Part shown: piece by piece, positions 1 to 64,000 of the stretch
How the letters are laid out: the number at the start of each line of letters is the position of its first letter
Numbering within the stretch: position 1 is the stretch's first letter
Position numbers and translations under genes: made by a program
Notes under the pieces: generated by a model
What the model saw: the letters and a program-made list of their open reading frames with translations, nothing else
Databases searched by the model: none
What the model was told of the DNA's origin: nothing
IMG/VR virus record: IMGVR_UViG_3300031977_001585
Location: 1 to 64,000 of that record
Reading direction: 5' to 3' (one strand)
Source of the DNA: a virus
DNA: 64,000 nucleotides

Positions 1-3000
1 CGTGTTGATGTGCGAGTGTACTCACCAGTAAAGTTACCAGCAAAGTCACCAGCAAAACCACGTGCATAGTTACCTACGAAGTCACCAGCAAAACCACGAG
101 AGTAGTTACCGATGAAGTTACCAGCAAAGTTAGTTACTCGATCTCTAGTGAAGTCACCAACGTAGTTGGTTACACGAGTACGAGCATATGCTGAACTACG
201 GCTTCTGGTTGAAGTACGTGTGCTGTTACGTGTGTATTCACCAATGAAGTTACCTGCGAAGTTTGTTACACGGTTACGTGTGAAGTCACCAACATAGTTA
301 GTGATACGAGTACGTGCATAAGCAGAGTAACGTACACGAGTTGAAGTACGGACACTGTTACGAGTGTAGTTGCCTACAAAGTTACCAGCAAAGTTTGTAA
401 CACGGTTACGAGTAAAGTCACCAACGTAGTTAGTGATGCGAGTACGTGCGTATGCTGAATAACGAGTACGGGTTGAAGTGCGAGTAGATGTACGTGCGTA
501 GTTTCCTACGTAATCACCTGTGTAGTAACCAGTACGTACGTAGTTTCCTACGAAGTCACCTGCATAGTAACCAGTACGTGTGTAGTAACCAGTGTTGGTT
601 GACGTACGGGTTGACGTACGAGCATAGTTGCCTTCATAAGAAGCACCACGAGTACGTGCATAGTTACCTTCATAAGAAGCACCACGAGTACGTGAGTAGT
701 CACCGACATATGATGCGGCACGAGTACGTGTGTATGCTACTGTACCTACGTAATCACCAGCAAAGTTACCAACGTAGTTTCCGGTGTAGGATGCACCACG
801 ACTACGAGTGTATGCTACGTTACGGGTATAGTTGGTTGCACGAGTACGTTGATAGTTTACGGTACCTACGTAATCACCAGCAAAGTTACCTACGTAATCA
901 CCAGTATAAGTTGCGGCACGGTTACGAGTATAGTTTTGTGACCACTCACCAATGAAGTCACCTGTGAAGTCACCTGCGTAGTTTGCAGTACCGACGAAGT
1001 TACCAGTATAACTTGAAGTTCCTGTCCATGATAGACCATATCTCCATTCCGCACCATATGATACACGGAATGTACCTCTTGAATACCATACACCGTTCTT
1101 CTGTACAGAAGTTGTACCTGAAGTACCAGAAGCAAATCCAACATATACTCCGTCAGCATAGAGCATGATACCTTGCATCTCGTAGTCATATACCCACTGG
1201 GTGACGTTTGCAACGTATACGTCAGTGTTGGTCTGAGTGCCAGTAGAGGTACGTGTTGACGTAACTGAACGAGAATAGTTGACAATTGAGTTACGAGTCG
1301 AGTTAGTAGCACCACCACGTGAGTAGTCACCTGTATAGGATGCCGCACGACTACGAGTGTAGTTAGTTGCACGAGTACGAGTAAAGTTGGTCTGACGTGT
1401 GTAATCACCTAAGAAGTTACCAGTGTATCCTACTGTACGAGAGTAGTTACCAGTATAGGTGGCTGCACGTGTACGAGTATAATCTGTTGCACGAGTACGA
1501 GTAAAGTTGGTCTGACGTGTGTAGTTACCGACATACGATGCCGCACGAGTACGTGCATAGTTACCGACATACGATGCCGCACGGTTACGTGCATAGTTAC
1601 CAACATACGATGCGGCACGAGTACGTGCATAGTTACCTACGAAGTCACCTGCGTAGTATAAAGTACGAGTATATGCTAGTACACGAGTCGATGTACGTGT
1701 TGACGTACGAGTGTAATCTAGTACACGAGTCGACGTACGTACAGAGGTACGTGCGTAGTTGCCTACAAAGTCACCTGCGTAGTTGCCAGCAAACCCACGT
1801 GCGTAGTTACCAACAAAATCTCCGGTAAACGTAGTAGCATAGTTGCCTACGAAATCACCAGCAAAGTTAGTTACACGATCACGGGTATAGTTACCAGTAA
1901 AGTCACCTGTATAGTTTCCTGTGAATCCACGTGCGTAGTTACCTACGAAGTCACCAGTAAAGGTTGTCGCATAGTTACCTACGAAGTCTCCCGCAAAGTT
2001 AGTGACACGATCACGAGCATAGTTACCAATGAAGTCACCAGCAAAGTTGCCAGCAAACGCACGTGCATAGTTACCAACAAAATCTCCAACGAAATCACGG
2101 GCATAGTTGCCAATGAAGTTGCCAGCATAGTTGGTTACACGATCACGAGTATATGCTGAGTAACGAGTACGTGTTGACGTACGAGCATAAGCACTGTAAC
2201 GAGTACGAGTAGATGTACGTGTTGATACACGAGCATAGTTACCGACATAGTTGCCAGCAAACCCACGTGAGTAGTTGCCTACAAAGTTACGTGCATAGTT
2301 ACCTTGGAAACTGCGTGAGTAGTTACCAACGAAGTTACCAGCAAAGTTTGTAACACGGTTACGAGTATATGATGATACACGAACACGTGAGTAGATGCCA
2401 GCAAAGTTAGTGACACGATCACGAGTGTAGTTAGTTACACGAGTGCGGACGTAGTTATCAGAATAAGCAGAAACACGAGTACGAGTGTAAGTGCCTGCGT
2501 ATGCTGAAACACGGTTACGTGAATAAGTACCTGCGTATGCAGAGACACGGTTACGTGAGTAAGTTCCTGCATAGGTACCAGTATAAGACGACACACGAGT
2601 ACGAGTGTAGTTAGCAGAGTATGCAGAACTACGTGTACGTGAGTATGTGCCTGAGTAAGATGATACACGACCACGAGTGTACGAAGATGCACGGCTGCGT
2701 GAGAATGTACCAGTAAAGTTTGTTACACGGTTACGAGTGTATGTTGATACACGTGCTCGTGTATAAGTTCCAGCAAAGTATCCAGTGAATGCTGTTAGAC
2801 GTGTACGTGAGTAAGTCGACGTACGAGTCCTTGAGTAAACACCTGAGTATGCAGAACCACGAGTACGAGAATAGTTACCCTCGAAACCACGTGTGTAGTT
2901 TCCTGTGAAGTCACGTGAGTATGTGCCCGTGTAATCACCTACGAAAGTACGTGAGAAAGTATTGACACTATTACGTGTATATGAGGAAACACGATTTCTT

Positions 3001-3845
3001 GAGTAAGCAGAAACACGAGTTGTTACATACGATGATGGGCGTGTGCGAGTATAACTCTGATCCACGATCGTACGACGTGTGTTTGTTGCTGAACCCTTTG
3101 CCATCCAAGTACCTGCAGATGTAGGTACACCTTGTGTATCAGAACGTAATTGATACGAACCGATAGCACCAGCAGTGGCACGTAGAGTTTTTGCACGTTG
3201 ACCAAGTGTGTACTTGATCTGTGCGTCTGTCATTTCTTTAAATCCGTCGACAGAAGAACCATCATAGACAGTTGCAACTGGACGAACAACATCATAAGTA
3301 GTTGCACTTAATGATGTCTTTTTCCAAATATGGTAGTTTACAGTAGTGCCGTCTCCATGAGTATCTGTAAATACATTCTCAATATGGATACTCCAATCTA
3401 AGCCTGGAGATGTTTGAGATAGACGGAAGGATCCTTGATATTCTAATCCCGCAACGTCTTTCATGACACGTTCTGTAAGTAGGTCTAAGTCCCCGTCGTT
3501 CATTTCATAGAAACCAGGGTTAGGCCCCACGTCATAGTATCCTACTGGACGGGCAAAATCTGCACCGGACTCATCTGCTGATCCACCCACTTGCTTAAGA
3601 GCAGTAGTTGTTGTGGTACCAGTGATCTGAGATGCAGGGTGTGTCCCTGCTGGTTCGTTGTAGTACGTATCTACGAAGGAACCAATATTCACACTTCCGG
3701 TTAAACTGATATTACCGATATCACTAGCAGTGGCCTCTGCTAATGCTTCTCCAACCTTAATGGCAAGATATGCTTCTTCTGCCGGTTGGAATTCCTGTAG
3801 GTCACCATCATTAATGATTTTTAGTGGTATACTAGATGCTGACAC
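1..3845 (-). CDS. Giant tetrapeptide-repeat tail-fibre/structural protein, C-terminus beyond window
   Basis: The reading frame is open from a stop at 3861-3863 to the left edge, giving at least 1281 codons. I place the start at a GTG at 3845, preceded by AAGAGAG. Residues 1 to about 262 are non-repetitive and resemble N-terminal regions of marine T4-like structural proteins. From about 263 onward the protein is a strict four-residue repeat, [FYRS]-x-[GRST]-[NDTAS]; typical runs are FAGN-FVGN-YTRN and YTRT-RVSS-YTRN-RVTN. A non-repeat insert of roughly 75 residues (about 865-940) interrupts the array; it is rich in Tyr and Gly and has a YxRG motif. A T4 late promoter lies upstream. Its position beside tail-fibre chaperone genes suggests a virion fibre, but the function is inferred. 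The next gene rightward (4404-8807) is a paralogue. Confidence 0.85.
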   Translation of the reverse strand, partial: MSASSIPLKIINDGDLQEFQPAEEAYLAIKVGEALAEATASDIGNISLTGSVNIGSFVDTYYNEPAGTHPASQITGTTTTTALKQVGGSADESGADFARPVGYYDVGPNPGFYEMNDGDLDLLTERVMKDVAGLEYQGSFRLSQTSPGLDWSIHIENVFTDTHGDGTTVNYHIWKKTSLSATTYDVVRPVATVYDGSSVDGFKEMTDAQIKYTLGQRAKTLRATAGAIGSYQLRSDTQGVPTSAGTWMAKGSATNTRRTIVDQSYTRTRPSSYVTTRVSAYSRNRVSSYTRNSVNTFSRTFVGDYTGTYSRDFTGNYTRGFEGNYSRTRGSAYSGVYSRTRTSTYSRTRLTAFTGYFAGTYTRARVSTYTRNRVTNFTGTFSRSRASSYTRGRVSSYSGTYSRTRSSAYSANYTRTRVSSYTGTYAGTYSRNRVSAYAGTYSRNRVSAYAGTYTRTRVSAYSDNYVRTRVTNYTRDRVTNFAGIYSRVRVSSYTRNRVTNFAGNFVGNYSRSFQGNYARNFVGNYSRGFAGNYVGNYARVSTRTSTRTRYSAYARTSTRTRYSAYTRDRVTNYAGNFIGNYARDFVGDFVGNYARAFAGNFAGDFIGNYARDRVTNFAGDFVGNYATTFTGDFVGNYARGFTGNYTGDFTGNYTRDRVTNFAGDFVGNYATTFTGDFVGNYARGFAGNYAGDFVGNYARTSVRTSTRVLDYTRTSTRTSTRVLAYTRTLYYAGDFVGNYARTRAASYVGNYARNRAASYVGNYARTRAASYVGNYTRQTNFTRTRATDYTRTRAATYTGNYSRTVGYTGNFLGDYTRQTNFTRTRATNYTRSRAASYTGDYSRGGATNSTRNSIVNYSRSVTSTRTSTGTQTNTDVYVANVTQWVYDYEMQGIMLYADGVYVGFASGTSGTTSVQKNGVWYSRGTFRVSYGAEWRYGLSWTGTSSYTGNFVGTANYAGDFTGDFIGEWSQNYTRNRAATYTGDYVGNFAGDYVGTVNYQRTRATNYTRNVAYTRSRGASYTGNYVGNFAGDYVGTVAYTRTRAASYVGDYSRTRGASYEGNYARTRGASYEGNYARTSTRTSTNTGYYTRTGYYAGDFVGNYVRTGYYTGDYVGNYARTSTRTSTRTRYSAYARTRITNYVGDFTRNRVTNFAGNFVGNYTRNSVRTSTRVRYSAYARTRITNYVGDFTRNRVTNFAGNFIGEYTRNSTRTSTRSRSSAYARTRVTNYVGDFTRDRVTNFAGNFIGNYSRGFAGDFVGNYARGFAGDFAGNFTGEYTRTST

Positions 3846-3895
3846 GATATCGTCTCTCTTTTAAAAGTTAAAGTTTAGTGGTTAATGACGTAGAT

Positions 3896-3903
3896 TATTT
3901 ATA
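3896..3903 (-). promoter_or_regulatory. T4-type late promoter
   Basis: An exact TATAAATA on the minus strand. With T4 spacing the transcript would start near 3890, leaving a leader of about 45 nt before the GTG at 3845. It gives the partial fibre gene its own late promoter. Confidence 0.8.
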
Positions 3904-3922
3904 CGAAATCAGATCGTCACTT

Positions 3923-4402
3923 TTAACTTTTTTGAGGCCAGACCACTTCCTGTACAGAAGTAACACCATCTAGGTGGTCGGTGATATCTCTTAACTGCTG
4001 CCGGTAGTTTCTCCATGACTGCAACTCTTGCTCAGATAGAGGAGCATCAAGTGCTTGAGTCCAGTCACAAGCAGTGAGTAATTGGTCTCGAATCATACGA
4101 ACATCTCTAACCAAATCTTCGTGGTTCCATGTCCAATCTAAAGACTCGAAGTTCCACGTTGCATGCTTGTTTGGTGGTAACCCTGTGAATTTAAAGGTTT
4201 TTGTTGATGCATCAAACCAGTGATAATCCATGAAGTAGGACAAGTCACTGCATCCTGCAGGAAGACTATCCTCATGAACATAGATAATACGTTGAGAACC
4301 ATCGGGAGTAAACCCCTCTGAATCAATCTTCACTTGCGGAAGAGAGATCCTTTCTAGTCTTCCTGTCTGCGTATTAGCATATACAACATAGCATAATTTC
4401 AT
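3923..4402 (-). CDS. Tail-fibre assembly chaperone-like protein (Phage_tail_APC type)
   Basis: 159 aa. The C-terminal 60 residues have the layout of phage tail assembly chaperones of the PF16778 type: RDQLLTACDWTQ, then a helical YRQQLRDIT segment, ending VVWPQK. The N-terminal half is unrelated to that of its paralogue at 9217-9621, as expected if it contacts a different fibre. It sits between the two tetrapeptide-repeat genes, 2 nt after the 1467-aa protein's stop. Probable role: folding or attachment of one of these fibres. The family match is by eye; the client is inferred. Confidence 0.75.
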   Translation of the reverse strand: MKLCYVVYANTQTGRLERISLPQVKIDSEGFTPDGSQRIIYVHEDSLPAGCSDLSYFMDYHWFDASTKTFKFTGLPPNKHATWNFESLDWTWNHEDLVRDVRMIRDQLLTACDWTQALDAPLSEQELQSWRNYRQQLRDITDHLDGVTSVQEVVWPQKS

Positions 4403-4403
4403 T

Positions 4404-7400
4404 TTAACTTCTCGTTACTTGATAATAGGTCATAATAGGTCCACCAGAGTAGTCTGTCTCGATGTAATTTCCACGAGTATATGTGAATCCACCAGTTGTT
4501 ATTGTAGTATCATTTTCACTCTGACCTGATAGTGGTTCAGAAAAATACACTTCAGTCCCATTCCATCGAATCTGTATCGTCACAAGATCTTCACCTTCTG
4601 GACTAGGAACAAGTGATACTCTCCACCAAGTGCCAGAGTTAGACGTATCTGTCGTCTGAGGTGGTGGTTCTGAGTTGACATCTGACGAAGTAGGTGCTAC
4701 CGAAACCGGAGTAGTTACCAAATAACTACCTGCTGTGATCCATTGACTACCATTGAACACTTTTATATCATAGGTATATGATGTCCCATTAGGTGGGATC
4801 TCATTTACCGTGAAGTTATTTAGACCACTTGTTACTGTAACATCTGTTAAAATGAGAGCATTATCACGATAAACTCTCAACGACACAGGAGTAGACCCCT
4901 CTGTCAAATGTGTTACTGACAGTTGATGTGTTGTGTCATTTTCCGGATGCACTATTCGATTAGAGGTTGTGGCAAAAATACCCGAATCATTATCATATAA
5001 CGTGAACTCTTTCTCCGCAAGAACCTCAACGTTGCTACTACCCATTGGTTCGTTGATACTGGAAGTGTCATTCCCAGTACGTAACTGTGCCCTGAAGGTT
5101 TCTCCTTGCCATCCCATTTCTCCAACACCGGCTGATACTGTACTGGTTCGTGTATAGTTGCCTATGAACTCACCCGTATAATACGTCTTGGCACCATCGG
5201 AGTATGAAGAGGTTCTAGTTCTTATAAAGTCTCTAGTTGAGGTTCTAGTAGAATTCCTTGTCGATGGTACATAATTCGCATAGTTCCCCAAGTAACTTGG
5301 TGTCCTCACATAACTGCGTGAATCTGTAAAGTCACGTGTATAGTTACCTGTAAAGTTACCAGTGTACTCTCCAATAAAGGACAACACCCTACTGAAAGCA
5401 GTGACTCTTATATCGGTTCGAGAACTAACACGTGTGTAGTAAGAGATCGGATATCTACTATATGAGTCTACAATGTTGCGACTATAATTACCTTCGTAGT
5501 TACCTTCATACGATGGAGATCTGCTATACGTTCCTGTATAGTCACCTATGAAATCTCCAACAAATGATCTCTGATAGTTGCCCTCAAAATTACCACCGAA
5601 GTCTCGATTATAGTTTCCGGTGAATGTACCAGCATAGGAGAACACGGACTCTCGTACACGAGTTGACGTACGACTAGACGTTCGTTGATAGTTAACCGCA
5701 TGATTCTCTACACTACCTTCTATGATGACTTGTCGAGTAGACGCACCTACATAATCTCCCGTATAGATGCGAGTATAAATTCCAGTTCTCTCATAGTTAC
5801 CCGTATACTGACCAGCAAAGTTTCTGTTATAAGTTCCTGTGTATTCCGATACAAATCCTCTTTCATAATTGCCTAAGAAACCTGGTGTGTATGTGCTAAC
5901 TCGGTTTTTAAGATATGTGCTGTATCTGGTAACAACCCTTCCACTTGTCTTGGTTGATATTCGAGAGTTCTCTCCCACGAAATTACGTGTATAATATCCA
6001 AATATCTCGACCATACCACCCGCATCGGGATCGAATATAAATCGACTAGAAACTTTTGTGACGTTGCCGACAAAGGATCGAGTGTAATTTCCAAAATAAC
6101 TTCTACTATAGTCCCCATTATAAGCACGACCATAATTACCAATATAGGTAAGAGTACCTGTATATGAAGAGACTCTATTTCTAGTAGAACTACCTCCCAC
6201 CGATCTAATCCGTTGATAGTTACCTATAAAGTCTCGGGTATAATTGCCTACAAAGTTTTGACTAGCAGTTGGTGTGCTTGTACTGGTGTTTTCTGCTATT
6301 TTATAATCTTCAACAAATGTAGTGGCAGTTTGAAGTGTCCCTCTATGATAATATTTACCTCCTACAGGACCGACAATGGATGATACTCTTGCATCAGCCA
6401 TACTATCGTATGCACTACTGGTGTAAACGAGTGTTCCATTGTAGTATAATTGAATAAAGTATTCGTACGTAATATCTCCTCTACCGTCACCAAATCCACC
6501 TTCTACGAATCGAGCAAGTCTCCATACGTATTGAGGATTACCATTAGTGATAGAATATAAGAACGGATCAGACCCACTACCACTGACTCTGGTTCGTTCG
6601 TAGGTAGAGGTTCTAGTTCTCTCGTAGTTGCCTTCGTACGAAGCATTTCCCGTAAAATTACCCACAAACGTACGAGAGTAAGTTGAGGTTCTTGAGTAGT
6701 TCCCCTCAAAGTTGCGAGAGTAATTACCGACAAACGTACGAGAGTATCCCCCTTCATATGACTCGACACGTGTACGTGTATAGTCTACCAGATTTGCGTA
6801 CGAAGACGTTCTGGTTCGAGCAAACTCACCAGTATAAGTAATCGTTCTGGTGTAGTTACCTACGAAACCACGTTGATAGTTACCAACAAACGTTCGGGTG
6901 CTCTCTGTCCCACCCCTAGTTCGAGTGTATGCGGAGATTCGAGTTCGAGCATAAGTTCCGTCGTATGTGGACAGTCTTGCTCTCGTTGAGATTCTTTGAT
7001 ACGGCACTTGTCGGGTAGATGTTATCGAGTATCGATAACGGCCATAATTTACCTGTGGAACGTAATCCCCTATGAAGTTGCCCAGAAAATTTCCAGTGTA
7101 GGTTAGAGTTCGAGTAAAGTCGAATGGTCTTTGTCTTTGATAAGACGATACTCGTGTTCGACTTGATACTCGATTATACGCAGAAAGTCTCGTGCGTGTA
7201 GACGTACGAGTAAATGTCTTCGACGTTGACAACTCTGGTATTCGAGTTCTAGTGTAATTACCAGCGTAGTTAGACGGACGGTTTCGTTGATACGTCTCGG
7301 TATATGTACCTGGTCTATAGGTTATCTCAAGTCTACCTTCTGGGTCATTCGGTATAGGATTCCAGTTGTAGTAGATGGTGCCCGTATAAAATCTTGAGTA

Positions 7401-8807
7401 GTTACCCTCGAATGATAACCCGTCTGAGTAATTACGTTCGAATGTACTCGTACGTGTACTATTCCTTGTCGACAGTCGAGTGTATAGACCTTCATAGTCA
7501 ACTGTTCTTACATAGTCACCCGTGTACCCTATTGTCCTTGTGCTTGTTCTAGTATAAGTGCTAAGACGGGTATAGTCTCCGGTAAAGTCTCCGGTATAGT
7601 ACCCTATTGTATTACCAATAAAGTCACGGTTGAATCCTGTTGCAATATCAACGATTGACTGTCTGGTAAACGACCCTGTTCTTTCAATGGTTACATTATA
7701 TGATGTAGTGTCATTATAAGAGACAAACGTTGCTGTATGCGCAGACCCCGTAAATGTAGAAAAGTTTGCAGTAAAGTCTTTCTGTGCTACACCGTCTGAC
7801 CCTGAGAGTCTGAATAATTTAACGTGATAATTGTTAGGTTCGTTAGTCGTTGCTATTAGACTAATCGATTGTCCTTCAATTATATTATCGACACTAGAGA
7901 ATTGCAATGCTCCCTGTAGACTAGATTCCTCTTCGTTTTGTTGACTAGTTCCTGAAGAAGACCCTTCTAGTTTGGCCGCAAACAATGCGTTCAGGTTCCT
8001 GAAGTTTTGATATATTTCTTGTAGACCTGACTCATCATAGTTAATTAAGATAGAGTCGTAATACCGAACCTGTGTAGTGCTGAACCCCAGTCCGTACAGA
8101 TTAGTTGTAATTTGGTTGTCTTGAAAAGCACCACTAATAGCACCGGATAAAGACCATTCAATATTAATATAGCATCCAGCACTATGATTTAAAAACGGGT
8201 TGCCTAAGACGGTCCAGTTCTGACTTGGTGGTAGATAGGTTTCAATATTAAAAATATTATTGGTGATAAGTGCTCTGGAATCAAAAGCAATTCTACCCTG
8301 TGATGTCTTTATCTGTAGACCATATTCATCGTCGTTTAACGCAGATGAATTTTCTATAATCTCTGCTGTCTCACGGACAATAAAGTAGTCCATGTCCACA
8401 TCCCAATCAGCAGTCACATAGGTCTGGTTTAAATATCCACCATTGGTAAGTCCACGACCTTTGAATCTGTAGGTATTGCTTAGTGCATCACTTGCCGTTC
8501 GTGCTAGGAAAAACACTTCAGGGTTTGAGATAGTAACGTCTTGCGTAGTCCCATTAAAATTGGTAATTGCGTCGGGTACAACTATTGGACCAAATCCGGT
8601 TCCAGTTAAATCTGGATTGTATCCGGTTGCGGTTGGACGTTTTACAAAGACAAAGTCTTCTTTGGTGAGTTCGGAATCTAAGGTAAACGAATGCCCACGA
8701 CCTGCTGCTACAACTCTGTAGTTAAGAAGATCGAGAGTAGTATCGGCAATAATGAAATTGTTACCGTTGCCGTCATTGCCTTGTACCTTTAGACCGTAGG
8801 TCATCAT
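4404..8807 (-). CDS. Giant tetrapeptide-repeat tail-fibre protein, 1467 aa
   Basis: Residues 1 to about 385 are a non-repeat N-terminal part starting M(M)TYGLKVQG, similar in style to the SYGIQLYG start of its neighbour at 8804-9208. Residues about 389-1219 are the same four-residue repeat as in the gene at 1-3845 (for example YTGD-FTGD-YTRL-STYT and FEGN-YQRS-FVGD). A non-repeat insert lies at about 739-845. A C-terminal domain (about 1220-1467) ends in a module with WNGTEVYFSE, YTRGNY and YYQV. The start is one of two adjacent ATGs (8807 or 8804), overlapping the upstream stop. No catalytic motif is visible. Likely a virion fibre or adhesin. Confidence 0.88.
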   Translation of the reverse strand: MMTYGLKVQGNDGNGNNFIIADTTLDLLNYRVVAAGRGHSFTLDSELTKEDFVFVKRPTATGYNPDLTGTGFGPIVVPDAITNFNGTTQDVTISNPEVFFLARTASDALSNTYRFKGRGLTNGGYLNQTYVTADWDVDMDYFIVRETAEIIENSSALNDDEYGLQIKTSQGRIAFDSRALITNNIFNIETYLPPSQNWTVLGNPFLNHSAGCYINIEWSLSGAISGAFQDNQITTNLYGLGFSTTQVRYYDSILINYDESGLQEIYQNFRNLNALFAAKLEGSSSGTSQQNEEESSLQGALQFSSVDNIIEGQSISLIATTNEPNNYHVKLFRLSGSDGVAQKDFTANFSTFTGSAHTATFVSYNDTTSYNVTIERTGSFTRQSIVDIATGFNRDFIGNTIGYYTGDFTGDYTRLSTYTRTSTRTIGYTGDYVRTVDYEGLYTRLSTRNSTRTSTFERNYSDGLSFEGNYSRFYTGTIYYNWNPIPNDPEGRLEITYRPGTYTETYQRNRPSNYAGNYTRTRIPELSTSKTFTRTSTRTRLSAYNRVSSRTRVSSYQRQRPFDFTRTLTYTGNFLGNFIGDYVPQVNYGRYRYSITSTRQVPYQRISTRARLSTYDGTYARTRISAYTRTRGGTESTRTFVGNYQRGFVGNYTRTITYTGEFARTRTSSYANLVDYTRTRVESYEGGYSRTFVGNYSRNFEGNYSRTSTYSRTFVGNFTGNASYEGNYERTRTSTYERTRVSGSGSDPFLYSITNGNPQYVWRLARFVEGGFGDGRGDITYEYFIQLYYNGTLVYTSSAYDSMADARVSSIVGPVGGKYYHRGTLQTATTFVEDYKIAENTSTSTPTASQNFVGNYTRDFIGNYQRIRSVGGSSTRNRVSSYTGTLTYIGNYGRAYNGDYSRSYFGNYTRSFVGNVTKVSSRFIFDPDAGGMVEIFGYYTRNFVGENSRISTKTSGRVVTRYSTYLKNRVSTYTPGFLGNYERGFVSEYTGTYNRNFAGQYTGNYERTGIYTRIYTGDYVGASTRQVIIEGSVENHAVNYQRTSSRTSTRVRESVFSYAGTFTGNYNRDFGGNFEGNYQRSFVGDFIGDYTGTYSRSPSYEGNYEGNYSRNIVDSYSRYPISYYTRVSSRTDIRVTAFSRVLSFIGEYTGNFTGNYTRDFTDSRSYVRTPSYLGNYANYVPSTRNSTRTSTRDFIRTRTSSYSDGAKTYYTGEFIGNYTRTSTVSAGVGEMGWQGETFRAQLRTGNDTSSINEPMGSSNVEVLAEKEFTLYDNDSGIFATTSNRIVHPENDTTHQLSVTHLTEGSTPVSLRVYRDNALILTDVTVTSGLNNFTVNEIPPNGTSYTYDIKVFNGSQWITAGSYLVTTPVSVAPTSSDVNSEPPPQTTDTSNSGTWWRVSLVPSPEGEDLVTIQIRWNGTEVYFSEPLSGQSENDTTITTGGFTYTRGNYIETDYSGGPIMTYYQVTRS

Positions 8808-9208
8808 CCAACCCTTATCGCAATAACGTCTATGGTTTTATATTCCCATAGTTCTTGTGGAAGGGGAGTGTGTAAATATCTAACATCTTGTAAAGACACC
8901 TGAATTCTATCATTAGTCCAACCACTAGAAATACCTGTAGGAGAATCTTTACTGATTCTGGTAATATAAATTCGTGTGTAGTAATTTAGATTGGCAGGTT
9001 TTCTCACAAGACTGACAATAATATTATTGGTGTCAGATGCGTCCGGACATTCAAGTAGGGTGGAGTCACTCGGCCAGGCAAGAGAAAATGTTTCTCTTAG
9101 TTGGATATTACTGGTTCTTATATTATCAGAGAATACGACTTCAGGTTGAACAAATGTACCATCCTCTTGCTCAATTTTAGGGCCGTATAGTTGGATACCA
9201 TAACTCAT
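8804..9208 (-). CDS. Small fibre-associated structural protein
   Basis: 134 aa, beginning MSYGIQLYGPK, a start often seen in short phage structural proteins (DUF6453-like by eye). It is predicted to be mostly beta and has no membrane segment. The stop overlaps the start of the tetrapeptide fibre gene, so the two are probably co-translated. It may be an adaptor for the fibre; this is inferred from position. Confidence 0.7.
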   Translation of the reverse strand: MSYGIQLYGPKIEQEDGTFVQPEVVFSDNIRTSNIQLRETFSLAWPSDSTLLECPDASDTNNIIVSLVRKPANLNYYTRIYITRISKDSPTGISSGWTNDRIQVSLQDVRYLHTPLPQELWEYKTIDVIAIRVG

Positions 9209-9216
9209 GGTGCCCC

Positions 9217-9621
9217 CTATGGTTTAGGTGGCCAAACAACTGACTCCAAATCAGAATAGTCTTGTGTGATATCACGAAGTGTTTGTCTGTACACGCTCCA
9301 TTCTTCTCGTTGACCGTCACTCAGACCATTGTCATCTAACCTAGTCCAGTCACATTCCTGAAGTTTAGTATTACGTGCCTGACGCAATTCTTCTATTTCG
9401 ATCTGTGCGATAACATCATCTGGATAAGGTGCTACAATCTGTGCTACAATATCATCAGATTCAATGTATTTGTTCAGAACAATTGCTCGTGTAGCATCAT
9501 ACTCTTCTTGCCACGGAATAAAAAGTTTCCATGCTTCTGGTGATGGTACCACATTATTGGGAAAGGATTGAGGAGAACCCACTGGAATACCGTTATGTAC
9601 TTTTATAAACTGTATGCTCAT
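9217..9621 (-). CDS. Tail-fibre assembly chaperone-like protein (paralogue)
   Basis: 134 aa. The C-terminal half (RNTKLQECDWTRLDDNGLS, YRQTLRDIT, VVWPPKP) is clearly paralogous to the C-terminus of the protein at 3923-4402 and fits the PF16778-type tail assembly chaperones. The N-terminal half (MSIQFIKVHNG, then SPEAWKLF) differs. It lies between the modular tip protein (9634-12615) and the first tetrapeptide fibre, so its client is probably one of these. Confidence 0.78.
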   Translation of the reverse strand: MSIQFIKVHNGIPVGSPQSFPNNVVPSPEAWKLFIPWQEEYDATRAIVLNKYIESDDIVAQIVAPYPDDVIAQIEIEELRQARNTKLQECDWTRLDDNGLSDGQREEWSVYRQTLRDITQDYSDLESVVWPPKP

Positions 9622-9633
9622 TTTAATTTCCTA

Positions 9634-12615
9634 TTAGGGTTCTATGCCACTGCCATTAAGATTGATGTCAAAAGTAACTGCGTCCCCGTTGGCATCCTCA
9701 AATCGACCAGTGTCCGGATTCCAAGAGAAAACACTATCATACAAAGTAGCAGTAGTCTCACCAGCAACCGACGCAACAGTATTGACAAACTCATTATATA
9801 TAGCAGTTGCATCAAGAGCACTCGTTCCACCATCGTCAGAACCACTAACGACCTGATTCGCAGACGATGTTGGATCATAAGCAGCTGCCGTTGAATCTGT
9901 TGTGCTTGCTATTAGTCCCGATACAGTTCCTGACCAAGAGTTAACACCCGTTCTTGACTTGTCCGTATTATTCTGACCATTGTCACTCATCATCTTGATT
10001 TCAATTTTGAATCGACTGTCGTAAAGGGTACCTACTGCGAACGATCCGTTTACAGGAATAATCGTCCACGAGTTACCACCACCACCAGTTTTATGTCTTT
10101 GAGTCTGTATGGTTGTCCATGTTGATGGCCAACTATTAGTGTCCTGTGTATTCGCATCTTTTTGTTGGAATAATAGTTTTACGTATGCTGTATCTGTTGC
10201 AAATAGACCAGAAAATGCCATACTAATAGTCGGTATATGCCTGAATACATTTCTTTCTGTTGTTCCTTGAGCATCAATAACTCGGTCGACAACGTTTCTT
10301 GGTAGTTCAATAGTAGTCAATTCTTGATATCCCGCAGAAGATGGTCCCCAAGTTCTGGTACCACTTCCGGAGAATGCAGTAATTGTATTAATATTTCCTT
10401 CAAGACTACCGACCGTTAGTGATCCTGTTCTGATAGAATCAGAAAGAATAGTGCCGGTAGTGATTTTACCACCATCGATGCTGGTGATGTTGCCAATCTC
10501 ATCTGTGCCCAAGGCACCTTCAATGTTCTGGAAAGTGACAAGACCATTGAAGTTGTAATTCCTAAACGGAGCACCAATCTGTATATTTGAACCTGTTGCT
10601 TCATCACCATCGACGGCATCTGCTACGACACGATATCGGCATGCCCAAATGGATCCTGTTAAATTGGTATCTTCCGATGGTGATAGTGACCATCCGTTAG
10701 AGTTCGTTCCAGCAGCAGGATTTAGACCTTCGAAGTATCCCATGCCTACATTGGAGTTGTTTTCTGATAGTGATGTGAATACAAACTTCGTTGCTGTTGG
10801 TGCACCCGGATTAGCACTTGACTCACCGTGGTAGTATAGATATCCTGAATCGATCAGACCTAGACCAGTAATGTTGATATCGGATGGATCGACTACTCCT
10901 GGCGGACCTTGTTCACCAGGGACACTTGAAAGAATCGGTGCCGTAAACGTTAGACTGTTGTCGATACCATTTTGACCCCTCAGACTTGCTACGGTTGTAG
11001 TCTCCCACAGATCTTGTGGGTTGTTTGGATCTGGAGATGCGACAGGCACTTCATACCATGAACCACTAGTTCCAGCAACCAGATCGGTGTCGTCATTCTG
11101 ATTCGATTGTTTCACGAATCGGTTAGAGTCAAAATTATAGATCACACTGTTCGGTGTAGGGATAGCAGATGGTGGAATGATGTTACCATCAACATCAAGT
11201 TCACGTGCCTTACGTGTGTATAGAGAGGCACGGTATGTCGATATAGTCTCGACGATATATGGTACAGGATCACTCCAACCAGGAGGATCTACTGCAACGA
11301 CTGTACCTGTATCTCCTTCGACAACGAATGGATAGGTAGAAGACCATACGTCTTTACCCTCTTCAACAAGGCCGTTAGGAGATGCAGACCAACCAGTAGG
11401 AACATCGTCCATCTGGTTAGTTGTGAAATTGTATGAACCCCCAGTAGGTTTAGTTGGTGGTTCTATGTTACCGTTGGAATCATATGTACGAGTCTTGGCA
11501 AAGTAAACTGCTTTCTCTGCGGCAGACTTACCATTTAATCCAGTAGAGGCAATTACAGGAGCACTCCAGTTAATGGTGCTGTCTACTAAATCACCATCAC
11601 CGTTTGCAGATACACCTAGTGTTGAGGCAATACCTGTAGAAACGTATAGTTCACCTACACCCTCTTCTGGTCCGACGTTCCATCCAGTAGGAGCAGTGTA
11701 TTCTTTAGTGGTGAAGTTGAATGAACCACCCGATGGTGCAGTCGAAATAGAAGACTCTGATCTCTTGTATGCATACAGTTGAGCAATTGACTCTCCACTA
11801 TTAACGTCTACAGGTGGTCCACCAATTAGATAAGGAGTTGACCATTCACCACCACCAATAAGATTGGTCTCTGACTGTAGATCGATGAATCGATAGTTAC
11901 ATGCGTAGATGTCTTTGTCACCGTCTGGTGCTGGGATTTCATCGTACCAAGTTTCAGTAAGAGCACCACCAGACGAATCTGTTGTTGGTACCGTAAGCAC
12001 TCCACTGGTGAAGTCATACGAACCACCGAAAGGAGTTGTCGGAGAACTCGAAGCACGAGTATAGATTGTTGCAGTGAATGTTGAGGTTCCTGCAGGACCA
12101 CTACCATCACCACCACCCGTAGAATCTGCTAGGTTAGTCCACTTAACACCGTCCCACTTTAGAACCTGACCCGTAGAAACACTGTTGATTTCAACGTCAG
12201 TCAGATCATTAAGAGCACCTACTTCACCGTGCTTTGCAAGTTTTACCCACTGACTATCATGCGCATAATATGCGAACCCAGTAGAATGGACGTGTGCAAA
12301 CATACCGTGGTAAGTACCAGCATCAATAGCATTTAATTCATTTTCATCTTGAAAGTGGTTGCTGTATAGGATCTTGTTACTGCCAAGGTCAAGTGTGGTA
12401 GACGCAAGAAATGTACGAATTTCTTCTTGAGTGAATCCGGTATCATCATTTAGTTCGTTGATCTTTGCAAGAATAAGAGCATTCACTTCTTCTACAGAAA
12501 GACCACCCACTCCTTCTTCTAAGAGGTGAAAGTTCTCATTGATCTTATCGACAGCCTCATTGATCTTATCTGCTAAGTCAATGGTCTGGACTGTTGTAAT
12601 ATCATCGTGTGCCAT
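9634..12615 (-). CDS. Modular tail-tip/receptor-binding protein, 993 aa
   Basis: Five tandem modules of about 80-100 aa (roughly residues 180-680) share the pattern [LI]YxRs...PtxPxGGsynFts, GW...P and WSxPxli. Such modules are common in tip and fibre proteins related to lambda J-like attachment proteins. The region around 690-760 (ISSIDGGKI-type, ITTGTI, LTVGSL) is typical of the end of tip proteins. No enzyme motif is seen. The start overlaps the 3' end of the gene at 12602-12841. Likely part of the adsorption apparatus. Confidence 0.8.
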   Translation of the reverse strand: MAHDDITTVQTIDLADKINEAVDKINENFHLLEEGVGGLSVEEVNALILAKINELNDDTGFTQEEIRTFLASTTLDLGSNKILYSNHFQDENELNAIDAGTYHGMFAHVHSTGFAYYAHDSQWVKLAKHGEVGALNDLTDVEINSVSTGQVLKWDGVKWTNLADSTGGGDGSGPAGTSTFTATIYTRASSSPTTPFGGSYDFTSGVLTVPTTDSSGGALTETWYDEIPAPDGDKDIYACNYRFIDLQSETNLIGGGEWSTPYLIGGPPVDVNSGESIAQLYAYKRSESSISTAPSGGSFNFTTKEYTAPTGWNVGPEEGVGELYVSTGIASTLGVSANGDGDLVDSTINWSAPVIASTGLNGKSAAEKAVYFAKTRTYDSNGNIEPPTKPTGGSYNFTTNQMDDVPTGWSASPNGLVEEGKDVWSSTYPFVVEGDTGTVVAVDPPGWSDPVPYIVETISTYRASLYTRKARELDVDGNIIPPSAIPTPNSVIYNFDSNRFVKQSNQNDDTDLVAGTSGSWYEVPVASPDPNNPQDLWETTTVASLRGQNGIDNSLTFTAPILSSVPGEQGPPGVVDPSDINITGLGLIDSGYLYYHGESSANPGAPTATKFVFTSLSENNSNVGMGYFEGLNPAAGTNSNGWSLSPSEDTNLTGSIWACRYRVVADAVDGDEATGSNIQIGAPFRNYNFNGLVTFQNIEGALGTDEIGNITSIDGGKITTGTILSDSIRTGSLTVGSLEGNINTITAFSGSGTRTWGPSSAGYQELTTIELPRNVVDRVIDAQGTTERNVFRHIPTISMAFSGLFATDTAYVKLLFQQKDANTQDTNSWPSTWTTIQTQRHKTGGGGNSWTIIPVNGSFAVGTLYDSRFKIEIKMMSDNGQNNTDKSRTGVNSWSGTVSGLIASTTDSTAAAYDPTSSANQVVSGSDDGGTSALDATAIYNEFVNTVASVAGETTATLYDSVFSWNPDTGRFEDANGDAVTFDINLNGSGIEP

Positions 12616-12841
12616 TATTATCCTCTACTAAACGAAAGAGCAAACTCTTTATCTCATCAATGTCTTGCTTCAGGTTACTCACCTCTTCAGTCAATGATTC
12701 AATCTTTTGTTTTTCTCTCTGTCTTGTCTCTTTTAGTTTCCTTGCCTGTACAATCTCGTTCTTGTTCGTGTTCAAGATTGTGCCTGTTTTCTTGTCTCTT
12801 ACTAGGTTATTATGTCCCTGTACCTTTTGGTATCGTTCCAT
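12602..12841 (-). CDS. Small charged coiled-coil protein
   Basis: 79 aa. An N-terminal RDKKTGTILNTNKNE segment is followed by a Lys/Glu-rich heptad region (about 33-70) likely to form a coiled coil. Similar short proteins occur among structural genes of cyanophage-like T4 relatives. It lies between the DUF4815-type gene and the tip protein and overlaps the latter by 14 nt. Possible linker or assembly factor; function unknown. Confidence 0.72.
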   Translation of the reverse strand: MERYQKVQGHNNLVRDKKTGTILNTNKNEIVQARKLKETRQREKQKIESLTEEVSNLKQDIDEIKSLLFRLVEDNNGTR

Positions 12842-12844
12842 CTA

Positions 12845-15800
12845 TTACACCAAAGCAATTGCTCGTAGGTCTCGTATTGTAGGAGACTTCGAAGAGTTGC
12901 TTGAAGTCATAACAACCTTTACTTGGAATGCAGAGAAGGTTTCATCACCTGCATTCTCAATAACGTATTCGTAGTCACGATAAATTGATCGGTTACTATC
13001 CGATACCGGATATGCTTCACGATTCATTGCGACCCACTCTGCTGTATTTAGTCCTTCTTCAGTAAGGGATCTCTTGACATATACTTCGAACTCTGATTCG
13101 ATAGGACGGTTTGCCGCAAAGATAACCTTCAGACCATCCGATGCATTCTCAAGTACAACCGGAATGGTCACGTGCTGTGCCGCATCGACCTTATCGATGA
13201 CATTCTCAAGTGCAAGTACCGATGCTCTCTGCATATCGATGACTGGTGATACACTGTCGTCGTTGGTACTTAGTGAGATGTTCAGTGTCAGTGTGCGACT
13301 ACCCGCCTCGTTTTCATTGGATCGAACAATCATTGGTTGATCGTTTAGGTTAAGATTGTTTAGGTTAACTGTCGTCGTGACAACCGACGAAGACTGTCCG
13401 ATCGGGTTGCGACGGTTCTGTCCGTAGGACTGACCTGTCTGTGTCGAGATGGACGAACTGATAGACGTTGCTGTTGGTGCAAGGAACTGCACTAGTGGAG
13501 TGAACTCATCGTACATCACTTGCTGGGATGCCTTGATGTTACTGCCACCACCTGTACCTGTTGCCGTTGCTGATACAGTTGTATCAATGCTGTAACCTTG
13601 CCATGTTGGGCTCTTCACAACAAACGTACCGTTGATGTTTGCTGGCAGAATACCACTTAGACCATTAGTGACTCCACTGATTGTGACACTGTCACCCGCA
13701 GAGAATCCATGACCTTCGTGGTGGATCTTGATGTCAGATGAACCAACAGTAGTCTCGATAGGATTGTTTCCTAGAGTTACCTTCGGCAGTGATGTGTTAG
13801 TTAGGTTGACTGTCACACCGTTATCTGTTGGGAACTTGGCACGGTATAGATTAAACATTAGATCCTTAGTCTGATCTGGTGTCCATGTAGATCCGTTCTG
13901 TGATAGGAATAGAGATCCTAGAGTTGGTTGCTTGGCAACCTTAGCATCTGTCGAACCAAGGACGAACTCGTATGTCTCTGCGACGTATACATTGTAGTCT
14001 ATTGATTCGGCAAGCAGTACTATAGCATACTCTTCACCAGAAGTCAAGTAGACTGGTTCATCAAACTCGATTGATGTCGGTGCCTGAAGTACACTGCTCA
14101 TCTGCTCTGGATCAGCCGGTAGGTTGATGTCTGCTGGGTCAGTGAACTTCACAGAACCAGGTAGGATACGACCTGTTGGAACACCGTTCTCTACTGGACG
14201 GATTTGCACTTGCAATGGAATTGTGCTATCCTTAGTCTTCACGTACACATCAACCTTCGATAAGAACAGTCCATTCGGGTGCTCTACACGGTCAACACGG
14301 AATGTCTGTGCTAGTGGATCTCGATCTCGTGTTATAGTAGTGATGATTCGAGTCGAACGGATAGTGCGTTGAATCGTCTCGATTGTACCTACTGATGTAT
14401 ATACCGCACGACTGTTCGTGACGGAGTTTTCGTCATCATTCTTCGAGATGTCTAGTAGTTTGAATTCTTGTGTACCCGTACGGAACTGAATCGCAGACGT
14501 GTTAGGGATAAAGAAGTTACCCGTTAGTTCTCCCTTCGCATCGGTCACAAGATCACTTGATCCACGTGGGTGACTTGTTGCGTCAGAGAACTCACTGCCT
14601 ACCTCAGTTGGATTGTCAGAGAATTGAGTGAACGGTTCTTGACGCACCCACTCTGATACTGACTTGTTTCCAAAATAAGGGAACATACGAGTGTTTGGAC
14701 GCAGACCCTTGACAGAGAATGAGACCTCACGAGATCGCATGAATGGAATGATTTCGATGTCAACAACACGTTGTCCTACGAACTCTTGAATAGTACGAGT
14801 CGTCGTTGTTGTTACTGTACGTCCACGTCGACGTGCACGTTCAGACGATAGGTCGATAGATTGACGACGTACAGTTGTCTGTATGATGTCCGGTAGACTA
14901 CGAGTCTCAACCCACTCATCCGAAGCAGGTGATAGCACCATGTGCCCTGTCTGTGTGATCACGGCAAATGGGTTGACGTTCAGTGTCGACGTTGCCAATT
15001 TCTGTTCGATCAGTGCTTCGTGTGAGAATGGTAGAGTAACCAAATCACCCTTCTTGAGACTCGACTGAGTTGGGTCTAGTTGTAGTCGTACCGACTGTTC
15101 ACGGAATGATGGTTTTAGTTCACCCGCAAATGTTTCGATCGATGCACGGTAGTCATCTGCAAACACGTCAGAGAAACTGAATCCACTGAAGTTGTCCGCA
15201 ATAAATCCGGTCTTGGTTCTTGGTAGATTCGCATCGTCAAGTATTAGAATCGAGTTAGTGTCTTGCTCAAGTAAGCTGAGTGTAGTCAATTCGAACAGAG
15301 TATCGACACGTTCTTCGAGTGCCGCAATGTCTTTCATTGTGAATCGTTTGTTCGGGATGTAGTTGACTCGCACGTCGTCACGTGAGAAAGTATACGCACC
15401 AATCTCTACGTTATAGAGTGGTAGAGTACCTGCCGGAAGAATCGGTGCCTTTGGTGCCGGTGCTGGTTGACCTTGAATCAACTTGACCTCACCAATTCCG
15501 ATCGTGTTCTCATCTGTGACGATGTTTGCCACAAGGGTGTCGATTCTTGGACGGTGGTACTGTAGGTTCTCGATAGTGATCGCAGAATTGTTCTGAGGCA
15601 ATGCAAGTGTAGTGAATTCAGTAGCAGATGTCTTGGTTGGACGGAAGTCCAATACACTGCGTAGTTGTAATGTCTCACCTGATGCGGTCGTGTACGAAGG
15701 TACATCATCATATGCAACCAGAGTGTTGTCACTGTTCTTGTACGAACTTGCCGCAAAGAATACTCCATCCGTTGAGTGGACGTAGTGAGTGAACGTCACA

Positions 15801-17938
15801 GAGATGCTAGTTACATCACTTGGTAGACTTGATGTCGCAGTTCGTTGAATAGAAACGAAGTCATAGAAGTTGTCACGTTGGCCACCGTCCATGTTGTACA
15901 TGAAAGTAGCATCTTGAACCTCTTCGTCTGTCGTATAAGAGACAGACTTTAGTTCAACCCCATCGACCTGAGTTAGTTGATAGTACTTACCATCATCAAC
16001 GGTTACTTGCTTGACCGCATAGAATTCTCTATCGTTGTTTGGTTGAGAGTTTACAGAGTCATATGCACCTACGATATAGACCTCACCATTCCATTCGATA
16101 GATGATCCTTCAGACAGATTATACCAGTACTGATCATCCGGAGTTCTTTTCTGTAGAGTACCATCCAAGTAGAACAACCAACGATCACGATCTTCGTTAT
16201 AAAAGAAGTAGTTGTTGTTTGAACCGTTCGGTACATAAGCAGGAGATAGTGTAGTCTCCGTACGAGTGCCCACAGATAGATCAACTGTAGTTTCTGTCAG
16301 TACCTTTGTCTTGATACGTTGACCGTCGAGAGGTGCATATCGAACTAGAGTGTAAGAACCACTCAGTCCACTGTATGTACCATCTGAAGTGGTCACGTCT
16401 AAAATACCACTATCGTCTGATAGTATCCACTGACCAAACTCACTACCTGTTCGGTTGATCTGACCGTTAGTGTCTGCAGTGACGTTCTCGATAATACGAG
16501 CAGTGTAACTAACCTCTTGAATGCTATCCTGTACTGGAGTAGATTCTGCTAGAGGGAATAGTAGATTGCTGTTTGAAGTTTCTTGCAGTGCGGCCGTCTT
16601 GATGCTAAGATTGACAAGACTTCCGTCCACAGTATCTACTAGACTGGTTGCGGCACTGAATGCTTTATTAGGAAGCATCTGCACGTCAAACAGGTATGCA
16701 CGGAAACCTGAACCGTAACGGTCGACACCTCGTAGTACCGCAGTTCCTAAAATATCATCATTAGTATCTTGAATGTCAACTTCAATCGTTGAGGTTGCAC
16801 CACTAAAGGTAGATCCTGAATTGATCTCTACCCAACTGCCGACACCACCAATGATGGACTCAGTGTTTGCTTCTGCTGGATCTCGTGCCTTTACGATATC
16901 GACATTAGATCGACCGACCTCTAGTCGGTATCCGTCGACGTATGCGACACCTTCAGATACATCTAAACTTAGATCGTCACCGTCTTCTTCGACGACGACT
17001 TTGAATTCTTGTGCGACGTAATCACCCGACTCTTCTTTGGTACGTACCGCAAGTAGGTCGTTGATTACATTATATGCGTCCGTGGTCTTTACTTCACGAG
17101 TGATCTTGCCTTCAACAATACGGCAGACCCATACGAAGTTATCTGTAGATCCTTCCTCTGGACGAATGCTTGGAGTTAGTTTGATCTTGTATCGGTGTGC
17201 GCCTGGTGACGTGCGGTTAGGAACGTCCCCTTGGTTGTCATATAGATTTGGGTCTTCACCTTCTGTGACAATAGACTCTTCGATCAAGAAACCTAGATCA
17301 ACAGTAGGAGTAGAACTGTACTTGTCAAGGAATACCTGTGACTGCTCGACATAGACAAAGTGTCCCTGTACAAAGAACTCACCTTCTGCAAAGTAAGCAC
17401 GTGTACCACGACCCGAAGGTTCAATAGTGCGAACCGATCCATCGGGAAGATCGACATTCTTTGGTTGAGCAACAACCATGCCTGAGACACCACCGTTTAG
17501 ATAGGTGATGACATTGCCTTCCTTGACACGGGCAGGTTCTTCTGTGTTAGTAGATGCTAACGTATCAGTGTATCGAATGTATAGAGTTGTTGGATCACCG
17601 TTCTCTGCAGACACGACCTCAGTCACGACGAAGTTTAGTCCTTCTTCGTTCGTGAATGTGACCTCTGTAACATTGCTAGGGACGACACTTGAGTCAGACA
17701 GACGAATGTACTCTAACGAGTTGTCGATAGTCGAACCACCCGGTTTGACCAGAGCACCTTCACGGAAGATGTTACGACCGAAACGAGCAATCTCCTCTTG
17801 GATGATTGTCTGTGCTTCGTTTAGTTCTCTTGCCTGTAGTGCACGGCCTGAGTTGAACAAGACACGGTGGTAGTTATCACCGTCCTCATAAAAGTCACGG
17901 TACGTCTCTCTAAAGGTTTTACTTGTAAAATCTGACAT
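12845..17938 (-). CDS. Very large DUF4815-type baseplate/fibre protein, 1697 aa
   Basis: The N-terminus (YRDFYEDGDNYHRVLF, then NSGRALQARELNEAQTIIQ) is the hallmark of the DUF4815 family of large virion proteins in T4-like marine phages. The middle is long and beta-rich. Near residue 1020 is a basic stretch (SSERARRRGRTVTTTTTR). The last part resembles distal beta-sandwich domains. Its position between gp8-like and tip genes suggests a baseplate-peripheral role analogous to gp10. I prefer the ATG at 17938 over the GTG one codon upstream because AGGTG lies just ahead. Confidence 0.85.
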   Translation of the reverse strand: MSDFTSKTFRETYRDFYEDGDNYHRVLFNSGRALQARELNEAQTIIQEEIARFGRNIFREGALVKPGGSTIDNSLEYIRLSDSSVVPSNVTEVTFTNEEGLNFVVTEVVSAENGDPTTLYIRYTDTLASTNTEEPARVKEGNVITYLNGGVSGMVVAQPKNVDLPDGSVRTIEPSGRGTRAYFAEGEFFVQGHFVYVEQSQVFLDKYSSTPTVDLGFLIEESIVTEGEDPNLYDNQGDVPNRTSPGAHRYKIKLTPSIRPEEGSTDNFVWVCRIVEGKITREVKTTDAYNVINDLLAVRTKEESGDYVAQEFKVVVEEDGDDLSLDVSEGVAYVDGYRLEVGRSNVDIVKARDPAEANTESIIGGVGSWVEINSGSTFSGATSTIEVDIQDTNDDILGTAVLRGVDRYGSGFRAYLFDVQMLPNKAFSAATSLVDTVDGSLVNLSIKTAALQETSNSNLLFPLAESTPVQDSIQEVSYTARIIENVTADTNGQINRTGSEFGQWILSDDSGILDVTTSDGTYSGLSGSYTLVRYAPLDGQRIKTKVLTETTVDLSVGTRTETTLSPAYVPNGSNNNYFFYNEDRDRWLFYLDGTLQKRTPDDQYWYNLSEGSSIEWNGEVYIVGAYDSVNSQPNNDREFYAVKQVTVDDGKYYQLTQVDGVELKSVSYTTDEEVQDATFMYNMDGGQRDNFYDFVSIQRTATSSLPSDVTSISVTFTHYVHSTDGVFFAASSYKNSDNTLVAYDDVPSYTTASGETLQLRSVLDFRPTKTSATEFTTLALPQNNSAITIENLQYHRPRIDTLVANIVTDENTIGIGEVKLIQGQPAPAPKAPILPAGTLPLYNVEIGAYTFSRDDVRVNYIPNKRFTMKDIAALEERVDTLFELTTLSLLEQDTNSILILDDANLPRTKTGFIADNFSGFSFSDVFADDYRASIETFAGELKPSFREQSVRLQLDPTQSSLKKGDLVTLPFSHEALIEQKLATSTLNVNPFAVITQTGHMVLSPASDEWVETRSLPDIIQTTVRRQSIDLSSERARRRGRTVTTTTTRTIQEFVGQRVVDIEIIPFMRSREVSFSVKGLRPNTRMFPYFGNKSVSEWVRQEPFTQFSDNPTEVGSEFSDATSHPRGSSDLVTDAKGELTGNFFIPNTSAIQFRTGTQEFKLLDISKNDDENSVTNSRAVYTSVGTIETIQRTIRSTRIITTITRDRDPLAQTFRVDRVEHPNGLFLSKVDVYVKTKDSTIPLQVQIRPVENGVPTGRILPGSVKFTDPADINLPADPEQMSSVLQAPTSIEFDEPVYLTSGEEYAIVLLAESIDYNVYVAETYEFVLGSTDAKVAKQPTLGSLFLSQNGSTWTPDQTKDLMFNLYRAKFPTDNGVTVNLTNTSLPKVTLGNNPIETTVGSSDIKIHHEGHGFSAGDSVTISGVTNGLSGILPANINGTFVVKSPTWQGYSIDTTVSATATGTGGGSNIKASQQVMYDEFTPLVQFLAPTATSISSSISTQTGQSYGQNRRNPIGQSSSVVTTTVNLNNLNLNDQPMIVRSNENEAGSRTLTLNISLSTNDDSVSPVIDMQRASVLALENVIDKVDAAQHVTIPVVLENASDGLKVIFAANRPIESEFEVYVKRSLTEEGLNTAEWVAMNREAYPVSDSNRSIYRDYEYVIENAGDETFSAFQVKVVMTSSNSSKSPTIRDLRAIALV

Positions 17939-17946
17939 CACCTATC

Positions 17947-19296
17947 CTATATTGTAATGACAACTTTAATGTCTTCCTGCTGCTCGGCATCCCTACGAAT
18001 GCGTGAACGGTTCTCGATGTAAAGAACATCACCACTATGTCTATCTATCTCGTACTTATCAGTCTTTAGTGTGATAGAGGATGGGGTAGTCCCATCGGTA
18101 ACACCTTCGTTTTCATCGAATGGAATAAATCCGGTCGACTCGTTTTGGTGATAGAACACGAACTCATCAACAGACTCGTTAACGTATGCACGTGCACCAC
18201 TGTTCTCTTGATAGATGACATCCCCAGACTTATATGGAGACGAACTAGTTAGAGTCAATGACGACATGACCTTACCGGACACATGAGTGTATGGTTGACC
18301 TTCTGGTGTCAGTGGGTTCTTGATGACACCGATCTGACGGAATGTGTTTTCGACGATGAAGGTGTTGCCTTCTTTACCGTCTGGTTTGATGTTCAGTAGC
18401 ACTGAACTTGTTTTTAAATCATCTACTGGATCAGCACCAAGACCTGACGGTGGAGTGATCACGGCACGGACAACACATGGTTCAGTGTTAGCACCTACAA
18501 TCTCTAGGGTTGCTTCTGTGTATCCTGCACCAAACTCAATCATGCGAACACCGACGACAGATCCGTTATATACGATTGCTTCTGCCGTAGCCTCGGTTGT
18601 GCCGTCACCGTGAACGGTTACCGTGGTGGATTCTTGAGTGTACCCAGCACCACCTGATATAACCTCACCACGAAGAATCTCACCACCGACTGCGGCATTC
18701 ATTACGTTCAATTGTAGATCTTCAATCCCGTCTGCGTTACACTTAGAGGTAGGTCCAGTTAGACCCACTGGGATGTGGTTGGTTGATAGGTACTGATAGA
18801 TGTTTTGTGGTGTCAGTGCAAACAGGAACTTCCAAACGTAGTTGTCTGCTGTCCTAAACGGTTTCTTGTAGTCGACGTTTAGTTCGCAGTAGTTTGGTTC
18901 GATAGTCGATGGGATTGTTTGACCATCGTATCGAGTCCCTTGCTCAAGGCATAGGTATACCTCTTTCGCACTGTTCATCACGAAAAAGTTTGTTGCTTCG
19001 TCTGCATTGACGTTATCTGACCATGCGTCGTAGATGTCGTTTGCATTCCAGTTAACACGTGTTGCGACGAAGATTGCACCTTCGACTTTCTTGATAGACT
19101 GAAGGTTGTGTCTGAATTCTCGTTCTTCTAAGGAACCATCAATAGGAGTATACGGATGATCTACGTCATCCCCCGATGTTGGGAATACATCCGACTTACC
19201 AATGCCGATGTAGTACTCATTGCTAGAGTTGATGACATCCTCAAGAAACTGTCGAGCCAGAGTTCGACTCAATGTTTGTCTGACAATTGCTGGCAT
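17947..19296 (-). CDS. gp8: Baseplate wedge protein, gp8-like
   Basis: 449 aa. Segments characteristic of gp8 homologues in marine T4-like phages: YYIGIGKSDVFP near residue 28, DNYVWKFLFALTP near 147, and a C-terminal VLYIENRSRIRRDAEQQEDI. T4 gp8 is shorter (334 aa) and forms a dimer in the wedge. The central region (about 200-290) has GGAGYT- and GAGYT-containing repeats, probably an added beta domain. It lies directly upstream of the DUF4815-type gene. Confidence 0.78.
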   Translation of the reverse strand: MPAIVRQTLSRTLARQFLEDVINSSNEYYIGIGKSDVFPTSGDDVDHPYTPIDGSLEEREFRHNLQSIKKVEGAIFVATRVNWNANDIYDAWSDNVNADEATNFFVMNSAKEVYLCLEQGTRYDGQTIPSTIEPNYCELNVDYKKPFRTADNYVWKFLFALTPQNIYQYLSTNHIPVGLTGPTSKCNADGIEDLQLNVMNAAVGGEILRGEVISGGAGYTQESTTVTVHGDGTTEATAEAIVYNGSVVGVRMIEFGAGYTEATLEIVGANTEPCVVRAVITPPSGLGADPVDDLKTSSVLLNIKPDGKEGNTFIVENTFRQIGVIKNPLTPEGQPYTHVSGKVMSSLTLTSSSPYKSGDVIYQENSGARAYVNESVDEFVFYHQNESTGFIPFDENEGVTDGTTPSSITLKTDKYEIDRHSGDVLYIENRSRIRRDAEQQEDIKVVITI

Positions 19297-19324
19297 TATA
19301 ATTTCCTATTAAAAAGTCCTAACT

Positions 19325-19332
19325 TATATATA
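19325..19332 (-). promoter_or_regulatory. Possible variant late promoter
   Basis: TATATATA on the minus strand, one mismatch from TATAAATA. The implied start near 19319 would give a leader of about 23 nt before the gp8-like ATG. A single-mismatch AT-rich octamer can arise by chance, so this is weak. Confidence 0.35.
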
Positions 19333-19338
19333 GTGATT

Positions 19339-21252
19339 TTACGATAATTTGCCAAGAATTACTCTTGGATTTCCGTCCGAATCGTTAATTGTTATGGTAT
19401 CATTGTCTAATACCATAGATGATAGATCTCCAGAAGCCTGACTAGTACTGTTCTGTACCGCACCTAAACTTATTGAATTACTTTCGATACGACCCCCGTT
19501 AATCACAGTCGATCCATTAGCACCGACCGATGTCGGATCAAGAATTGGGATACCGTCTCCACCGTTAGTTAATTCTAAGCTTCCAGCAGTGCTATTCGTG
19601 AACGACACAACACCGTTGAAACTAATCAATGACTGTACAGCACTACCTGTGTCTGTAGAAGTTGCCGCAACACCAGTGGAATCAACGAAAACGAGATCTG
19701 ACCAATAGACGGTCGTGGACGGTGATACTGCAACTGTCGGGGCAGACAAAGACCAATTCGTAGTATCGTCTAAAACGACAACACCCGTTGCCCAAGTAAT
19801 GGTGCCACTTGGTGCAGTAGTGCTTGTTGTACTATATGCACGGAAGGTTGAGTATCGACCTGCTGGAGTACCGTTACTTCCAACGAATGGAACATAAGTA
19901 GCAGAAAGAAGGGTATTTGGAAGATCACTGTCCTGAGTCGGTTTAGGTGCTGTCCATTCATAGAATGTAACAAACTTCTTCGTATCTAGAGTCAATGAAA
20001 TCTGATTCATAGCACTTGGATTTTGCACCGAAGAATATACAGGCATCACACCTTGTGCTGGTGGTGCGTTCGGAGTCTCACCTACGAACTTGATCCATGT
20101 ACCACTGATATCATTGATTGTTGGTTTAGTATCAGTCCACTCATAATACAGTACATATTCTTGTCCGGCCTGTCGGTCAAAGTTTTTATTAGTACCACTC
20201 GCATCGTCTGCGTAAACTACCAAGACACCTTCAGAAGTACCATTGTCACCGTCGGTGATATCAAAAGAGGTATCTCCGATTGTAACTGTAGTTACTCCGG
20301 TAGAAGCATTATAAGAAGTCGATACACCAGGTGGTTGTGCATTTTCACCACCAACACCGACAATCTGTGCGTCACCAAATTCAGAGGCCGCAATGATGTC
20401 TGTAGTCCCACGTGCAACGACAGATCCCTGAATGATCCAAAGATACTCACCATTCGTGATAGAAGGAGCACTCTGAGTCCATCCGTTAAAATCAGCACCG
20501 GACTCTGCAGTCAACAAACCACTAGAAAAGGTATGCTTGAAATCTCCCGACGGATCTGTTGGAGCACTTGACGCATCACTGTTTTTGTTGTATAGTTGTA
20601 CAACTGCAGTATTGTATCCGTCCAGTCCCGTTCCTGACAGAACGGTTGCGGCACTAAACTCACCTGCTGGGATGATGTCTGTACTGCCCGTGTTCGATGC
20701 AGTTGCTTGCTTGACCCAAACATAGTTACCTGGTGCAACTGTAGGTAAATCTTGAGACCACCCATTTAGAGTTCCACCTGACAAAGCACCTGTTTCGTAA
20801 GTGTAGGTAAAGTCCCCCGATGGGTTTCCAGTCGGTGCCGTAGTATTGCTTGTGCCTGGCTTGAATATGAAGACCGTCGCAACACTAGTTGCTGGGTCTG
20901 GTTGTGTCGGTTGGAAACCAACACGTGAAAGAACAACAGGACCGTTCCAATCATCGTTATCAAACGTTGCGGTAGATCCTACTGGTCCTTCTAGTGTGAT
21001 CGACACCATCCACAGTGCTTCCGAAAAGGAAAGACTGTCGGGTACGGTCGACCAGTTAGCAAAAGCAGTGGAGACACTGGCAGTCAGTACTCCACTTAAA
21101 AAGTTGTATTCAAAGTTCCCCTGTGGTACAGTTGGTGCACTAGCATCTGCACTAGTCTTATAAAAGTACTGCAGTGTTACTCGTGACGTGCCGTCTTGTA
21201 GATCTACAAGAGAGACAGAATCAGAAGCATATCGTGTCCATAATACCGACAT
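19339..21252 (-). CDS. Modular tail-tip/fibre protein, 637 aa
   Basis: At least four copies of the APTxPsGxFxxxFxSGxL...NGWsxxxPs...GxYlW module, the same module type as at 9634-12615. Residues about 20-290 hold three and another is near 460-520. A different YVLYYEWTDTKPT / FVTFYEWTAPKPT pair lies between. The C-terminus (VINGGRIESNSISLGAV, then DGNPRVILGKL) is typical of tip attachment proteins. Likely adsorption apparatus. Confidence 0.8.
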   Translation of the reverse strand: MSVLWTRYASDSVSLVDLQDGTSRVTLQYFYKTSADASAPTVPQGNFEYNFLSGVLTASVSTAFANWSTVPDSLSFSEALWMVSITLEGPVGSTATFDNDDWNGPVVLSRVGFQPTQPDPATSVATVFIFKPGTSNTTAPTGNPSGDFTYTYETGALSGGTLNGWSQDLPTVAPGNYVWVKQATASNTGSTDIIPAGEFSAATVLSGTGLDGYNTAVVQLYNKNSDASSAPTDPSGDFKHTFSSGLLTAESGADFNGWTQSAPSITNGEYLWIIQGSVVARGTTDIIAASEFGDAQIVGVGGENAQPPGVSTSYNASTGVTTVTIGDTSFDITDGDNGTSEGVLVVYADDASGTNKNFDRQAGQEYVLYYEWTDTKPTINDISGTWIKFVGETPNAPPAQGVMPVYSSVQNPSAMNQISLTLDTKKFVTFYEWTAPKPTQDSDLPNTLLSATYVPFVGSNGTPAGRYSTFRAYSTTSTTAPSGTITWATGVVVLDDTTNWSLSAPTVAVSPSTTVYWSDLVFVDSTGVAATSTDTGSAVQSLISFNGVVSFTNSTAGSLELTNGGDGIPILDPTSVGANGSTVINGGRIESNSISLGAVQNSTSQASGDLSSMVLDNDTITINDSDGNPRVILGKLS

Positions 21253-21268
21253 GGGGAACCCTTAATAA

Positions 21269-22441
21269 TTAAGATGTTGACTTAGTTACAGTGACATCAC
21301 AACGGATGCTGATTGGTGCAGATGTATCTGGCACAACGTCTGGACCTGCAGTAATCGCAGAGAAGTTGTTGTTGGTACCATCGGCAAAAACACCACCAGC
21401 TGTTACTACAGTAGAATCACTTGCTGAAGCGACTCGTACCGAAGATCCATCTCCGTATTCCCAACTGTACTTAATCTCGAAACCACCAACACCGTCAGTA
21501 ATCTCATTATCACCTTCACTCGTTGCATCTGTAACAACCGCAGTTAGTGTTACTGGAGTACCTGAGTTGTTACGGAATATGGTTGAACCACCAGAAGTTT
21601 CGATGTCTACCTTGATAGCACCACGACCAGCAAGCAGTTTAGCAACACTTACTACGTCTTGACCCTGATCACCAGAAACCTTCATAGTATATGAGAATGC
21701 AGAGTCACCTACGTTAGATGGAGCAATCTTGATCTGAGATCCTGTTGTCCAACCTTCGGTAGGAAGTGATCCGGTTGTTGTGAAACTATCTGATTGAGAT
21801 AGTCGATATCCAGCAATCTTTCCTGCTTCAGTACCTACAGTTGTGGCACTGAATGCTCCACCGTTTGTCTTAGTAGAGATTGCAACGTTAGTGGCAGTAC
21901 CAGTAACAACGAACTCGACGATTACATCGTTTTGATCAGATGCCAATACACCGTCTGCGTCTGCAAGGAATGTGTGGTCTGACTGGATAAGATTGATGAC
22001 CGTACTGTCCGCACCGTCACGTACAATAGTAACACTTAGTTCTAGGTCGATAGTGCCTGTGAACTTACCTGTGTTATATGCAACAGTAACGATTACTGTA
22101 CCACTACGCTTATACTCTGCGGCATCTGGTGCCACAATCGCATCACATGTGATAGTACCGTCTGCACCTTCTACGAAAGTGAACCCTGTTGCTTGTTGAA
22201 TATCATCAATAACAAACTCTCCATCACCCGCAGTTGCGTTTGATGAGTATGCTAATTCTGTTCCTCCAACATATGCTTGCACGTTAGTTTGAAAATCTGT
22301 ACGTGCAGCGTCTCCGACTTGACCTGTAGGACTACTGATAAAAGTATGGTTCGCATTGGTCAAGAAAGCAGATACCGCACTTTGACCGTCAATTACGTCG
22401 GTTAAGGTAACGGCCGCCGTGGCAGTTCTTACAATTGCCAT
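21269..22441 (-). CDS. Beta-rich tail-tip/fibre protein with Ig-like domains
   Basis: 390 aa. The first 110 residues (VTLTDVIDGQSA, NHTFISSPTGQVGD) match the Ig-like linker modules of tip proteins, and a diverged second copy starts near 150 (INLIQSDHTFLADADGVLA). Low Lys and rich in Thr/Val/Ala, as expected for an all-beta virion protein. It ends 16 nt before the next tip gene. Structural role inferred. Confidence 0.72.
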   Translation of the reverse strand: MAIVRTATAAVTLTDVIDGQSAVSAFLTNANHTFISSPTGQVGDAARTDFQTNVQAYVGGTELAYSSNATAGDGEFVIDDIQQATGFTFVEGADGTITCDAIVAPDAAEYKRSGTVIVTVAYNTGKFTGTIDLELSVTIVRDGADSTVINLIQSDHTFLADADGVLASDQNDVIVEFVVTGTATNVAISTKTNGGAFSATTVGTEAGKIAGYRLSQSDSFTTTGSLPTEGWTTGSQIKIAPSNVGDSAFSYTMKVSGDQGQDVVSVAKLLAGRGAIKVDIETSGGSTIFRNNSGTPVTLTAVVTDATSEGDNEITDGVGGFEIKYSWEYGDGSSVRVASASDSTVVTAGGVFADGTNNNFSAITAGPDVVPDTSAPISIRCDVTVTKSTS

Positions 22442-22443
22442 GA

Positions 22444-23220
22444 TTAACCCTCTTCTTTATCGTTAATAGTTAATTGAATTGGCAGTGTCCCAGAATTAGG
22501 AACTGCCTTTGCTTCGATGAAAATAGACTTCAGTTCACCATTACTAAACTCTTGCGCAGTTGATTCAGCCGGTATGCCAAAACCAATTGGACAAGTGCCG
22601 TCGTCTCCTACAGTAACAATAGTTCCGTCTATATGTGACACGTAACGTGTCGTCTTATTAATGCACACGGGTTTACCCCCCGATGTCCATTGATAATCAT
22701 AATCCCCGTATTGGTTTTCATCAATACCCAATCCGTTGATTGAAATTCGTGCTTGCAATTCGGTCTCACCCGAATCGTTTAAAAACACTGTTCCGTTCAC
22801 TGCCGTGATTGCGACGTTAAGATCCTCGTAACCACGATCGTAAATAAGTGCTGGAGCAGTCCACTCCCCCGGTAGAATAGTCTTCTGAGACACACCATCC
22901 ACGCGTGGTACAGATGTTTGAATAAGAAATACGTATCTTCCGTCTGTTGGAATGCTCAACTTCCATCCCTGTAGAGTTGGATCTTCTGGCATGGTAATGT
23001 CGTTGCCAGAGAAATCGTAAATCGTAGGTAGGGAAATATCTTCTGACTCGGGAAGAGTCGGTTCATTGAATGCTTTGTAGAGTTCTACTCGTAGACCACC
23101 ACTAGCAGAAAGACGGTACAGTTCTTCGAAGTTGTCGTTGACCTTTTCTGCGGTTGTGCGGAGTGTATCTCCGGTACCATCGTTACCTGCACCACCAGTG
23201 TTAATAATTTGTCTTGGCAT
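22444..23220 (-). CDS. Baseplate-anchored fibre protein
   Basis: 258 aa. The N-terminus (INTGGAGNDGTGDTLRTTAE, then KVNDNFEELY) is the typical baseplate-binding start of short fibre and collar proteins in T4-like phages. One copy of the LYKAFNEPTLP...GWKLSIP...W module follows (about 48-135). Two cysteines near 187-212 flank a VGDDGTC loop. It has its own late promoter at 23248-23255. Confidence 0.75.
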   Translation of the reverse strand: MPRQIINTGGAGNDGTGDTLRTTAEKVNDNFEELYRLSASGGLRVELYKAFNEPTLPESEDISLPTIYDFSGNDITMPEDPTLQGWKLSIPTDGRYVFLIQTSVPRVDGVSQKTILPGEWTAPALIYDRGYEDLNVAITAVNGTVFLNDSGETELQARISINGLGIDENQYGDYDYQWTSGGKPVCINKTTRYVSHIDGTIVTVGDDGTCPIGFGIPAESTAQEFSNGELKSIFIEAKAVPNSGTLPIQLTINDKEEG

Positions 23221-23247
23221 GAAAATTGTCTCTCAATTCAATGTCAG

Positions 23248-23255
23248 TATTTATA
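23248..23255 (-). promoter_or_regulatory. T4-type late promoter
   Basis: Exact TATAAATA overlapping the stop region of the upstream gene (stop at 23251). The expected start near 23242 leaves a 22-nt leader containing GAGAGA before the ATG at 23220. Confidence 0.8.
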
Positions 23256-25437
23256 CCTGATCTACCTCTGGATTTTGACCAGGAGGAGTATCTGGTTCCG
23301 TCGGTTCTGTAGACCCATCATCTGGTTCCGTCGGTCCTGTAGACCCACCCGCAATCTTAATAGGAATGACTTTGCTGAATGTGACGTTCACATTGTCAAA
23401 CCAAGAAGATACCGTAACCGACAGATCCTCTCCTCCAGTGACGGTACCTATGTTGGCAACATAGACTAACTCCGGTATTGTATTTTGTGTCCCGTCTTCG
23501 CGAAGGTCAATATAAACCGTACCTAATGGATTTTCTTGCAAACTCTTATCTACCCATCCGTCACCAAACTCTAGCACCAACTGTTGCCCTGCAAGAGAAC
23601 TACCCATAATTAAAAACTCAACACTCTCTGTTGATGGATCGAGTACTAATTCTTCGTCAGTAAATCCTTGCTGATTACTAGGGTATGGTATATTAGGTTT
23701 CGCAATGTGAAGGGCAAAGTGAGTAAATGCATCATCCGGATACTCATTCGCTGCACCTGGTGACATGCTAATCACAACGTTTGGATCTGTAAGATCTGTG
23801 CTAGGGTTAGCAATTCCAGAAAGATTAACGTCGGCAGTAATTGTGTGCTCAGACGTTGATACCTTCGATAAACCCTTCACCCTAGATTTAAATACGACCG
23901 TGGTCTCTAATGGTATTGACGGATCTGAATCAAGGTTAGTTTCTTCGACCGTACACTTAAACGACACTACTCCACTGCTTGTAATTGTTTCTCGTGTGTC
24001 ATTCAGTAGAACCGAAACGTTAGGGTTACTCTCACTGCTGTTGGATTCTATATTAAAGAATATTTCATAACTTTCACCAGCACCGACGGAACCATCTAAC
24101 CATCTACCAGAGGATAATATTCCAATACCATCACTACCTGACGATTTGACTGCGTAGGTTCCGTTGGGTGAATACTCAACGGTAACACTGGTTCTTCGTA
24201 CCAACTGGGTCATCCACGAACCAAGATTACCTGTGCCAGCAGTGTTTACAATAAGTTTACGACGACCACTTTCAGTTACAACAGTTAACGGGTCCGGCCA
24301 GATACCTGTTGGATATTCGGTTGGTTCGGTCGATGTAAATGGTAGATACATCTTAGGTTGTCTATCTGGAGAAACAAAACTACTTGTGCTAGGATACTCT
24401 ATGAACGAGTCTGGAGAGTTGATGAAATCATAGTATAGATTACCATCTACAAAATATGATGATCCATTTAACTGTCCACCAGAAAACGATTTTGGTACTA
24501 TAACAGGTTCAGACCATGATCCTGCTACGTATTCATACACTTCAGTTTTATACCCATCCGAAACAATTAACTGATCGGTACTTGCAGTGATGACCGGAAA
24601 TGGTTTATACTCTACAACCGTTCCTGCTTCAGGACCAAGACCTTCCGGTACTGATATAGGATAATTGCCACCAAGCACCGCACTCCTTTCATGTATCAAT
24701 TCTTTCATGGTACCATCACCAACGAACACATCAAGGGTCTCTTCTGCTTCTACTACAACCCCTGTCCCTAGGTTAGTAAGACCAGCAGTGATCATGCTCT
24801 CTACGTCATGTACCCAAACAGTAGGAATCCACGGGTCAGTGCCAGCATGAAACTCTGGGGCACTACTCCACTGTGTGTTTATAATCTTCTGCTTACCACC
24901 TATCGTTACTACCTGAGCGTTTTCTACACTAAATTCATAACGATATATGTTCGTTGGAATAATGAATGATAGGTTTGTGTACTCATATGTGATACCATAT
25001 TCGTTGGTATGTTCATATTTAAGATTATCCAAATTGTCTAAATCTAAAAATCCGAACGACCGACCATAATGAATCCAATCAGATCCTGTCCATTTACGAG
25101 TATATCCCGCAGGGAATACTAGCCATCGATCATCGACAACAAAAACATCTGAAACTAGGTTAGTAGCAGACTCAGTAGTAGAACCCCCTGCCATAAATCT
25201 GTATGTTGCCCAGTTTTCAATGTTTGGTAGGTACTGTAGTTCTTCTACCAGATTCCAGTTGCTGTCATATAACGTTATTGCGGCACCATATGGCAATTCA
25301 TTTTCTATCTGTGCCTCTGCAACAAAGTGCCCTTTAAGAGAATTGAATACAATGTTTCGTGTAGGAGTTGATACTACTTGAGAACCAAATAAACTTTTAG
25401 CATACATTCCACTTACTGCGTATGTCCCATCTGCCAT
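23251..25437 (-). CDS. Large beta-rich virion protein, probably fibre
   Basis: 728 aa with no enzyme motif I recognise. The N-terminal 250 residues are aromatic-rich. The region about 440-700 looks like two or three beta-sandwich domains. The C-terminus is a Pro/Thr/Glu-rich tail (TEPDDGSTEPTEPDTPP). It lies between the EP-repeat protein and the anchored fibre protein. Structural role inferred. Confidence 0.72.
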   Translation of the reverse strand: MADGTYAVSGMYAKSLFGSQVVSTPTRNIVFNSLKGHFVAEAQIENELPYGAAITLYDSNWNLVEELQYLPNIENWATYRFMAGGSTTESATNLVSDVFVVDDRWLVFPAGYTRKWTGSDWIHYGRSFGFLDLDNLDNLKYEHTNEYGITYEYTNLSFIIPTNIYRYEFSVENAQVVTIGGKQKIINTQWSSAPEFHAGTDPWIPTVWVHDVESMITAGLTNLGTGVVVEAEETLDVFVGDGTMKELIHERSAVLGGNYPISVPEGLGPEAGTVVEYKPFPVITASTDQLIVSDGYKTEVYEYVAGSWSEPVIVPKSFSGGQLNGSSYFVDGNLYYDFINSPDSFIEYPSTSSFVSPDRQPKMYLPFTSTEPTEYPTGIWPDPLTVVTESGRRKLIVNTAGTGNLGSWMTQLVRRTSVTVEYSPNGTYAVKSSGSDGIGILSSGRWLDGSVGAGESYEIFFNIESNSSESNPNVSVLLNDTRETITSSGVVSFKCTVEETNLDSDPSIPLETTVVFKSRVKGLSKVSTSEHTITADVNLSGIANPSTDLTDPNVVISMSPGAANEYPDDAFTHFALHIAKPNIPYPSNQQGFTDEELVLDPSTESVEFLIMGSSLAGQQLVLEFGDGWVDKSLQENPLGTVYIDLREDGTQNTIPELVYVANIGTVTGGEDLSVTVSSWFDNVNVTFSKVIPIKIAGGSTGPTEPDDGSTEPTEPDTPPGQNPEVDQV

Positions 25438-25439
25438 GA

Positions 25440-26408
25440 TTATTCTCCTTGCCTTATAATGCTATAGTATTTTGATAGATCGTCAGTCCCGTAGACCCCA
25501 CGTTCTTCACCTCGTAGATAAACTCTTCCGTCCGTTCCAATAACTTGAGTCGGCACTTCTCCGGTAGAGATCTCTTCACTGTATACAATGGTATCGTTCC
25601 ATGTTAGTAGAAGAGATACAGGTGCATCAACATTTTCAATATACTCTGACCACTCGTATCTCGGACTCGACCCTGACCAATGTGGTTCGTTATCTGGAAG
25701 ATCCGGTACAGGTTCTCCGACATATGGTGCAAAATTATACCCACCGTTAACCAACTTGATCGGGTTAAGTAGGAAATACGTTAGTGCTTTTATCTTACCT
25801 TGACGACCCGAATAAGCATTCAGTGCATCGGCAAGATCATATTGTTGTGCGATATCATATAGTGCTGTCACCGACAACGTCTCGATTGCTAGATCTTTTA
25901 GCAGTTTAATATTCTCAAACGGATACGCATATAGGGCACCGTACGCAACAGTTCCGTCGGACATCGTAGTTTCTTCTTTAGTGTTGAAGACAACATGCGT
26001 ATCGGTTATCGATACCAATTTTTCTGGAGTGTCACCATTTGCGGATGTGTAGAATGTGAAACTAGGAGAGTGTTCTTGTGACCAGTCTTGATATAATACG
26101 TTATCCTCTAACGGTGAGTTTACGATAGACTCGAAATATAGATTATCACCAACGATGACATTCTCATCAATCGGATCTGTAGGTTCGAGAGGTTCTGGTT
26201 CTGCCTCTGGTTCCGGTTCTGGTTCTGGTTCCGGCTCTGGTTCAGGTTCTGGTTCAGGTTCCGGTTCTGGAGTTGGGGTTACACTACCAATTTCCTCACG
26301 GATGAAGTATAAGGTGTCCTCATTCTTTTCGGATAGGGCATCGTACTGCTCCTGTGTGCCGATCCAAACCTCGACTGCCTCACCTGTATTCTTGTCTATA
26401 ATACTCAT
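25440..26408 (-). CDS. Structural protein with Glu-Pro repeat linker
   Basis: 322 aa. The N-terminus (VWIGTQEQYDALSEKNEDTL) resembles the 'EQYDAL' short domain seen in phage tail proteins. Residues about 46-72 are an uninterrupted PE dipeptide repeat, likely an extended rigid linker. The C-terminal 65 residues (LLTWNDTIVYSEE, VYLRGEERG, KYYSIIRQ) match the module at the end of the 1467-aa tetrapeptide protein. The start overlaps the upstream stop. Likely a fibre or adaptor. Confidence 0.75.
   Translation of the reverse strand: MSIIDKNTGEAVEVWIGTQEQYDALSEKNEDTLYFIREEIGSVTPTPEPEPEPEPEPEPEPEPEPEPEAEPEPLEPTDPIDENVIVGDNLYFESIVNSPLEDNVLYQDWSQEHSPSFTFYTSANGDTPEKLVSITDTHVVFNTKEETTMSDGTVAYGALYAYPFENIKLLKDLAIETLSVTALYDIAQQYDLADALNAYSGRQGKIKALTYFLLNPIKLVNGGYNFAPYVGEPVPDLPDNEPHWSGSSPRYEWSEYIENVDAPVSLLLTWNDTIVYSEEISTGEVPTQVIGTDGRVYLRGEERGVYGTDDLSKYYSIIRQGE
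26188..26270. repeat. Hexanucleotide repeat encoding (Glu-Pro)n
   Basis: About 13 imperfect copies of GGTTCY/GGCTCT on the plus strand. They encode the PE dipeptide array of the minus-strand gene at 25440-26408. Copy-number change would keep frame, since each unit is 6 bp. Confidence 0.8.
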
Positions 26409-27505
26409 TGTTCATTTCCCACGATTACTTGATCGCCGACATATTCGATAGATGATATCTCAACACCACCTAGTTTGATTCCTTCGATTACCAGATCACC
26501 ATAGAATACGGTGTAGTCTGCTACACTGTACACTTCAGGGTTGCCTTCTGGCATCGGTTGCATTCTGCCTGGTGACGGTGGAACTAGAGAAACGTCAATC
26601 GTAACCTCTGTTTCCTGTGCATCCATGAATTCGATATCGTCACCCATATGTAGGTCTGTCGCATCCATGCGAGGTGCTGCAGGTGATGCCCAGTACGCAA
26701 GGGTGTCGTAGATATCTTCGATTCGTTGCAGTGACATGTTTTTATAACGACCCAGAGTCTCTTCGGAACTCAAGATGAATGTCTCATCGACCGGATCGGT
26801 TTCACGCATCGTCATCAATGCGTATAATGGTTTGACCTTGTTCTCTGCTTCACTCTCCAAGAACAGGTACGCAGTCTCTAGTGGATCTGTCTGCTTCCCT
26901 GATTCGGTCTCGATATCAGCAAGTCCCAGTGTAGATACTTCGGTAGCAAGATAGAATCCCGCAGGGTGGACAAACTTCTTGTAGAACTCTTTGAAGTCCG
27001 ATGTCGACATCCCCACCTTCAGTAGAACAGAGAAGACTTGGAATCGACGATCGTCTGTGATAAACTTGACAGACTCCGGTCCTATCTGTGAGTCGGCCTC
27101 ACCGATCTTGAATATGTACTGCTTCGGGTAGACGACCTCGACATCATGATGGAAGAATGCCTTGAAGAACTGCTCGACCGACATCTGTGTGCCCTTGGCA
27201 CGGTAGAAGTTGGCAAGCAGTTTGGTTGATAGACGTGCGGTTGCTTCGTCTGGGAATGCAGTGGTGTCGATACCGTTACCGATACCACGTAGTAATAGAT
27301 CGAGTGCGTCTAGTGTTGTTGTGCTAATGTCACGGATGCTAAAGAGTTCTTGGATCTTTGCCTCGAACGATCCCGACGGATCCTCTTTAGTGTACTCATA
27401 GTAGTTCTCCAAGAACTCGATAAGTCTTGGATAGTCGGACTGGTAGAACTCTGGTAGTACCCCAGAGATCTCACTACTATGGAATCGAACCTTAGCACGT
27501 GCCAT
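26405..27505 (-). CDS. Baseplate wedge-associated protein, gp7-like
   Basis: 366 aa. The N-terminus (LPEFYQSDYPRLIEFLENYYEY, here read in parts) followed by FYRAKGTQMSVEQFFKAFF is typical of a conserved structural protein next to gp6 in marine T4-likes, usually treated as a wedge component analogous to part of gp7. It is mostly helical up to about 280, then a short beta C-terminus. The start overlaps the gp6 stop, consistent with one wedge operon. Confidence 0.68.
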   Translation of the reverse strand: MARAKVRFHSSEISGVLPEFYQSDYPRLIEFLENYYEYTKEDPSGSFEAKIQELFSIRDISTTTLDALDLLLRGIGNGIDTTAFPDEATARLSTKLLANFYRAKGTQMSVEQFFKAFFHHDVEVVYPKQYIFKIGEADSQIGPESVKFITDDRRFQVFSVLLKVGMSTSDFKEFYKKFVHPAGFYLATEVSTLGLADIETESGKQTDPLETAYLFLESEAENKVKPLYALMTMRETDPVDETFILSSEETLGRYKNMSLQRIEDIYDTLAYWASPAAPRMDATDLHMGDDIEFMDAQETEVTIDVSLVPPSPGRMQPMPEGNPEVYSVADYTVFYGDLVIEGIKLGGVEISSIEYVGDQVIVGNEQ

Positions 27506-29328
27506 TATAATAGAACTCCGATGGTATCGGTCTCAACGTTAGCAGTTACGGATGATCCTATGGCATCTAATCGTAGGATATAGTTGCGCAGTGGTTTGAT
27601 CGTGCTTTGGTTAGCAGGTACTGCGTTTACTCTCAACGTATCCGATGTCCCTTCTTCGATGCGAAGACCTCGAAGATTGACCGCACCCTTCGCGGGGTCA
27701 TATGACCCCACGTTCGAAAGAATGACGTTCCCGTCGGTATCAAAAATCTGCAGACGATACGACCCCAGTTCATTCTTTACAACGGCGTTCTTTCCGTTGT
27801 ACCTGAAAGCAGACGTTGTGACAACATGTTCATCCTTGTCCGGTGCGGCAAGCAAGAACGGGAAGTTGACATCAAAGTCTCTTACGATAAAGTTCTCTGG
27901 CAGTAGACCGACAGTGATACCAGAGTTGTATGTGATAACCTCATCAAACAGAACTCGAATGTTGATACGAGACTGTGCGGAGACAGACATCTTAGAGTTT
28001 AGGATTGCCGGACTTAGATCGTCGACCTTCGACAATAGAGGAGAACGACGGAACGATGAATTGAACTTGTTCATCTCTTCGGCAAAGTGGTCGGTAATGA
28101 TCTCTTCGACTCGTGAACGATACGTCTCTTTCGTTTCGGTAGATATCGTCGGATCGATATTGAACATCGTCGTTGCGGTAATGTATACGACTTCCGGATC
28201 GGTGAACTCTGTGTCGATCGACATGATCGATAGGTTGCTTGTTAGTTCATCTTTGATACGGGTACGTAGATCGTCAACGTCGATTCCGAATCTCGGGTTC
28301 AGACTTACGAATACCTTTCCATACTCTGGTGGTACGTTGTCGTTACCACCCCATGCTACTACGTCATTAATGAACGGAGCATATTTGTTACTGATCATCG
28401 ACGTGTAGTCTTCGGCAGTGACTAGTCGACGTTGTGATGCGAATCCACGAGGTGCGTTTAGTTTGATCGACTCAAGTGACTCTTTTGCCGAACCACCGGC
28501 CGATCGAGTTGCACTTAGGATCTCTAAACCGTTACTGACTCCCTTCGTTGTAAACGTTGCGGCACCGTTACCTTCGGTTCCGGATGTCTTCAGATAGGTA
28601 ACGACAATCTTACTACCCACTTTCGGTTTTTGACCTAATACGTTACCGTCACTGAATAGGATTTCGTAGTGACCGTTCGACGTTTCCTTTATGAAGAAGA
28701 TACGAGAGTTGTCGGTGATGCCGGAGACAGAGTCGATGTTCAGATACGACGTTGAACTATCGGATGTATACGAGTCGAATACTTCGACCTTTAGTGTGGT
28801 TGCGTCTAGGTCTTCGTCTGGAATGACGTACTGCGAGTATTCGACATCTGCTTGGAATGTGCGTCGACGGAGACGACCTTCGGATACCTTAACAAGACCC
28901 ACTGCCAGACCGTCGTCGTTTACCTTGATAGTCGTTGGATCGGTTGTACGGAACGTGTATCCTACCTCATCGACCTGACCAATGAACTCATGACCTTCGG
29001 GAACCACGACTTCGACTTCACCTGCTGCCGGTGTAATGCTTACGGTTAGGAATGAAGATGCACCGACCTTCGACTTAGGAGTATACCCTAAAGTCTCTGC
29101 ATGTGCAAGTGCCGACGCACGAATCTGAGACGAACTAAGGAACGACTCATTGATTGCCATGTTTGCCGTTAGACCGTTCAGATGGGTGTTGTATGCCAGA
29201 ACATCTAAGATAGCAGCGAGACCACTTCCCTCGAAGTTGTAGTCTGAGAATGTGCCCGACTGTCTTAGGTGTGCCTTTAGACTCTTACGTAACTCAAGAA
29301 AGTCAAGATCAGAGGTTTTGATTGTCAT
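27505..29328 (-). CDS. gp6: Baseplate wedge subunit gp6
   Basis: 607 aa, near the 660 aa of T4 gp6. The N-terminus has LKAHLRQSGTFSDYNFEGSG, then LAYNTHLNGLTANMAINESF, the signature of gp6/gpJ-type baseplate proteins. In T4, gp6 dimers form the inner ring around the hub. It directly follows gp25 with no gap, as in many T4-like phages. No frameshift or truncation seen. Confidence 0.92.
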   Translation of the reverse strand: MTIKTSDLDFLELRKSLKAHLRQSGTFSDYNFEGSGLAAILDVLAYNTHLNGLTANMAINESFLSSSQIRASALAHAETLGYTPKSKVGASSFLTVSITPAAGEVEVVVPEGHEFIGQVDEVGYTFRTTDPTTIKVNDDGLAVGLVKVSEGRLRRRTFQADVEYSQYVIPDEDLDATTLKVEVFDSYTSDSSTSYLNIDSVSGITDNSRIFFIKETSNGHYEILFSDGNVLGQKPKVGSKIVVTYLKTSGTEGNGAATFTTKGVSNGLEILSATRSAGGSAKESLESIKLNAPRGFASQRRLVTAEDYTSMISNKYAPFINDVVAWGGNDNVPPEYGKVFVSLNPRFGIDVDDLRTRIKDELTSNLSIMSIDTEFTDPEVVYITATTMFNIDPTISTETKETYRSRVEEIITDHFAEEMNKFNSSFRRSPLLSKVDDLSPAILNSKMSVSAQSRINIRVLFDEVITYNSGITVGLLPENFIVRDFDVNFPFLLAAPDKDEHVVTTSAFRYNGKNAVVKNELGSYRLQIFDTDGNVILSNVGSYDPAKGAVNLRGLRIEEGTSDTLRVNAVPANQSTIKPLRNYILRLDAIGSSVTANVETDTIGVLL

Positions 29329-29769
29329 TTACCTTATCCTCGCAATATTCACGTTAACCGAAACCTCTTGCTCGAAGTCTACCACATTGAACTTCACAAG
29401 AACGTCAACCGAATTATAATCTGGTTTAATGTTAACTATGACCTGATTCACGATTGCTCTTGGTTCATAGTTAGATATAGTTGATTCAACGAGAGTCTTG
29501 ATGTCTCGTTTGTTTAAATCTGTATCGAGTTCAAACAGCAAACTGCCCAAGTCCGCACCCAACAAAGGACGGAATGGTCGAGACCCATGATTCGTCATCA
29601 ACAGATTCTTTACAGACTGTATGACTGCCTGTGCGTCTTTCTTCTGGTAGATGTCCCCCGATGGTTTCTTCATGAAGGTACAATCGATATCAGAATTAAC
29701 GACGGCTACCGATACAGTGATCGGTCGAGTTGACAAATTTAAGTCTTGTAAAGAACTAATCTTAGGCAT
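29329..29769 (-). CDS. gp25: Baseplate wedge subunit gp25
   Basis: 146 aa, GPW/gp25 family. The central core (VKNLLMTNHGSRPFRPLLG, then SLLFELD) contains the conserved FRP...G and LFE elements. gp25 forms part of the wedge core that connects to the sheath. It is preceded by its own late promoter, so gp25-gp6-gp7-like are probably one late transcript. Confidence 0.95.
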   Translation of the reverse strand: MPKISSLQDLNLSTRPITVSVAVVNSDIDCTFMKKPSGDIYQKKDAQAVIQSVKNLLMTNHGSRPFRPLLGADLGSLLFELDTDLNKRDIKTLVESTISNYEPRAIVNQVIVNIKPDYNSVDVLVKFNVVDFEQEVSVNVNIARIR

Positions 29770-29790
29770 TGCGTTAAACTCTTTTTTGTG

Positions 29791-29798
29791 TATTTATA
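29791..29798 (-). promoter_or_regulatory. T4-type late promoter for gp25
   Basis: Exact TATAAATA overlapping the stop of the upstream gene at 29794. The expected start near 29785 leaves about 16 nt before the gp25 ATG. Confidence 0.82.
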
Positions 29799-31203
29799 TG
29801 AGTCCACCGATGAATTCTTCAAATTCTTCGGGAGTCATATTTTCGGTGTCCGGTGCCTTGATATCATCAAGGTTCGGCAACTCTGGTGGTCCTTTGTGTT
29901 TCAGTTCATCGACCCCTTCCGGTATGTCGACAATGCCGTCTATTATATCCGGTAGAGCAACACTGAATGAGATCGGTAGTCCGATCAACATTAACACGTC
30001 GCACAGTGTTAGATCTAGGAACGACAGCAGTTTACCCAGACCGATTGCATCAAGGAACTTCTTGATCTTCCTGATCCAGATGTTCAGCAGTTCCTTCATG
30101 GAGATTGTCTTCCAGTCACGTGCGGCCGTTACGAGTTGGTGTACGTGCTCCTCGATAGACTCTACTGTCTTATCTATCTCTCCCCCCATGATGTCACTCA
30201 ATTTGATATTGAACGGTGCTGGTAGGGGAATGCCTAGATCCATGAGTTCATCGACAAACGCATTCTTGATCTTACCGATCTCCTTGTTGAGGTCAAAGTT
30301 CTCGAAGTCTTCCTTGAGTTGCTCTGCCTGTTGCTTGACCCTTTCGATCTCTCGATCCATCTTCTCCTTTGCCGCGTCGATCATAGAACGAATCCATTCA
30401 GCAACATCGAATGACAATGGGATAGGTAGATCGGGCAACCCTAATGCGTCCCAGATCACCTTGAACTTACCGATCAGTTTGTCGAACAGTTTGAACAAAG
30501 AGTTAGTGCAGTACTCCATGATCTCGTTTTTAATATAAGACCACGTAAGTTTTGCCTTGTACTCATCACACAGTTGTCCGAACTCTCCTTTATAGTACTG
30601 GTATTCGGCATCAACCATAGCATAGAACTTGTCGACACCTTCCTCGATCTGCTTCTTTAGTTCTTTCTGATAGTCCGGATTGGCAATCTGTAGCACATCA
30701 ATCTGTAGACCAAGTATCGATACCTCGAACTCAACAGGGATAATCTTAGAGATCATCTCCATCATCTTGACCGGAACAAAGATGTGGTATTCCTGAATCA
30801 GTTCAGTGAATGCGTCCTCTGCTTCCTTTTCCCAGTCACGTACATCTCCTTTTGACCACCACGGGGCAAACAAGTCGGAGACGGTTTCGATCGTTTTCTC
30901 GACATCCTCGACCGTACCCATGATCTCATCGTAGACTTCAGTGCCTAGGTCGAACGATTCGAGTGCTTGGATCTGTGACTGCAGTTCTGCCCTTGCATCC
31001 TCCGGAGCATTCTTAATCTGCTTCTCTAGGTCACGTATCTGTGTCTCGATTTCTTCACTCTTTCCTGAGAGGTCGAGTTTTGCAGCGTCCACGTACGACG
31101 TGATCTGAGGTGGTATGTCACTCAGTTTATTGAACAGGTTGACAATGTCTGCCTTCTTCGGTAGTCCACCACCTTCGCAAGACAGTTCAAGAGTTAAGTC
31201 CAC
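29794..31203 (-). CDS. Large helical baseplate/hub-associated protein
   Basis: 469 aa, GTG start overlapping the stop of the spike gene (TAGTG). Almost entirely alpha-helical, with coiled-coil stretches at about 45-75, 195-225 and 270-310, and hydrophobic segments near 335-350 and 390-430. An IPLPAPFNIKLSDI motif resembles conserved helical structural proteins that follow gp5 in cyanophage-like T4 relatives. Probable virion or hub protein; exact role not known. Confidence 0.7.
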   Translation of the reverse strand: MDLTLELSCEGGGLPKKADIVNLFNKLSDIPPQITSYVDAAKLDLSGKSEEIETQIRDLEKQIKNAPEDARAELQSQIQALESFDLGTEVYDEIMGTVEDVEKTIETVSDLFAPWWSKGDVRDWEKEAEDAFTELIQEYHIFVPVKMMEMISKIIPVEFEVSILGLQIDVLQIANPDYQKELKKQIEEGVDKFYAMVDAEYQYYKGEFGQLCDEYKAKLTWSYIKNEIMEYCTNSLFKLFDKLIGKFKVIWDALGLPDLPIPLSFDVAEWIRSMIDAAKEKMDREIERVKQQAEQLKEDFENFDLNKEIGKIKNAFVDELMDLGIPLPAPFNIKLSDIMGGEIDKTVESIEEHVHQLVTAARDWKTISMKELLNIWIRKIKKFLDAIGLGKLLSFLDLTLCDVLMLIGLPISFSVALPDIIDGIVDIPEGVDELKHKGPPELPNLDDIKAPDTENMTPEEFEEFIGGLI

Positions 31204-31808
31204 TAGAATGTCTTGCCATTGATACTGACACCAGCACCCGATATGAGGTTGATGCCCTTGGTTGAATCGATTGTTGTAACACCCTTGACAGTGATGTTGC
31301 AGTCATTGATCACCTCGATGATGCAGTCGTTCATCACTTTAATCTTAAGGGTACCGTCCTCTAGCATCTCGTAGTGCGTACCTGAACGATGTCTCTCTTT
31401 GATTCGTTCCTTCCCTTCGGTATCGTCATACTCTTTGTAGTGACCTCTCTCGGTCTCGTACACCTTGTTGTACGGATAGTTCTCTTCTGCCAGTGAATTG
31501 TCATCACCTTCCTTCGGCATTGCCCCGATGACCAACGGCAGCTGCGAGTTAGGTCCGTCAAGGAACATACCGAATACGTTAGTACCCACTAACAGACCAA
31601 CGTACTGTCCGGTACTCTTGTGTACCCCCTGTGTGACGGGAACAACGATCTGTGCCCACGGTAGATCTTCGGGTGCGATATCGTCATAGACACCGTACAC
31701 ACTGACCTTCACACGACCCAACTTCTTCGGATCTTTGTTGTCGACGACCTTACCGACGAACCATCGGGTCTGGTCTCCATAGTAATCAATAAAATGCTTC
31801 GGGATCAT
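31203..31808 (-). CDS. gp5: Baseplate hub spike protein, gp5-like without lysozyme domain
   Basis: 201 aa. An N-terminal OB-fold (about 14-100) carries WFVGKVVDNKDPKKLGRVKV and LVIGAMP. A C-terminal trimeric beta-helix-like region follows (IKVMNDCIIEVINDCNITVKG, read in parts). T4 gp5 is 575 aa with a lysozyme domain between these parts; it is absent here. The OB-helix layout is closer to gpV-type spikes. It sits between the hub gp27-like gene and the helical protein. Confidence 0.87.
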   Translation of the reverse strand: MIPKHFIDYYGDQTRWFVGKVVDNKDPKKLGRVKVSVYGVYDDIAPEDLPWAQIVVPVTQGVHKSTGQYVGLLVGTNVFGMFLDGPNSQLPLVIGAMPKEGDDNSLAEENYPYNKVYETERGHYKEYDDTEGKERIKERHRSGTHYEMLEDGTLKIKVMNDCIIEVINDCNITVKGVTTIDSTKGINLISGAGVSINGKTF

Positions 31809-33121
31809 TCTTCGACACCACCATTAGATAATTTAACACAAGAAAGGGATACGTCATACCCCTCCGTTTTGAATGAATGTTTTGCCGCAAAGACCAAGTA
31901 GTCACCGGACTTATGCGGATCATACTTTGCTTTTTCGTCGACCATGTTCGCAGACTGGAATAGTATGCGTGTTGGGATACCAATCGTCAGATGCGACATG
32001 GTAAGATAGTCGAACCCGTCGACGGTTACGGTCATTGGATTGAATGTCATGAGGTTCTTGATCGTTCGACTGATTATATTCAATCGATATTCGGATGTCT
32101 CCTTGGATTGGTTGAACGAGTCCGTACCCTCGAACCCTTGGAACCCACCGATCTGGGTGATCACTCGACTGGTCATCTCGTTGAACGGTTCATCGTCAAC
32201 CTTAAAGTCATCGGTATAGAAACGTTTGCGGCCTAGCAATCCATCCTTGTCTAATGGTTCCATCACGTGCTTCACGATATCGAACCCTACTTCGGTTGAC
32301 TTATCTGCAAGTACATCGTAGTACTGATACTTGGAACCGATCAGTGCCTTGTCGATCATATCCAATAGGTTCGATGTCGATCGATGGTCGTGGTTCTTGA
32401 TGACACGTCGACGTTGAGTTGCTCCTGCATTGCTAGAGGCATTGTTTACGTAGGGCACACCATCCTTACCTCCGTTCCACGGTCCTAGTTGCATCATGGT
32501 CTTGATATCGAGTAGGTACAGTTTGTCGTCGTTCAGTCGAGAGTGTAGGTAGAACGGATACCCTTCGGTCGTCGTCATGCGGTTCTTCACCCAACATATT
32601 GCATCGATCGGAGTGAGATTCGGTATGATCATCTTCATGTCTTGGATGTCGTTAGCAGTGCCCTTGACATCCTTTCCAACGAACTCCTTAGCAATCTTTG
32701 CGACAATGGTCGACGGTGTACCGGAGTAACTCTTGTTGACATTCTTGAGGTTAGACTCATACCAGTGCGCCTCGATAAGGTGCACGATGAACACTTCGGT
32801 ATCTTCGTTCTGATCGGCACGTGAGGACATCAAGATCTTGTCAATGCGGAACGTCTTGTCAACGTAAGGCATCATGATCTTAGGATCGTCAGTAAAGTAG
32901 TCGATCTTTACCGTCACGACATCACTGCTACGAATATCGAAGTCAGTCATGATTGCACGAGTGTCTGTGAACATCATCGTCGCAGTGAGATACGGTTTGT
33001 CTAGGTGCTCGAAGATATCGATATCGGTCACTAAGTACTTGATATCAATAGTTGTATCGTACGAACTTGAATGTAAAACAACCGACTCAAGTTTGTACGG
33101 AGTGTTCTGCTCGACAGTCAT
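31805..33121 (-). CDS. gp27: Baseplate hub protein, gp27-like
   Basis: 438 aa. Beta-rich, with sheet segments like FEHLDKPYLTATMMFTD near 35 and YPFYLHSRLNDDKLYLLDI near 185, as in hub proteins that form the trimeric torus above the spike. T4 gp27 is 391 aa. It overlaps the spike gene by 4 nt (ATGA), so the two partners are translationally coupled. gp27 identity is from fold style and context, not from strong motif identity. Confidence 0.75.
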   Translation of the reverse strand: MTVEQNTPYKLESVVLHSSSYDTTIDIKYLVTDIDIFEHLDKPYLTATMMFTDTRAIMTDFDIRSSDVVTVKIDYFTDDPKIMMPYVDKTFRIDKILMSSRADQNEDTEVFIVHLIEAHWYESNLKNVNKSYSGTPSTIVAKIAKEFVGKDVKGTANDIQDMKMIIPNLTPIDAICWVKNRMTTTEGYPFYLHSRLNDDKLYLLDIKTMMQLGPWNGGKDGVPYVNNASSNAGATQRRRVIKNHDHRSTSNLLDMIDKALIGSKYQYYDVLADKSTEVGFDIVKHVMEPLDKDGLLGRKRFYTDDFKVDDEPFNEMTSRVITQIGGFQGFEGTDSFNQSKETSEYRLNIISRTIKNLMTFNPMTVTVDGFDYLTMSHLTIGIPTRILFQSANMVDEKAKYDPHKSGDYLVFAAKHSFKTEGYDVSLSCVKLSNGGVEE

Positions 33122-33123
33122 AA

Positions 33124-33870
33124 TTAACCTATTGCGTCACGGAATGCCTTCACTACGTCACCGACGGCCGATTCCTTGAGTGCTCGAATTCTTCTTAGTT
33201 CGTTGTTGGTTGTTCTATAGTAGTCGTAGTGACTGACCTGTGCTGGTGTGACGACCTCATTATCAATCGTCGTGTGCTTCCCTGTGTAAGGATCGATGTC
33301 TACCTGTTCACCGTTGTACGTGTGATACTTAGTCGATAGATATTGAGGTTCGATCGAGTAGGCAGTCAGTGTCTGAATCTCTTCGGACTCACCAACCACC
33401 GATGTGAGGTCTTCACCGGACGATGCGAACGTGCCTTCGTATACCTCGATCACGAGTTGACCTAGGTTCACATCACGTGATAGGACTCTACCTGACGCAC
33501 CTGACGTTTGCCCTGTGACCAACTGACCGACGAACATCTTGTCTAGCATGTTTTGGTTAGTGTTTACTACGGTATGTGGTAGATCCTTCTTCACCTGATC
33601 GAGCACTTGAATGTCCGTGCGAGGCCATCCACACTCTCGTAGATCCGGATTCATGAGGTAGAACGTCCAGTGCAACTGTGGGTTATTGTACAGTTTGTAT
33701 GCGACGTGGTCTGCACGTTCACCGTGTTGGATGTAATAGTCGACATAGAAGGAGTCGTTCACTCGCAAGGTGTCTAGAACCTCTGCGTATACCGTTAGGT
33801 CTTCGGTAAAACTCAGTTCGTCGGCATCTCCGAATCGATATGACGTGTACGGAAACATTTTGAAAAACAT
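33124..33870 (-). CDS. gp53: Baseplate wedge subunit gp53
   Basis: 248 aa. YIQHGERADHVAYKLYNNPQ and LHWTFYLMN near 48-75 are diagnostic of gp53 (PF11246), which shares a LysM-like fold. T4 gp53 clamps wedges together. The C-terminus (VSHYDYYRTTNNELRRIRAL) also fits. It starts within TAATG at the end of the tube-cap gene. Confidence 0.92.
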   Translation of the reverse strand: MFFKMFPYTSYRFGDADELSFTEDLTVYAEVLDTLRVNDSFYVDYYIQHGERADHVAYKLYNNPQLHWTFYLMNPDLRECGWPRTDIQVLDQVKKDLPHTVVNTNQNMLDKMFVGQLVTGQTSGASGRVLSRDVNLGQLVIEVYEGTFASSGEDLTSVVGESEEIQTLTAYSIEPQYLSTKYHTYNGEQVDIDPYTGKHTTIDNEVVTPAQVSHYDYYRTTNNELRRIRALKESAVGDVVKAFRDAIG

Positions 33871-35201
33871 TAGTAACCCTCCTCAATGTCTGTTCTGTTG
33901 AGTGCGATATCTTCCTTAAAGGTAAGTGCTAGATCATACTCTACTGGACGACCGTCTTTATGGTATGCCATGCTGGACGGGTTATAGTTAGTTGCAATAC
34001 TCTCTAGGTAGCACTTCTTGATCTTGGTACCGATTTGTACTTCGTTACCCTCAGAGTCTGTCGACGTGAGTTCGATGTTGAACATCCACGGATATTTGTA
34101 ACCGACGATCGTACCACCTCGGGCATTGATCGGTTCTGGGAATGCATAGTGACGGAAACGATAGATGATTGCTTCGACCATCTCTGCTTCTGCCTCACTC
34201 ACGGGAATGAACTTGAACTGGAATTGGAACTGACGTAGGTTTACACCCTTGAACATTGCACGGGTGTTCGGGTTGATCGTTACCTGTGCGGCAAGGCTCA
34301 TTGCTCCACGTAGTTCATCCGGTATTGCTTTACCTACCAGACTCTGTGCTCCACGTAGTGCGGCAACCTTAGCAAGATCATTTCCGTCGGTAGTGCCAGA
34401 GAACAAATCACCGATTGACTTGAATCCATTAACCAATGCCTGACCTATAACACCCGTCATCGTGCTACCACTATTGAATGCATTCAATGCAGCCGCACCT
34501 GACATACCTAAGTCAACGTTAGTGTACTGCATAGCATCGTTTACTGCAAACCCGACAGGTAGGTAGAGAGCAATCTGTTCTGCTACTTGGGGTTGAGTTT
34601 CCGGTGCCATTTCCGGTGCGTTCTCATCACCTGCTTCTCCGGACTTAGGTTTGTCCCCTTCACTCATTTCCTTGAGAGTCTTGTCTGCAGCTGCCTTCTC
34701 TGCTTCACATGCATCTAGTTCGTTCTGTGTCTGTTTGATCTCAGTCTGACACTCATTATATTCTTTTTCTGCTTGAAGTGCCTTAGCATTATCCATCCTA
34801 CCTTGACCTTCAGATTTGACTTCATTGATTGTATCTTCTGCGTCTTGGGCACGTGCTTTAAGTTCTGTCAGTTTTGCCTGCAAGTTCTTCTTTCTCTCTT
34901 CGAACTCATCGGTAATCTTCTTTGACTTTTCATGTTTCTTTGCAATCCCATCAACGCTTTCTTTACCTGCCTCTACTGTCGATAGAGTCTTGACAGGTTC
35001 GAATAGAATTTTAGTAGGGCATCGTTTACCGGCAGTTGTGCCGTCGGCAGGATACTGCAGTTTACCAGACTTCTGCTTGTTCTTCTTCTTTGCCTTGGTT
35101 TCGGTAGGACCGTCTTCACTACCACCTGCTGCGCGTCGTAGTTGTTCGGGGGTTAGTTTGTCCCCAACCTCCACATCAAAGATGTCGTCGTTATCTGCCA
35201 T
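33870..35201 (-). CDS. gp48: Baseplate tail-tube cap, gp48/gp54-like
   Basis: 443 aa. The C-terminal half (about 295-443) has NPNTRAMFKGVNLRQFQFQF and FIPVSEAEAEMVEAIIYRFR, then HYAFPEP, typical of gp48/gp54 tube-initiation proteins. The N-terminal part is unusual: a Lys-rich stretch (about 36-45) and a long charged coiled coil (about 88-185). The coiled coil may be a template or tether. Expressed from the minus-strand late promoter at 35235-35242. Confidence 0.75.
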   Translation of the reverse strand: MADNDDIFDVEVGDKLTPEQLRRAAGGSEDGPTETKAKKKNKQKSGKLQYPADGTTAGKRCPTKILFEPVKTLSTVEAGKESVDGIAKKHEKSKKITDEFEERKKNLQAKLTELKARAQDAEDTINEVKSEGQGRMDNAKALQAEKEYNECQTEIKQTQNELDACEAEKAAADKTLKEMSEGDKPKSGEAGDENAPEMAPETQPQVAEQIALYLPVGFAVNDAMQYTNVDLGMSGAAALNAFNSGSTMTGVIGQALVNGFKSIGDLFSGTTDGNDLAKVAALRGAQSLVGKAIPDELRGAMSLAAQVTINPNTRAMFKGVNLRQFQFQFKFIPVSEAEAEMVEAIIYRFRHYAFPEPINARGGTIVGYKYPWMFNIELTSTDSEGNEVQIGTKIKKCYLESIATNYNPSSMAYHKDGRPVEYDLALTFKEDIALNRTDIEEGY

Positions 35202-35217
35202 GAGAGAATCTCGTGTC

Positions 35218-35225
35218 TATAAATA
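35218..35225 (+). promoter_or_regulatory. T4-type late promoter, rightward
   Basis: Exact TATAAATA on the plus strand. The expected start is about 35231, 24 nt before the gp4-like ATG. It lies inside the region transcribed from the opposing leftward promoter. Confidence 0.82.
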
Positions 35226-35234
35226 TGATTTAAC

Positions 35235-35242
35235 TATTTATA
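35235..35242 (-). promoter_or_regulatory. T4-type late promoter, leftward
   Basis: Exact TATAAATA on the minus strand, only 9 bp from the rightward box. The expected start is about 35229, 28 nt before the ATG of the tube-cap gene. The two boxes face each other, yet their start points diverge. Confidence 0.82.
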
Positions 35243-35254
35243 CACGAAATCCAA

Positions 35255-35767
35255 ATGAAGACTTACAAGGGACGATACAAACCAAGCAACCCGTCGAAGT
35301 ACGTAGGTGACATCGACAACGTGGTGTATCGTTCGGGGTGGGAACGTCACGTAATGAAGTGGTGTGACACCAACCCCGATGTCGAACAATGGATGTCCGA
35401 AGAACTAATTATACCATACATATGTGAGACTGACAAGAAACCTCACCGATACTTTATGGACTTTGTGATCAAGTATCGATCCGGTCGAGTGACACTGGTT
35501 GAAGTCAAACCAGAGAAAGAGACCAAACGTCCAGAGAGGACGCAAGGCAAGTCACGACAGAGACTGCTCAGTGAGGGTCTCACCTACGTTAAGAATCAGT
35601 CCAAGTGGAAGGCTGCATCCGAATACGCAAAGGATCGGGGATACCACTTCGAGATCTGGACAGAGAAAGAACTCACCGCAATGGGCATCATGCCCAAGTC
35701 GACGCAACGCATGCGTACTAAGAAACCCCTGAAAAAATTACCCCCGTTCAGAAAAAAGAAAAAATGA
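35255..35767 (+). CDS. gp4: Head-completion nuclease, gp4-like
   Basis: 170 aa, close to T4 gp4 (150 aa). It contains VVYRSGWERHVMKWCD, then HRYFMDFVIKYRSGRVTLVEVK, with the D...EVK core of the restriction-endonuclease-like fold used by gp4/TnsA-type proteins. In T4, gp4 is needed to finish filled heads before tail joining. The C-terminus is strongly basic (KKPLKKLPPFRKKKK). First gene of the rightward late operon. Confidence 0.82.
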   Translation: MKTYKGRYKPSNPSKYVGDIDNVVYRSGWERHVMKWCDTNPDVEQWMSEELIIPYICETDKKPHRYFMDFVIKYRSGRVTLVEVKPEKETKRPERTQGKSRQRLLSEGLTYVKNQSKWKAASEYAKDRGYHFEIWTEKELTAMGIMPKSTQRMRTKKPLKKLPPFRKKKK

Positions 35768-35768
35768 G

Positions 35769-35776
35769 TATAAATA
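35769..35776 (+). promoter_or_regulatory. T4-type late promoter
   Basis: Exact TATAAATA directly after the gp4-like stop. The expected start near 35782 gives a 26-nt leader to the ATG at 35808. It serves the block through gp26 and the tape measure, which shows no further late box. Confidence 0.82.
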
Positions 35777-35807
35777 GAACCATTAGGTCTTAACAGAACG
35801 GATACAC

Positions 35808-36407
35808 ATGTCTAACATCTTTCAACGACTAGAGTTACAGGCGTTCCGTGCTGGGGTCACTCCACGTACCAAGGAGTCCCGTGCATGGTTTCAAAAGAAA
35901 ATTAAGAACCTTCGTAGCATCAATCGTGAAGAACTAATGAAAGAAGATCCCCTGAAGCAGACTTCAGAGGAGATTGTGGGTAGTATGTACATGTTCTTCT
36001 ATGACCCAAAGTTCAAGAACGATCGAGTCAAACTACCGTACTTCGATTCGTTCCCTTTGGTTGTAGTTGTCGGTCCAGCAAAGGGTGGGTTCTTGGGGTT
36101 AAACCTCCACTATCTACCTCCAGTGCTACGAGCAAAGATGCTCGACGCATTGATGGATATCACCAACAACGAGAAGTTCGATAAAACGACTCGGTTCAAG
36201 ATGTCGTATGAGTTGCTGGTTAAGACAAGCAAATTAAAATACTTCAAGCCGTGCCTCAAGCACTACTTGAACGAACATGTCCAGAGTAGATTCGCAATGG
36301 TACCTCCACCAGAGTGGGAGATTGCTACGTTCTTGCCAACACAGCAGTTCCGTTATGCAAGCAATGCGAAGGTCTACTACGACTCGAAACAGATGATAGG
36401 TGACTAA
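35808..36407 (+). CDS. Conserved structural/assembly protein of T4-like marine phages
   Basis: 199 aa. The pattern VGSMYMFFYDPKFKN, LPYFDSFPLVVVV, GFLGLNLHYLPPVLRAKMLDAL and FLPTQQFRY is familiar from cyanophage-like T4 relatives, where it lies beside tail genes, but I know no established function. Soluble, mixed alpha/beta, basic N-terminus. Upstream of the tube-like gene by 2 nt. Confidence 0.75.
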   Translation: MSNIFQRLELQAFRAGVTPRTKESRAWFQKKIKNLRSINREELMKEDPLKQTSEEIVGSMYMFFYDPKFKNDRVKLPYFDSFPLVVVVGPAKGGFLGLNLHYLPPVLRAKMLDALMDITNNEKFDKTTRFKMSYELLVKTSKLKYFKPCLKHYLNEHVQSRFAMVPPPEWEIATFLPTQQFRYASNAKVYYDSKQMIGD

Positions 36408-36409
36408 TC

Positions 36410-37039
36410 GTGGCAGGGATAGAAGAATTAAAGAGCAAGGTGATCTCGAAGAATGGTATGGCATTCTCGAACCAGTTCGGGATCGAGTTGCCTAGCATAG
36501 GTTCAGAAGACAAAGACACCCTGAACATCCTATGTAAGACTGCTGAACTTCCTGGTAAACAGATCACTACACTTGACCGTAATATAGGATTGCAGTTTGA
36601 AAAAGTAGTAAATGGATTTGCGGTTGCTGACGTTACGGTATCATTCATCATGCTGAATGACTACGGTGTCAAGAAATACTTTGACAAGTGGCAGAGTCTT
36701 ATGGTAGACGAAGAGGGTGGTCGTGTAGCATATAAGACAGACTACGCAAAGAAGATCACCATCCACCAGTTGTCAAAACCGCAAGTACGACTAGGATTCG
36801 ACCTAGGTCCACTTGATTTCAATTTCGATCTTTTCGGCAACTCTATATACAGTGTAGAGTTAGAGGACGCATTCCCGACATCGATCAATGCAATCTCTCT
36901 AGCAAACGACGCAGACCAGTTGGTTGAGTTCTCAGTGCAGTTCTCATTCACTCGATGGTCTGTCAAGCAAGACAAACGTGATAGTCTATCAGACATCATT
37001 GACGCTAAATTTAACGTGAACTTGGGCAAGTACATTTAA
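36410..37039 (+). CDS. Tail-tube-like protein (gp19/gp54 fold)
   Basis: 209 aa, GTG start 2 nt after the preceding stop. ILCKTAELPGKQITTLDRNI near 43 and FSVQFSFTRWSV near 175 match the beta-barrel tube fold of gp19-type proteins. It is longer than T4 gp19 (163 aa), and its place beside gp26 and the tape measure fits a tube-initiation or hub-tube junction role. Main tube versus initiator cannot be decided here. Confidence 0.75.
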   Translation: MAGIEELKSKVISKNGMAFSNQFGIELPSIGSEDKDTLNILCKTAELPGKQITTLDRNIGLQFEKVVNGFAVADVTVSFIMLNDYGVKKYFDKWQSLMVDEEGGRVAYKTDYAKKITIHQLSKPQVRLGFDLGPLDFNFDLFGNSIYSVELEDAFPTSINAISLANDADQLVEFSVQFSFTRWSVKQDKRDSLSDIIDAKFNVNLGKYI

Positions 37040-37054
37040 ATTATAGGATAAATT

Positions 37055-37762
37055 ATGGCATTACCAAAACTAAACGATAATCCTAGTTATAGGGTTACGG
37101 TACCGTCGACGGGGCAAGAAACTTCGTTCCGTCCGTTCTTGGTCAAAGAGCAAAAGGCATTGTTGATTGCATATGAGACACAAGACAAGAAGGATATGAT
37201 TCGTGCTGTTTTAAGAACGATCGAAGCATGTGTTGAAGAACCGTTAAAGGGAAATCTTACTACATTCGATGTAGACTATCTGTTCACGAAGATCCGTGCT
37301 AAGTCTGTCGGTGAAACTGCGGACATTCAAGTAAAGTGTTCGAAGTGTGAAGCAGTAAATGAAGTATCGGTTGAATTGGACGAAGTTGTGATGTCCGGTG
37401 AGGTTTCCGAAAATGTTATCGCACTCAATGATGACGTATCTATTGAAATGAGATACCCGACCTACGAGCAATTTATGGACAGTCAAACCTTGCTCGAAGA
37501 CGGTTCTCCAACAGAGACCTTAATGGATCTTTTGGTGGTTTGCATGGATAGTGTGTTGACAGAAGAAGAACGTATCGATATGTCCGGAGAAACTCGGGAG
37601 TCGATCAATGAGTTCTTAGAGTCGATGACTGCAGATCAGTTCGAACGAGTCACGACATTCGTAAGTAATATGCCTACAGTTTCGCAGGACATAGTCTTCA
37701 AGTGTACCTCATGTAAGACTAAGAACACACGAACCCTCAAGGGGATGGATGATTTTTTTTAA
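37055..37762 (+). CDS. gp26: Baseplate hub assembly chaperone, gp26-like (PF12322)
   Basis: 235 aa. FRPFLVKEQKALLIAYETQD near 28 is the hallmark of the T4 base-plate PF12322 family. Two CxxC pairs (CSKC about 90, CTSC about 222) are likely to bind one zinc. T4 gp26 is 208 aa and needed for hub assembly. The RBS is AGGATAAATT before ATG. The zero frame ends GAT-TTT-TTT-TAA inside a run of eight T, a classic slippery site (see the extension entry). Confidence 0.88.
   Translation: MALPKLNDNPSYRVTVPSTGQETSFRPFLVKEQKALLIAYETQDKKDMIRAVLRTIEACVEEPLKGNLTTFDVDYLFTKIRAKSVGETADIQVKCSKCEAVNEVSVELDEVVMSGEVSENVIALNDDVSIEMRYPTYEQFMDSQTLLEDGSPTETLMDLLVVCMDSVLTEEERIDMSGETRESINEFLESMTADQFERVTTFVSNMPTVSQDIVFKCTSCKTKNTRTLKGMDDFF
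37753..37759 (+). promoter_or_regulatory. Slippery heptamer T_TTT_TTT for -1 frameshift
   Basis: The heptamer is in the correct X_XXY_YYZ phase relative to the gp26-like frame and is followed immediately by the zero-frame TAA (37760-37762). Both Phe tRNAs can re-pair perfectly with UUU after a -1 slip. A 7-bp stem (37781-37787 with 37796-37802) lies 21 nt downstream. Confidence 0.75.
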
Positions 37763-37944
37763 TAAACCTCTCTCACGATAACTTGATGAACTACTATCAA
37801 GTCAATTTCCAACTACTAACAAATTTCAGTTACTCGTTGGATGAAGTCGAAAGAATGATACCGTGGGAGAGAGAAATTTATTTGACGATGCTAATCGAAG
37901 ACATCAAAGAGAAGAACGAAAGAGCAAAGCAACAACAAGGATAA
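37759..37944 (+). CDS. -1 frameshift extension of gp26-like protein
   Basis: After a -1 slip, reading continues TTA-ATA-AAC and runs 61 codons to TAA at 37942. The predicted fusion is about 296 aa. The extension (NYYQVNFQLLTNFSYSLDEV, then PWEREIYLTML) has the helical, aromatic character of tail-assembly-chaperone second domains. The frame also holds an ATG at 37786, but no Shine-Dalgarno sequence precedes it, so independent start is less likely. It lies between a tail chaperone and the tape measure, as the lambda G/GT system does. Confidence 0.72.
   Translation, partial: LINLSHDNLMNYYQVNFQLLTNFSYSLDEVERMIPWEREIYLTMLIEDIKEKNERAKQQQG
37781..37802 (+). other. Stem-loop downstream of slippery site
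   Basis: ACTTGAT pairs with ATCAAGT (7 bp, 8-nt loop). It may stimulate frameshifting, though the 21-nt spacing is longer than usual. It also hides the internal ATG at 37786 of the extension frame. Confidence 0.5.
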
Positions 37945-37948
37945 AAAA

Positions 37949-39601
37949 ATGGCAGCCACTCTTGATTCTGTTGTACAAGAACTTCAAACGCAGAGAACCG
38001 AAAATAAGACCAATTCGGAATCTGTTACTGAAGTTATGGGAGACGTACGCAATCGTGTAGGGATGTCTAACAGCACTCTGCTTGACATGGTTGGTAATGT
38101 TCGTCGTCTCGATAGAAATATCATCGCAATAAAGAATGCTCCAAACGGAATGTCAGATGATTTAGTAAATGCTCTTGTCCCTTTGCGTATAGGTATCATG
38201 ACACTAGTTGCTGATACTAAAAGCATGTTAAGGGCAGTCACCTCTCCACCTCCAGTAAACCCAGACGATTTAGAAACAGCAAGAGACGACGCATCATATA
38301 AATCCAACGTGCTCAAGTTGTTGACTGAAATTCGTGACCGTAGTAGTAGTGGAAACTCCAACGACGACGACGACGAACCAAGTAATTCTCCTAGGAGATC
38401 TGGTGGTGCATTGGGTGTTCTTATTGGTCCTGCCGCAACACTTGCGGTTATATTAGGATCATTAGCAGGTGCAGCTGCTGGCATAACAAAACCTCTTCGA
38501 ATGATGGCGGGTGCAGTTGGTAGACTCTTAAAATCAATGAGTCCTCAATTCATTAAAGACTTTGCAAAACGAATAAAAACTTTTGCTGTCGATATGGGAA
38601 AGAGAGCAAGGGATGTCTTCGTTGCATTCGTTACCACTGTTAAATCTACTGCTAGTATGATAGGCAACACTATAAAAGCAGTGGTTGTAGAAAGTAAACT
38701 TGGGCAGACAGTAAGTCGTGTTAAGGATGGATTTAAATCACTTGCGGCACCATTCAAAACCCTAGGAGATACTTTGGGTAGAGGAAAGGGGATGCTAAGT
38801 GGTATCGTACAACCGTTTCAAAAATTTGGTGGGTTCTTCAAATCCTTTGTGGGTACAATCGGTGCGGTCTTTAAAATTGTAGGAAAATTATTTGCTCCAC
38901 TATCTGCTATCATCATCATAGGTAAAAATATTGTTAGTGATTTGATGAGTGGTGACTTTGGATTCGGTACCATAAAAAATATCATCGATGATCTCATAAA
39001 ATTCTTCGTCACCGATTTGCTTGATTTGATTAAAGGAGCATTTGCTTGGATCGCAGAAAAACTTGGGTTTGACGGCATAGCAGAATCTTTAAACTCTTTC
39101 AGTTTCTCGGGACTGTATCAAAAATTATCAGACACTATCTCAGACACCATCGGTGGTTTCTTTGATGCCTTTAAAGATGAAGGTGGGAAACTAAATTTTG
39201 GTAAGATGATAGGATTTGTTCTACAAAAATTTATCTCTGTAGCAACGTCTATTCCACGAGCAATATTGAGAGGACTTGCAACAGCCGCAGAAGAGTACCT
39301 CCCAGACTTTTTAAGTTCCAAAGTTGCGGATGGTCTAAGGGGAATGGAAGGTAAACTTGATAAAGCATTCGGTATCGATGCGGACGTAAGTGGAGCAATT
39401 GCCGCACGTAAGTCTGCTCGTGCGGCAGAACTGAATGAGGCAACTCAAGAGTCAGATGAGTTGAAAAGAACTGCTGGCAACGTCACCATCATGGACAACT
39501 CTCAGAAGAATACTGTCTCCGGTGGTGGGGGTGGTGGATCACCGTCACTGGGTACGTCGTCTGCAACAGACGCACACGATCCAGCAACAAGTCACATATA
39601 A
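37949..39601 (+). CDS. gp29: Tail tape measure protein
   Basis: 550 aa. Layout fits a tape measure: helical N-terminus, an acidic/Ser linker (about 130-150), a Gly/Ala hydrophobic stretch (about 152-180), several further hydrophobic helices (about 290-350) and a Gly/Ser-rich end (GGGGGG at about 526). T4 gp29 is 590 aa, so the tail should be of similar length. It immediately follows the gp26/frameshift cassette and ends at a strong terminator. Confidence 0.82.
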   Translation: MAATLDSVVQELQTQRTENKTNSESVTEVMGDVRNRVGMSNSTLLDMVGNVRRLDRNIIAIKNAPNGMSDDLVNALVPLRIGIMTLVADTKSMLRAVTSPPPVNPDDLETARDDASYKSNVLKLLTEIRDRSSSGNSNDDDDEPSNSPRRSGGALGVLIGPAATLAVILGSLAGAAAGITKPLRMMAGAVGRLLKSMSPQFIKDFAKRIKTFAVDMGKRARDVFVAFVTTVKSTASMIGNTIKAVVVESKLGQTVSRVKDGFKSLAAPFKTLGDTLGRGKGMLSGIVQPFQKFGGFFKSFVGTIGAVFKIVGKLFAPLSAIIIIGKNIVSDLMSGDFGFGTIKNIIDDLIKFFVTDLLDLIKGAFAWIAEKLGFDGIAESLNSFSFSGLYQKLSDTISDTIGGFFDAFKDEGGKLNFGKMIGFVLQKFISVATSIPRAILRGLATAAEEYLPDFLSSKVADGLRGMEGKLDKAFGIDADVSGAIAARKSARAAELNEATQESDELKRTAGNVTIMDNSQKNTVSGGGGGGSPSLGTSSATDAHDPATSHI

Positions 39602-39602
39602 G

Positions 39603-39634
39603 AAAAAGGGGACTCGATGTCCCCTTATTTTTTT
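39603..39634. terminator. Bidirectional rho-independent terminator
   Basis: Stem AAGGGGAC/GTCCCCTT with a 5-nt loop, followed by ATTTTTTT on the plus strand and a T-run on the minus strand. It sits between the convergent tape-measure gene and the membrane protein gene ending at 39633, so it can stop both. Confidence 0.88.
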
Positions 39635-39878
39635 ACTTCAAGTGTGTTTCAATTTCACCTAAGATTCTTGACTTACTCCAAGACTTGCGGACAACAATGC
39701 CGTTAGTCTCAGCAGTCTCGATCAACTGTGCCTTAGACAAGTTGACCAAGTCTGGTTGACTTGGGGTGGTAGGTCGACCACCACCCGTAGTCTTTTCTGG
39801 TTTGCTTGATACCGATCGGTAGATCAGACCAAACGCAACCAGACCCGCAAGAATCAGAATAATCATATTAGTATCCAT
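39633..39878 (-). CDS. Small membrane protein with SAP-like C-terminus
   Basis: 81 aa. One N-terminal membrane segment (about 5-21, MIILILAGLVAFGLIY). A Pro/Gly linker follows. The C-terminal 40 residues (LSKAQLIETAETNGIVVRKS, then WSKSRILGEIE) form a helix-turn-helix like the SAP or Rho-N type. It follows gp32 by 3 nt. Perhaps it tethers nucleic acid to the membrane; this is speculation. Confidence 0.68.
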   Translation of the reverse strand: MDTNMIILILAGLVAFGLIYRSVSSKPEKTTGGGRPTTPSQPDLVNLSKAQLIETAETNGIVVRKSWSKSRILGEIETHLK

Positions 39879-39881
39879 TGA

Positions 39882-40832
39882 TTAGTCCTCCGCAGCCATC
39901 TGAGCAAAATAGGAAAGAGTGTCGTCTTCTTCTGCGGCAACCGCAGGAGTTGGTGCCGCAGCAGGTGCGGAAACGACAGTCGGTTCATCTGCAGTTGCGA
40001 AAGGTGCCGCCTCTGCAGTCTGAGCAAGTGCTTCGTTCTTCAACGTTGCACCAGCACCAGTAGCAAGACCCAGTACAGTCTCCAGTTTTGCCTTCAGATC
40101 ATCGTAAGACTTAAACCAGTTAGGATCGTGTGCATTCGGATAATTAGGTACCACAAACTCGTTCAGATCATATAGAGAGTTGTAGATTGCTTCAAGTTGT
40201 GTCTCATCGGCACCAGCAAGAGGAGCAGTTGTCTTGAAGTCAGACTTATCGTAGTTACGGTATCCAGCAACGTTGCGGATCTTCAACTCGAAGTCTGCTC
40301 CACCCCAAAAATCAAATGGGTTGACAGGTTCTTCTCCAGGGAATTCTGGTTGCATCTGATCCATGATCTTGTCGAAGATCTTCTTGCCGAACTCATAGAT
40401 GAATACCTTGCCGTTGTTGGCAGGGTTGGCAGGATCGTTGATGACTTGAATGTTAGTGACGTAGTGCAGACGACGCTTCTGTCGACGTGCAGTCTCTTTG
40501 TCCTCTTCAATGCCAGAGTTCCACAGACGTGAGTTTAACTCACCGACTGGGTCGTTCTGACCTAGAGTTGTAAGAGATCGTTCGATATACCACTGACCAG
40601 TTGGACCCTTGAATGCGTGGTCCCAGTAACGTACCCACGGAAGATCTTGACCTTCGGTCGCAGGTAGGAAACGAATGACTGCGTAACCGTTACCCTGTTC
40701 ATCAACAGTCGGTTTCCACTTTCGGTCGTCTTGGTATTTGTTGGTGTTTGAGACCTGACCAGATGCTTCAGTTGCCGCACTGACCAGTTTAGAGATGTCC
40801 ATAGATCTGGACTTGAGATTTGCAAAAGACAT
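39882..40832 (-). CDS. gp32: Single-stranded DNA-binding protein gp32
   Basis: 316 aa (T4: 301). The N-terminus MSFANLKSRSMDISKL, core WKPTVDEQGNGYAVIRFLPA and FGKKIFDKIMDQMQPEF, and an acidic C-terminal tail (EEDDTLSYFAQMAAED) match gp32. It coats ssDNA and coordinates replication and recombination enzymes. The Cys ligands of the T4 zinc site are not present, as in cyanophage versions. A late promoter lies 62 nt upstream; earlier promoters are probably outside or unrecognised. Confidence 0.95.
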   Translation of the reverse strand: MSFANLKSRSMDISKLVSAATEASGQVSNTNKYQDDRKWKPTVDEQGNGYAVIRFLPATEGQDLPWVRYWDHAFKGPTGQWYIERSLTTLGQNDPVGELNSRLWNSGIEEDKETARRQKRRLHYVTNIQVINDPANPANNGKVFIYEFGKKIFDKIMDQMQPEFPGEEPVNPFDFWGGADFELKIRNVAGYRNYDKSDFKTTAPLAGADETQLEAIYNSLYDLNEFVVPNYPNAHDPNWFKSYDDLKAKLETVLGLATGAGATLKNEALAQTAEAAPFATADEPTVVSAPAAAPTPAVAAEEDDTLSYFAQMAAED

Positions 40833-40893
40833 AATATGTTCCTTGTATAAACTAAAATATAAACTTAAGTATGAATTACCTCTAGGGCATATG

Positions 40894-40901
40894 TATTTAT
40901 A
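40894..40901 (-). promoter_or_regulatory. T4-type late promoter upstream of gp32
   Basis: Exact TATAAATA overlapping the stop of the gp33-like gene. The expected start near 40888 leaves a 56-nt leader with AAGGAA before the gp32 ATG. Confidence 0.8.
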
Positions 40902-41133
40902 CGTCCAGAGTGTTCTGCTTCGGCAAAAAGTTTAATTGCCGTGCCTCCGATTCGAGATGCTCAACGATAGTAGGTGTTAGATACTTTTTGATATCCTCCA
41001 ACTCCAATCCGTTCTTTTCGCATAGGTGCACAATGCTGTCCATGTAGGACATCTTGTTTTGGTACACGAAGGTTTCGATCATCTGAGAGAAAGACTTTTT
41101 CGTTAGAAATTTTTCTTCTGTGTTCTCATCCAT
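40897..41133 (-). CDS. gp33: Late transcription co-activator, gp33-like
   Basis: 78 aa. The pattern F..MIE..V..NKMSYMDSIVHLCEKNG and a C-terminal AEARQLNFLPK-like end (EARQLNFLPKQNT) match the short gp33 forms of cyanophage-like T4 relatives. gp33 bridges host RNA polymerase and the sliding clamp at TATAAATA promoters, which fits the many such boxes here. It is placed directly before gp32. The assignment rests on pattern memory, so it is moderate. Confidence 0.7.
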   Translation of the reverse strand: MDENTEEKFLTKKSFSQMIETFVYQNKMSYMDSIVHLCEKNGLELEDIKKYLTPTIVEHLESEARQLNFLPKQNTLDV

Positions 41134-41392
41134 TGATTACCTCAATGTTGGAGACGCTATCCACACGGAAAGACCTCCAATCTTGTGAGTCAATCGAATA
41201 TGCTCGAACGACAGATCGGTTAGCAGAGTTTGCTTCCACACGTGACACCTTATCTCCGGAGAGTTCAGGCATGTATTCAGTGAGCAGAGTGCATGCCATG
41301 ATGCGTTCCTCACCGTTTACCTTTGTGAAAGTAACTTCAAGAACATTCTTGCGTAGTTGGTCTACGATTTTTTCATAATCAAAAAATGTCAT
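41126..41392 (-). CDS. Small SH3-barrel-like protein
   Basis: 88 aa. The pattern LRKNVLEVTFTKVNGEERIM, CTLLTEYMPE and WRSFRVDSVSNIEVI is common in T4-like phages near gp32/gp33 and resembles the small beta-barrel (SH3/WYL-like) proteins there. The start overlaps the upstream region and its stop overlaps the gp33-like ATG. Function unknown, possibly nucleic-acid related. Confidence 0.72.
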   Translation of the reverse strand: MTFFDYEKIVDQLRKNVLEVTFTKVNGEERIMACTLLTEYMPELSGDKVSRVEANSANRSVVRAYSIDSQDWRSFRVDSVSNIEVING

Positions 41393-41403
41393 GGTAGACC
41401 CCC

Positions 41404-41703
41404 TTAGAAACGTTCGAATTCTTCGTCCTCTTCTGCGGACTCTTCTGAGTCTGCTTCTTGATGGACAAATTCAAGGAACTCTTCACTCTGGTCCAAGACA
41501 GCAATTGTGTGCTCGAATGCTTCCAGAGTACGAATAACTGCTTGTCGAGTTTCGTCATCTTCGGGTTTTTCACCGTGCTCCTTGATAAACAAATCAAGTG
41601 TATCAAGGTAGGCACAACGCATGTACTCACGGGTAATGAGTTCCACGTCGTTACGTGGGTACTGACCTAGGTCGATCAGATTTTCAGGTTGTGGGATTGC
41701 CAT
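41404..41703 (-). CDS. Acidic small protein of unknown function
   Basis: 99 aa from the ATG at 41703, which overlaps the upstream stop (TAATG) and has AGAGGA at good spacing; the ATG three codons upstream is too close to this site. Helical, with an acidic C-terminus (DSEESAEEDEEFERF). No recognised domain. Confidence 0.68.
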   Translation of the reverse strand: MAIPQPENLIDLGQYPRNDVELITREYMRCAYLDTLDLFIKEHGEKPEDDETRQAVIRTLEAFEHTIAVLDQSEEFLEFVHQEADSEESAEEDEEFERF

Positions 41704-41924
41704 TAATTCCATTCCTCTGAGTTTGTAGTAACTAAGTCTGAAAATTGACCTTCAATAAAACGATCAGTATCAGACCAACTAATGTTGGACTTGTAATCTT
41801 GACGATCCAAGACCTCAACTTCTTTTGCCAGTGCTTCATTAGCACGTGCGATTTTGCCACGTTTCTGAATCTTAAGGGCAGCCTTACGAATCATTGCGTA
41901 ACGTTCCTCTTTCGAGATTGCCAT
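41703..41924 (-). CDS. Small basic/acidic helical protein
   Basis: 73 aa if started at 41924. The N-terminal half is basic (KAALKIQKRGKIARANEALA). A TATAAT box ends 1 nt before this ATG, so an mRNA from that promoter would lack it. An internal ATG at 41894 has AGAGG at suitable distance and would be the start on that mRNA. Function unknown. Confidence 0.62.
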   Translation of the reverse strand: MAISKEERYAMIRKAALKIQKRGKIARANEALAKEVEVLDRQDYKSNISWSDTDRFIEGQFSDLVTTNSEEWN

Positions 41925-41925
41925 A

Positions 41926-41955
41926 ATTATACCTCACTATGTATATGCCTGTCAA
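41926..41955 (-). promoter_or_regulatory. Sigma70-type promoter
   Basis: TTGACA, 18-nt spacer, TATAAT on the minus strand. The predicted start lies inside the reading frame of the downstream gene, near 41919. Confidence 0.6.
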
Positions 41956-41959
41956 GCGG

Positions 41960-42106
41960 TTAAAACCCGTTGTTTGGATATAACTTATCCTCGGGGTAAC
42001 CACGTTTCTTTACTTCTTTCTTACGATCGATGTGGGTAGATGGCCGATTGAACTTCGGAGCATTCTTTGCTACCGGATTCGATCGTCTGGTAGACTTCTT
42101 CTTCAT
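41960..42106 (-). CDS. Small basic protein, 48 aa
   Basis: From the ATG at 42106: MKKKSTRRSNPVAKNAPKFN and on, very rich in Lys/Arg. It overlaps the 3' end of the metallopeptidase-like gene by 86 nt in another frame and ends just upstream of a promoter. The ribosome site is weak (GAAG). It could be a real overlapping gene or chance. Confidence 0.45.
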   Translation of the reverse strand: MKKKSTRRSNPVAKNAPKFNRPSTHIDRKKEVKKRGYPEDKLYPNNGF

Positions 42107-42506
42107 AACGATATGCTTCTTCTTCCCAAGGTTGATCAGCATACCCGACGTTAACGTACTCGACTCCGTCGAAGATATGCTTGTAAACAATACTGTGCCT
42201 CTGGTCACACCAAGTCAAACCGATGTGGAGCAGTCGACCCGTGAGGATCTGAACTGCGTGAATCAGTTCGTGTGCGATATGCACTTTCAATTGAGTATCG
42301 TCGACATCGTTGGTTCGCAATCGGACATCGACACGATCCTCTGTACCGTCTGCCTCACCCGAAAAGATTCCGATATCATCGGCAAAGGACACCTTGATGT
42401 ATCCTCCTAAACGACCAATCCCAAGTGACTCCGCACAACGAAACACGTAGTCAGAGATCTCGAAACTGGGAGAGTCCTCGACGATGACGTTCTCTGCAAT
42501 ATTCAC
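42021..42506 (-). CDS. HExxH metallopeptidase-like protein
   Basis: 161 aa. The zinc motif HIAHELIHAVQ is at about 78-88, with a downstream QPWEEEAY (about 133-140) that supplies a likely third ligand (Glu). The same HELVH...QPWEIEAY layout appears in the protein at 47899-48300. No signal peptide. Predicted cytoplasmic zinc peptidase of unknown substrate. Start overlaps the upstream stop by ATGA. Confidence 0.72.
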   Translation of the reverse strand: MNIAENVIVEDSPSFEISDYVFRCAESLGIGRLGGYIKVSFADDIGIFSGEADGTEDRVDVRLRTNDVDDTQLKVHIAHELIHAVQILTGRLLHIGLTWCDQRHSIVYKHIFDGVEYVNVGYADQPWEEEAYRYEEEVYQTIESGSKECSEVQSAIYPHRS

Positions 42507-42733
42507 TTCGGCATTACCATCTTGTTATCACGGAACTCAACACCCTCTGGTCCGGTCAACTTACCAAGCAACCACCAATCCTCTGCCTTCATAGCAGGAA
42601 CGAACTGGTCACGGTCATCCTTGAACTTCGGACCCATCTCGTTGTAGTTGTTAAGGTACTCAACTGCTTCCATAAAAGATTCGAACTCTTGGACACAAAG
42701 ACGATTATTCAATTTTGGTTTTGCTGTAAACAT
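42503..42733 (-). CDS. Small protein of unknown function
   Basis: 76 aa from ATG at 42733 (MFTAKPKLNNRLCVQEFESF...). This start overlaps the upstream stop as TAATG and has AAAGGAG before it, so it is better than the upstream GTG/ATG options. Aromatic-rich middle, no known domain. Confidence 0.68.
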   Translation of the reverse strand: MFTAKPKLNNRLCVQEFESFMEAVEYLNNYNEMGPKFKDDRDQFVPAMKAEDWWLLGKLTGPEGVEFRDNKMVMPK

Positions 42734-42894
42734 TACTGATCTCCTTTCATTTCGTGACGGTACTCTCTCTTCAACCACCACTTGTACATTCTAAAATATT
42801 CTGCTGAATCGTAGAGGGGACTGCGACCCGTGAACTGTGTCACTTCGTCGCAGTGCTCGTACCACTTCTGACTACACCAATGACGGAAACTCAT
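42733..42894 (-). CDS. Small protein, 53 aa
   Basis: ATG at 42894 inside TAATG of the preceding gene. The sequence (MSFRHWCSQKWYEHCDEVTQ..., ending KREYRHEMKGDQ) is rich in Trp, Tyr and His, with two Cys. Its stop overlaps the next start. Coupled translation supports a real gene; function unknown. Confidence 0.62.
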   Translation of the reverse strand: MSFRHWCSQKWYEHCDEVTQFTGRSPLYDSAEYFRMYKWWLKREYRHEMKGDQ

Positions 42895-43442
42895 TATGCG
42901 TACCAACTACGGTAGAAGTCTTTGCCTTCTTCGGCAGGACTAGCATATCGAACGTCGTCGATGTTGATGCCACGACCAGTGATTCGTTTCTTGAACTCAG
43001 CACCGATGAACTCATCCTTGACAGGAACGACACGGTCACTCATGAAACCTTCACTACCCTCAACAGAGGCAACCGCAATCTCACGCAGAGTAACAGTCGC
43101 ACCCTTCTTGGCAACAACCTGGTAAGCATCAATGTTAGTCTGCTCCCAACCCCAAGACGCAACGTAGAGATCACCTTCCTTGACACTCTCAAGGGCAGCT
43201 GCCTTAGCAACAGCACGGGCAATCTTACGATCTTGCTTCTGAACTTCAGCACGATCAAGATCAACAAGGAACTGCTCAACGTGCTCGATCATGCGAGCAA
43301 CACTACCGTAACGGTAAGCAAACTCAGTCTTGTAACCCAGACGGGCACGTTTGCTAGGACGTTGACAAACCGCAGTGATCTTATCTTCGTCGATGTTCAA
43401 CTCAAGACCACGTGCTTCGTACTTCTCAATCAATGTTTTCAT
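42894..43442 (-). CDS. Conserved phage protein, 182 aa, unknown function
   Basis: ATG at 43442 with GAGG 7 nt upstream. The segment VKEGDLYVASWGWEQTNIDA, then YQVVAKKGATVTLREI, is a pattern I recognise from many phage and plasmid hypothetical proteins, with a probable small beta-barrel C-terminal half. The N-terminal half is helical. A strong early-type promoter lies directly upstream. Confidence 0.75.
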   Translation of the reverse strand: MKTLIEKYEARGLELNIDEDKITAVCQRPSKRARLGYKTEFAYRYGSVARMIEHVEQFLVDLDRAEVQKQDRKIARAVAKAAALESVKEGDLYVASWGWEQTNIDAYQVVAKKGATVTLREIAVASVEGSEGFMSDRVVPVKDEFIGAEFKKRITGRGINIDDVRYASPAEEGKDFYRSWYA

Positions 43443-43471
43443 AATCAATCCTCAACTCAATTTACACAGTA

Positions 43472-43499
43472 ATTATAGCAAATCTGGAACAAATGTCAA
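43472..43499 (-). promoter_or_regulatory. Strong sigma70-type promoter
   Basis: Perfect TTGACA and TATAAT with a 16-nt spacer. It belongs to a family with a similar spacer (TGTTCC...) also seen at 43946-43973 and 47842-47869. Drives the 182-aa gene, with about 24 nt of leader. Confidence 0.82.
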
Positions 43500-43517
43500 C
43501 ACTTTTTTAAAACTTTT

Positions 43518-43754
43518 TTATGGTAATTTCTCACAATAGATCGGATCTATTTTTCGTTCAACAATCTCCATCGCACATGGGTCACTGGCAAAAACCTTCC
43601 AAGTCCCATCGTACTGACTTGCAATCGTGATCTCGAACTCCTCTCCGTAAACGTCATACGCCTCAAACTTGAACTCGTAGAAGATGTTAGGTTCTCCTAA
43701 TCGTTCTACTAACCGTTCATAAGACGCATCAATATATCCCTGTAAACAACTCAT
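43518..43754 (-). CDS. Small protein downstream of structured RNA leader
   Basis: 78 aa, MSCLQGYIDASYERLVERLG..., acidic and aromatic-rich, with three Cys and no recognised domain. The ATG has GAGG 7 nt upstream. It is the first gene after the three-unit RNA leader and early promoter, so its expression may be controlled by that RNA. Confidence 0.7.
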   Translation of the reverse strand: MSCLQGYIDASYERLVERLGEPNIFYEFKFEAYDVYGEEFEITIASQYDGTWKVFASDPCAMEIVERKIDPIYCEKLP

Positions 43755-43773
43755 GACAACCTCACTGGGGAAA

Positions 43774-43931
43774 GGAGAAACAGTGAACCCCGAAGGTTCC
43801 TAGTCGAGAGACTCCTGATCTCCTCAAAACTGAGGGGAGAAACAGTGAACCGTAGTTCCTATTCCGACTCCAGATGTCCCTGGGGGACAAGCAGTGGACC
43901 GAAGTCCCTAGTCGTGAGTCCAGATCTCCCC
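43774..43931 (-). ncRNA. Three tandem structured RNA units in a 5' leader
   Basis: Units at 43883-43931, 43835-43880 and 43774-43823, each about 46-50 nt. Each has an outer stem (GGGGA/UCCCC, GGGA/UCCC, GGAGA/UCUCC) and an inner hairpin (GGAC-UUCG-GUCC, GAAC-UACG-GUUC, GAACC/GGUUC). They share the unpaired pieces UCUGGAnUC (or UCAGGAGUC) and ACUGYUU. Stems change by compensatory substitutions between units, which favours RNA structure. The array begins about 8 nt after the predicted start of an early promoter and ends 20 nt before a gene. Confidence 0.7.
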
Positions 43932-43945
43932 AACTCACAATACAC

Positions 43946-43973
43946 ATTGTACCTGTTTTGGAAACAAAGTCAA
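43946..43973 (-). promoter_or_regulatory. Sigma70-type promoter for the structured leader
   Basis: TTGACT, 16-nt spacer, TACAAT. The predicted start near 43939 lies just ahead of the first RNA unit. Confidence 0.78.
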
Positions 43974-43996
43974 CACTTTTTTGACTATTTCTTAGA

Positions 43997-44614
43997 CTAT
44001 TTTGTTATATCAAAATTACTTTTTATAGGAGCACGTTCGACTGCCTTCAACCATGCCACGGGTTCTTTGATCACTGGTCGAGTGTACTTCAGTTTATGCT
44101 TTCGGAACGATTCCTTTAGACCCTTTGCTTCCGCCTGACCTAGGAACCGTGACACCAGTTTGAGCAGTGCCCAACGGAACCGATAGTCGTGACGATTGAA
44201 TCCTGCAGCATGTGCCAGTTCATGTAGGATCACGTACTTGTTGGTTCCCGACTGACTGTCGAGTTTGATCATATTACCATAGCAGAGACCTGCCCATGAC
44301 CTCGACTTGAATTCATAGAGATTGACTTTCTTGTATGCCTTGCGAACACGTCGCATGTCCATATCGTCGTTAGCAAACTGCTCCCACAGTTTAGACTTGA
44401 GCACTCGTTTCACAAACTTCTCGCAGTCTTTGAACTCCATCCTCTCTCGCACGTGGGGAAAGTTCTGCTCGAAGTCCCACTCTGCATTGTAGGTCTTTTG
44501 ACGTTGAGAGTCACGGGTTGGTAGTCGAGACTTGCGGCGGACATAGTCGTCGTAGTCCCATGCTTGGGTCTTGGTCAGACCCGCAGAAATTGCTTTGCGA
44601 TATGCTACTGTCAT
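43997..44614 (-). CDS. HExxH zinc metallopeptidase-like protein
   Basis: 205 aa. YVILHELAHAAGFNRHDYRF near 130 contains HELAH plus a downstream His, as in phage SprT-like or 'putative metallohydrolase' proteins. The N-terminal half is basic and helical. It overlaps the histone-like gene by ATGA. No export signal, so the target is probably intracellular. Confidence 0.72.
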   Translation of the reverse strand: MTVAYRKAISAGLTKTQAWDYDDYVRRKSRLPTRDSQRQKTYNAEWDFEQNFPHVRERMEFKDCEKFVKRVLKSKLWEQFANDDMDMRRVRKAYKKVNLYEFKSRSWAGLCYGNMIKLDSQSGTNKYVILHELAHAAGFNRHDYRFRWALLKLVSRFLGQAEAKGLKESFRKHKLKYTRPVIKEPVAWLKAVERAPIKSNFDITK

Positions 44615-44946
44615 GCCTTCTTCTTTCTCACCGTCTTCTTAACCGGAGTCTTCTTGACAACTGCCTTCTTCTTGGCAACTGCTTTCTTCTTGGTAGGTGC
44701 CTTTCTTTTGGTGGGTGCCTTCTTCTTGGGGGGTTCCCAAGTCTTTGCGAGGAACTCCTCAACGGACAACCCACACTCACGAAGTGCTTTGTGAAATCTC
44801 TTTACGTCCGACATCTCCCATGAGTTGTTAATGAACGATCCAAAGTGGTCTGCTACTTTATCACCCAACTGAATGTTTTCTTCAGTCTCTTTATCGAAGA
44901 TGTAGCGCACCTTCTTGGTGAAGTTTAACTTGACGATTTTAGACAT
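44611..44946 (-). CDS. Histone-H1-like protein
   Basis: 111 aa. The first 70 residues are a small folded helical domain. The last 40 are almost only Lys, Ala, Pro, Thr and Val (PPKKKAPTKRKAPTKKKAVA..., ending KKTVRKKKA), like the tails of H1 or HctB-type nucleoid proteins. Likely DNA binding. Placed among early genes, it could compact or mark host or phage DNA; function inferred from composition. Confidence 0.72.
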   Translation of the reverse strand: MSKIVKLNFTKKVRYIFDKETEENIQLGDKVADHFGSFINNSWEMSDVKRFHKALRECGLSVEEFLAKTWEPPKKKAPTKRKAPTKKKAVAKKKAVVKKTPVKKTVRKKKA

Positions 44947-44954
44947 AGGACTCC

Positions 44955-45158
44955 TTACGCAATACCGTGAATGATACCGATTCGTTTCTGTTTATTGACG
45001 ACAACCGTCACAGTCGAACCGACAGGACGTTCGGGTTCACCTTCGTAATCAAGGTAGGTGAGTTCCTCGAACACTCGTTTACCGTACTTAGTGAACTCGA
45101 CCAAGTAGGTACGCCAGACATGTCGACGCAAGTACTTTTCAAAGTCTTTCAGGGGCAT
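44955..45158 (-). CDS. Small protein, 67 aa
   Basis: ATG at 45158 inside TAATG of the upstream gene. Basic helical N-terminus (MPLKDFEKYLRRHVWRTYLV) and beta C-terminus (GSTVTVVVNKQKRIGIIHGI), suggesting a small beta-barrel. Unknown function. Confidence 0.68.
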   Translation of the reverse strand: MPLKDFEKYLRRHVWRTYLVEFTKYGKRVFEELTYLDYEGEPERPVGSTVTVVVNKQKRIGIIHGIA

Positions 45159-45409
45159 TATGCACACTCCTCTATAATTGGTTTGGCAATCAAGTAAACA
45201 CCGACTGCACTAGGGACATCACCGAAGTAGTACTCACTGGTGAGCAGTCTCCACTTGGCAAGGTACTTGACCTCAGAATCATCTGCACTGTCGATTGGTG
45301 GGAACCAAACTGCAACCTGTTCACCACGGTCACCAATGACCTCACCAAGACGTGTTGGATGCATCGCACCCGAATTGATCTGAACTACACGACCTTTCAA
45401 ATTCTCCAT
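45158..45409 (-). CDS. Small beta-barrel-like protein, 83 aa
   Basis: ATG at 45409 with GGAGAG upstream (MENLKGRVVQINSGAMHPTR). Segments VVQINSG, EVIGDRGEQVAVWFPP and YLAKWRLLTSE resemble a KOW or SH3-like barrel. An early promoter is directly upstream. Function unknown. Confidence 0.7.
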   Translation of the reverse strand: MENLKGRVVQINSGAMHPTRLGEVIGDRGEQVAVWFPPIDSADDSEVKYLAKWRLLTSEYYFGDVPSAVGVYLIAKPIIEECA

Positions 45410-45437
45410 AACAACTCTCCTCTCATTCAATACAAAC

Positions 45438-45466
45438 ATTATCGCACATGTTTCAAAAAAAGGCAA
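45438..45466 (-). promoter_or_regulatory. Sigma70-type promoter
   Basis: TTGCCT, 17-nt spacer, GATAAT; start near 45431, 22 nt before the ATG at 45409. Confidence 0.62.
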
Positions 45467-45486
45467 GAACTATTTTTGTTAATTTG

Positions 45487-46572
45487 TCACAATCCGACAT
45501 ATTCGTGCGAGAAGCAATCCCTAGCTGCGTGTCTCAGCATGAGATCCTCACTGAATCCTCCGAACCCGATCCCCTGCTCGATTCTCTTAATGTAGTCATT
45601 GCGACCACCGATCTTGTTCTTTGATGTTGCTCTCCACTTAGGGGATGCCTCTCGATACGCACCTAACTTAGGATGGGCAACCTTACTGAAGTATCTCTTG
45701 CCCTGAGACAGAAGGATCTCACCAATCGACTCTGACAGTCTCACTCCAACACCCAAACCTTGGAAGTCTGGAAGAACCACTGTCCGGTGCTCTCTCCAAG
45801 CACGTTTGAGTGACCCACTGGGCATCGAGATTACACTAGAAAATCCGATAGGTCTGCCGTTCCAGATTGCGATCCAGCAGTGTGCACCTGAATTAATGTC
45901 TCCCGTGAGATAGTGATGTTCACGGAACATTGACCACGCCTCGACCCCGCAAGGTAAGACTTCCACCTCGATGTCAGGTCGCCGAAGTAACCTCCGATCT
46001 TCACAGGTCTTCGTATCAGTGTCGAAGATCCAATCGGGTTCCAACCATTCGATGATGTCATAGTGACACGATGCGAATACAAGGTTCTTAAGTCCTTTCC
46101 GTTTTACGTATTTGTTGATCGCAACCGAACAGGATCGAGCAACGTTACGATCGACCACTGAGGTGTACTCATCGATCACTGCACCATCACCCAACTGACG
46201 TGCGAGGTCTGCTCGAAACTTCTCACCATTGGATAGCACGTGATAGGGTTTCAACCAAGACGGAATCGAGTTGAACCCAACTGCAGAGAGACGGTCTTCT
46301 GCATCTTCTGCATCCTCGAAGTGAGAGCAGACTGCCTTGTCCGGATTCCATTCCCCTGGGGACTCAGTTCCGAACTCACTCAACAGGATAGACTTACCCG
46401 TACCCGACGGTCCTACAATAAGACCAATGCCCCACTCATCTCCGATCGTTGATACACGATCTATGGTGGGGATCTCGATGGGTTCGAAGGTAGACACCCC
46501 CGTGAACTCGTAATCGAATGCTCGACTGATTTCGTCGGTGATGCTGTCTGTCTGTACTTGAGATGTTTTCAT
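45487..46572 (-). CDS. ABC-type ATPase fused to GNAT acetyltransferase domain
   Basis: 361 aa from the ATG at 46572. N-terminal ATPase half (about 45-195): Walker A GPSGTGKS (54-61), ABC signature LSNGEKFRADLA (about 122), Walker B plus D-loop AVIDEYTSVVD, and switch His in SCHYD. The C-terminal half (about 205-330) is a GNAT fold with WIAIWNGRPIGFSSV and the acetyl-CoA loop VVLPDFQGLGVGVRL. Mom-type DNA-modifying enzymes are GNAT-related, so base modification is one possibility. No membrane partner is present, so transport is unlikely. A stem-loop lies just upstream. Confidence 0.8.
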   Translation of the reverse strand: MKTSQVQTDSITDEISRAFDYEFTGVSTFEPIEIPTIDRVSTIGDEWGIGLIVGPSGTGKSILLSEFGTESPGEWNPDKAVCSHFEDAEDAEDRLSAVGFNSIPSWLKPYHVLSNGEKFRADLARQLGDGAVIDEYTSVVDRNVARSCSVAINKYVKRKGLKNLVFASCHYDIIEWLEPDWIFDTDTKTCEDRRLLRRPDIEVEVLPCGVEAWSMFREHHYLTGDINSGAHCWIAIWNGRPIGFSSVISMPSGSLKRAWREHRTVVLPDFQGLGVGVRLSESIGEILLSQGKRYFSKVAHPKLGAYREASPKWRATSKNKIGGRNDYIKRIEQGIGFGGFSEDLMLRHAARDCFSHEYVGL

Positions 46573-46581
46573 AATAAAAAT

Positions 46582-46635
46582 AGGGGAGCAGTCCACATAC
46601 CTGTCAGTCGGAATCTTCGCAAGACCGACTCCCCT
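46582..46635 (-). other. Leader stem-loop / possible terminator
   Basis: Outer stem AGGGGAG/CTCCCCT encloses an inner hairpin GTCGG/CCGAC and is followed by ATTTTTATT. It lies between two minus-strand genes, so it may end the upstream transcript or structure the leader of the ABC-GNAT gene. Confidence 0.55.
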
Positions 46636-46641
46636 CTTAAC

Positions 46642-47103
46642 CTATCGTTGCTCTACAAGACCAATGCCGTCACAAAAGTAACAGTCTTCTTCATCGACAT
46701 AACCGTAACCTGAACACTCTGGGCACGTCTCATCGAGATCCTCATCTGAGTAGTCGAGCATGTCTTCGGTGTTCTCCATCGTCATCAACTGGGGATTGAA
46801 GGTGACCATCTTGGTGGTCATCTCGACGATGCGATCGATCGAGTAGTGAAACAGATCGTTCTCGTACTTACCCTGATAAAGTCGACCAGTAGTGAAGGGT
46901 AGGACGTACTCGAACAGCTGTGCGTCGATGGCACCTTTGTCACGTAGGAACTTCAGGGCACCGGATGTGTTGTTGCCCATCCCGTTATTGTAGAAGTCAT
47001 ACCGCAGTCGACCTGCAGCACGGATCATTTCACCTGCAACTGTATCGCACTTACCTTCTCTAGGAACTAACTCTTCCCAGATTCTTTCAAACGTAGCACT
47101 CAT
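46642..47103 (-). CDS. Protein with DnaJ-like zinc motif
   Basis: 153 aa. The C-terminus has CPECSGYGYVDEEDCYFCDG (about 123-144), i.e. two CxxC pairs of the DnaJ zinc-finger type. The first 110 residues are helical and lack a J-domain HPD. Likely a small zinc-binding protein; chaperone role unproven. The start overlaps a 35-aa gene. Confidence 0.7.
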   Translation of the reverse strand: MSATFERIWEELVPREGKCDTVAGEMIRAAGRLRYDFYNNGMGNNTSGALKFLRDKGAIDAQLFEYVLPFTTGRLYQGKYENDLFHYSIDRIVEMTTKMVTFNPQLMTMENTEDMLDYSDEDLDETCPECSGYGYVDEEDCYFCDGIGLVEQR

Positions 47104-47207
47104 CGGGTTCTCCCTTTCAGTAGAGCATGAATTGCTTTTGCTTCCTTGCCTTTGATCCGACGATCCTTGTCGATCTGTTTCTGAACTGCTTGCTTGTTAT
47201 ACTTCAT
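47100..47207 (-). CDS. Tiny basic protein, 35 aa
   Basis: MKYNKQAVQKQIDKDRRIKG..., 12 Lys/Arg in 35 residues. It overlaps both neighbours by ATGA (start inside the upstream stop, stop inside the downstream start), which strongly suggests coupled translation of a real tiny gene. Function unknown. Confidence 0.6.
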   Translation of the reverse strand: MKYNKQAVQKQIDKDRRIKGKEAKAIHALLKGRTR

Positions 47208-47512
47208 TCTACCACAACCTCCACACGGTTGTCAAATTCACCAGCACCAGCAACCTCGAAGGGGACGTACATGATTCGACCCACACGTTGGATGTCGTGA
47301 TCGATAGAACCAGTCACAGAGTCCTTGACGAAGACGGTGTACCCGTTACACATGTAGACCTTGCGAGGGGCAGTGTAGTGGGGTTTTGCGTAGATCTCAC
47401 CCTTCTCAAGAACCTCACCAACCAAGTAAGAATCGGGACGATCGGGCATCGGTTCGAAGTCGTATGCACGGATGATGTCTCCGACGTTAGCAGTGTTTTC
47501 AAATTTCAACAT
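47204..47512 (-). CDS. Small protein, 102 aa, unknown function
   Basis: MLKFENTANVGDIIRAYDFE..., beta-rich with several VFVKD and VEVV strands. The pattern GDIIRAYDFEP...YLVGEVL is seen in small phage proteins near other KOW/SH3-like barrels. No catalytic motif. Confidence 0.68.
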   Translation of the reverse strand: MLKFENTANVGDIIRAYDFEPMPDRPDSYLVGEVLEKGEIYAKPHYTAPRKVYMCNGYTVFVKDSVTGSIDHDIQRVGRIMYVPFEVAGAGEFDNRVEVVVE

Positions 47513-47521
47513 AATAAATCC

Positions 47522-47653
47522 TTAGTAGACGTAGGGTTCGACGGGGTGACCAGCTGCAAGATTCATTGCGGCATAGACAAACATCCAGAGAATTGCTTGA
47601 CCGAAGATCACTTCGGCAATTCGTTGGGGGGTTGCGGGTTTCAGTTTAATCAT
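47522..47653 (-). CDS. Tiny membrane protein, 43 aa
   Basis: MIKLKPATPQRIAEVIFGQA, then ILWMFVYAAMNLAAG. One predicted membrane helix (about 12-34). The ATG overlaps the preceding stop. Function unknown. Confidence 0.58.
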   Translation of the reverse strand: MIKLKPATPQRIAEVIFGQAILWMFVYAAMNLAAGHPVEPYVY

Positions 47654-47816
47654 TGAGAGCAATCTCCATCCTGGGACCAACAAACTCGTTCAGTCGACGT
47701 TCAACCTCTTGAAACATCAAAGTGTACTTGCGTCCTTCAAGTTGACGGATGCGCATCGGGCACACTTCGTACTTGAGTTTCTCATCGTACATCGCAATCT
47801 TTTCTTCGTAAGTCAT
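47646..47816 (-). CDS. Small protein, 56 aa
   Basis: MTYEEKIAMYDEKLKYEVCP..., helical and charged, with AGGAG 8 nt upstream of the ATG at 47816. First gene behind the promoter at 47842-47869. Unknown function. Confidence 0.62.
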   Translation of the reverse strand: MTYEEKIAMYDEKLKYEVCPMRIRQLEGRKYTLMFQEVERRLNEFVGPRMEIALND

Positions 47817-47841
47817 AATCATCTCCTCATCAACAGTACCT

Positions 47842-47869
47842 ATTATACTGATTTTGAGAACAGAGTCAA
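47842..47869 (-). promoter_or_regulatory. Strong sigma70-type promoter
   Basis: TTGACT, 16-nt spacer, TATAAT. The spacer resembles those at 43472 and 43946. Start near 47835. Confidence 0.8.
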
Positions 47870-47898
47870 CCCTTTTTGAAAACTTTTTTATGGTAATA

Positions 47899-48300
47899 TT
47901 ACCAAAACATCTCGGTCAACCAGCCTTCGGTGGCGTATGCCTCGATCTCCCAAGGTTGACTACGGTAAGGGATCATCACGTCTTCAGGGATGTGATTCTT
48001 CTTCCATCGAGTCATGTCACCGTTCAACTCTTTGCGAATGAACTGCTTTGCATGAACCAACTCATGGGCAAGGGTCTGTGCGATCTCACCTGCACTCTGG
48101 TTGGTGTTGATCTGGATACCGATCAAGTCGGTGTCCTCAAGGTGACACAATCCCATCTCTTCGATGGTCTTAGTGAAATGAACCACAACGTCGATCTCTC
48201 GTTTGAACGGACGGGGCAATAACTCATTCACCACATTACAGGCAAACTCTTCGTACCGTTTGCGGTTCTTGACTCGACCTTGGAAGTAGATATTGATCAC
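47899..48300 (-). CDS. HExxH metallopeptidase-like protein
   Basis: 133 aa. LAHELVHAKQF (about 78-88) plus QPWEIEAYATE (about 114-124), the same zinc-site layout as the protein at 42021-42506. No signal peptide. Probably a paralogue or same family; substrate unknown. Confidence 0.72.
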   Translation of the reverse strand: MINIYFQGRVKNRKRYEEFACNVVNELLPRPFKREIDVVVHFTKTIEEMGLCHLEDTDLIGIQINTNQSAGEIAQTLAHELVHAKQFIRKELNGDMTRWKKNHIPEDVMIPYRSQPWEIEAYATEGWLTEMFW

Positions 48301-48326
48301 GGGTCACCTCTCTCAAATACAGTAGT

Positions 48327-48355
48327 ATTGTCTCACAGACAGGGGGTGGGGTCAA
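48327..48355 (-). promoter_or_regulatory. Possible sigma70-type promoter
   Basis: TTGACC, 17-nt spacer, GACAAT; weak -10. Lies 27 nt upstream of the metallopeptidase-like gene at 48300. Confidence 0.45.
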
Positions 48356-48381
48356 ATGAAATTTTGGAATACAATATATTC

Positions 48382-48573
48382 CTATTTTTCATCCTTTAGG
48401 TTCTGAGGGTACGAGTTCTGAGGTTTGTACAACTCGTAGAGTCGTGCGTACATGTCCCGATCAATGGTCATATTGCGCAACTCATACTTCAGGTTATCGA
48501 CGTATAACCAGAGGGACATGCCTCCAAGTCCAAGTAAGATCAACCCATAAAATAGTAGTGTTTGATTTTCCAT
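48382..48573 (-). CDS. Small membrane protein, 63 aa
   Basis: One N-terminal membrane helix (about 6-25, LLFYGLILLGLGGMSLWLYV) followed by a charged helical tail. Ends just before a weak stem-loop (GGAATA...TATTCC). Topology N-out or N-in cannot be decided. Function unknown. Confidence 0.68.
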   Translation of the reverse strand: MENQTLLFYGLILLGLGGMSLWLYVDNLKYELRNMTIDRDMYARLYELYKPQNSYPQNLKDEK

Positions 48574-48574
48574 C

Positions 48575-48913
48575 TCATCTCCTCATAGACGCAAGGTCTT
48601 TCATCTGTTGTTCGTCGATCACCGGAATGGCATTCGACTTGTGCATTGTACCGATACCCTTGACTAGGGTACCAGTGTATCTCTTTGGTTCGACTTTGGT
48701 GCCGACACCATTGCCAACGGAGAAGTCGTCTCTACTTGGGTACTGTGCGAGTTCCTGTCGTCTCTGCTCTGCATAAGAAAGGATGCGCGACGGTTTCGTT
48801 GACTCGATTGGACGGAACGGTGGCGGTTGGTACTTCTCATAAACTTCTCCTTTGGGTTTCACTTTCTTAATCTTACGACCACTCGGGGTATGTCTCATTG
48901 AACCGTGGATCAT
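48575..48913 (-). CDS. Conserved basic protein, 112 aa
   Basis: MIHGSMRHTPSGRKIKKVKP..., disordered basic N-terminus, then RILSYAEQRRQELAQYPS and a Gly/Lys-rich stretch. Similar small proteins occur in cyanophage-like T4 relatives. GGAGAAAG precedes the ATG, which overlaps the upstream stop. Function unknown. Confidence 0.68.
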   Translation of the reverse strand: MIHGSMRHTPSGRKIKKVKPKGEVYEKYQPPPFRPIESTKPSRILSYAEQRRQELAQYPSRDDFSVGNGVGTKVEPKRYTGTLVKGIGTMHKSNAIPVIDEQQMKDLASMRR

Positions 48914-49077
48914 AACTCTTTCTCCATTCGACGCAATATCTGTTGCATTGCACCCAACTCTGCTGTAAGGAAGTGCAATTTGGTGTTGGGTGTCATGTTA
49001 TCAACAGGCAGATTCCGGATCTGATCCATCTTCTCGTTGATCTCTTCCTTAACGATCTTAAGCACTTGCTCTTTCAC
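48910..49077 (-). CDS. Small coiled-coil protein, 55 aa
   Basis: GTG start at 49077, with GAGG 8 nt upstream, inside the 3' end of the preceding gene. The sequence KEQVLKIVKEEINEKMDQIR..., ending GAMQQILRRMEKEL, is helical with heptads. Its stop overlaps the next start by ATGA. Unknown function. Confidence 0.58.
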   Translation of the reverse strand: MKEQVLKIVKEEINEKMDQIRNLPVDNMTPNTKLHFLTAELGAMQQILRRMEKEL

Positions 49078-49624
49078 TCTTTACCTCAAACCACTCTGGC
49101 ACTGGACGGTTAGTCCAAAGCATAGTAAACCGATCTTGCTTGGTCTGGTAGAATGCACGGTATGACTTGACAGGGTCAGACATTATGCACTCAGGGTTAG
49201 AACCCATTGCAAGTTTGAACGGGGTGCGTTCTACCTGGGGGATTGCCGCAGGTGGAGTTTGTAATATATCACGCAGTAGAGTGTCTGTCAAGTGCTTCTT
49301 ACCATATCGATAAGTATACTCATCACAGAGAGCAACAAAGTGCCGGTAGTGCCAGATGTAATTGCAGACGGATTCCATTGTCCAGACGGTACACGGGTGG
49401 CCGTGGTGGACTGCTTTGTAGAGTTTGTCCTCTAGGGTGGGATGATCATAATATTTGATCATGGTCTTGCCAGACTTGGATGGTTTGCGGTATACTTGAC
49501 CGTCTAGCATTCGATGTGCCGTAGACAGCATTTGTGCCGACTCGACCACCATCTTTGGTATGTGTTTATCGCATTGCTCTTGCGCAGCTATGACAGGATC
49601 TTCGTTCAGTATAAAAATATTCAT
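49058..49624 (-). CDS. Conserved phage protein (MNIFILNEDP family)
   Basis: 188 aa. The start MNIFILNEDPVIAAQEQCDK, then HIPKMVVESAQMLSTAHR, is widely shared by hypothetical proteins of large phages, with conserved CDKH and a YRKPSKSG-type loop. It is helical and soluble. I do not know an assigned function. Preceded by an early promoter and ending within the next small gene. Confidence 0.78.
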   Translation of the reverse strand: MNIFILNEDPVIAAQEQCDKHIPKMVVESAQMLSTAHRMLDGQVYRKPSKSGKTMIKYYDHPTLEDKLYKAVHHGHPCTVWTMESVCNYIWHYRHFVALCDEYTYRYGKKHLTDTLLRDILQTPPAAIPQVERTPFKLAMGSNPECIMSDPVKSYRAFYQTKQDRFTMLWTNRPVPEWFEVKSERASA

Positions 49625-49651
49625 ATAGTATATCCCCCATTAGGTTAGAAT

Positions 49652-49680
49652 ATTGTAACAGAAGATTTTTAGTCTGTCAA
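49652..49680 (-). promoter_or_regulatory. Sigma70-type promoter
   Basis: TTGACA, 17-nt spacer, TACAAT on the minus strand; start near 49645, 21 nt before the ATG at 49624. It lies back-to-back with the rightward late promoter at 49693. Confidence 0.75.
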
Positions 49681-49692
49681 GCCCCCAACTTG

Positions 49693-49700
49693 TATAAATA
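49693..49700 (+). promoter_or_regulatory. T4-type late promoter giving a leaderless start
   Basis: Exact TATAAATA. With T4 spacing the +1 base is 49706, which is the A of the ATG. It drives the two-gene rightward cassette. Confidence 0.78.
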
Positions 49701-49705
49701 ACCGT

Positions 49706-49960
49706 ATGACTACAGATTTATTTGATTTTGGTTTCACTGCCGTTGACGAATCGGAACTAGAGGCTGCACAGCAACTGGAGACGGTTACGTCGACTGTGGA
49801 CGAAACTCAAGATCGACTCGATCGACTGTTCAATGCGATTCAACCACTGTTGACCAATCTCAAGTTAAACCCTGAGAAAGAGTACATCCTGTGGCCGAAT
49901 CGATTGGAGAAGATTGAGGAGTTTGAAGCATATATTCAAAACATCTATAAGGGATCCTAA
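49706..49960 (+). CDS. Small acidic helical protein, 84 aa
   Basis: MTTDLFDFGFTAVDESELEA..., with a helical coiled-coil centre (about 20-55). The end (YILWPNRLEKIEEFEAYIQN) is familiar from small proteins of T4-like phages, often near late genes. The mRNA is probably leaderless. It ends 3 nt before the next gene. Function unknown. Confidence 0.72.
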   Translation: MTTDLFDFGFTAVDESELEAAQQLETVTSTVDETQDRLDRLFNAIQPLLTNLKLNPEKEYILWPNRLEKIEEFEAYIQNIYKGS

Positions 49961-49963
49961 CCA

Positions 49964-50809
49964 ATGTTTTACAATCCAAAACTAGAATCTATTCAGTCGA
50001 ATAGTTCCACGCAAAAGTACGTATCCGAAATGAGCAAGGAAATGCTTGCTGGCAGACTTGAGGGATGCGTCAAGAATGTAACTACCAATCAAGGCAAGTA
50101 CCTACGCACATGGAACGGTGAAGTTGATGTCGTCGAAGAGGCAATATCACGTGCACCAATGTTCGCAAACGTATTAAAGTCTCGTGGATACAAGAACATC
50201 CTTTTTGTCGGTCACTTTAATGACCACCAGACATCGTGGATTCTGGACAAGTTTGCTGGTCGTATGATCGATCTTGTACCAGAAGAACGTGGAGATGCTC
50301 AGACATATCCAGATCTAAACGTAGTTGTACAATTCATTCCAGTAATAATGAAAGAATTCGGATACGAAGATTCGTTTACTGTAGCACGTCCGTCAGAGAG
50401 CAAGCACCAAGGTGTTATGCACGAAGTATACTCTGAATGCGGAGTTCCTGTATCTCCTTGTGGTCCTCAGTACAAGCATGGACATCAATCTTTCGGTATG
50501 GAGCACTCCGGTGAACCATTCGATGCGGTTGTCTTCCTAGGAGTTCCAATGAGTACTCCGGATGTCGGTTTCGAAGAAGATCTAGTACGCAGTGTGTTCG
50601 CACCAATGTGTACAGAAGACTTTGAGATGGTTGACCTATACTATGGTGCACCATCTTCAGTTAAGTGGCAGAACGGTGAAGAGAAATCTTCCCTACCAGA
50701 AGTACAGTCTGCCTTTACTACTCGTGTTTCATGGGATCATGGATTTGCCCGTCAAGGCGGTTCCCCAGAAGAGTTTGACATTATGGCACGTATGTTTACC
50801 GTTTACTAA
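49964..50809 (+). CDS. Unknown late protein, 281 aa
   Basis: No family I recognise. It looks alpha/beta, with a Rossmann-like segment (KSRGYKNILFVGHFNDHQTS) near residue 70 and another strand at FDAVVFLGVP. Conserved-looking pieces are SPCGPQYKHGHQSFGMEHSG and RVSWDHGFARQGG. Cys and His are frequent. It is expressed late with the 84-aa protein and ended by a dedicated terminator, so virion or assembly function is possible. Confidence 0.7.
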   Translation: MFYNPKLESIQSNSSTQKYVSEMSKEMLAGRLEGCVKNVTTNQGKYLRTWNGEVDVVEEAISRAPMFANVLKSRGYKNILFVGHFNDHQTSWILDKFAGRMIDLVPEERGDAQTYPDLNVVVQFIPVIMKEFGYEDSFTVARPSESKHQGVMHEVYSECGVPVSPCGPQYKHGHQSFGMEHSGEPFDAVVFLGVPMSTPDVGFEEDLVRSVFAPMCTEDFEMVDLYYGAPSSVKWQNGEEKSSLPEVQSAFTTRVSWDHGFARQGGSPEEFDIMARMFTVY

Positions 50810-50837
50810 CGGTAGGAACTTACCCGACAGTGAAAAA

Positions 50838-50866
50838 AAGAGGGGGACGCAAGTCCCCTTTCTTTT
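50838..50866 (+). terminator. Rho-independent terminator
   Basis: Stem GGGGAC/GTCCCC with GCAA tetraloop, then TTTCTTTT. It ends the rightward late cassette 30 nt after the stop of the 281-aa gene. Confidence 0.87.
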
Positions 50867-50996
50867 ATATGCAATATAAGATACCACCTAGAACACCACA
50901 CCATATCAAGACATTTGGATAGTCTATCCAGCAGTCCTTAAAATCAACGGCAGTGTACCGGATGAAATCTACAGTGTATCTAAGATACTTCGTCAC
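50865..50996 (-). CDS. Possible tiny membrane protein, 43 aa
   Basis: GTG start at 50996 inside the 3' end of the upstream gene (VTKYLRYTVDFIRYTAVDFK), with a C-terminal hydrophobic segment (VLIWCGVLGGILYCI). AGAAG lies very close to the start. It overlaps the terminator of the opposite strand. Plausible but not certain. Confidence 0.42.
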   Translation of the reverse strand: MTKYLRYTVDFIRYTAVDFKDCWIDYPNVLIWCGVLGGILYCI

Positions 50997-51645
50997 CTTC
51001 TGGTTCATTGATTGTCCCCACTTCTATCTTTACATTCTTAGGTAAGATTAGTTTTATATCTGAGTGAACGTGATGTATCACGAACTGCGTGTTACTGAAC
51101 TCTTGAAAAAACTTAGACCAGATCGGTCTCCAGTTAGATGCCATGCGGTGCACGTTCAAGGCACTGCGATCTGCCTGTAAAAAGTTGTCAGTATAACTGG
51201 CAAGGTTCATATCGAACATAGCATCGAATCCGTATATGTGAACTTCGGTTGCTCTCATGATACGACAAGCATAGTCAACTGCCATGTGACCGCATGAGTA
51301 GTTCGATGCGGCATCTGCCAACTTTTGCCCTGGTAGTCTTGCGTATGGTGGTACGTGGGTATGAAACCCTTTGATGTTTTGAGAATATTTTAGGTAGAAC
51401 GTCGGGTTCTTTTCCATCCATCGACGTGGACGTGTGCCTAGAATCCAATCATAGTGATCTAGTTGAATCTCACCTCGTTCAAGTGCACCCATGATCTTGA
51501 AGTCTACCATACAAGACGCAAAGACCTCGTAAGGTGTCAGAGGGAGAGGGGGCATGTTGCAAACAAGGAGTTCTCCCTTCACACCACGTTCGAAGAGAGG
51601 CCAACTGTCACCGTTGCCCAGTATGTGAACTGTTCTCTGTTTCAT
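50980..51645 (-). CDS. DUF115/GT42-like protein
   Basis: 221 aa. The start VHILGNGDSWPLFERG and the later SNYSCGHMAVDYACRIM, then HIYGFDAMF, match the nucleotide-sugar-binding core of sialyltransferase-like/DUF115 proteins common in marine phages. Probably transfers or handles an activated sugar. First of several sugar-related genes leftward of 61.5 kb. No membrane segment. Confidence 0.68.
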   Translation of the reverse strand: MKQRTVHILGNGDSWPLFERGVKGELLVCNMPPLPLTPYEVFASCMVDFKIMGALERGEIQLDHYDWILGTRPRRWMEKNPTFYLKYSQNIKGFHTHVPPYARLPGQKLADAASNYSCGHMAVDYACRIMRATEVHIYGFDAMFDMNLASYTDNFLQADRSALNVHRMASNWRPIWSKFFQEFSNTQFVIHHVHSDIKLILPKNVKIEVGTINEPEGDEVS

Positions 51646-52004
51646 CGTTCACCCTCTTTATGAAACGATCCGTAGATGCAGTGTGCTAGTTCATGTCCCC
51701 AAGTAGACATTCGATTGGTGTCTCGAACACTCCTTGGTTCCACTACGTATATATCGCAACGTTTTACCTTAGTCAGATCTCCCTTTGGATGTACCCATCG
51801 AGCAAGACCATCGACCTCTTGCTTGCTAAAGTCTGCGTCCTCCAAATACTTGTTTAGAGCACGTTCTGTTGGAAACGTCTGAATTCGAATATCGATGTAC
51901 TCTCCGGTAACATCGTGCGTCTTGGTGATGCTCTTCTCTGTGGTGTCGCAACTGGATAGTACCAGCAGCAGGACAACTAGAGATCCTAGTGCTTTAATAT
52001 TCAT
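51642..52004 (-). CDS. Lipoprotein with HExxH motif
   Basis: 120 aa from ATG at 52004. A signal peptide (ALGSLVVLLLVLSSC) ends in a lipobox LSSC, so Cys-19 is probably lipidated. The C-terminus contains TWGHELAHCIYGSFH, a zinc-metallopeptidase motif. Expected at the outer membrane or periplasmic face of a Gram-negative host. It overlaps the nuclease gene by 11 nt. Possible roles: cell-wall or envelope processing, superinfection control; both are guesses. Confidence 0.7.
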   Translation of the reverse strand: MNIKALGSLVVLLLVLSSCDTTEKSITKTHDVTGEYIDIRIQTFPTERALNKYLEDADFSKQEVDGLARWVHPKGDLTKVKRCDIYVVEPRSVRDTNRMSTWGHELAHCIYGSFHKEGER

Positions 52005-52329
52005 ACCTGACAGCATGTCCTTTCTCTGTTAGTAGGGTGTTGATCATGGTCTCTCCTAGATATATCTCACCTAGGATGCGACCATACTTGCCTTCCTTGA
52101 ATGTTTTTAGTTTTATTTTGGTACCAACAGGTGCGACCTGATTCACGAACTCCTTTGCGGCAAGTCCTTTCTTTTTTTCCTCAAGGTCTCTCGTGCGAGA
52201 TTCCCAAGCATCAATACCGAAAAGACGAATGCGCTGGTTGTGGTAAATAAGACCAAACCCAAGATCAATATCAACGTCGACGGTATCACCATCAACCCAT
52301 CTACGAACTGTCGCATTGTATTCGTACAT
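51994..52329 (-). CDS. Staphylococcal-nuclease-like protein
   Basis: 111 aa. VRRWVDGDTVDVDIDLGFGL, then RIRLFGIDAWESR, AAKEFVNQ and KYGRILGEIYLG match SNase OB-fold nucleases, including the catalytic Arg in RLFGIDAWESR. No signal peptide. Could degrade host DNA or RNA. Confidence 0.88.
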   Translation of the reverse strand: MYEYNATVRRWVDGDTVDVDIDLGFGLIYHNQRIRLFGIDAWESRTRDLEEKKKGLAAKEFVNQVAPVGTKIKLKTFKEGKYGRILGEIYLGETMINTLLTEKGHAVRYEY

Positions 52330-52548
52330 TTACTCCACATCTGGAACGATCGAGTAGGCAACCTCCAAGATATCTTGGTATTCAGCAACCTGTTTTAACT
52401 CGTGTTCCAGAGCCTCCATTACGTCTGAGTGTTCACCGATACCAGCAGGATTTTGTAAGTATACCTCTACGTTTGCTTTATGCATAGAGATCTTACCTTT
52501 CATATGTGCGATAGTCGCATCAATCATTCTATTTCTCAAAGTTTTCAT
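52330..52548 (-). CDS. Small helical protein, 72 aa
   Basis: MKTLRNRMIDATIAHMKGKI..., followed by HKANVEVYLQNPAGIGEHSD and a helical tail. This pattern is familiar from cyanophage-like and pelagiphage hypothetical proteins, but has no known function. It abuts the holin gene, sharing one base. Confidence 0.72.
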   Translation of the reverse strand: MKTLRNRMIDATIAHMKGKISMHKANVEVYLQNPAGIGEHSDVMEALEHELKQVAEYQDILEVAYSIVPDVE

Positions 52549-53009
52549 TACCCTTCCCTTGCTTTCTCTATTGCACGAGAACCGAACCAGAACGATATGA
52601 TTGCCGCAAAGATTGCTTTGGTGTCATCATCCCATAGGATGTTTAATGCTTGCGTCAGTGACATACCGTCGTTGACTGCTTCTCGTAATAATGTAATTTC
52701 TATTGTGGTGAACAGTATGAAAAAGGCATACGTGATCACCGGCCTTACCGACTTCTGCAATCCGGACATAAATCCTGTGCCCTGAGAAATTGCAGTGTCG
52801 TGTGCCAAGAGTGCCTTCTGCTCTTCGTGCAGACCCATCTCTTGAAACCTTTTTATCTCATGGTCGTACCCTTTCATCTGGAGTTCTGCCATCTTCTCCA
52901 TCTTCTTGAGTTCGAACTCCATCGTTCTTTTGGACTTGTAGTGTTCTGTGATGGCTGGTACTACCGAACTACCGAATCCAAGGATCGACCCTATTAAACC
53001 ACTTAACAT
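52548..53009 (-). CDS. Holin, GTA_holin_3TM type
   Basis: 153 aa. N-terminal hydrophobic segment (about 3-19), a long charged helix (about 22-65), then two membrane helices (about 90-108 and 130-147, FAAIISFWFGSRAI). This layout matches the 3-TM holins (PF11351 type) of marine phages and gene transfer agents. It would permeabilise the inner membrane for the lysozyme encoded at 61494-61982, though the two genes are far apart. Confidence 0.75.
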   Translation of the reverse strand: MLSGLIGSILGFGSSVVPAITEHYKSKRTMEFELKKMEKMAELQMKGYDHEIKRFQEMGLHEEQKALLAHDTAISQGTGFMSGLQKSVRPVITYAFFILFTTIEITLLREAVNDGMSLTQALNILWDDDTKAIFAAIISFWFGSRAIEKAREG

Positions 53010-53010
53010 A

Positions 53011-53691
53011 TCACTTCCTCCAATATTGACCTACCCACTCTTGTGGTTCGTAGGTCTTTCTAGGGGTTACGACTGTTTCCGTCATAGACTGTTTAATGCT
53101 TGGTCGTCCGTGGAAACAGACAATAGATGCACTCCCAATGTTACTTGGGTACACTTCATACTTATATGATTTTATCTGTTGCGGAAATGCTCTCTGCAAT
53201 AAAACTCTCTGTATGGTGGGTATTGTGCTCTCCAGATATTCACCGTCTCCTCGATAGGTTTTCATTGCTTGCTCTTTACCGATCTGCCACTCGTGCCACA
53301 CCCAGACCATTGTCGAAGATTCCCAAGACATGATAGGAGACTGCAGTTTACCCTTGAGGTATTGTTGATGATCATTGGTTGCACCCAGATCTTCCACACC
53401 CGCAAACTTACCGTCATATGACAGCAACCAATCGATGTTGCCTGTGATCACAGTGTCCAAGTCAAAGTAGACAACCCGTCCATCCATTCGACCATCGAAC
53501 AGTTGGAGTTTATTCCACCATCCTTCGAGACCACCTCGAAGTGGGACAGTAGATACTCCCGGAATGATTCGGTCGCTATAGCATACGAACTTGTGAGGCA
53601 CCGTAGTGTTGCGTTCTACAGATGCTTTCAAAACATGTACGTACTCTTTGGAGAATTTGTCTCCCCATAGCACACAACAAACTGTGATCAT
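53011..53691 (-). CDS. GT-A glycosyltransferase-like protein
   Basis: 226 aa. ITVCCVLWGDKFSKEYVHVL at the N-terminus and VVYFDLDTVITGNIDWLL near 93 with the DxD metal/nucleotide-sugar motif. WWNKLQLF precedes it, as in GT8-like enzymes. Overlaps the GT25-like gene by ATGA. Probably modifies a glycan of host surface or virion. Confidence 0.75.
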   Translation of the reverse strand: MITVCCVLWGDKFSKEYVHVLKASVERNTTVPHKFVCYSDRIIPGVSTVPLRGGLEGWWNKLQLFDGRMDGRVVYFDLDTVITGNIDWLLSYDGKFAGVEDLGATNDHQQYLKGKLQSPIMSWESSTMVWVWHEWQIGKEQAMKTYRGDGEYLESTIPTIQRVLLQRAFPQQIKSYKYEVYPSNIGSASIVCFHGRPSIKQSMTETVVTPRKTYEPQEWVGQYWRK

Positions 53692-54329
53692 ATTATCTCG
53701 TAATTGCTGTCAAAACCGTGTTTTGCCAGACACCCTCTCTCGTTTTGGACTGTGGTGAAGTCGTCCTGTGCGTATGCACAGTACGGGTAGTGTTCTTGTA
53801 ACCAACCGAATCGACTTAGATGTAGATAGACATCCGGTGTGTTTGCCTCTTTCCTCGCACGTTTTGTGAGGATCTTGGCACCCATTGGTGTAACTATATA
53901 TGCGTGAGTCCCGGGAAAGTATGGTTTAGATACGAGTCCACCCCACCCAATCGTTGCTGGAGTATTGAACTTTCCGTAGGATGGTGCTCCTATGTTGCCA
54001 CAGAAGTTAGGAAGCACGGTTGGTAGAGGCGCAGTGATCACTGCGTCGTGCTCGAACACTGCAATAGGTTCGTTTAGATGCATGCATGTATTCCACAAAC
54101 TGTAGTGGGATAGGAAGCATGCGATTTGATTCTCTAGTCGTGAGTAGGTGTCATTGAAGTGCTCTGTGCTGATACCTGATCTCTCACATATTTTGAAAAC
54201 GTCATTCTTAGGTGTGATTGCCGCAAACTTTTCGACAGATACTCCATGAAGTTTCCCTGACTTGATACATCGATCGGCTGCCTGTTGTGACTTTGCATGC
54301 CCACCGATAGCAATTACAACTGCTCTCAT
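53688..54329 (-). CDS. GT25-like glycosyltransferase
   Basis: 213 aa from ATG at 54329, with GAAGGAAAC upstream (a TTG six codons earlier overlaps the terminator U-run and is unlikely). ENQIACFLSHYSLWNTCMHL, then PIAVFEHDAVI, is the GT25 (LPS-type) core, with EHD in place of the usual EDD. The later GTHAYIVTPMGAKIL also fits GT25. Confidence 0.78.
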   Translation of the reverse strand: MRAVVIAIGGHAKSQQAADRCIKSGKLHGVSVEKFAAITPKNDVFKICERSGISTEHFNDTYSRLENQIACFLSHYSLWNTCMHLNEPIAVFEHDAVITAPLPTVLPNFCGNIGAPSYGKFNTPATIGWGGLVSKPYFPGTHAYIVTPMGAKILTKRARKEANTPDVYLHLSRFGWLQEHYPYCAYAQDDFTTVQNERGCLAKHGFDSNYEII

Positions 54330-54342
54330 ATAGTTTCCTTCA

Positions 54343-54376
54343 GACAAAAAAAAGACGGGACATGCCCGTCTTTCTA
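54343..54376 (-). terminator. Rho-independent terminator
   Basis: Nine-pair stem AAAGACGGG/CCCGTCTTT with 5-nt loop, then eight T on the minus strand. Ends the transcript of the sulfotransferase-like gene. Confidence 0.88.
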
Positions 54377-54391
54377 TTTAGAGTATGCGCA

Positions 54392-55087
54392 TTATAGTGA
54401 TGTTACGAATTCGTCAATCTCTTCTGCTTGTGCTGGAGATAGGAACTCTTTCCAGATTCCTACTTTTTCGACAAGACCTGAATCAGACCATTCACGTAGT
54501 GAACGGACTTCTGACTTCTCTACAGCAACGTCGATACAACCTAGATCAATGCTCTCTTTTTTCTGACCAAAACTTTCCAACTCCGGATTGTCTTGTTGAG
54601 GTAGTACACTGAATACGAAATCCATTAGTACACGTTGAGGTTCAGCAACCAACTCTTCGTATGATATCTCTTTCTCGAATACGACATCTGAGACTGCCGA
54701 TTCGAATTCTGCTACCATACTTAAACCTAGACTTGAATCACGGAAACCTTCCCATGACATTTCTGGTTCGAATGTTTGCCATACCTGAACTAGGGCATCT
54801 TTCCAATCACGACGGATTAGATAACGACGGTCAGTTGTGCACTGTAGAAGTGCCTCTTTGCTGATACCGTCTCTTGCTGGAGTATAATCTAATGAAGTAG
54901 TCACTACAGGTTTTAGGTTAACGTGATGTGCTTCTACAGCAACTTCCAAATTTGTACTACCTGGAGGAACTGCTTTTTCAGCACGAACCCACATGCCGTA
55001 CATGTTCTGTAGAAAGTCTGCACCACAACCTGCACCACCTACTAGTACTTGATCCGACAGATCACGCATAGATATTGCTTCAGACAT
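54392..55087 (-). CDS. Sulfotransferase-like protein with degenerate P-loop
   Basis: 231 aa. The N-terminal QVLVGGAGCGADFLQNMYGM resembles the PAPS-binding P-loop of sulfotransferases (usual form PKSGTTFL), but lacks its Lys/Ser/Thr. The C-terminus (VEKVGIWKEFLSPAQAEEID) matches the conserved GxxGxWK...F terminal loop. Thus it may be a diverged or inactive relative. It is a single-gene unit with its own late promoter, leader hairpin and terminator. Confidence 0.62.
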   Translation of the reverse strand: MSEAISMRDLSDQVLVGGAGCGADFLQNMYGMWVRAEKAVPPGSTNLEVAVEAHHVNLKPVVTTSLDYTPARDGISKEALLQCTTDRRYLIRRDWKDALVQVWQTFEPEMSWEGFRDSSLGLSMVAEFESAVSDVVFEKEISYEELVAEPQRVLMDFVFSVLPQQDNPELESFGQKKESIDLGCIDVAVEKSEVRSLREWSDSGLVEKVGIWKEFLSPAQAEEIDEFVTSL

Positions 55088-55118
55088 ATTTCTTTCCTTG
55101 TTTGAACGTTCTAAGAAT

Positions 55119-55161
55119 ACTGTGATGTGTCCATACTCTGGCCAGTGGTCACCATCACAGT
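55119..55161 (-). promoter_or_regulatory. 5'-terminal mRNA hairpin
   Basis: ACTGTGATG pairs with CATCACAGT (9 bp, 25-nt loop). The predicted late start (55161) is the first base of the stem, so the hairpin would be at the very 5' end of the mRNA. It may protect the mRNA or control translation. Confidence 0.6.
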
Positions 55162-55166
55162 TTAAT

Positions 55167-55174
55167 TATTTATA
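55167..55174 (-). promoter_or_regulatory. T4-type late promoter
   Basis: Exact TATAAATA, directly after the T-run of the upstream terminator. Start near 55161, with a 74-nt leader to the ATG at 55087. Confidence 0.82.
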
Positions 55175-55200
55175 AAAAAACCGGACCCGAAGTCCGGTTC
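55172..55200 (-). terminator. Rho-independent terminator fused to late promoter
   Basis: Stem AACCGGAC/GTCCGGTT with a TTCGG loop on the minus strand, then seven T and TATAAATA. It ends the gene at 55208-55414. Confidence 0.88.
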
Positions 55201-55207
55201 TTGTGGA

Positions 55208-55414
55208 TTATTTTTGCTCTTCTTTCCAAATAGTCCATAATCCGTATAGAACACCAGCATATGCTACCAGTGAGATCAAGGATTCAAAGAGAATGTAACT
55301 ACCACAGACTGCGACGATTACTGTCCCGTCCCACGTGGTTCGTTCACCGATTCGTTCGTTGACCCATTCCTTTGCTTTTGCTACCCATACAGCTGCTTGT
55401 GTAAATCCCCACAT
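55208..55414 (-). CDS. Small membrane protein, 68 aa
   Basis: An amphipathic N-terminal helix (about 1-24), then a long hydrophobic region (about 30-60, VIVAVCGSYILFESLISLVA, YAGVLYGLW). Starts next to the radical SAM gene stop. Could be an accessory holin or membrane anchor; function unknown. Confidence 0.66.
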   Translation of the reverse strand: MWGFTQAAVWVAKAKEWVNERIGERTTWDGTVIVAVCGSYILFESLISLVAYAGVLYGLWTIWKEEQK

Positions 55415-56406
55415 TATTTGTTATCCCTATAGTCGTTGAGTGTGAAGTTTGTGCCGTGCATCTTCATAAGATCACGTTCGTGGTTGGTGTAGACTAAGAC
55501 TTCCGGATCATCAACTAGGAAGTCACATTCTTTGCAGAAACCAGGATAGTCTCCTGTCTTGTGCTGTTGCCTCAGTTTTTCATATTCTTCACCGAAGAAA
55601 ATATCTTCGATAGTATCGTCTTGACAGTGCCCCAGAACGGCCTCTTCGTCCCGTCCCAGTACCTGACAACATGGATGTACAGCCCCATGTTTACCGTCAA
55701 GACCGCCAGCACGTATAACCACATCGGGACTAAATGGTCTACCACAACTTTTTACCTTTCCTGTTCTTGCATTATCACCAATTTCGTATGCTCCTGACCA
55801 GTTGTGCATCTTCCAGATCTCTGTCTTGACACCCAACTCTTCGACCAGTGCTTTGTATTTGGTTAGTTCTTCATCAATCTTATCGTTGTCTGTGATAAGG
55901 TGATAGGTTGACACTACGCAATCTGCGCCTGTTTCGTTTACATAGGAAACCATTTCCTGAATGTTGCGTTTGATTTGTGCGTAGTGCCCACCTACAGCGT
56001 TGTACATCCATTTGGTGTAGTCTTGTTCGTCTGACCCAATGAATGAAAACCGATAGAAGTCCAGACCTGCGTCGACACAGTCTCGCATGTACTGACCTTC
56101 CATTTTAAATCCGTTCGAGAAGATGAAGCACTTTGCCCCATACTTCTTCACTACCTTTATATATTCAGGTAGGTTCTTTGCCATTGTTGCCTCACCAGAA
56201 CCATCAAGGTTCACGACACGGAGTCCATGCTTCGCACAGTCTGCAACGTATCCCTCGAACTCATCGAGTTTCATGATGCGACGGAACCCTTTGTGACGAC
56301 CACCTTCACGCAGATCTTGTGGGCACATGCTGCAGGAATAGTTACACCCTCCAGCAACCTCGATAACCGCACGATCGATCGTGAATGTTTCTCTAGTCAT
56401 TTCCAT
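55414..56406 (-). CDS. Radical SAM/SPASM enzyme
   Basis: 330 aa. CNYSCSMCPQDL (about 17-28) holds the CxxxCxxC ligands for the [4Fe-4S]-SAM cluster, followed by VVNLDGSGEATMAKN, the 'GGEP'-like region. The C-terminal part has CGRPFSPDVVI, HPCCQVLG and FCKECDFL, typical SPASM Cys clusters. Such enzymes modify peptides or sugars; phage copies are common near glycan genes. The substrate is unknown. Confidence 0.85.
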   Translation of the reverse strand: MEMTRETFTIDRAVIEVAGGCNYSCSMCPQDLREGGRHKGFRRIMKLDEFEGYVADCAKHGLRVVNLDGSGEATMAKNLPEYIKVVKKYGAKCFIFSNGFKMEGQYMRDCVDAGLDFYRFSFIGSDEQDYTKWMYNAVGGHYAQIKRNIQEMVSYVNETGADCVVSTYHLITDNDKIDEELTKYKALVEELGVKTEIWKMHNWSGAYEIGDNARTGKVKSCGRPFSPDVVIRAGGLDGKHGAVHPCCQVLGRDEEAVLGHCQDDTIEDIFFGEEYEKLRQQHKTGDYPGFCKECDFLVDDPEVLVYTNHERDLMKMHGTNFTLNDYRDNK

Positions 56407-57274
56407 AGTATTTACTCAATCTTGTTTCGTAATCAACTGCTCTTTTTTTAGTTTCACCTAAGAGAGTTCCCATGTTATTTATCCACCACCAAGGACTGTG
56501 CATCTCATGAGGTTCTAACTGCGGATGCATTCTAAGTGCATTTGGTGTGTGATATTTAGTGACACCTTCACCTGACGTTACTGCCAAAGGTCTAGCAAAG
56601 TTCTTTGCGACGTAGTGCCAGATGCCATCATAGCACAGTACCAGTCTCGATGTAGAGATCAGATACATTGCCTCGGATGCTGGTGTACGATATGATACTT
56701 CATATACCTCAAACCCCAGTCCTTTCAGATGGGCAATTGCTCGTTCCCAGTCATCGTTTGTGAATAAACGTTTCCACGTCCTTGGAGTCTCTGCGTTCCA
56801 TGTAGGTCTCCAAATGGTGATCCGATTATCCACGTAATCTCGAAATGCATCTTTTCGAAAGATCCAATCGTTGTCTGGGGCACGGCCACCTTGTTCATCG
56901 GTATACACACCAGACTCGAAGTAGAATCGTGCTTTTGCTCTATGAATAGATGCAATCCTACTCGTACCATTCTTCTCCTTAACCACATCATCAAAAAACT
57001 TCCAGTCTCGATATCTGCCTTGCGCATTATAGATGTGGTGGACTTCTACACGATCCTTGTCGTGGTAAAAGTTATGGATGTAGTCACACCTCTCGATGAT
57101 TGTCTCGGGATCTTCAAAGTGGTGTAAATATTCAGGACCATGCTCCCAATGGAACTCTAGGTTGATTTTCCTGACATTATAGTCTGCGGCATATTTGTGG
57201 CACGAGTTAAGTGCCCACATAAAATCACCTACACCCGGTGTACCTCTCCAGGTTACGAGTTCCGACGGTTTCAT
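56393..57274 (-). CDS. GT-B-like glycosyltransferase candidate
   Basis: 293 aa. WRGTPGVGDFMWALNSCHKY at the N-terminus (GDF/GDxxWA loop) and the later MYLISTSRLVLCYDGIWHYV suggest a heptosyltransferase/GT9-like two-domain fold. It starts within TAATG and overlaps the radical SAM gene by 14 nt. Substrate unknown; sugar transfer inferred from context. Confidence 0.62.
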   Translation of the reverse strand: MKPSELVTWRGTPGVGDFMWALNSCHKYAADYNVRKINLEFHWEHGPEYLHHFEDPETIIERCDYIHNFYHDKDRVEVHHIYNAQGRYRDWKFFDDVVKEKNGTSRIASIHRAKARFYFESGVYTDEQGGRAPDNDWIFRKDAFRDYVDNRITIWRPTWNAETPRTWKRLFTNDDWERAIAHLKGLGFEVYEVSYRTPASEAMYLISTSRLVLCYDGIWHYVAKNFARPLAVTSGEGVTKYHTPNALRMHPQLEPHEMHSPWWWINNMGTLLGETKKRAVDYETRLSKYYGND

Positions 57275-57618
57275 TAGTTAGTCTTAATACTCTTTACTTT
57301 ACGTGCTGATCCAGTAGAAGTATATAGACCAAACCATGCGGCACCTGCACCGACCACGACAGAGATAAGACCTGCCTGTGATGGGTTCGGTTCCGGTATA
57401 GTCATGAACCACTTAGTGGTCTCAATTAGTAGATACAGATATGTACCGATGAATGCACGAGGGAAGATGCGGTAGGCATCGATCACATCTGCGAATTGCA
57501 TTAGGGTTTCGAACTTATTAGCAACGGCAGTCTTCTGAGTTGTATCTAACTCAATCTCAACTTGTAGTTTCTTCTTCTCTATTGTTGGTACTGCTGTCTC
57601 TGTTGTTTCTTCAGACAT
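57274..57618 (-). CDS. Two-helix membrane protein, 114 aa
   Basis: A charged N-terminal region (1-45) is followed by two membrane helices (about 54-72, FIGTYLYLLIETTKWFM, and 83-102, GLISVVVGAGAAWFGLYT) and a short basic tail. Looks like a class II holin or small virion membrane protein, but the 3-TM holin at 52548 is the better holin candidate. Confidence 0.66.
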   Translation of the reverse strand: MSEETTETAVPTIEKKKLQVEIELDTTQKTAVANKFETLMQFADVIDAYRIFPRAFIGTYLYLLIETTKWFMTIPEPNPSQAGLISVVVGAGAAWFGLYTSTGSARKVKSIKTN

Positions 57619-57888
57619 TTAACTAAACCTCTTTTGTATCCATTTGAATATGGCATATATGGACAGTCCGTAGAATGCGAGCACGCTCATCGGTAAACCA
57701 ATGTAAATCAACTCCCATGGGTGAAGGAATAACAATTCCCACGAAAGATCTACGATTGCCTGTACATCACTTGTCCTAGAAACATCTGAAGTCATGTCCA
57801 TGGCAAGATCGTATTCTTCTACAATCCCATTCCATGTGTCGATGTCTAGACAGACCTGATCGTCTGGGCAGATAAAGCCCTCTTCCAT
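57619..57888 (-). CDS. Small membrane protein, 89 aa
   Basis: ATG at 57888 overlaps the upstream stop (TGATG). Acidic N-terminal half and one C-terminal membrane helix (about 63-84, IYIGLPMSVLAFYGLSIYAI). Two Cys near 7-13. Function unknown. Confidence 0.66.
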   Translation of the reverse strand: MEEGFICPDDQVCLDIDTWNGIVEEYDLAMDMTSDVSRTSDVQAIVDLSWELLFLHPWELIYIGLPMSVLAFYGLSIYAIFKWIQKRFS

Positions 57889-58049
57889 CACTTCACCTTA
57901 AAATCTTGAGGGTCACCGTTGACTAGTTCTTTTGCTTTGTCTTCCCAGATGAATGGGAATAGTCCGTGCACGAATGAGACGAATGCAATCGTCCATGCTC
58001 TGTATAGGTGCTCGAAATAGTTGAGACCCACGTCCTTTAGATGACTCAT
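57888..58049 (-). CDS. DUF6356-like small protein, 53 aa
   Basis: MSHLKDVGLNYFEHLYRAWT, then IAFVSFVHGLFPFIWED. The NYFEHLxRAW...SFxHGLFPF pattern matches the short DUF6356 family found in bacteria and phages. Probably membrane associated. Function unknown. Confidence 0.66.
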   Translation of the reverse strand: MSHLKDVGLNYFEHLYRAWTIAFVSFVHGLFPFIWEDKAKELVNGDPQDFKVK

Positions 58050-58067
58050 ATATTGCCTTATTATTAT

Positions 58068-58096
58068 TTTAAAAATGGGGGTCCGAAGACCCCCGA
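58068..58096 (-). terminator. Rho-independent terminator
   Basis: Stem GGGGGTC/GACCCCC with a UUCG loop, then ATTTTTAAAA on the minus strand. Ends the carbamoyltransferase gene. Confidence 0.82.
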
Positions 58097-58116
58097 TCGA
58101 AGTTGCGTTAGGGTTC

Positions 58117-59637
58117 CTAGAAAACCTTCACATCATACTTCTGTTCCCACATCTCGGCGTCCAGTTCGTCATTAACCATAGGACGACCGCGAATGTTGAG
58201 ACTTGTGTTAAGTAACATAGGCACTCCGGTTCGATCGAAATACTCCTCGATCACTTTTCGGAATACCGATTGACAATCCTTCCTTACAATCTGAACACGA
58301 GCAGATCCATCAACGTGTGTTACTGGTGCATAATCATGCTTTGCCCAAGACGTGAACTGCATGTACTCGTTCATTGGACCATCAAAATATTTGTGCGCAA
58401 ACTCCTCTAGGATAGCAGGAGCAAACGGACGATACTTCTGTCGTCTCTTAATTGTGTTGACCGTATCCTGTACGTCGTATCTCACATCGGCAATAAGAGA
58501 CCGATTGCCAAGTGCTCTAGGACCGAACTCAGCCCTTCCATTAGCAATACCACAATAACGATATTCGAGCAGATGATCAACGACAGCACTGGGATCAATA
58601 GGATTGGTAATATCATATCCCGCATATGGACTCCAAATAAGTTTATCCTTACCTGTTGCTTTTGCCCATGAACGTGCGGCAGTACCTAGACCTGAACCAG
58701 CATCCGTCGGTGATACTGCAATGTGCACTTCGTCGAACAACTCAAACAGACGTGAGTTGATTACGACGTTCTGTGCGCACCCCCCAGAGTAACACAACTT
58801 GCTACCATATTTAGCAGCTTCACGCATTATACCCATGATTGCATAGTCTGCGAAGTCTTGGACGGCACGTGCCGCAACCTTGTCTTCTACTGAGAGGATC
58901 TTTTCTTTGAATGATGATCTCCACTTCTGACGTGCTTTCTCTCGTGGAGATGTTTCGAAATCACCTACTGCGATACCTTTCTCGATTTCTGGTGCAATGT
59001 CTTCAAGGTTATCGTACCAGTTGATCAACCATTGAGTGATGCCCCAAGATTCTTCGTCGGTCTCGTGGTATGCAGATAGACCCATGACCACGTACTCATC
59101 CTCAAGTGGACGCAGTCCCATAATCTTAGTTGCGGTTGTATAGACTAGACCGACAGACTTCGGGTAGTGCCACTCTTTGATCAAATTGAAATTGTGATCC
59201 ATGATGGTCGCAGTCTGCAACTCACCGACACCGTCAATCGATACTAGGACAGTATCCTCAGATGAGTCCCAAGGACGGGTGTAGAATGCGGAAGCACAGT
59301 GCGACTCGTGGTGTAAGTGATTGACATCAAAGTGTTGTGCGTTAGGAATGATGAGACGGTTGAAGGTCTCTTCTGCGGTGTCCGGACGATCCTTTAAATG
59401 ATCTGTAGATCCCGTGACACCGATGCCTCCACGCATATCAAACTTGAGGGTTTGGTCTTCGTAGAAAGAAACATGGTCGTCTTCATCAACCATGTCCCAG
59501 AGAACTTCCGGAAGGTGAGGATCGTTTTTCTTTTTGGAGTAACGTTCCCCGTGGGTTGCGAACTCGACTACACCATCTTCGTTGATGATTGCGAATCCTG
59601 CGTCATGATAATATTCACTGTATCCTACGTATTTCAT
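58117..59637 (-). CDS. Carbamoyltransferase (NodU/CmcH/TobZ family)
   Basis: 506 aa. YSEYYHDAGFAIINEDGVV at the N-terminus, the HLHHESHCASAFY metal/active-site motif (about 108-120), YSGGCAQNVVINSRLFE and NGRAEFGPRALGNRSLI are family hallmarks. The enzyme moves a carbamoyl group from carbamoyl phosphate via carbamoyl-AMP to a hydroxyl, usually on a sugar. Phage copies may decorate nucleotides or surface glycans. Flanked by its own late promoter and terminator. Confidence 0.92.
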   Translation of the reverse strand: MKYVGYSEYYHDAGFAIINEDGVVEFATHGERYSKKKNDPHLPEVLWDMVDEDDHVSFYEDQTLKFDMRGGIGVTGSTDHLKDRPDTAEETFNRLIIPNAQHFDVNHLHHESHCASAFYTRPWDSSEDTVLVSIDGVGELQTATIMDHNFNLIKEWHYPKSVGLVYTTATKIMGLRPLEDEYVVMGLSAYHETDEESWGITQWLINWYDNLEDIAPEIEKGIAVGDFETSPREKARQKWRSSFKEKILSVEDKVAARAVQDFADYAIMGIMREAAKYGSKLCYSGGCAQNVVINSRLFELFDEVHIAVSPTDAGSGLGTAARSWAKATGKDKLIWSPYAGYDITNPIDPSAVVDHLLEYRYCGIANGRAEFGPRALGNRSLIADVRYDVQDTVNTIKRRQKYRPFAPAILEEFAHKYFDGPMNEYMQFTSWAKHDYAPVTHVDGSARVQIVRKDCQSVFRKVIEEYFDRTGVPMLLNTSLNIRGRPMVNDELDAEMWEQKYDVKVF

Positions 59638-59664
59638 GCTTCATCCATACTGAGGTTAAACTTG

Positions 59665-59672
59665 TATTTATA
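59665..59672 (-). promoter_or_regulatory. T4-type late promoter
   Basis: Exact TATAAATA immediately after the U-tract of the upstream terminator. Start near 59659, 22 nt before the carbamoyltransferase ATG. Confidence 0.82.
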
Positions 59673-59703
59673 TAAAAAAAAGGGGGGTCACGAAGACCCC
59701 CCG
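59672..59703 (-). terminator. Rho-independent terminator fused to late promoter
   Basis: Stem GGGGGGTC/GACCCCCC with 5-nt loop, then eight T and ATAAATA on the minus strand. Ends the HAD gene and abuts the next late promoter. Confidence 0.88.
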
Positions 59704-59725
59704 ACATGCTACCTTGAGCGGGAAC

Positions 59726-60298
59726 TTACTGTCCTAAGACGTAGTCGTATATATCTTTCCAGTTACGCATCAACGGGAACTCACTGTTCTGATTGTAACC
59801 GTGTGACATTACTACAGACTCAAGACCTACCTTCGCACCTGCGACGGCATTCTCTACCTTGTCTTCTACCCACAGACACCCTGTGTCTCGATAGAACTCC
59901 AACTCTTCGTCCTTGTCCGCACCTGTGTCGAGATACACATACTTCTCGAAGACGGTAGGACCGAACAACTCTTGGAGATTCTTGGTACGCAGATGTTGCG
60001 CATATTCGTCGTTACTCAAAGAGGTGATTGCGTGAAACACGTAACCGTGTTCTTCGTGCAACTTTCGAACGTACTTGATTGCGTCACGGAGTGGTGGGAT
60101 CTTTCGAACCGTCGCACTCTCGTTGAACATACGACAGAGTCGTCGTTTCTCGTTGCGTTCCAAACCGTACATGACACCTACGTCGTATACGTCTGGGTTC
60201 TTAATCGTATAGTTGTGGCGTTTCATCCACTGTTGAAATGCGTACATCCAGTCTAACAAGACACCATCACAATCAACGAGTATTACTTTATCCCTCAC
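59726..60298 (-). CDS. HAD-type 5'(3')-deoxyribonucleotidase-like protein
   Basis: 190 aa, GTG start overlapping the upstream stop. VILVDCDGVLLDW (DxDGV, the nucleophile and acid/base Asp) and a later TSLS and WVEDK fit the HAD loops. Resembles phage nucleotidases that trim nucleotide pools. Lys in loop III is not obvious by eye. Confidence 0.78.
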   Translation of the reverse strand: MRDKVILVDCDGVLLDWMYAFQQWMKRHNYTIKNPDVYDVGVMYGLERNEKRRLCRMFNESATVRKIPPLRDAIKYVRKLHEEHGYVFHAITSLSNDEYAQHLRTKNLQELFGPTVFEKYVYLDTGADKDEELEFYRDTGCLWVEDKVENAVAGAKVGLESVVMSHGYNQNSEFPLMRNWKDIYDYVLGQ

Positions 60299-60468
60299 GG
60301 GGCAACTCCCTCCTCTCGAACGTTTTGCATAACAACATAGACCTCACTGGATGTCAAGCCCTCATCGTACAGGGCAACTTGCATGTTTGCCCAGTCCGGT
60401 GCATAATCGCACTGGTAGATATAGTGAGTTACGATGTCGTCGATTTTGATTTTCATTTCTTTAGTCAT
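60295..60468 (-). CDS. Small protein, 57 aa
   Basis: ATG at 60468 overlapping the previous stop (ATGA), with GGTGG upstream (MTKEMKIKIDDIVTHYIYQC...). Helical, acidic. The stop overlaps the HAD GTG. Unknown function. Confidence 0.64.
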   Translation of the reverse strand: MTKEMKIKIDDIVTHYIYQCDYAPDWANMQVALYDEGLTSSEVYVVMQNVREEGVAP

Positions 60469-60650
60469 ACCACCTTGCCCTCTCGTATAAATTTGTCGGC
60501 GTACCACTCCAAATCGTGTTTGTTATTGCCGAACTTTACTCCAATGGATAGATCGTCCTGGTACATCACTAGACGGTATTTAAATCGATCGGTTGGTGAT
60601 TCATCGACCACCGCACGACGATTGTATTTGTAGTTTACTGCTTCGTACAT
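60465..60650 (-). CDS. Small basic protein, 61 aa
   Basis: MYEAVNYKYNRRAVVDESPT..., mixed alpha/beta with several aromatic residues. The early promoter -10 box ends 9 nt upstream of the ATG, so the mRNA would be nearly leaderless. Unknown function. Confidence 0.66.
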   Translation of the reverse strand: MYEAVNYKYNRRAVVDESPTDRFKYRLVMYQDDLSIGVKFGNNKHDLEWYADKFIREGKVV

Positions 60651-60658
60651 ATGCGTAT

Positions 60659-60687
60659 ACTATACCCCACTAAGTGCCATATGTCAA
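60659..60687 (-). promoter_or_regulatory. Sigma70-type promoter
   Basis: TTGACA, 17-nt spacer, TATAGT. The start would fall about 2 nt before the ATG at 60650. Confidence 0.75.
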
Positions 60688-60712
60688 CACTTATTTTTAA
60701 AAAATGTAATTA

Positions 60713-61537
60713 TTACTGCGTTTTATATCTTCGGTCTTTCCAATGACGGAGCATGTCGACTTTCCACTCACCCCCAGTGTAGTGGCAGAATTTTGCCTTC
60801 TCGAAGAATTCTTCTTCGGATGCGTAGTGTGGAGAGTCGTTCCATGTCTGATTAATAGTCTCGACATCGAAGTCGTGCTTCATCAATTGAGAAGAGATGT
60901 AGGGTTGGTCGTTCATGATGGACATATGGAAGTTCCCAGTGTAGCACCAGTCTTCCCACGGCATGAACAATTCACGTGCACGTAGGCGTGCTTCTTTTGT
61001 CCACAGAACGACACCCGTGTTCATTATCATTATCTTGGATGGTCTATTGGGGGGCATGACAGGGACGATCGGGCAGTCATGCATAGAGAACTTACGACAG
61101 AAATCTCTGTACGTATCGTCTTTGTAATCCCAAGAATTGTAACCACCACCATTGGCAGTGACAAAGTCTGACTCAAGGACACCGTAGACATCGGCACCAG
61201 ACTCCATCACATCGAATATATTTTCTTCTGTATTGACGACGATGTCAGTGTCTGCGAACAACACATTGTCGTAGTCATCGAAGATTGGGTCTAACCAGAC
61301 ACGAGCACACTCGTGTAGTAGGGAAGTAGAACAACCGTGTCCTTTAGTTGCGACACGTTCGTCTGAATAGAAATGCTTGGCACCTATCTTTTCCGCATAG
61401 TCCTCGAAAGACGTTTTGGAAATGTCTGCTACCTCTTGGTATAGTTGGGATCGGGTGCCGTCGTATCCTTTAATGTTGCCTCGTTTGTCAACCTCATTGG
61501 TGACAATCATATACTGGAATATTGCGTTCTGGGACAT
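60713..61537 (-). CDS. GT-A glycosyltransferase-like protein, 274 aa
   Basis: VLFADTDIVVNTEENIFDVM near 92 carries the DxD motif. YMIVTNEVDKRG at the N-terminus and MIMNTGVVLW near 170 are typical of GT8-like or related enzymes that move a sugar from a nucleotide donor. It overlaps the lysozyme gene by 44 nt; the start is supported by AAGG upstream. Substrate unknown. Confidence 0.75.
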   Translation of the reverse strand: MSQNAIFQYMIVTNEVDKRGNIKGYDGTRSQLYQEVADISKTSFEDYAEKIGAKHFYSDERVATKGHGCSTSLLHECARVWLDPIFDDYDNVLFADTDIVVNTEENIFDVMESGADVYGVLESDFVTANGGGYNSWDYKDDTYRDFCRKFSMHDCPIVPVMPPNRPSKIMIMNTGVVLWTKEARLRARELFMPWEDWCYTGNFHMSIMNDQPYISSQLMKHDFDVETINQTWNDSPHYASEEEFFEKAKFCHYTGGEWKVDMLRHWKDRRYKTQ

Positions 61538-61982
61538 TCTCTAACCTTGTCATAAGTCGTTCGGCACGATTGCCTACTTGACGATACCATCTCGAATCAC
61601 GACCTTCAATTGCCGCATTCTTCCAATCACCCATTTCTAGGTGACCATACATTTTCTTAAACTTACTTAGTCTTGGTCTACCAAGGTTAAACATCATGTT
61701 GACCAAGATCTCTTTGACCTCATCTGGAAAATTAGACCAGCTGTGTCCGTATAGCACACCACACTCTCTGAGGGACACGTCGAGATCTGCTTCGAATGCC
61801 TGTGCAACTCTTTCTTCGGATATCGACGTTCCCACTGGGAACCCGTACTCGGGGTCACTCTTTGTGATGAGATGTCCAACACCGAACGTGGGATAGCCGA
61901 GATGGTCTCTGTAAATCTCATACACTACTCCTTCGTCAATCTTTAACTGTTCGTAAACAGACTCTTTGCTAAAACTTTTCAT
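61494..61982 (-). CDS. e: T4-type lysozyme (endolysin)
   Basis: 162 aa (T4 gpe: 164). LKIDEGVVYEIYRDHLGYPT, then FGVGHLITKSDP, preserves the catalytic Glu (about 17), Asp (about 26) and Thr (about 32) of T4 lysozyme; the later SRWYRQVGNRAERLMT fits too. Degrades peptidoglycan; without a signal it needs the holin to reach the wall. It also lies apart from the spike, which has no lysozyme domain. Confidence 0.92.
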   Translation of the reverse strand: MKSFSKESVYEQLKIDEGVVYEIYRDHLGYPTFGVGHLITKSDPEYGFPVGTSISEERVAQAFEADLDVSLRECGVLYGHSWSNFPDEVKEILVNMMFNLGRPRLSKFKKMYGHLEMGDWKNAAIEGRDSRWYRQVGNRAERLMTRLENVPERNIPVYDCHQ

Positions 61983-61983
61983 A

Positions 61984-62664
61984 TCATTTCGGTGCGAATA
62001 TGTAGTCGTTCCTCACGAAGTCTACCAGTTCATATTCAATCTCTTTGAAGAACTGTAGTAGATCTTGTCGTGCATTGAAGTTGGGTAGACTGTCTCGTTG
62101 AGAGTGAAACTCTAGCATGATTAGAGGTCTATGCTTTTGTATCAACTCGATGCCACCATGCAGTGCCTTCAGTTCAGCACCTTCAATGTCTAACTTTATG
62201 AATCGCACGTCTCCTTCAATTGGATAACTATCTAACTTTACTGACTCAACCTTTATTCTACCACTATCGTCCGGCAGCAGGTAACAGTGTCCCGATGGGT
62301 TACGGGGCATATAGGACAATACCTCATCTTTGTCACTGACTGCCTTGTGTACCAATGTTACGTTCGAGATGTCGAGTGCTGATATGTTGGCATAAAGACA
62401 GGTCAGCACATCCAACTGCATATCAAACGCATACACTTTATCGAAGTGAGAGGCAAACGGAATCGTGAAGAATCCATAGTTAGACCCAAGGTCTAATGCT
62501 ACACCACCTCTCCCTGCGAGAAAGTTGTCTCTGAGCATCGGCCACAGATTACCGTGCCATTGCTCGAAATCTTTACTTAATGGATAGTTCTTAAAATTCT
62601 CTATTGCAAAGTGATCGTTTTCTTGTACTGTGCAATGCCACCCATTAATGTATTTTGCTTCCAT
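61984..62664 (-). CDS. FkbM-type methyltransferase
   Basis: 226 aa. ALDLGSNYGFFTIPFASHFD near 56 is the SAM-binding motif I; FIKLDIEGAELKALHGG near 155 is the FkbM hallmark; LIMLEFHS follows. FkbM enzymes O-methylate sugars or small molecules. Placed near other glycan enzymes, so it may cap a surface glycan. Confidence 0.85.
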   Translation of the reverse strand: MEAKYINGWHCTVQENDHFAIENFKNYPLSKDFEQWHGNLWPMLRDNFLAGRGGVALDLGSNYGFFTIPFASHFDKVYAFDMQLDVLTCLYANISALDISNVTLVHKAVSDKDEVLSYMPRNPSGHCYLLPDDSGRIKVESVKLDSYPIEGDVRFIKLDIEGAELKALHGGIELIQKHRPLIMLEFHSQRDSLPNFNARQDLLQFFKEIEYELVDFVRNDYIFAPK

Positions 62665-62856
62665 CTACAACTTGACGACCAGTGCAGTCAAGATCCCTGC
62701 TAGAAGAACGTTGGTCATCAACAGTTCTAGTGCTAGGATTGTGTGGTACCAGATCCAACGAGTCTTGTATGCATTGTCCACAGAGATGTCCTGTGGGTCT
62801 GGATCGTTATCTACTTTATTCACCTTCGCATGCTGAAACAACTTTGAAAAAATCAT
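62665..62856 (-). CDS. Small membrane protein, 63 aa
   Basis: Polar N-terminal 35 residues and one C-terminal membrane helix (about 38-62, ILALELLMTNVLLAGILTAL). It abuts the FkbM gene. Function unknown. Confidence 0.68.
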   Translation of the reverse strand: MIFSKLFQHAKVNKVDNDPDPQDISVDNAYKTRWIWYHTILALELLMTNVLLAGILTALVVKL

Positions 62857-62864
62857 GCTCTTGC

Positions 62865-63107
62865 CTACACGTTAATTGTATTGTCTTTGCCCGAACCCTT
62901 CTTGATTGCGGACAGTTTATCTTCCCATTCCTTACCAGCAATAGACAAAGTAGATCTCACTCCGGTAACCATTTTAGGTGCGGATGTGGGACTGTGGTAT
63001 CGTTCCCATTGTGGGTTGTCCGATTTCCACTGATCGTATTCGGATAACCGGAGAGACACTTCTGTGACCTCTCCGGTTTCCTTATTTTTAAACTCATACT
63101 GTGGCAT
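62865..63107 (-). CDS. FmdB-like small protein without zinc cysteines
   Basis: 80 aa. MPQYEFKNKETGEVTEVSLR, then LSEYDQWKSDNPQWERYHSP, looks like the start of FmdB-type regulatory proteins and small T4-like phage proteins, but has no Cys. The C-terminus is basic. Function unknown. Confidence 0.7.
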   Translation of the reverse strand: MPQYEFKNKETGEVTEVSLRLSEYDQWKSDNPQWERYHSPTSAPKMVTGVRSTLSIAGKEWEDKLSAIKKGSGKDNTINV

Positions 63108-63185
63108 TATCTAACCATCCAAAACGTTGATCATTCACTACGACAAAGAACTCAATATATGTCTCTGAAGAGATACGTCACCCCC

Positions 63186-63344
63186 TTATGCAGAAAGTTG
63201 TTGAATAGAAACTAGCAAATTTCGATAATTCGTCAGAGTCGTCGTTCGATTACTCTGCGAATAAAGTGCTTGCTTTCTCGTATCGTGTACGAACTTCTGT
63301 AGTTCGTTAATATCTTGGTTCAACTTTTTTTCTGATATCGACAT
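63186..63344 (-). CDS. Small protein, 52 aa
   Basis: ATG at 63344 with a strong AAGGAG ribosome site. The sequence MSISEKKLNQDINELQKFVH... ends in LLVSIQQLSA, helical and amphipathic. It fills the otherwise empty gap between the FmdB-like and DUF6433-like genes. Function unknown. Confidence 0.68.
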   Translation of the reverse strand: MSISEKKLNQDINELQKFVHDTRKQALYSQSNRTTTLTNYRNLLVSIQQLSA

Positions 63345-63387
63345 AAGGTACTCCTTGTTATAGTTTTGTTTGTCGAATTATGAGATT

Positions 63388-63822
63388 TTACTCACGGATC
63401 AAGTTTGGATATGCCTCCTGTACAAGTTTTTTGGTTATGTAACGACACGGTGGTTTCTTTGCCACCATCTTTATCACGTACTCTGCATCCTCCGGATGAA
63501 CGGATTCCAGTAACTGGATGAACTTATTCTCTCGTTGGAACGCAGGTAACGTCTCTCCCCGACCACCCTTAACAAACAAAGCAAAGTCTTTGTGTTTTCT
63601 GAGTAGACTACTAGGGACAGATTCTGGTTTATTGGGGGTGAAAGGTGGGCGTCCTTCGGGGAGTAGGAACTCCAAAGATTCGTCGAACGACCCACGGATG
63701 ATATCTAGGAATGCCCAGTTATCGGAGTATTTTTTTAAAACATCTAGTCGATCTTCTCGACCATCTGCCTTCTTGAATTCTTCGAAAATTTCGAAAACTT
63801 CTCTACGATAGTTCGTAATCAT
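63388..63822 (-). CDS. DUF6433-like protein, 144 aa
   Basis: ATG at 63822 with AAGG 7 nt upstream. YRREVFEIFEEFKKADGRED, SFDESLEFLLPEGRPPFTPN and CRYITKKLVQEAYPN match a conserved family of marine T4-like phages. Function unknown. It overlaps the stop of the truncated upstream gene region. Confidence 0.7.
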   Translation of the reverse strand: MITNYRREVFEIFEEFKKADGREDRLDVLKKYSDNWAFLDIIRGSFDESLEFLLPEGRPPFTPNKPESVPSSLLRKHKDFALFVKGGRGETLPAFQRENKFIQLLESVHPEDAEYVIKMVAKKPPCRYITKKLVQEAYPNLIRE

Positions 63823-63823
63823 A

Positions 63824-64000
63824 CTATGCCTTCTCAATTTGATAGCAGACGTATCGTTTCCTCTCTATGAGTATGTCCTGTTTCGTTTGACAAGCAAACA
63901 GGAACTGACGTAGTCCGATATCATACCTAATGATTGTATTGCGATCTTGTCCAGTCTTTCTCTCTAGTTGAGCAATCCGACTGTCTTTTTGATCGATCAC
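63824..64000 (-). CDS. C-terminal part of an unknown protein, 5' end beyond window
   Basis: The frame is open from the right edge to TAG at 63824-63826, covering about 58 codons. The visible part (RIAQLERKTGQDRNTIIRYD, then FLFACQTKQDILIERK) is helical and charged, with two Cys. No domain recognised. Operon-like spacing to the DUF6433-like gene. Confidence 0.65.
   Translation of the reverse strand: MIDQKDSRIAQLERKTGQDRNTIIRYDIGLRQFLFACQTKQDILIERKRYVCYQIEKA

What the first reader, a model, noticed from the sequence alone, without database searches (positions are those of the whole stretch)
1..3845. Tail-fibre protein built from a strict four-residue repeat
Seen: about 1000 residues follow a tetrapeptide period with an aromatic, Arg or Ser at position 1, a small residue at 2, Gly/Arg/Ser at 3 and Asn/Asp/Thr/Ala at 4. 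Phase is kept across blocks of FxGN-type and YxRT/RVSS-type units, and the DNA shows a matching 12-bp period. Pentapeptide repeats make a four-sided beta-solenoid; a tetrapeptide period implies a different geometry that I cannot assign to a known fold. Inference: a novel solenoid or trimeric fibre shaft.
Basis: partly seen in the sequence, partly recalled or inferred. Interest (0 to 1): 0.85.

Follow-up and report, generated by a model that had tools for sequence, protein, structure and literature searches.

The report
Mirror-coded hairpin fibre of marine phages
A marine T4-like virus encodes a very long tail-fibre protein whose chain seems to run out, carry a fast-changing module at the far tip, and run back, the two 600-residue arms matching each other residue by residue through a simple pairing code (Tyr opposite Tyr, Arg opposite Gly or Phe, Ser opposite Arg); no such code is known to us in another fibre.

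Summary
The four-residue period is real, but it is the surface of something stricter. The chain alternates with a two-residue beat (every second residue Tyr/Phe/Arg/Gly/Ser/Thr and conserved, the others small and free to change). Full-length relatives show that the tetrad region consists of two arms of equal length around a central insert: 24 members, r = 0.994, slope 0.99, mean difference -0.1 residue. A scan that only counts Tyr opposite Tyr picks, out of about 1000 antiparallel registers, exactly the base-to-base one in 28 of 32 relatives and in 23 of 25 distant ones; the truncated window protein itself gives i+j=1811, centred on its insert. Between Tyr:Tyr pairs, units YxRxRxSx lie opposite YxRxFxGx (381 of 479) and never opposite their own kind. 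The tip module is hypervariable (41% identity where the flanking shaft is 87%), which fits host recognition. The N-terminal domain, T4-type baseplate genes and an adjacent tail-fibre assembly chaperone make it a tail fibre. No Pfam, PHROG, NCBIfam or PDB match. Fold, oligomeric state and receptor role are inferred, not shown.

The parts
3054..3845 (-). N-terminal domain of fibre protein A (residues 1-264), beta-beta-alpha units, start codon GTG; presumed anchor
   Evidence: AlphaFold2 pLDDT about 70-90 in most of residues 1-225; shared by relatives starting MSASSIPLKI and by phage C48C1 at 66% identity
1239..3053 (-). Outgoing arm of the shaft (residues 265-869), two-residue alternation, tetrad and octad units
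   Evidence: parity segment 228-878; odd sites conserved, entropy 0.43 against 1.28 bits at even sites
1011..1238 (-). Hypervariable tip module (residues about 870-945) at the centre of the hairpin
   Evidence: 37 pairs of relatives with flanking shaft about 87% identical have 41% in the module; lies at the centre of the antiparallel register
3..1010 (-). Returning arm of the shaft (residues 946-1281), cut by the end of the contig; relatives go on about 290 residues to a conserved end GNYxGxTI...YTLYVR
   Evidence: register i+j=1811 (0-based) pairs it with residues about 532-866 of the outgoing arm; C-terminal ends of relatives
3923..4402 (-). Tail-fibre assembly chaperone (Phage_tail_APC) directly upstream of fibre protein A
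   Evidence: PF16778 E=5.7e-16, phrog_4912 tail fiber assembly; a homologue stands upstream of A in 35 of 38 loci, within 400 bases in 32
4404..8807 (-). Second tetrad-rich fibre protein B (1467 aa), own N-terminal domain, module copies at residues about 746-842 and 1390-1467
   Evidence: hairpin signal weaker and less regular
6282..6572 (-). Mid-chain copy of the tip-type module in protein B (residues about 746-842)
   Evidence: aligned with A modules, shared W and GGxxYxRG framework
4404..4640 (-). C-terminal copy of the module in protein B (residues about 1390-1467)
9217..9621 (-). Second tail-fibre assembly chaperone (Phage_tail_APC)
   Evidence: PF16778 E=2.3e-16
9634..12615 (-). Tail fibre-like protein upstream in the same gene cluster
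   Evidence: phrog_9729 tail fiber protein E=1.9e-20

Best explanation
Protein A is a long tail fibre whose single chain makes a giant antiparallel hairpin. From an N-terminal domain at the base, which anchors it to the baseplate (inferred), about 605 residues run outwards, a small hypervariable globular module sits at the tip, and about 605 residues run back in exact register to a conserved C-terminal end at the base. Shown by sequence: equal arms, exact i+j register without drift, a residue-pair code (Y:Y, R:G, R:F, S:R, T:G, G:G on the conserved face; V:T, N:T, N:A on the other), paired substitutions, and indels that keep the register. Inferred: the arms are beta strands paired side by side (two-residue alternation with like-facing partners is what an antiparallel beta ribbon gives), bulky (Y:Y, R:F) and slim (R:G, S:R, G:G) pairs alternate along one face, which is why the period looks like four, and several hairpins probably bundle to make the shaft. 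The tip module is the likely receptor-binding part and is exchanged or diversified while the shaft is kept; the adjacent Phage_tail_APC gene would be its assembly chaperone.
For: Equal arms: 24 members, 431-759 residues from base to module centre, r=0.994, slope 0.993, mean difference -0.1, s.d. 7.6. Parameter-free Tyr:Tyr scan: best register equals the base-to-base value in 28 of 32 members and in 23 of 25 more distant proteins, several with a plain Gly-rich turn (AGGGKGGNAYN) instead of a module at the predicted tip. Window protein itself: i+j=1811, 23 Tyr:Tyr seen, 4.9 expected, centre at residue 906 inside the insert. Code: RRS opposite RFG 279+102 of 479 three-letter words, RRS:RRS 0, RFG:RFG 0; the same in the distant set, 88+72 of 294, one like-with-like case. 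Mutual information at the true register 0.91 against about 0.33 at other registers (odd sites), 0.39 against about 0.15 (even sites). Unit-shuffle control: observed Tyr:Tyr above the maximum of 300 shuffles in 10 of 10. Paired changes 103 against 32.4 expected at odd sites. Purifying selection on the conserved face: window against L038 96% amino-acid identity at odd sites with 30% of identical residues using another codon. Hypervariable module. Fibre context.
Against: No structure supports the fold: AlphaFold2 gave pLDDT about 23-27 for the shaft, but the jobs did not hold both arms of one chain, having been run before the hairpin was recognised, and both jobs are spent. The distant members L061 (30% identity), L126 and L128 show no clear register, and phage C48C1 shows it only piecewise (i+j=2662 and 2977) around inserted domains. 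Protein B follows the code only weakly. Relatives are not independent, so pooled counts overstate the number of events. Sequence cannot tell pairing within a chain from pairing between neighbouring chains of an oligomer.
Confidence: 0.8

Rival explanations
1. Each arm is a separate beta-solenoid or part of an interdigitated trimeric beta-helix of the T4 gp5 kind, and the mirror relation only reflects two such rods lying side by side in opposite directions.
For: [VL]TGN tetrads of a cyanophage fibre protein align weakly with the gp5 beta-helix repeat VxGxxxxx in PDB entries such as 3a1m and 4jj2 (E 0.004-0.02); lag-12 excess in family A; the low-confidence C-arm model drew strands every 12 residues.
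Against: A profile of the real tetrad shaft finds nothing in the PDB. Residue-exact complementarity on both faces over hundreds of residues is more than side-by-side packing of two rods needs, and dipeptide indels are freely accepted (gap lengths mod 4: 0 in 148, 2 in 149, odd in 41), which a fixed coil length would not allow.
Confidence: 0.12
2. Domain-swapped or inter-chain version: the outgoing arm of one chain pairs with the returning arm of a neighbouring chain in an oligomer.
For: Fits the same i+j register; phage fibres are usually trimers (general knowledge).
Against: Nothing against it from sequence; short members with a Gly-rich turn at the tip make an intrachain hairpin the simpler reading.
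Confidence: 0.2
3. Low-complexity Arg/Tyr-rich disordered adhesive whose repeats spread by DNA slippage; the pattern has no fold.
For: Composition (net charge +66 in 596 residues, no Lys); 12-, 24- and 36-base DNA periods; very low pLDDT.
Against: Exact register, complementarity, paired substitutions and strong purifying selection at every second residue.
Confidence: 0.03
4. The central module is a structural tip or spacer and not a receptor binder; receptor binding lies in protein B or another fibre.
For: Some distant members have only a short turn at the tip; protein B carries two copies of the module.
Against: The module is by far the fastest-changing part between otherwise near-identical fibres, as expected of host recognition.
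Confidence: 0.3

Closest known systems
Streptococcal antigen I/II adhesins (SpaP, P1)
   [quoted passage not shown] It works like this.
   Different: There the arms are unlike each other (alpha-helix and polyproline helix, from own knowledge) and cell-wall anchored; here both arms use one alternating alphabet with a residue-pair code, and the protein is a phage fibre.
T4 gp5 C-terminal triple-stranded beta-helix (VxGxxxxx; PMC4576200)
   Same: Phage needle with strict even-numbered repeat and in/out alternation; VxGN resembles FxGN.
   Different: Eight-residue repeat, three chains wrapped about one axis, no mirror register; no profile match to the shaft.
[VL]TG[ND] tetrads in Synechococcus phage S-RIM2 structural protein
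   Same: Four-residue period with Gly at 3 and Asn/Asp at 4 in a T4-like virion protein.
   Different: About 120 residues only, no Arg/Tyr/Phe code, different N-terminal domain (Mtd_N).
Phage C48C1 (OQ984149) hypothetical protein WJE88074.1, 3347 aa
   Same: True homologue: same N-terminal domain (66%), module at the tip, code visible at i+j=2662 and 2977.
   Different: Further globular domains inserted in the returning arm; annotated only as hypothetical protein.
Pentapeptide-repeat proteins
   Same: Short strict repeat.
   Different: Odd-numbered repeat making a quadrilateral solenoid (from own knowledge); here the beat is even and the arms mirror each other; no Pfam match.
CryoSeek glycofibrils (TLP-4, 9ikm; perhaps OCM3, 9ufe)
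   Same: Natural filaments of linear tetrapeptide repeats (reference title seen; that these PDB entries belong to that work is from own knowledge).
   Different: The OCM3 stretch shown is PSGQ-like; here one Pro in 596 shaft residues, and pairing of two arms.

Membership tests
T4-type phage tail fibre (functional class) | Encoded with baseplate wedge genes, fibre connector and fibre assembly chaperone | tested here: met
T4-type phage tail fibre (functional class) | Protein present in virions as a fibre | not testable with these tools
   needs virion proteomics or electron microscopy
Antigen I/II-type hairpin stalk | Two arms pair antiparallel and present a variable central domain at the tip | tested here: met
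   by sequence only:
Antigen I/II-type hairpin stalk | Alanine-rich arm paired with proline-rich arm | tested here: not met
   composition, one Pro in 596 shaft residues
T4 gp5 triple-stranded beta-helix | VxGxxxxx octapeptide repeat; sequence profile similarity | tested here: not met
   no match with a shaft profile; only the cyanophage VTGN stretch matches weakly
T4 gp5 triple-stranded beta-helix | Homotrimer wrapped about one axis | not testable with these tools
   no multimer prediction available
Pentapeptide repeat | Five-residue period, Pfam match | tested here: not met
Diversity-generating retroelement target (for the tip module) | Reverse transcriptase gene in the phage | tested here: not met
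   no RVT_1 in six records, all possibly incomplete; module differs over its whole length
Any Pfam, NCBIfam or PHROG family | HMM match above cut-off for fibre protein A or the tip module | tested here: not met
   (the module was not run against NCBIfam on its own)

The most novel reading that the evidence does not exclude
A natural side-chain pairing code: the shaft is a two-stranded antiparallel beta ribbon hundreds of residues long per arm, in which two complementary unit types (YxRxRxSx and YxRxFxGx) plus a self-complementary unit (YxGx) specify which stretches pair, much as complementary bases fix the register of a nucleic-acid stem, so that the shaft can lengthen only by matched insertions and offers its tip as an exchangeable receptor-binding site.
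Probability: 0.65. Interest if true: 0.93.

Novelty: categorically new. Interest (0 to 1): 0.88.

Why it matters
If right, this is a fibre architecture without precedent among phage shafts known to us: one chain, two arms in exact register over hundreds of residues, held by a side-chain complementarity that can be read from sequence alone. It would give a new class of even-repeat protein, a rule-based scaffold for protein design, and a way to spot receptor-binding modules in uncultured marine phages at once: look at the centre of the mirror. It also makes an open question testable: how very long beta fibres keep register while folding.

Tried and rejected
AlphaFold2 models of the N-terminal 600 residues and of the last 450 residues of L038 and Foldseek searches with them: no confidence in the shaft and no significant match, treated as uninformative. 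PDB sequence searches with the whole protein, the N-terminal domain, the shaft profile and the module profile: nothing convincing. Hidden solenoid coil of 12 residues: lag 12 is in excess in family A but lags 24, 28, 44 and 56 are too, and none of this holds in family B, so no coil length is claimed. Diversity-generating retroelement as source of module variation: no reverse transcriptase in six records. Enterococcus phage Riverwalk hit: falls in an unannotated gap, taken as a composition match. Hosts: a scan of cellular genome contigs with the N-terminal part found no relative. A first attempt to see the register in protein B with a base-trained matrix failed. Literature searches for a tetrapeptide-repeat phage fibre, the peptide motifs and fold-back fibres found nothing; the library holds open-licence papers only.
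Full report
What is there. The finding covers one end of a tail-fibre gene cluster on the minus strand of an uncultured T4-like virus record of 78,534 bases; the window begins at its first base, so the open reading frame 3..3845 is cut by the contig end. Upstream in the same direction lie tetrad-rich protein B (4404-8807), two Phage_tail_APC chaperones (3923-4402 and 9217-9621), a tail-fibre-like protein (9634-12615, phrog_9729), a fibre-connector-like protein (22444-23220), and T4-type baseplate wedge, hub and tail proteins. Within this record only A and B carry the repeat.

The observation. The period of four is real (lag 4 0.175, lag 8 0.239, lag 12 0.253 against 0.097 +- 0.009) and shows in the DNA at 12, 24 and 36 bases. 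But the strict unit is the dyad. In residues 265-869, 95% of first dyad residues are Y, F, R, G, S or T and 92% of second ones T, A, V, N, S or D. The parity of this alternation is unbroken over 228-878 and again, shifted, over 881-1281, while the tetrad phase slips by two residues several times. Among relatives, odd sites are conserved (entropy 0.43 bits, 66% of columns at least 90% identical) and even sites are not (1.28 bits, 7%); the N-terminal domain shows no such difference. Gap lengths in the array are multiples of two in 297 of 338 cases. Against the closest relative L038, odd sites of the outgoing arm are 96% identical although 30% of the identical residues use another codon; even sites are 78% identical. 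This is selection on protein, not a frozen DNA repeat.

Relatives. A scan of viral contigs gave 50 loci, most with complete proteins of about 1100-2060 aa, and a second scan with the C-terminal shaft gave 106, of which 80 were kept. Complete proteins end in a conserved GNYxGxTI...YTLYVR stretch. Of 50,697 deposited phage records only C48C1 (Kyanoviridae, 156 kb) shares the N-terminal domain; distant members also lead only to C48C1, apart from short composition-like hits. A Phage_tail_APC homologue stands just upstream of A in 35 of 38 loci.

A hypervariable module in the middle. At residues about 870-945 the alternation stops and a globular-looking stretch of 70-90 residues appears, at the corresponding place in most family A members. 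In 37 pairs of relatives whose 300 upstream shaft residues are more than 80% identical, the shaft averages 87% and 88% on the two sides and the module 41%; 25 of 37 are below 50%. The modules share a framework (a Trp, and GGxxYxRG), have no significant Pfam or PHROG match, and no convincing PDB relative. Protein B carries two copies, one of them C-terminal. No reverse transcriptase was found in six of the records.

Equal arms and exact register. In 24 members the distance from the first tetrad to the module centre equals the distance from there to the conserved C-terminal anchor: 431-759 residues, r=0.994, slope 0.993, mean difference -0.1, s.d. 7.6. Mutual information between residues at mirrored places peaks at the base-to-base register. 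A scan that uses nothing but Tyr opposite Tyr, free to choose among about a thousand registers, lands (within 2) on the base-to-base register in 28 of 32 proteins. In 25 more distant proteins it maps the C-terminal anchor onto the end of the N-terminal domain in 23; in one subfamily the predicted tip is a plain Gly-rich turn (ATNYAGGGKGGNAYNYTG), as a hairpin needs. The window protein itself, though truncated, gives 23 Tyr:Tyr pairs against 4.9 expected at i+j=1811, the centre of its module, and local windows agree on 1811 from residue 545 onwards. From this its full length should be about 1571 residues. In C48C1 the register is 2662 around the module at 1292-1363 and steps to 2977 beyond an inserted domain.

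The pairing code. At the true register 71% of outgoing-arm Tyr face a Tyr; at neighbouring multiples of four 27-52%, at +-2 none. Between Tyr:Tyr pairs the unit YxRxRxSx faces YxRxFxGx in 381 of 479 three-letter words; neither ever faces its own kind; YxRxRxTx faces YxGxFxGx and YxGx faces YxGx. The distant set follows the same rules. Residue pairs preferred: Y:Y, R:G, R:F, S:R, T:G; avoided: R:R, F:G, Y:R, Y:G. The other face prefers T:V, A:N, N:V, N:T and avoids N:N and V:V (mutual information 0.39 against about 0.15). Shuffling the order of units in one arm destroys the match in 10 of 10 proteins, and parallel alignment is worse in all. Substitutions are paired (103 double changes at odd sites, 32.4 expected) and most reference pairs keep their register in relatives of quite different length (for example 373 of 403 in L030, 275 residues shorter).

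Interpretation. Two-residue alternation with like-facing partners, an i+j register and length changes in matched pairs is the pattern of an antiparallel beta hairpin. Along the conserved face bulky pairs (Y:Y, R:F) and slim pairs (R:G, S:R, G:G) alternate, which yields the apparent period of four. That the partners are beta strands, that pairing is within the chain, and that several hairpins bundle into the shaft are inferences. An extended ribbon of 605 residues would be about 200 nm; coiling would shorten it. The position at the tip and the variability of the module suggest receptor binding; this is inference too.

Limits. Module borders were set by eye, but the register tests do not use them. 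Pooled counts come from related sequences. L061, L126 and L128 do not show a clear register, and protein B only weakly: gapped antiparallel scores exceed eight shuffles in WIN_B, L016, L024 and L038 but not clearly in L036, L041 and L046, although the paths of those whose module was placed are centred near it.

Comparison. In layout the nearest known thing is the streptococcal antigen I/II stalk, an out-and-back chain with a variable domain on top (PMC7732690), built from different secondary structure. T4 gp5 (PMC4576200) shares even-numbered alternation but not the mirror. No family membership is claimed beyond 'tail fibre of a T4-like phage'.

Noticed in passing
window 4404-8807 (-): Protein B is a second tetrad-rich fibre with a module copy in mid-chain and another at its very C-terminus; its arms match much less strictly than those of A.
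   Followed up: partly
L009 (C48C1) 12273-22316: The C48C1 homologue carries several further globular domains inserted in the returning arm; the hairpin register steps by 315 residues across one of them.
   Followed up: partly
window 55414-56406 (-): ORF with CNYSCSMCPQ near its start, a CxxxCxxC pattern typical of radical SAM enzymes (from own knowledge), in a region with other metabolic-looking genes.
   Followed up: no
window 58117-59637 (-) and 50980-54347 (-): ORFs that look by eye like a carbamoyltransferase and a cluster of small glycosyltransferase-like genes, possibly host-surface or DNA modification functions.
   Followed up: no
window 19339-25437 (-): Three fibre-cluster ORFs (19339-21252, 21269-22441 and 23251-25437) have no PHROG match at E 0.001.
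   Followed up: no
L010 (S-RIM2) about 7980-8350: A cyanophage structural protein has about 120 residues of [VL]TG[ND] tetrads; whether such short arrays also pair antiparallel was not tested.
   Followed up: no
L011 (Enterococcus phage Riverwalk) 3001-3341: Unannotated gap that translates to a tetrad-like stretch; probably chance composition.
   Followed up: no
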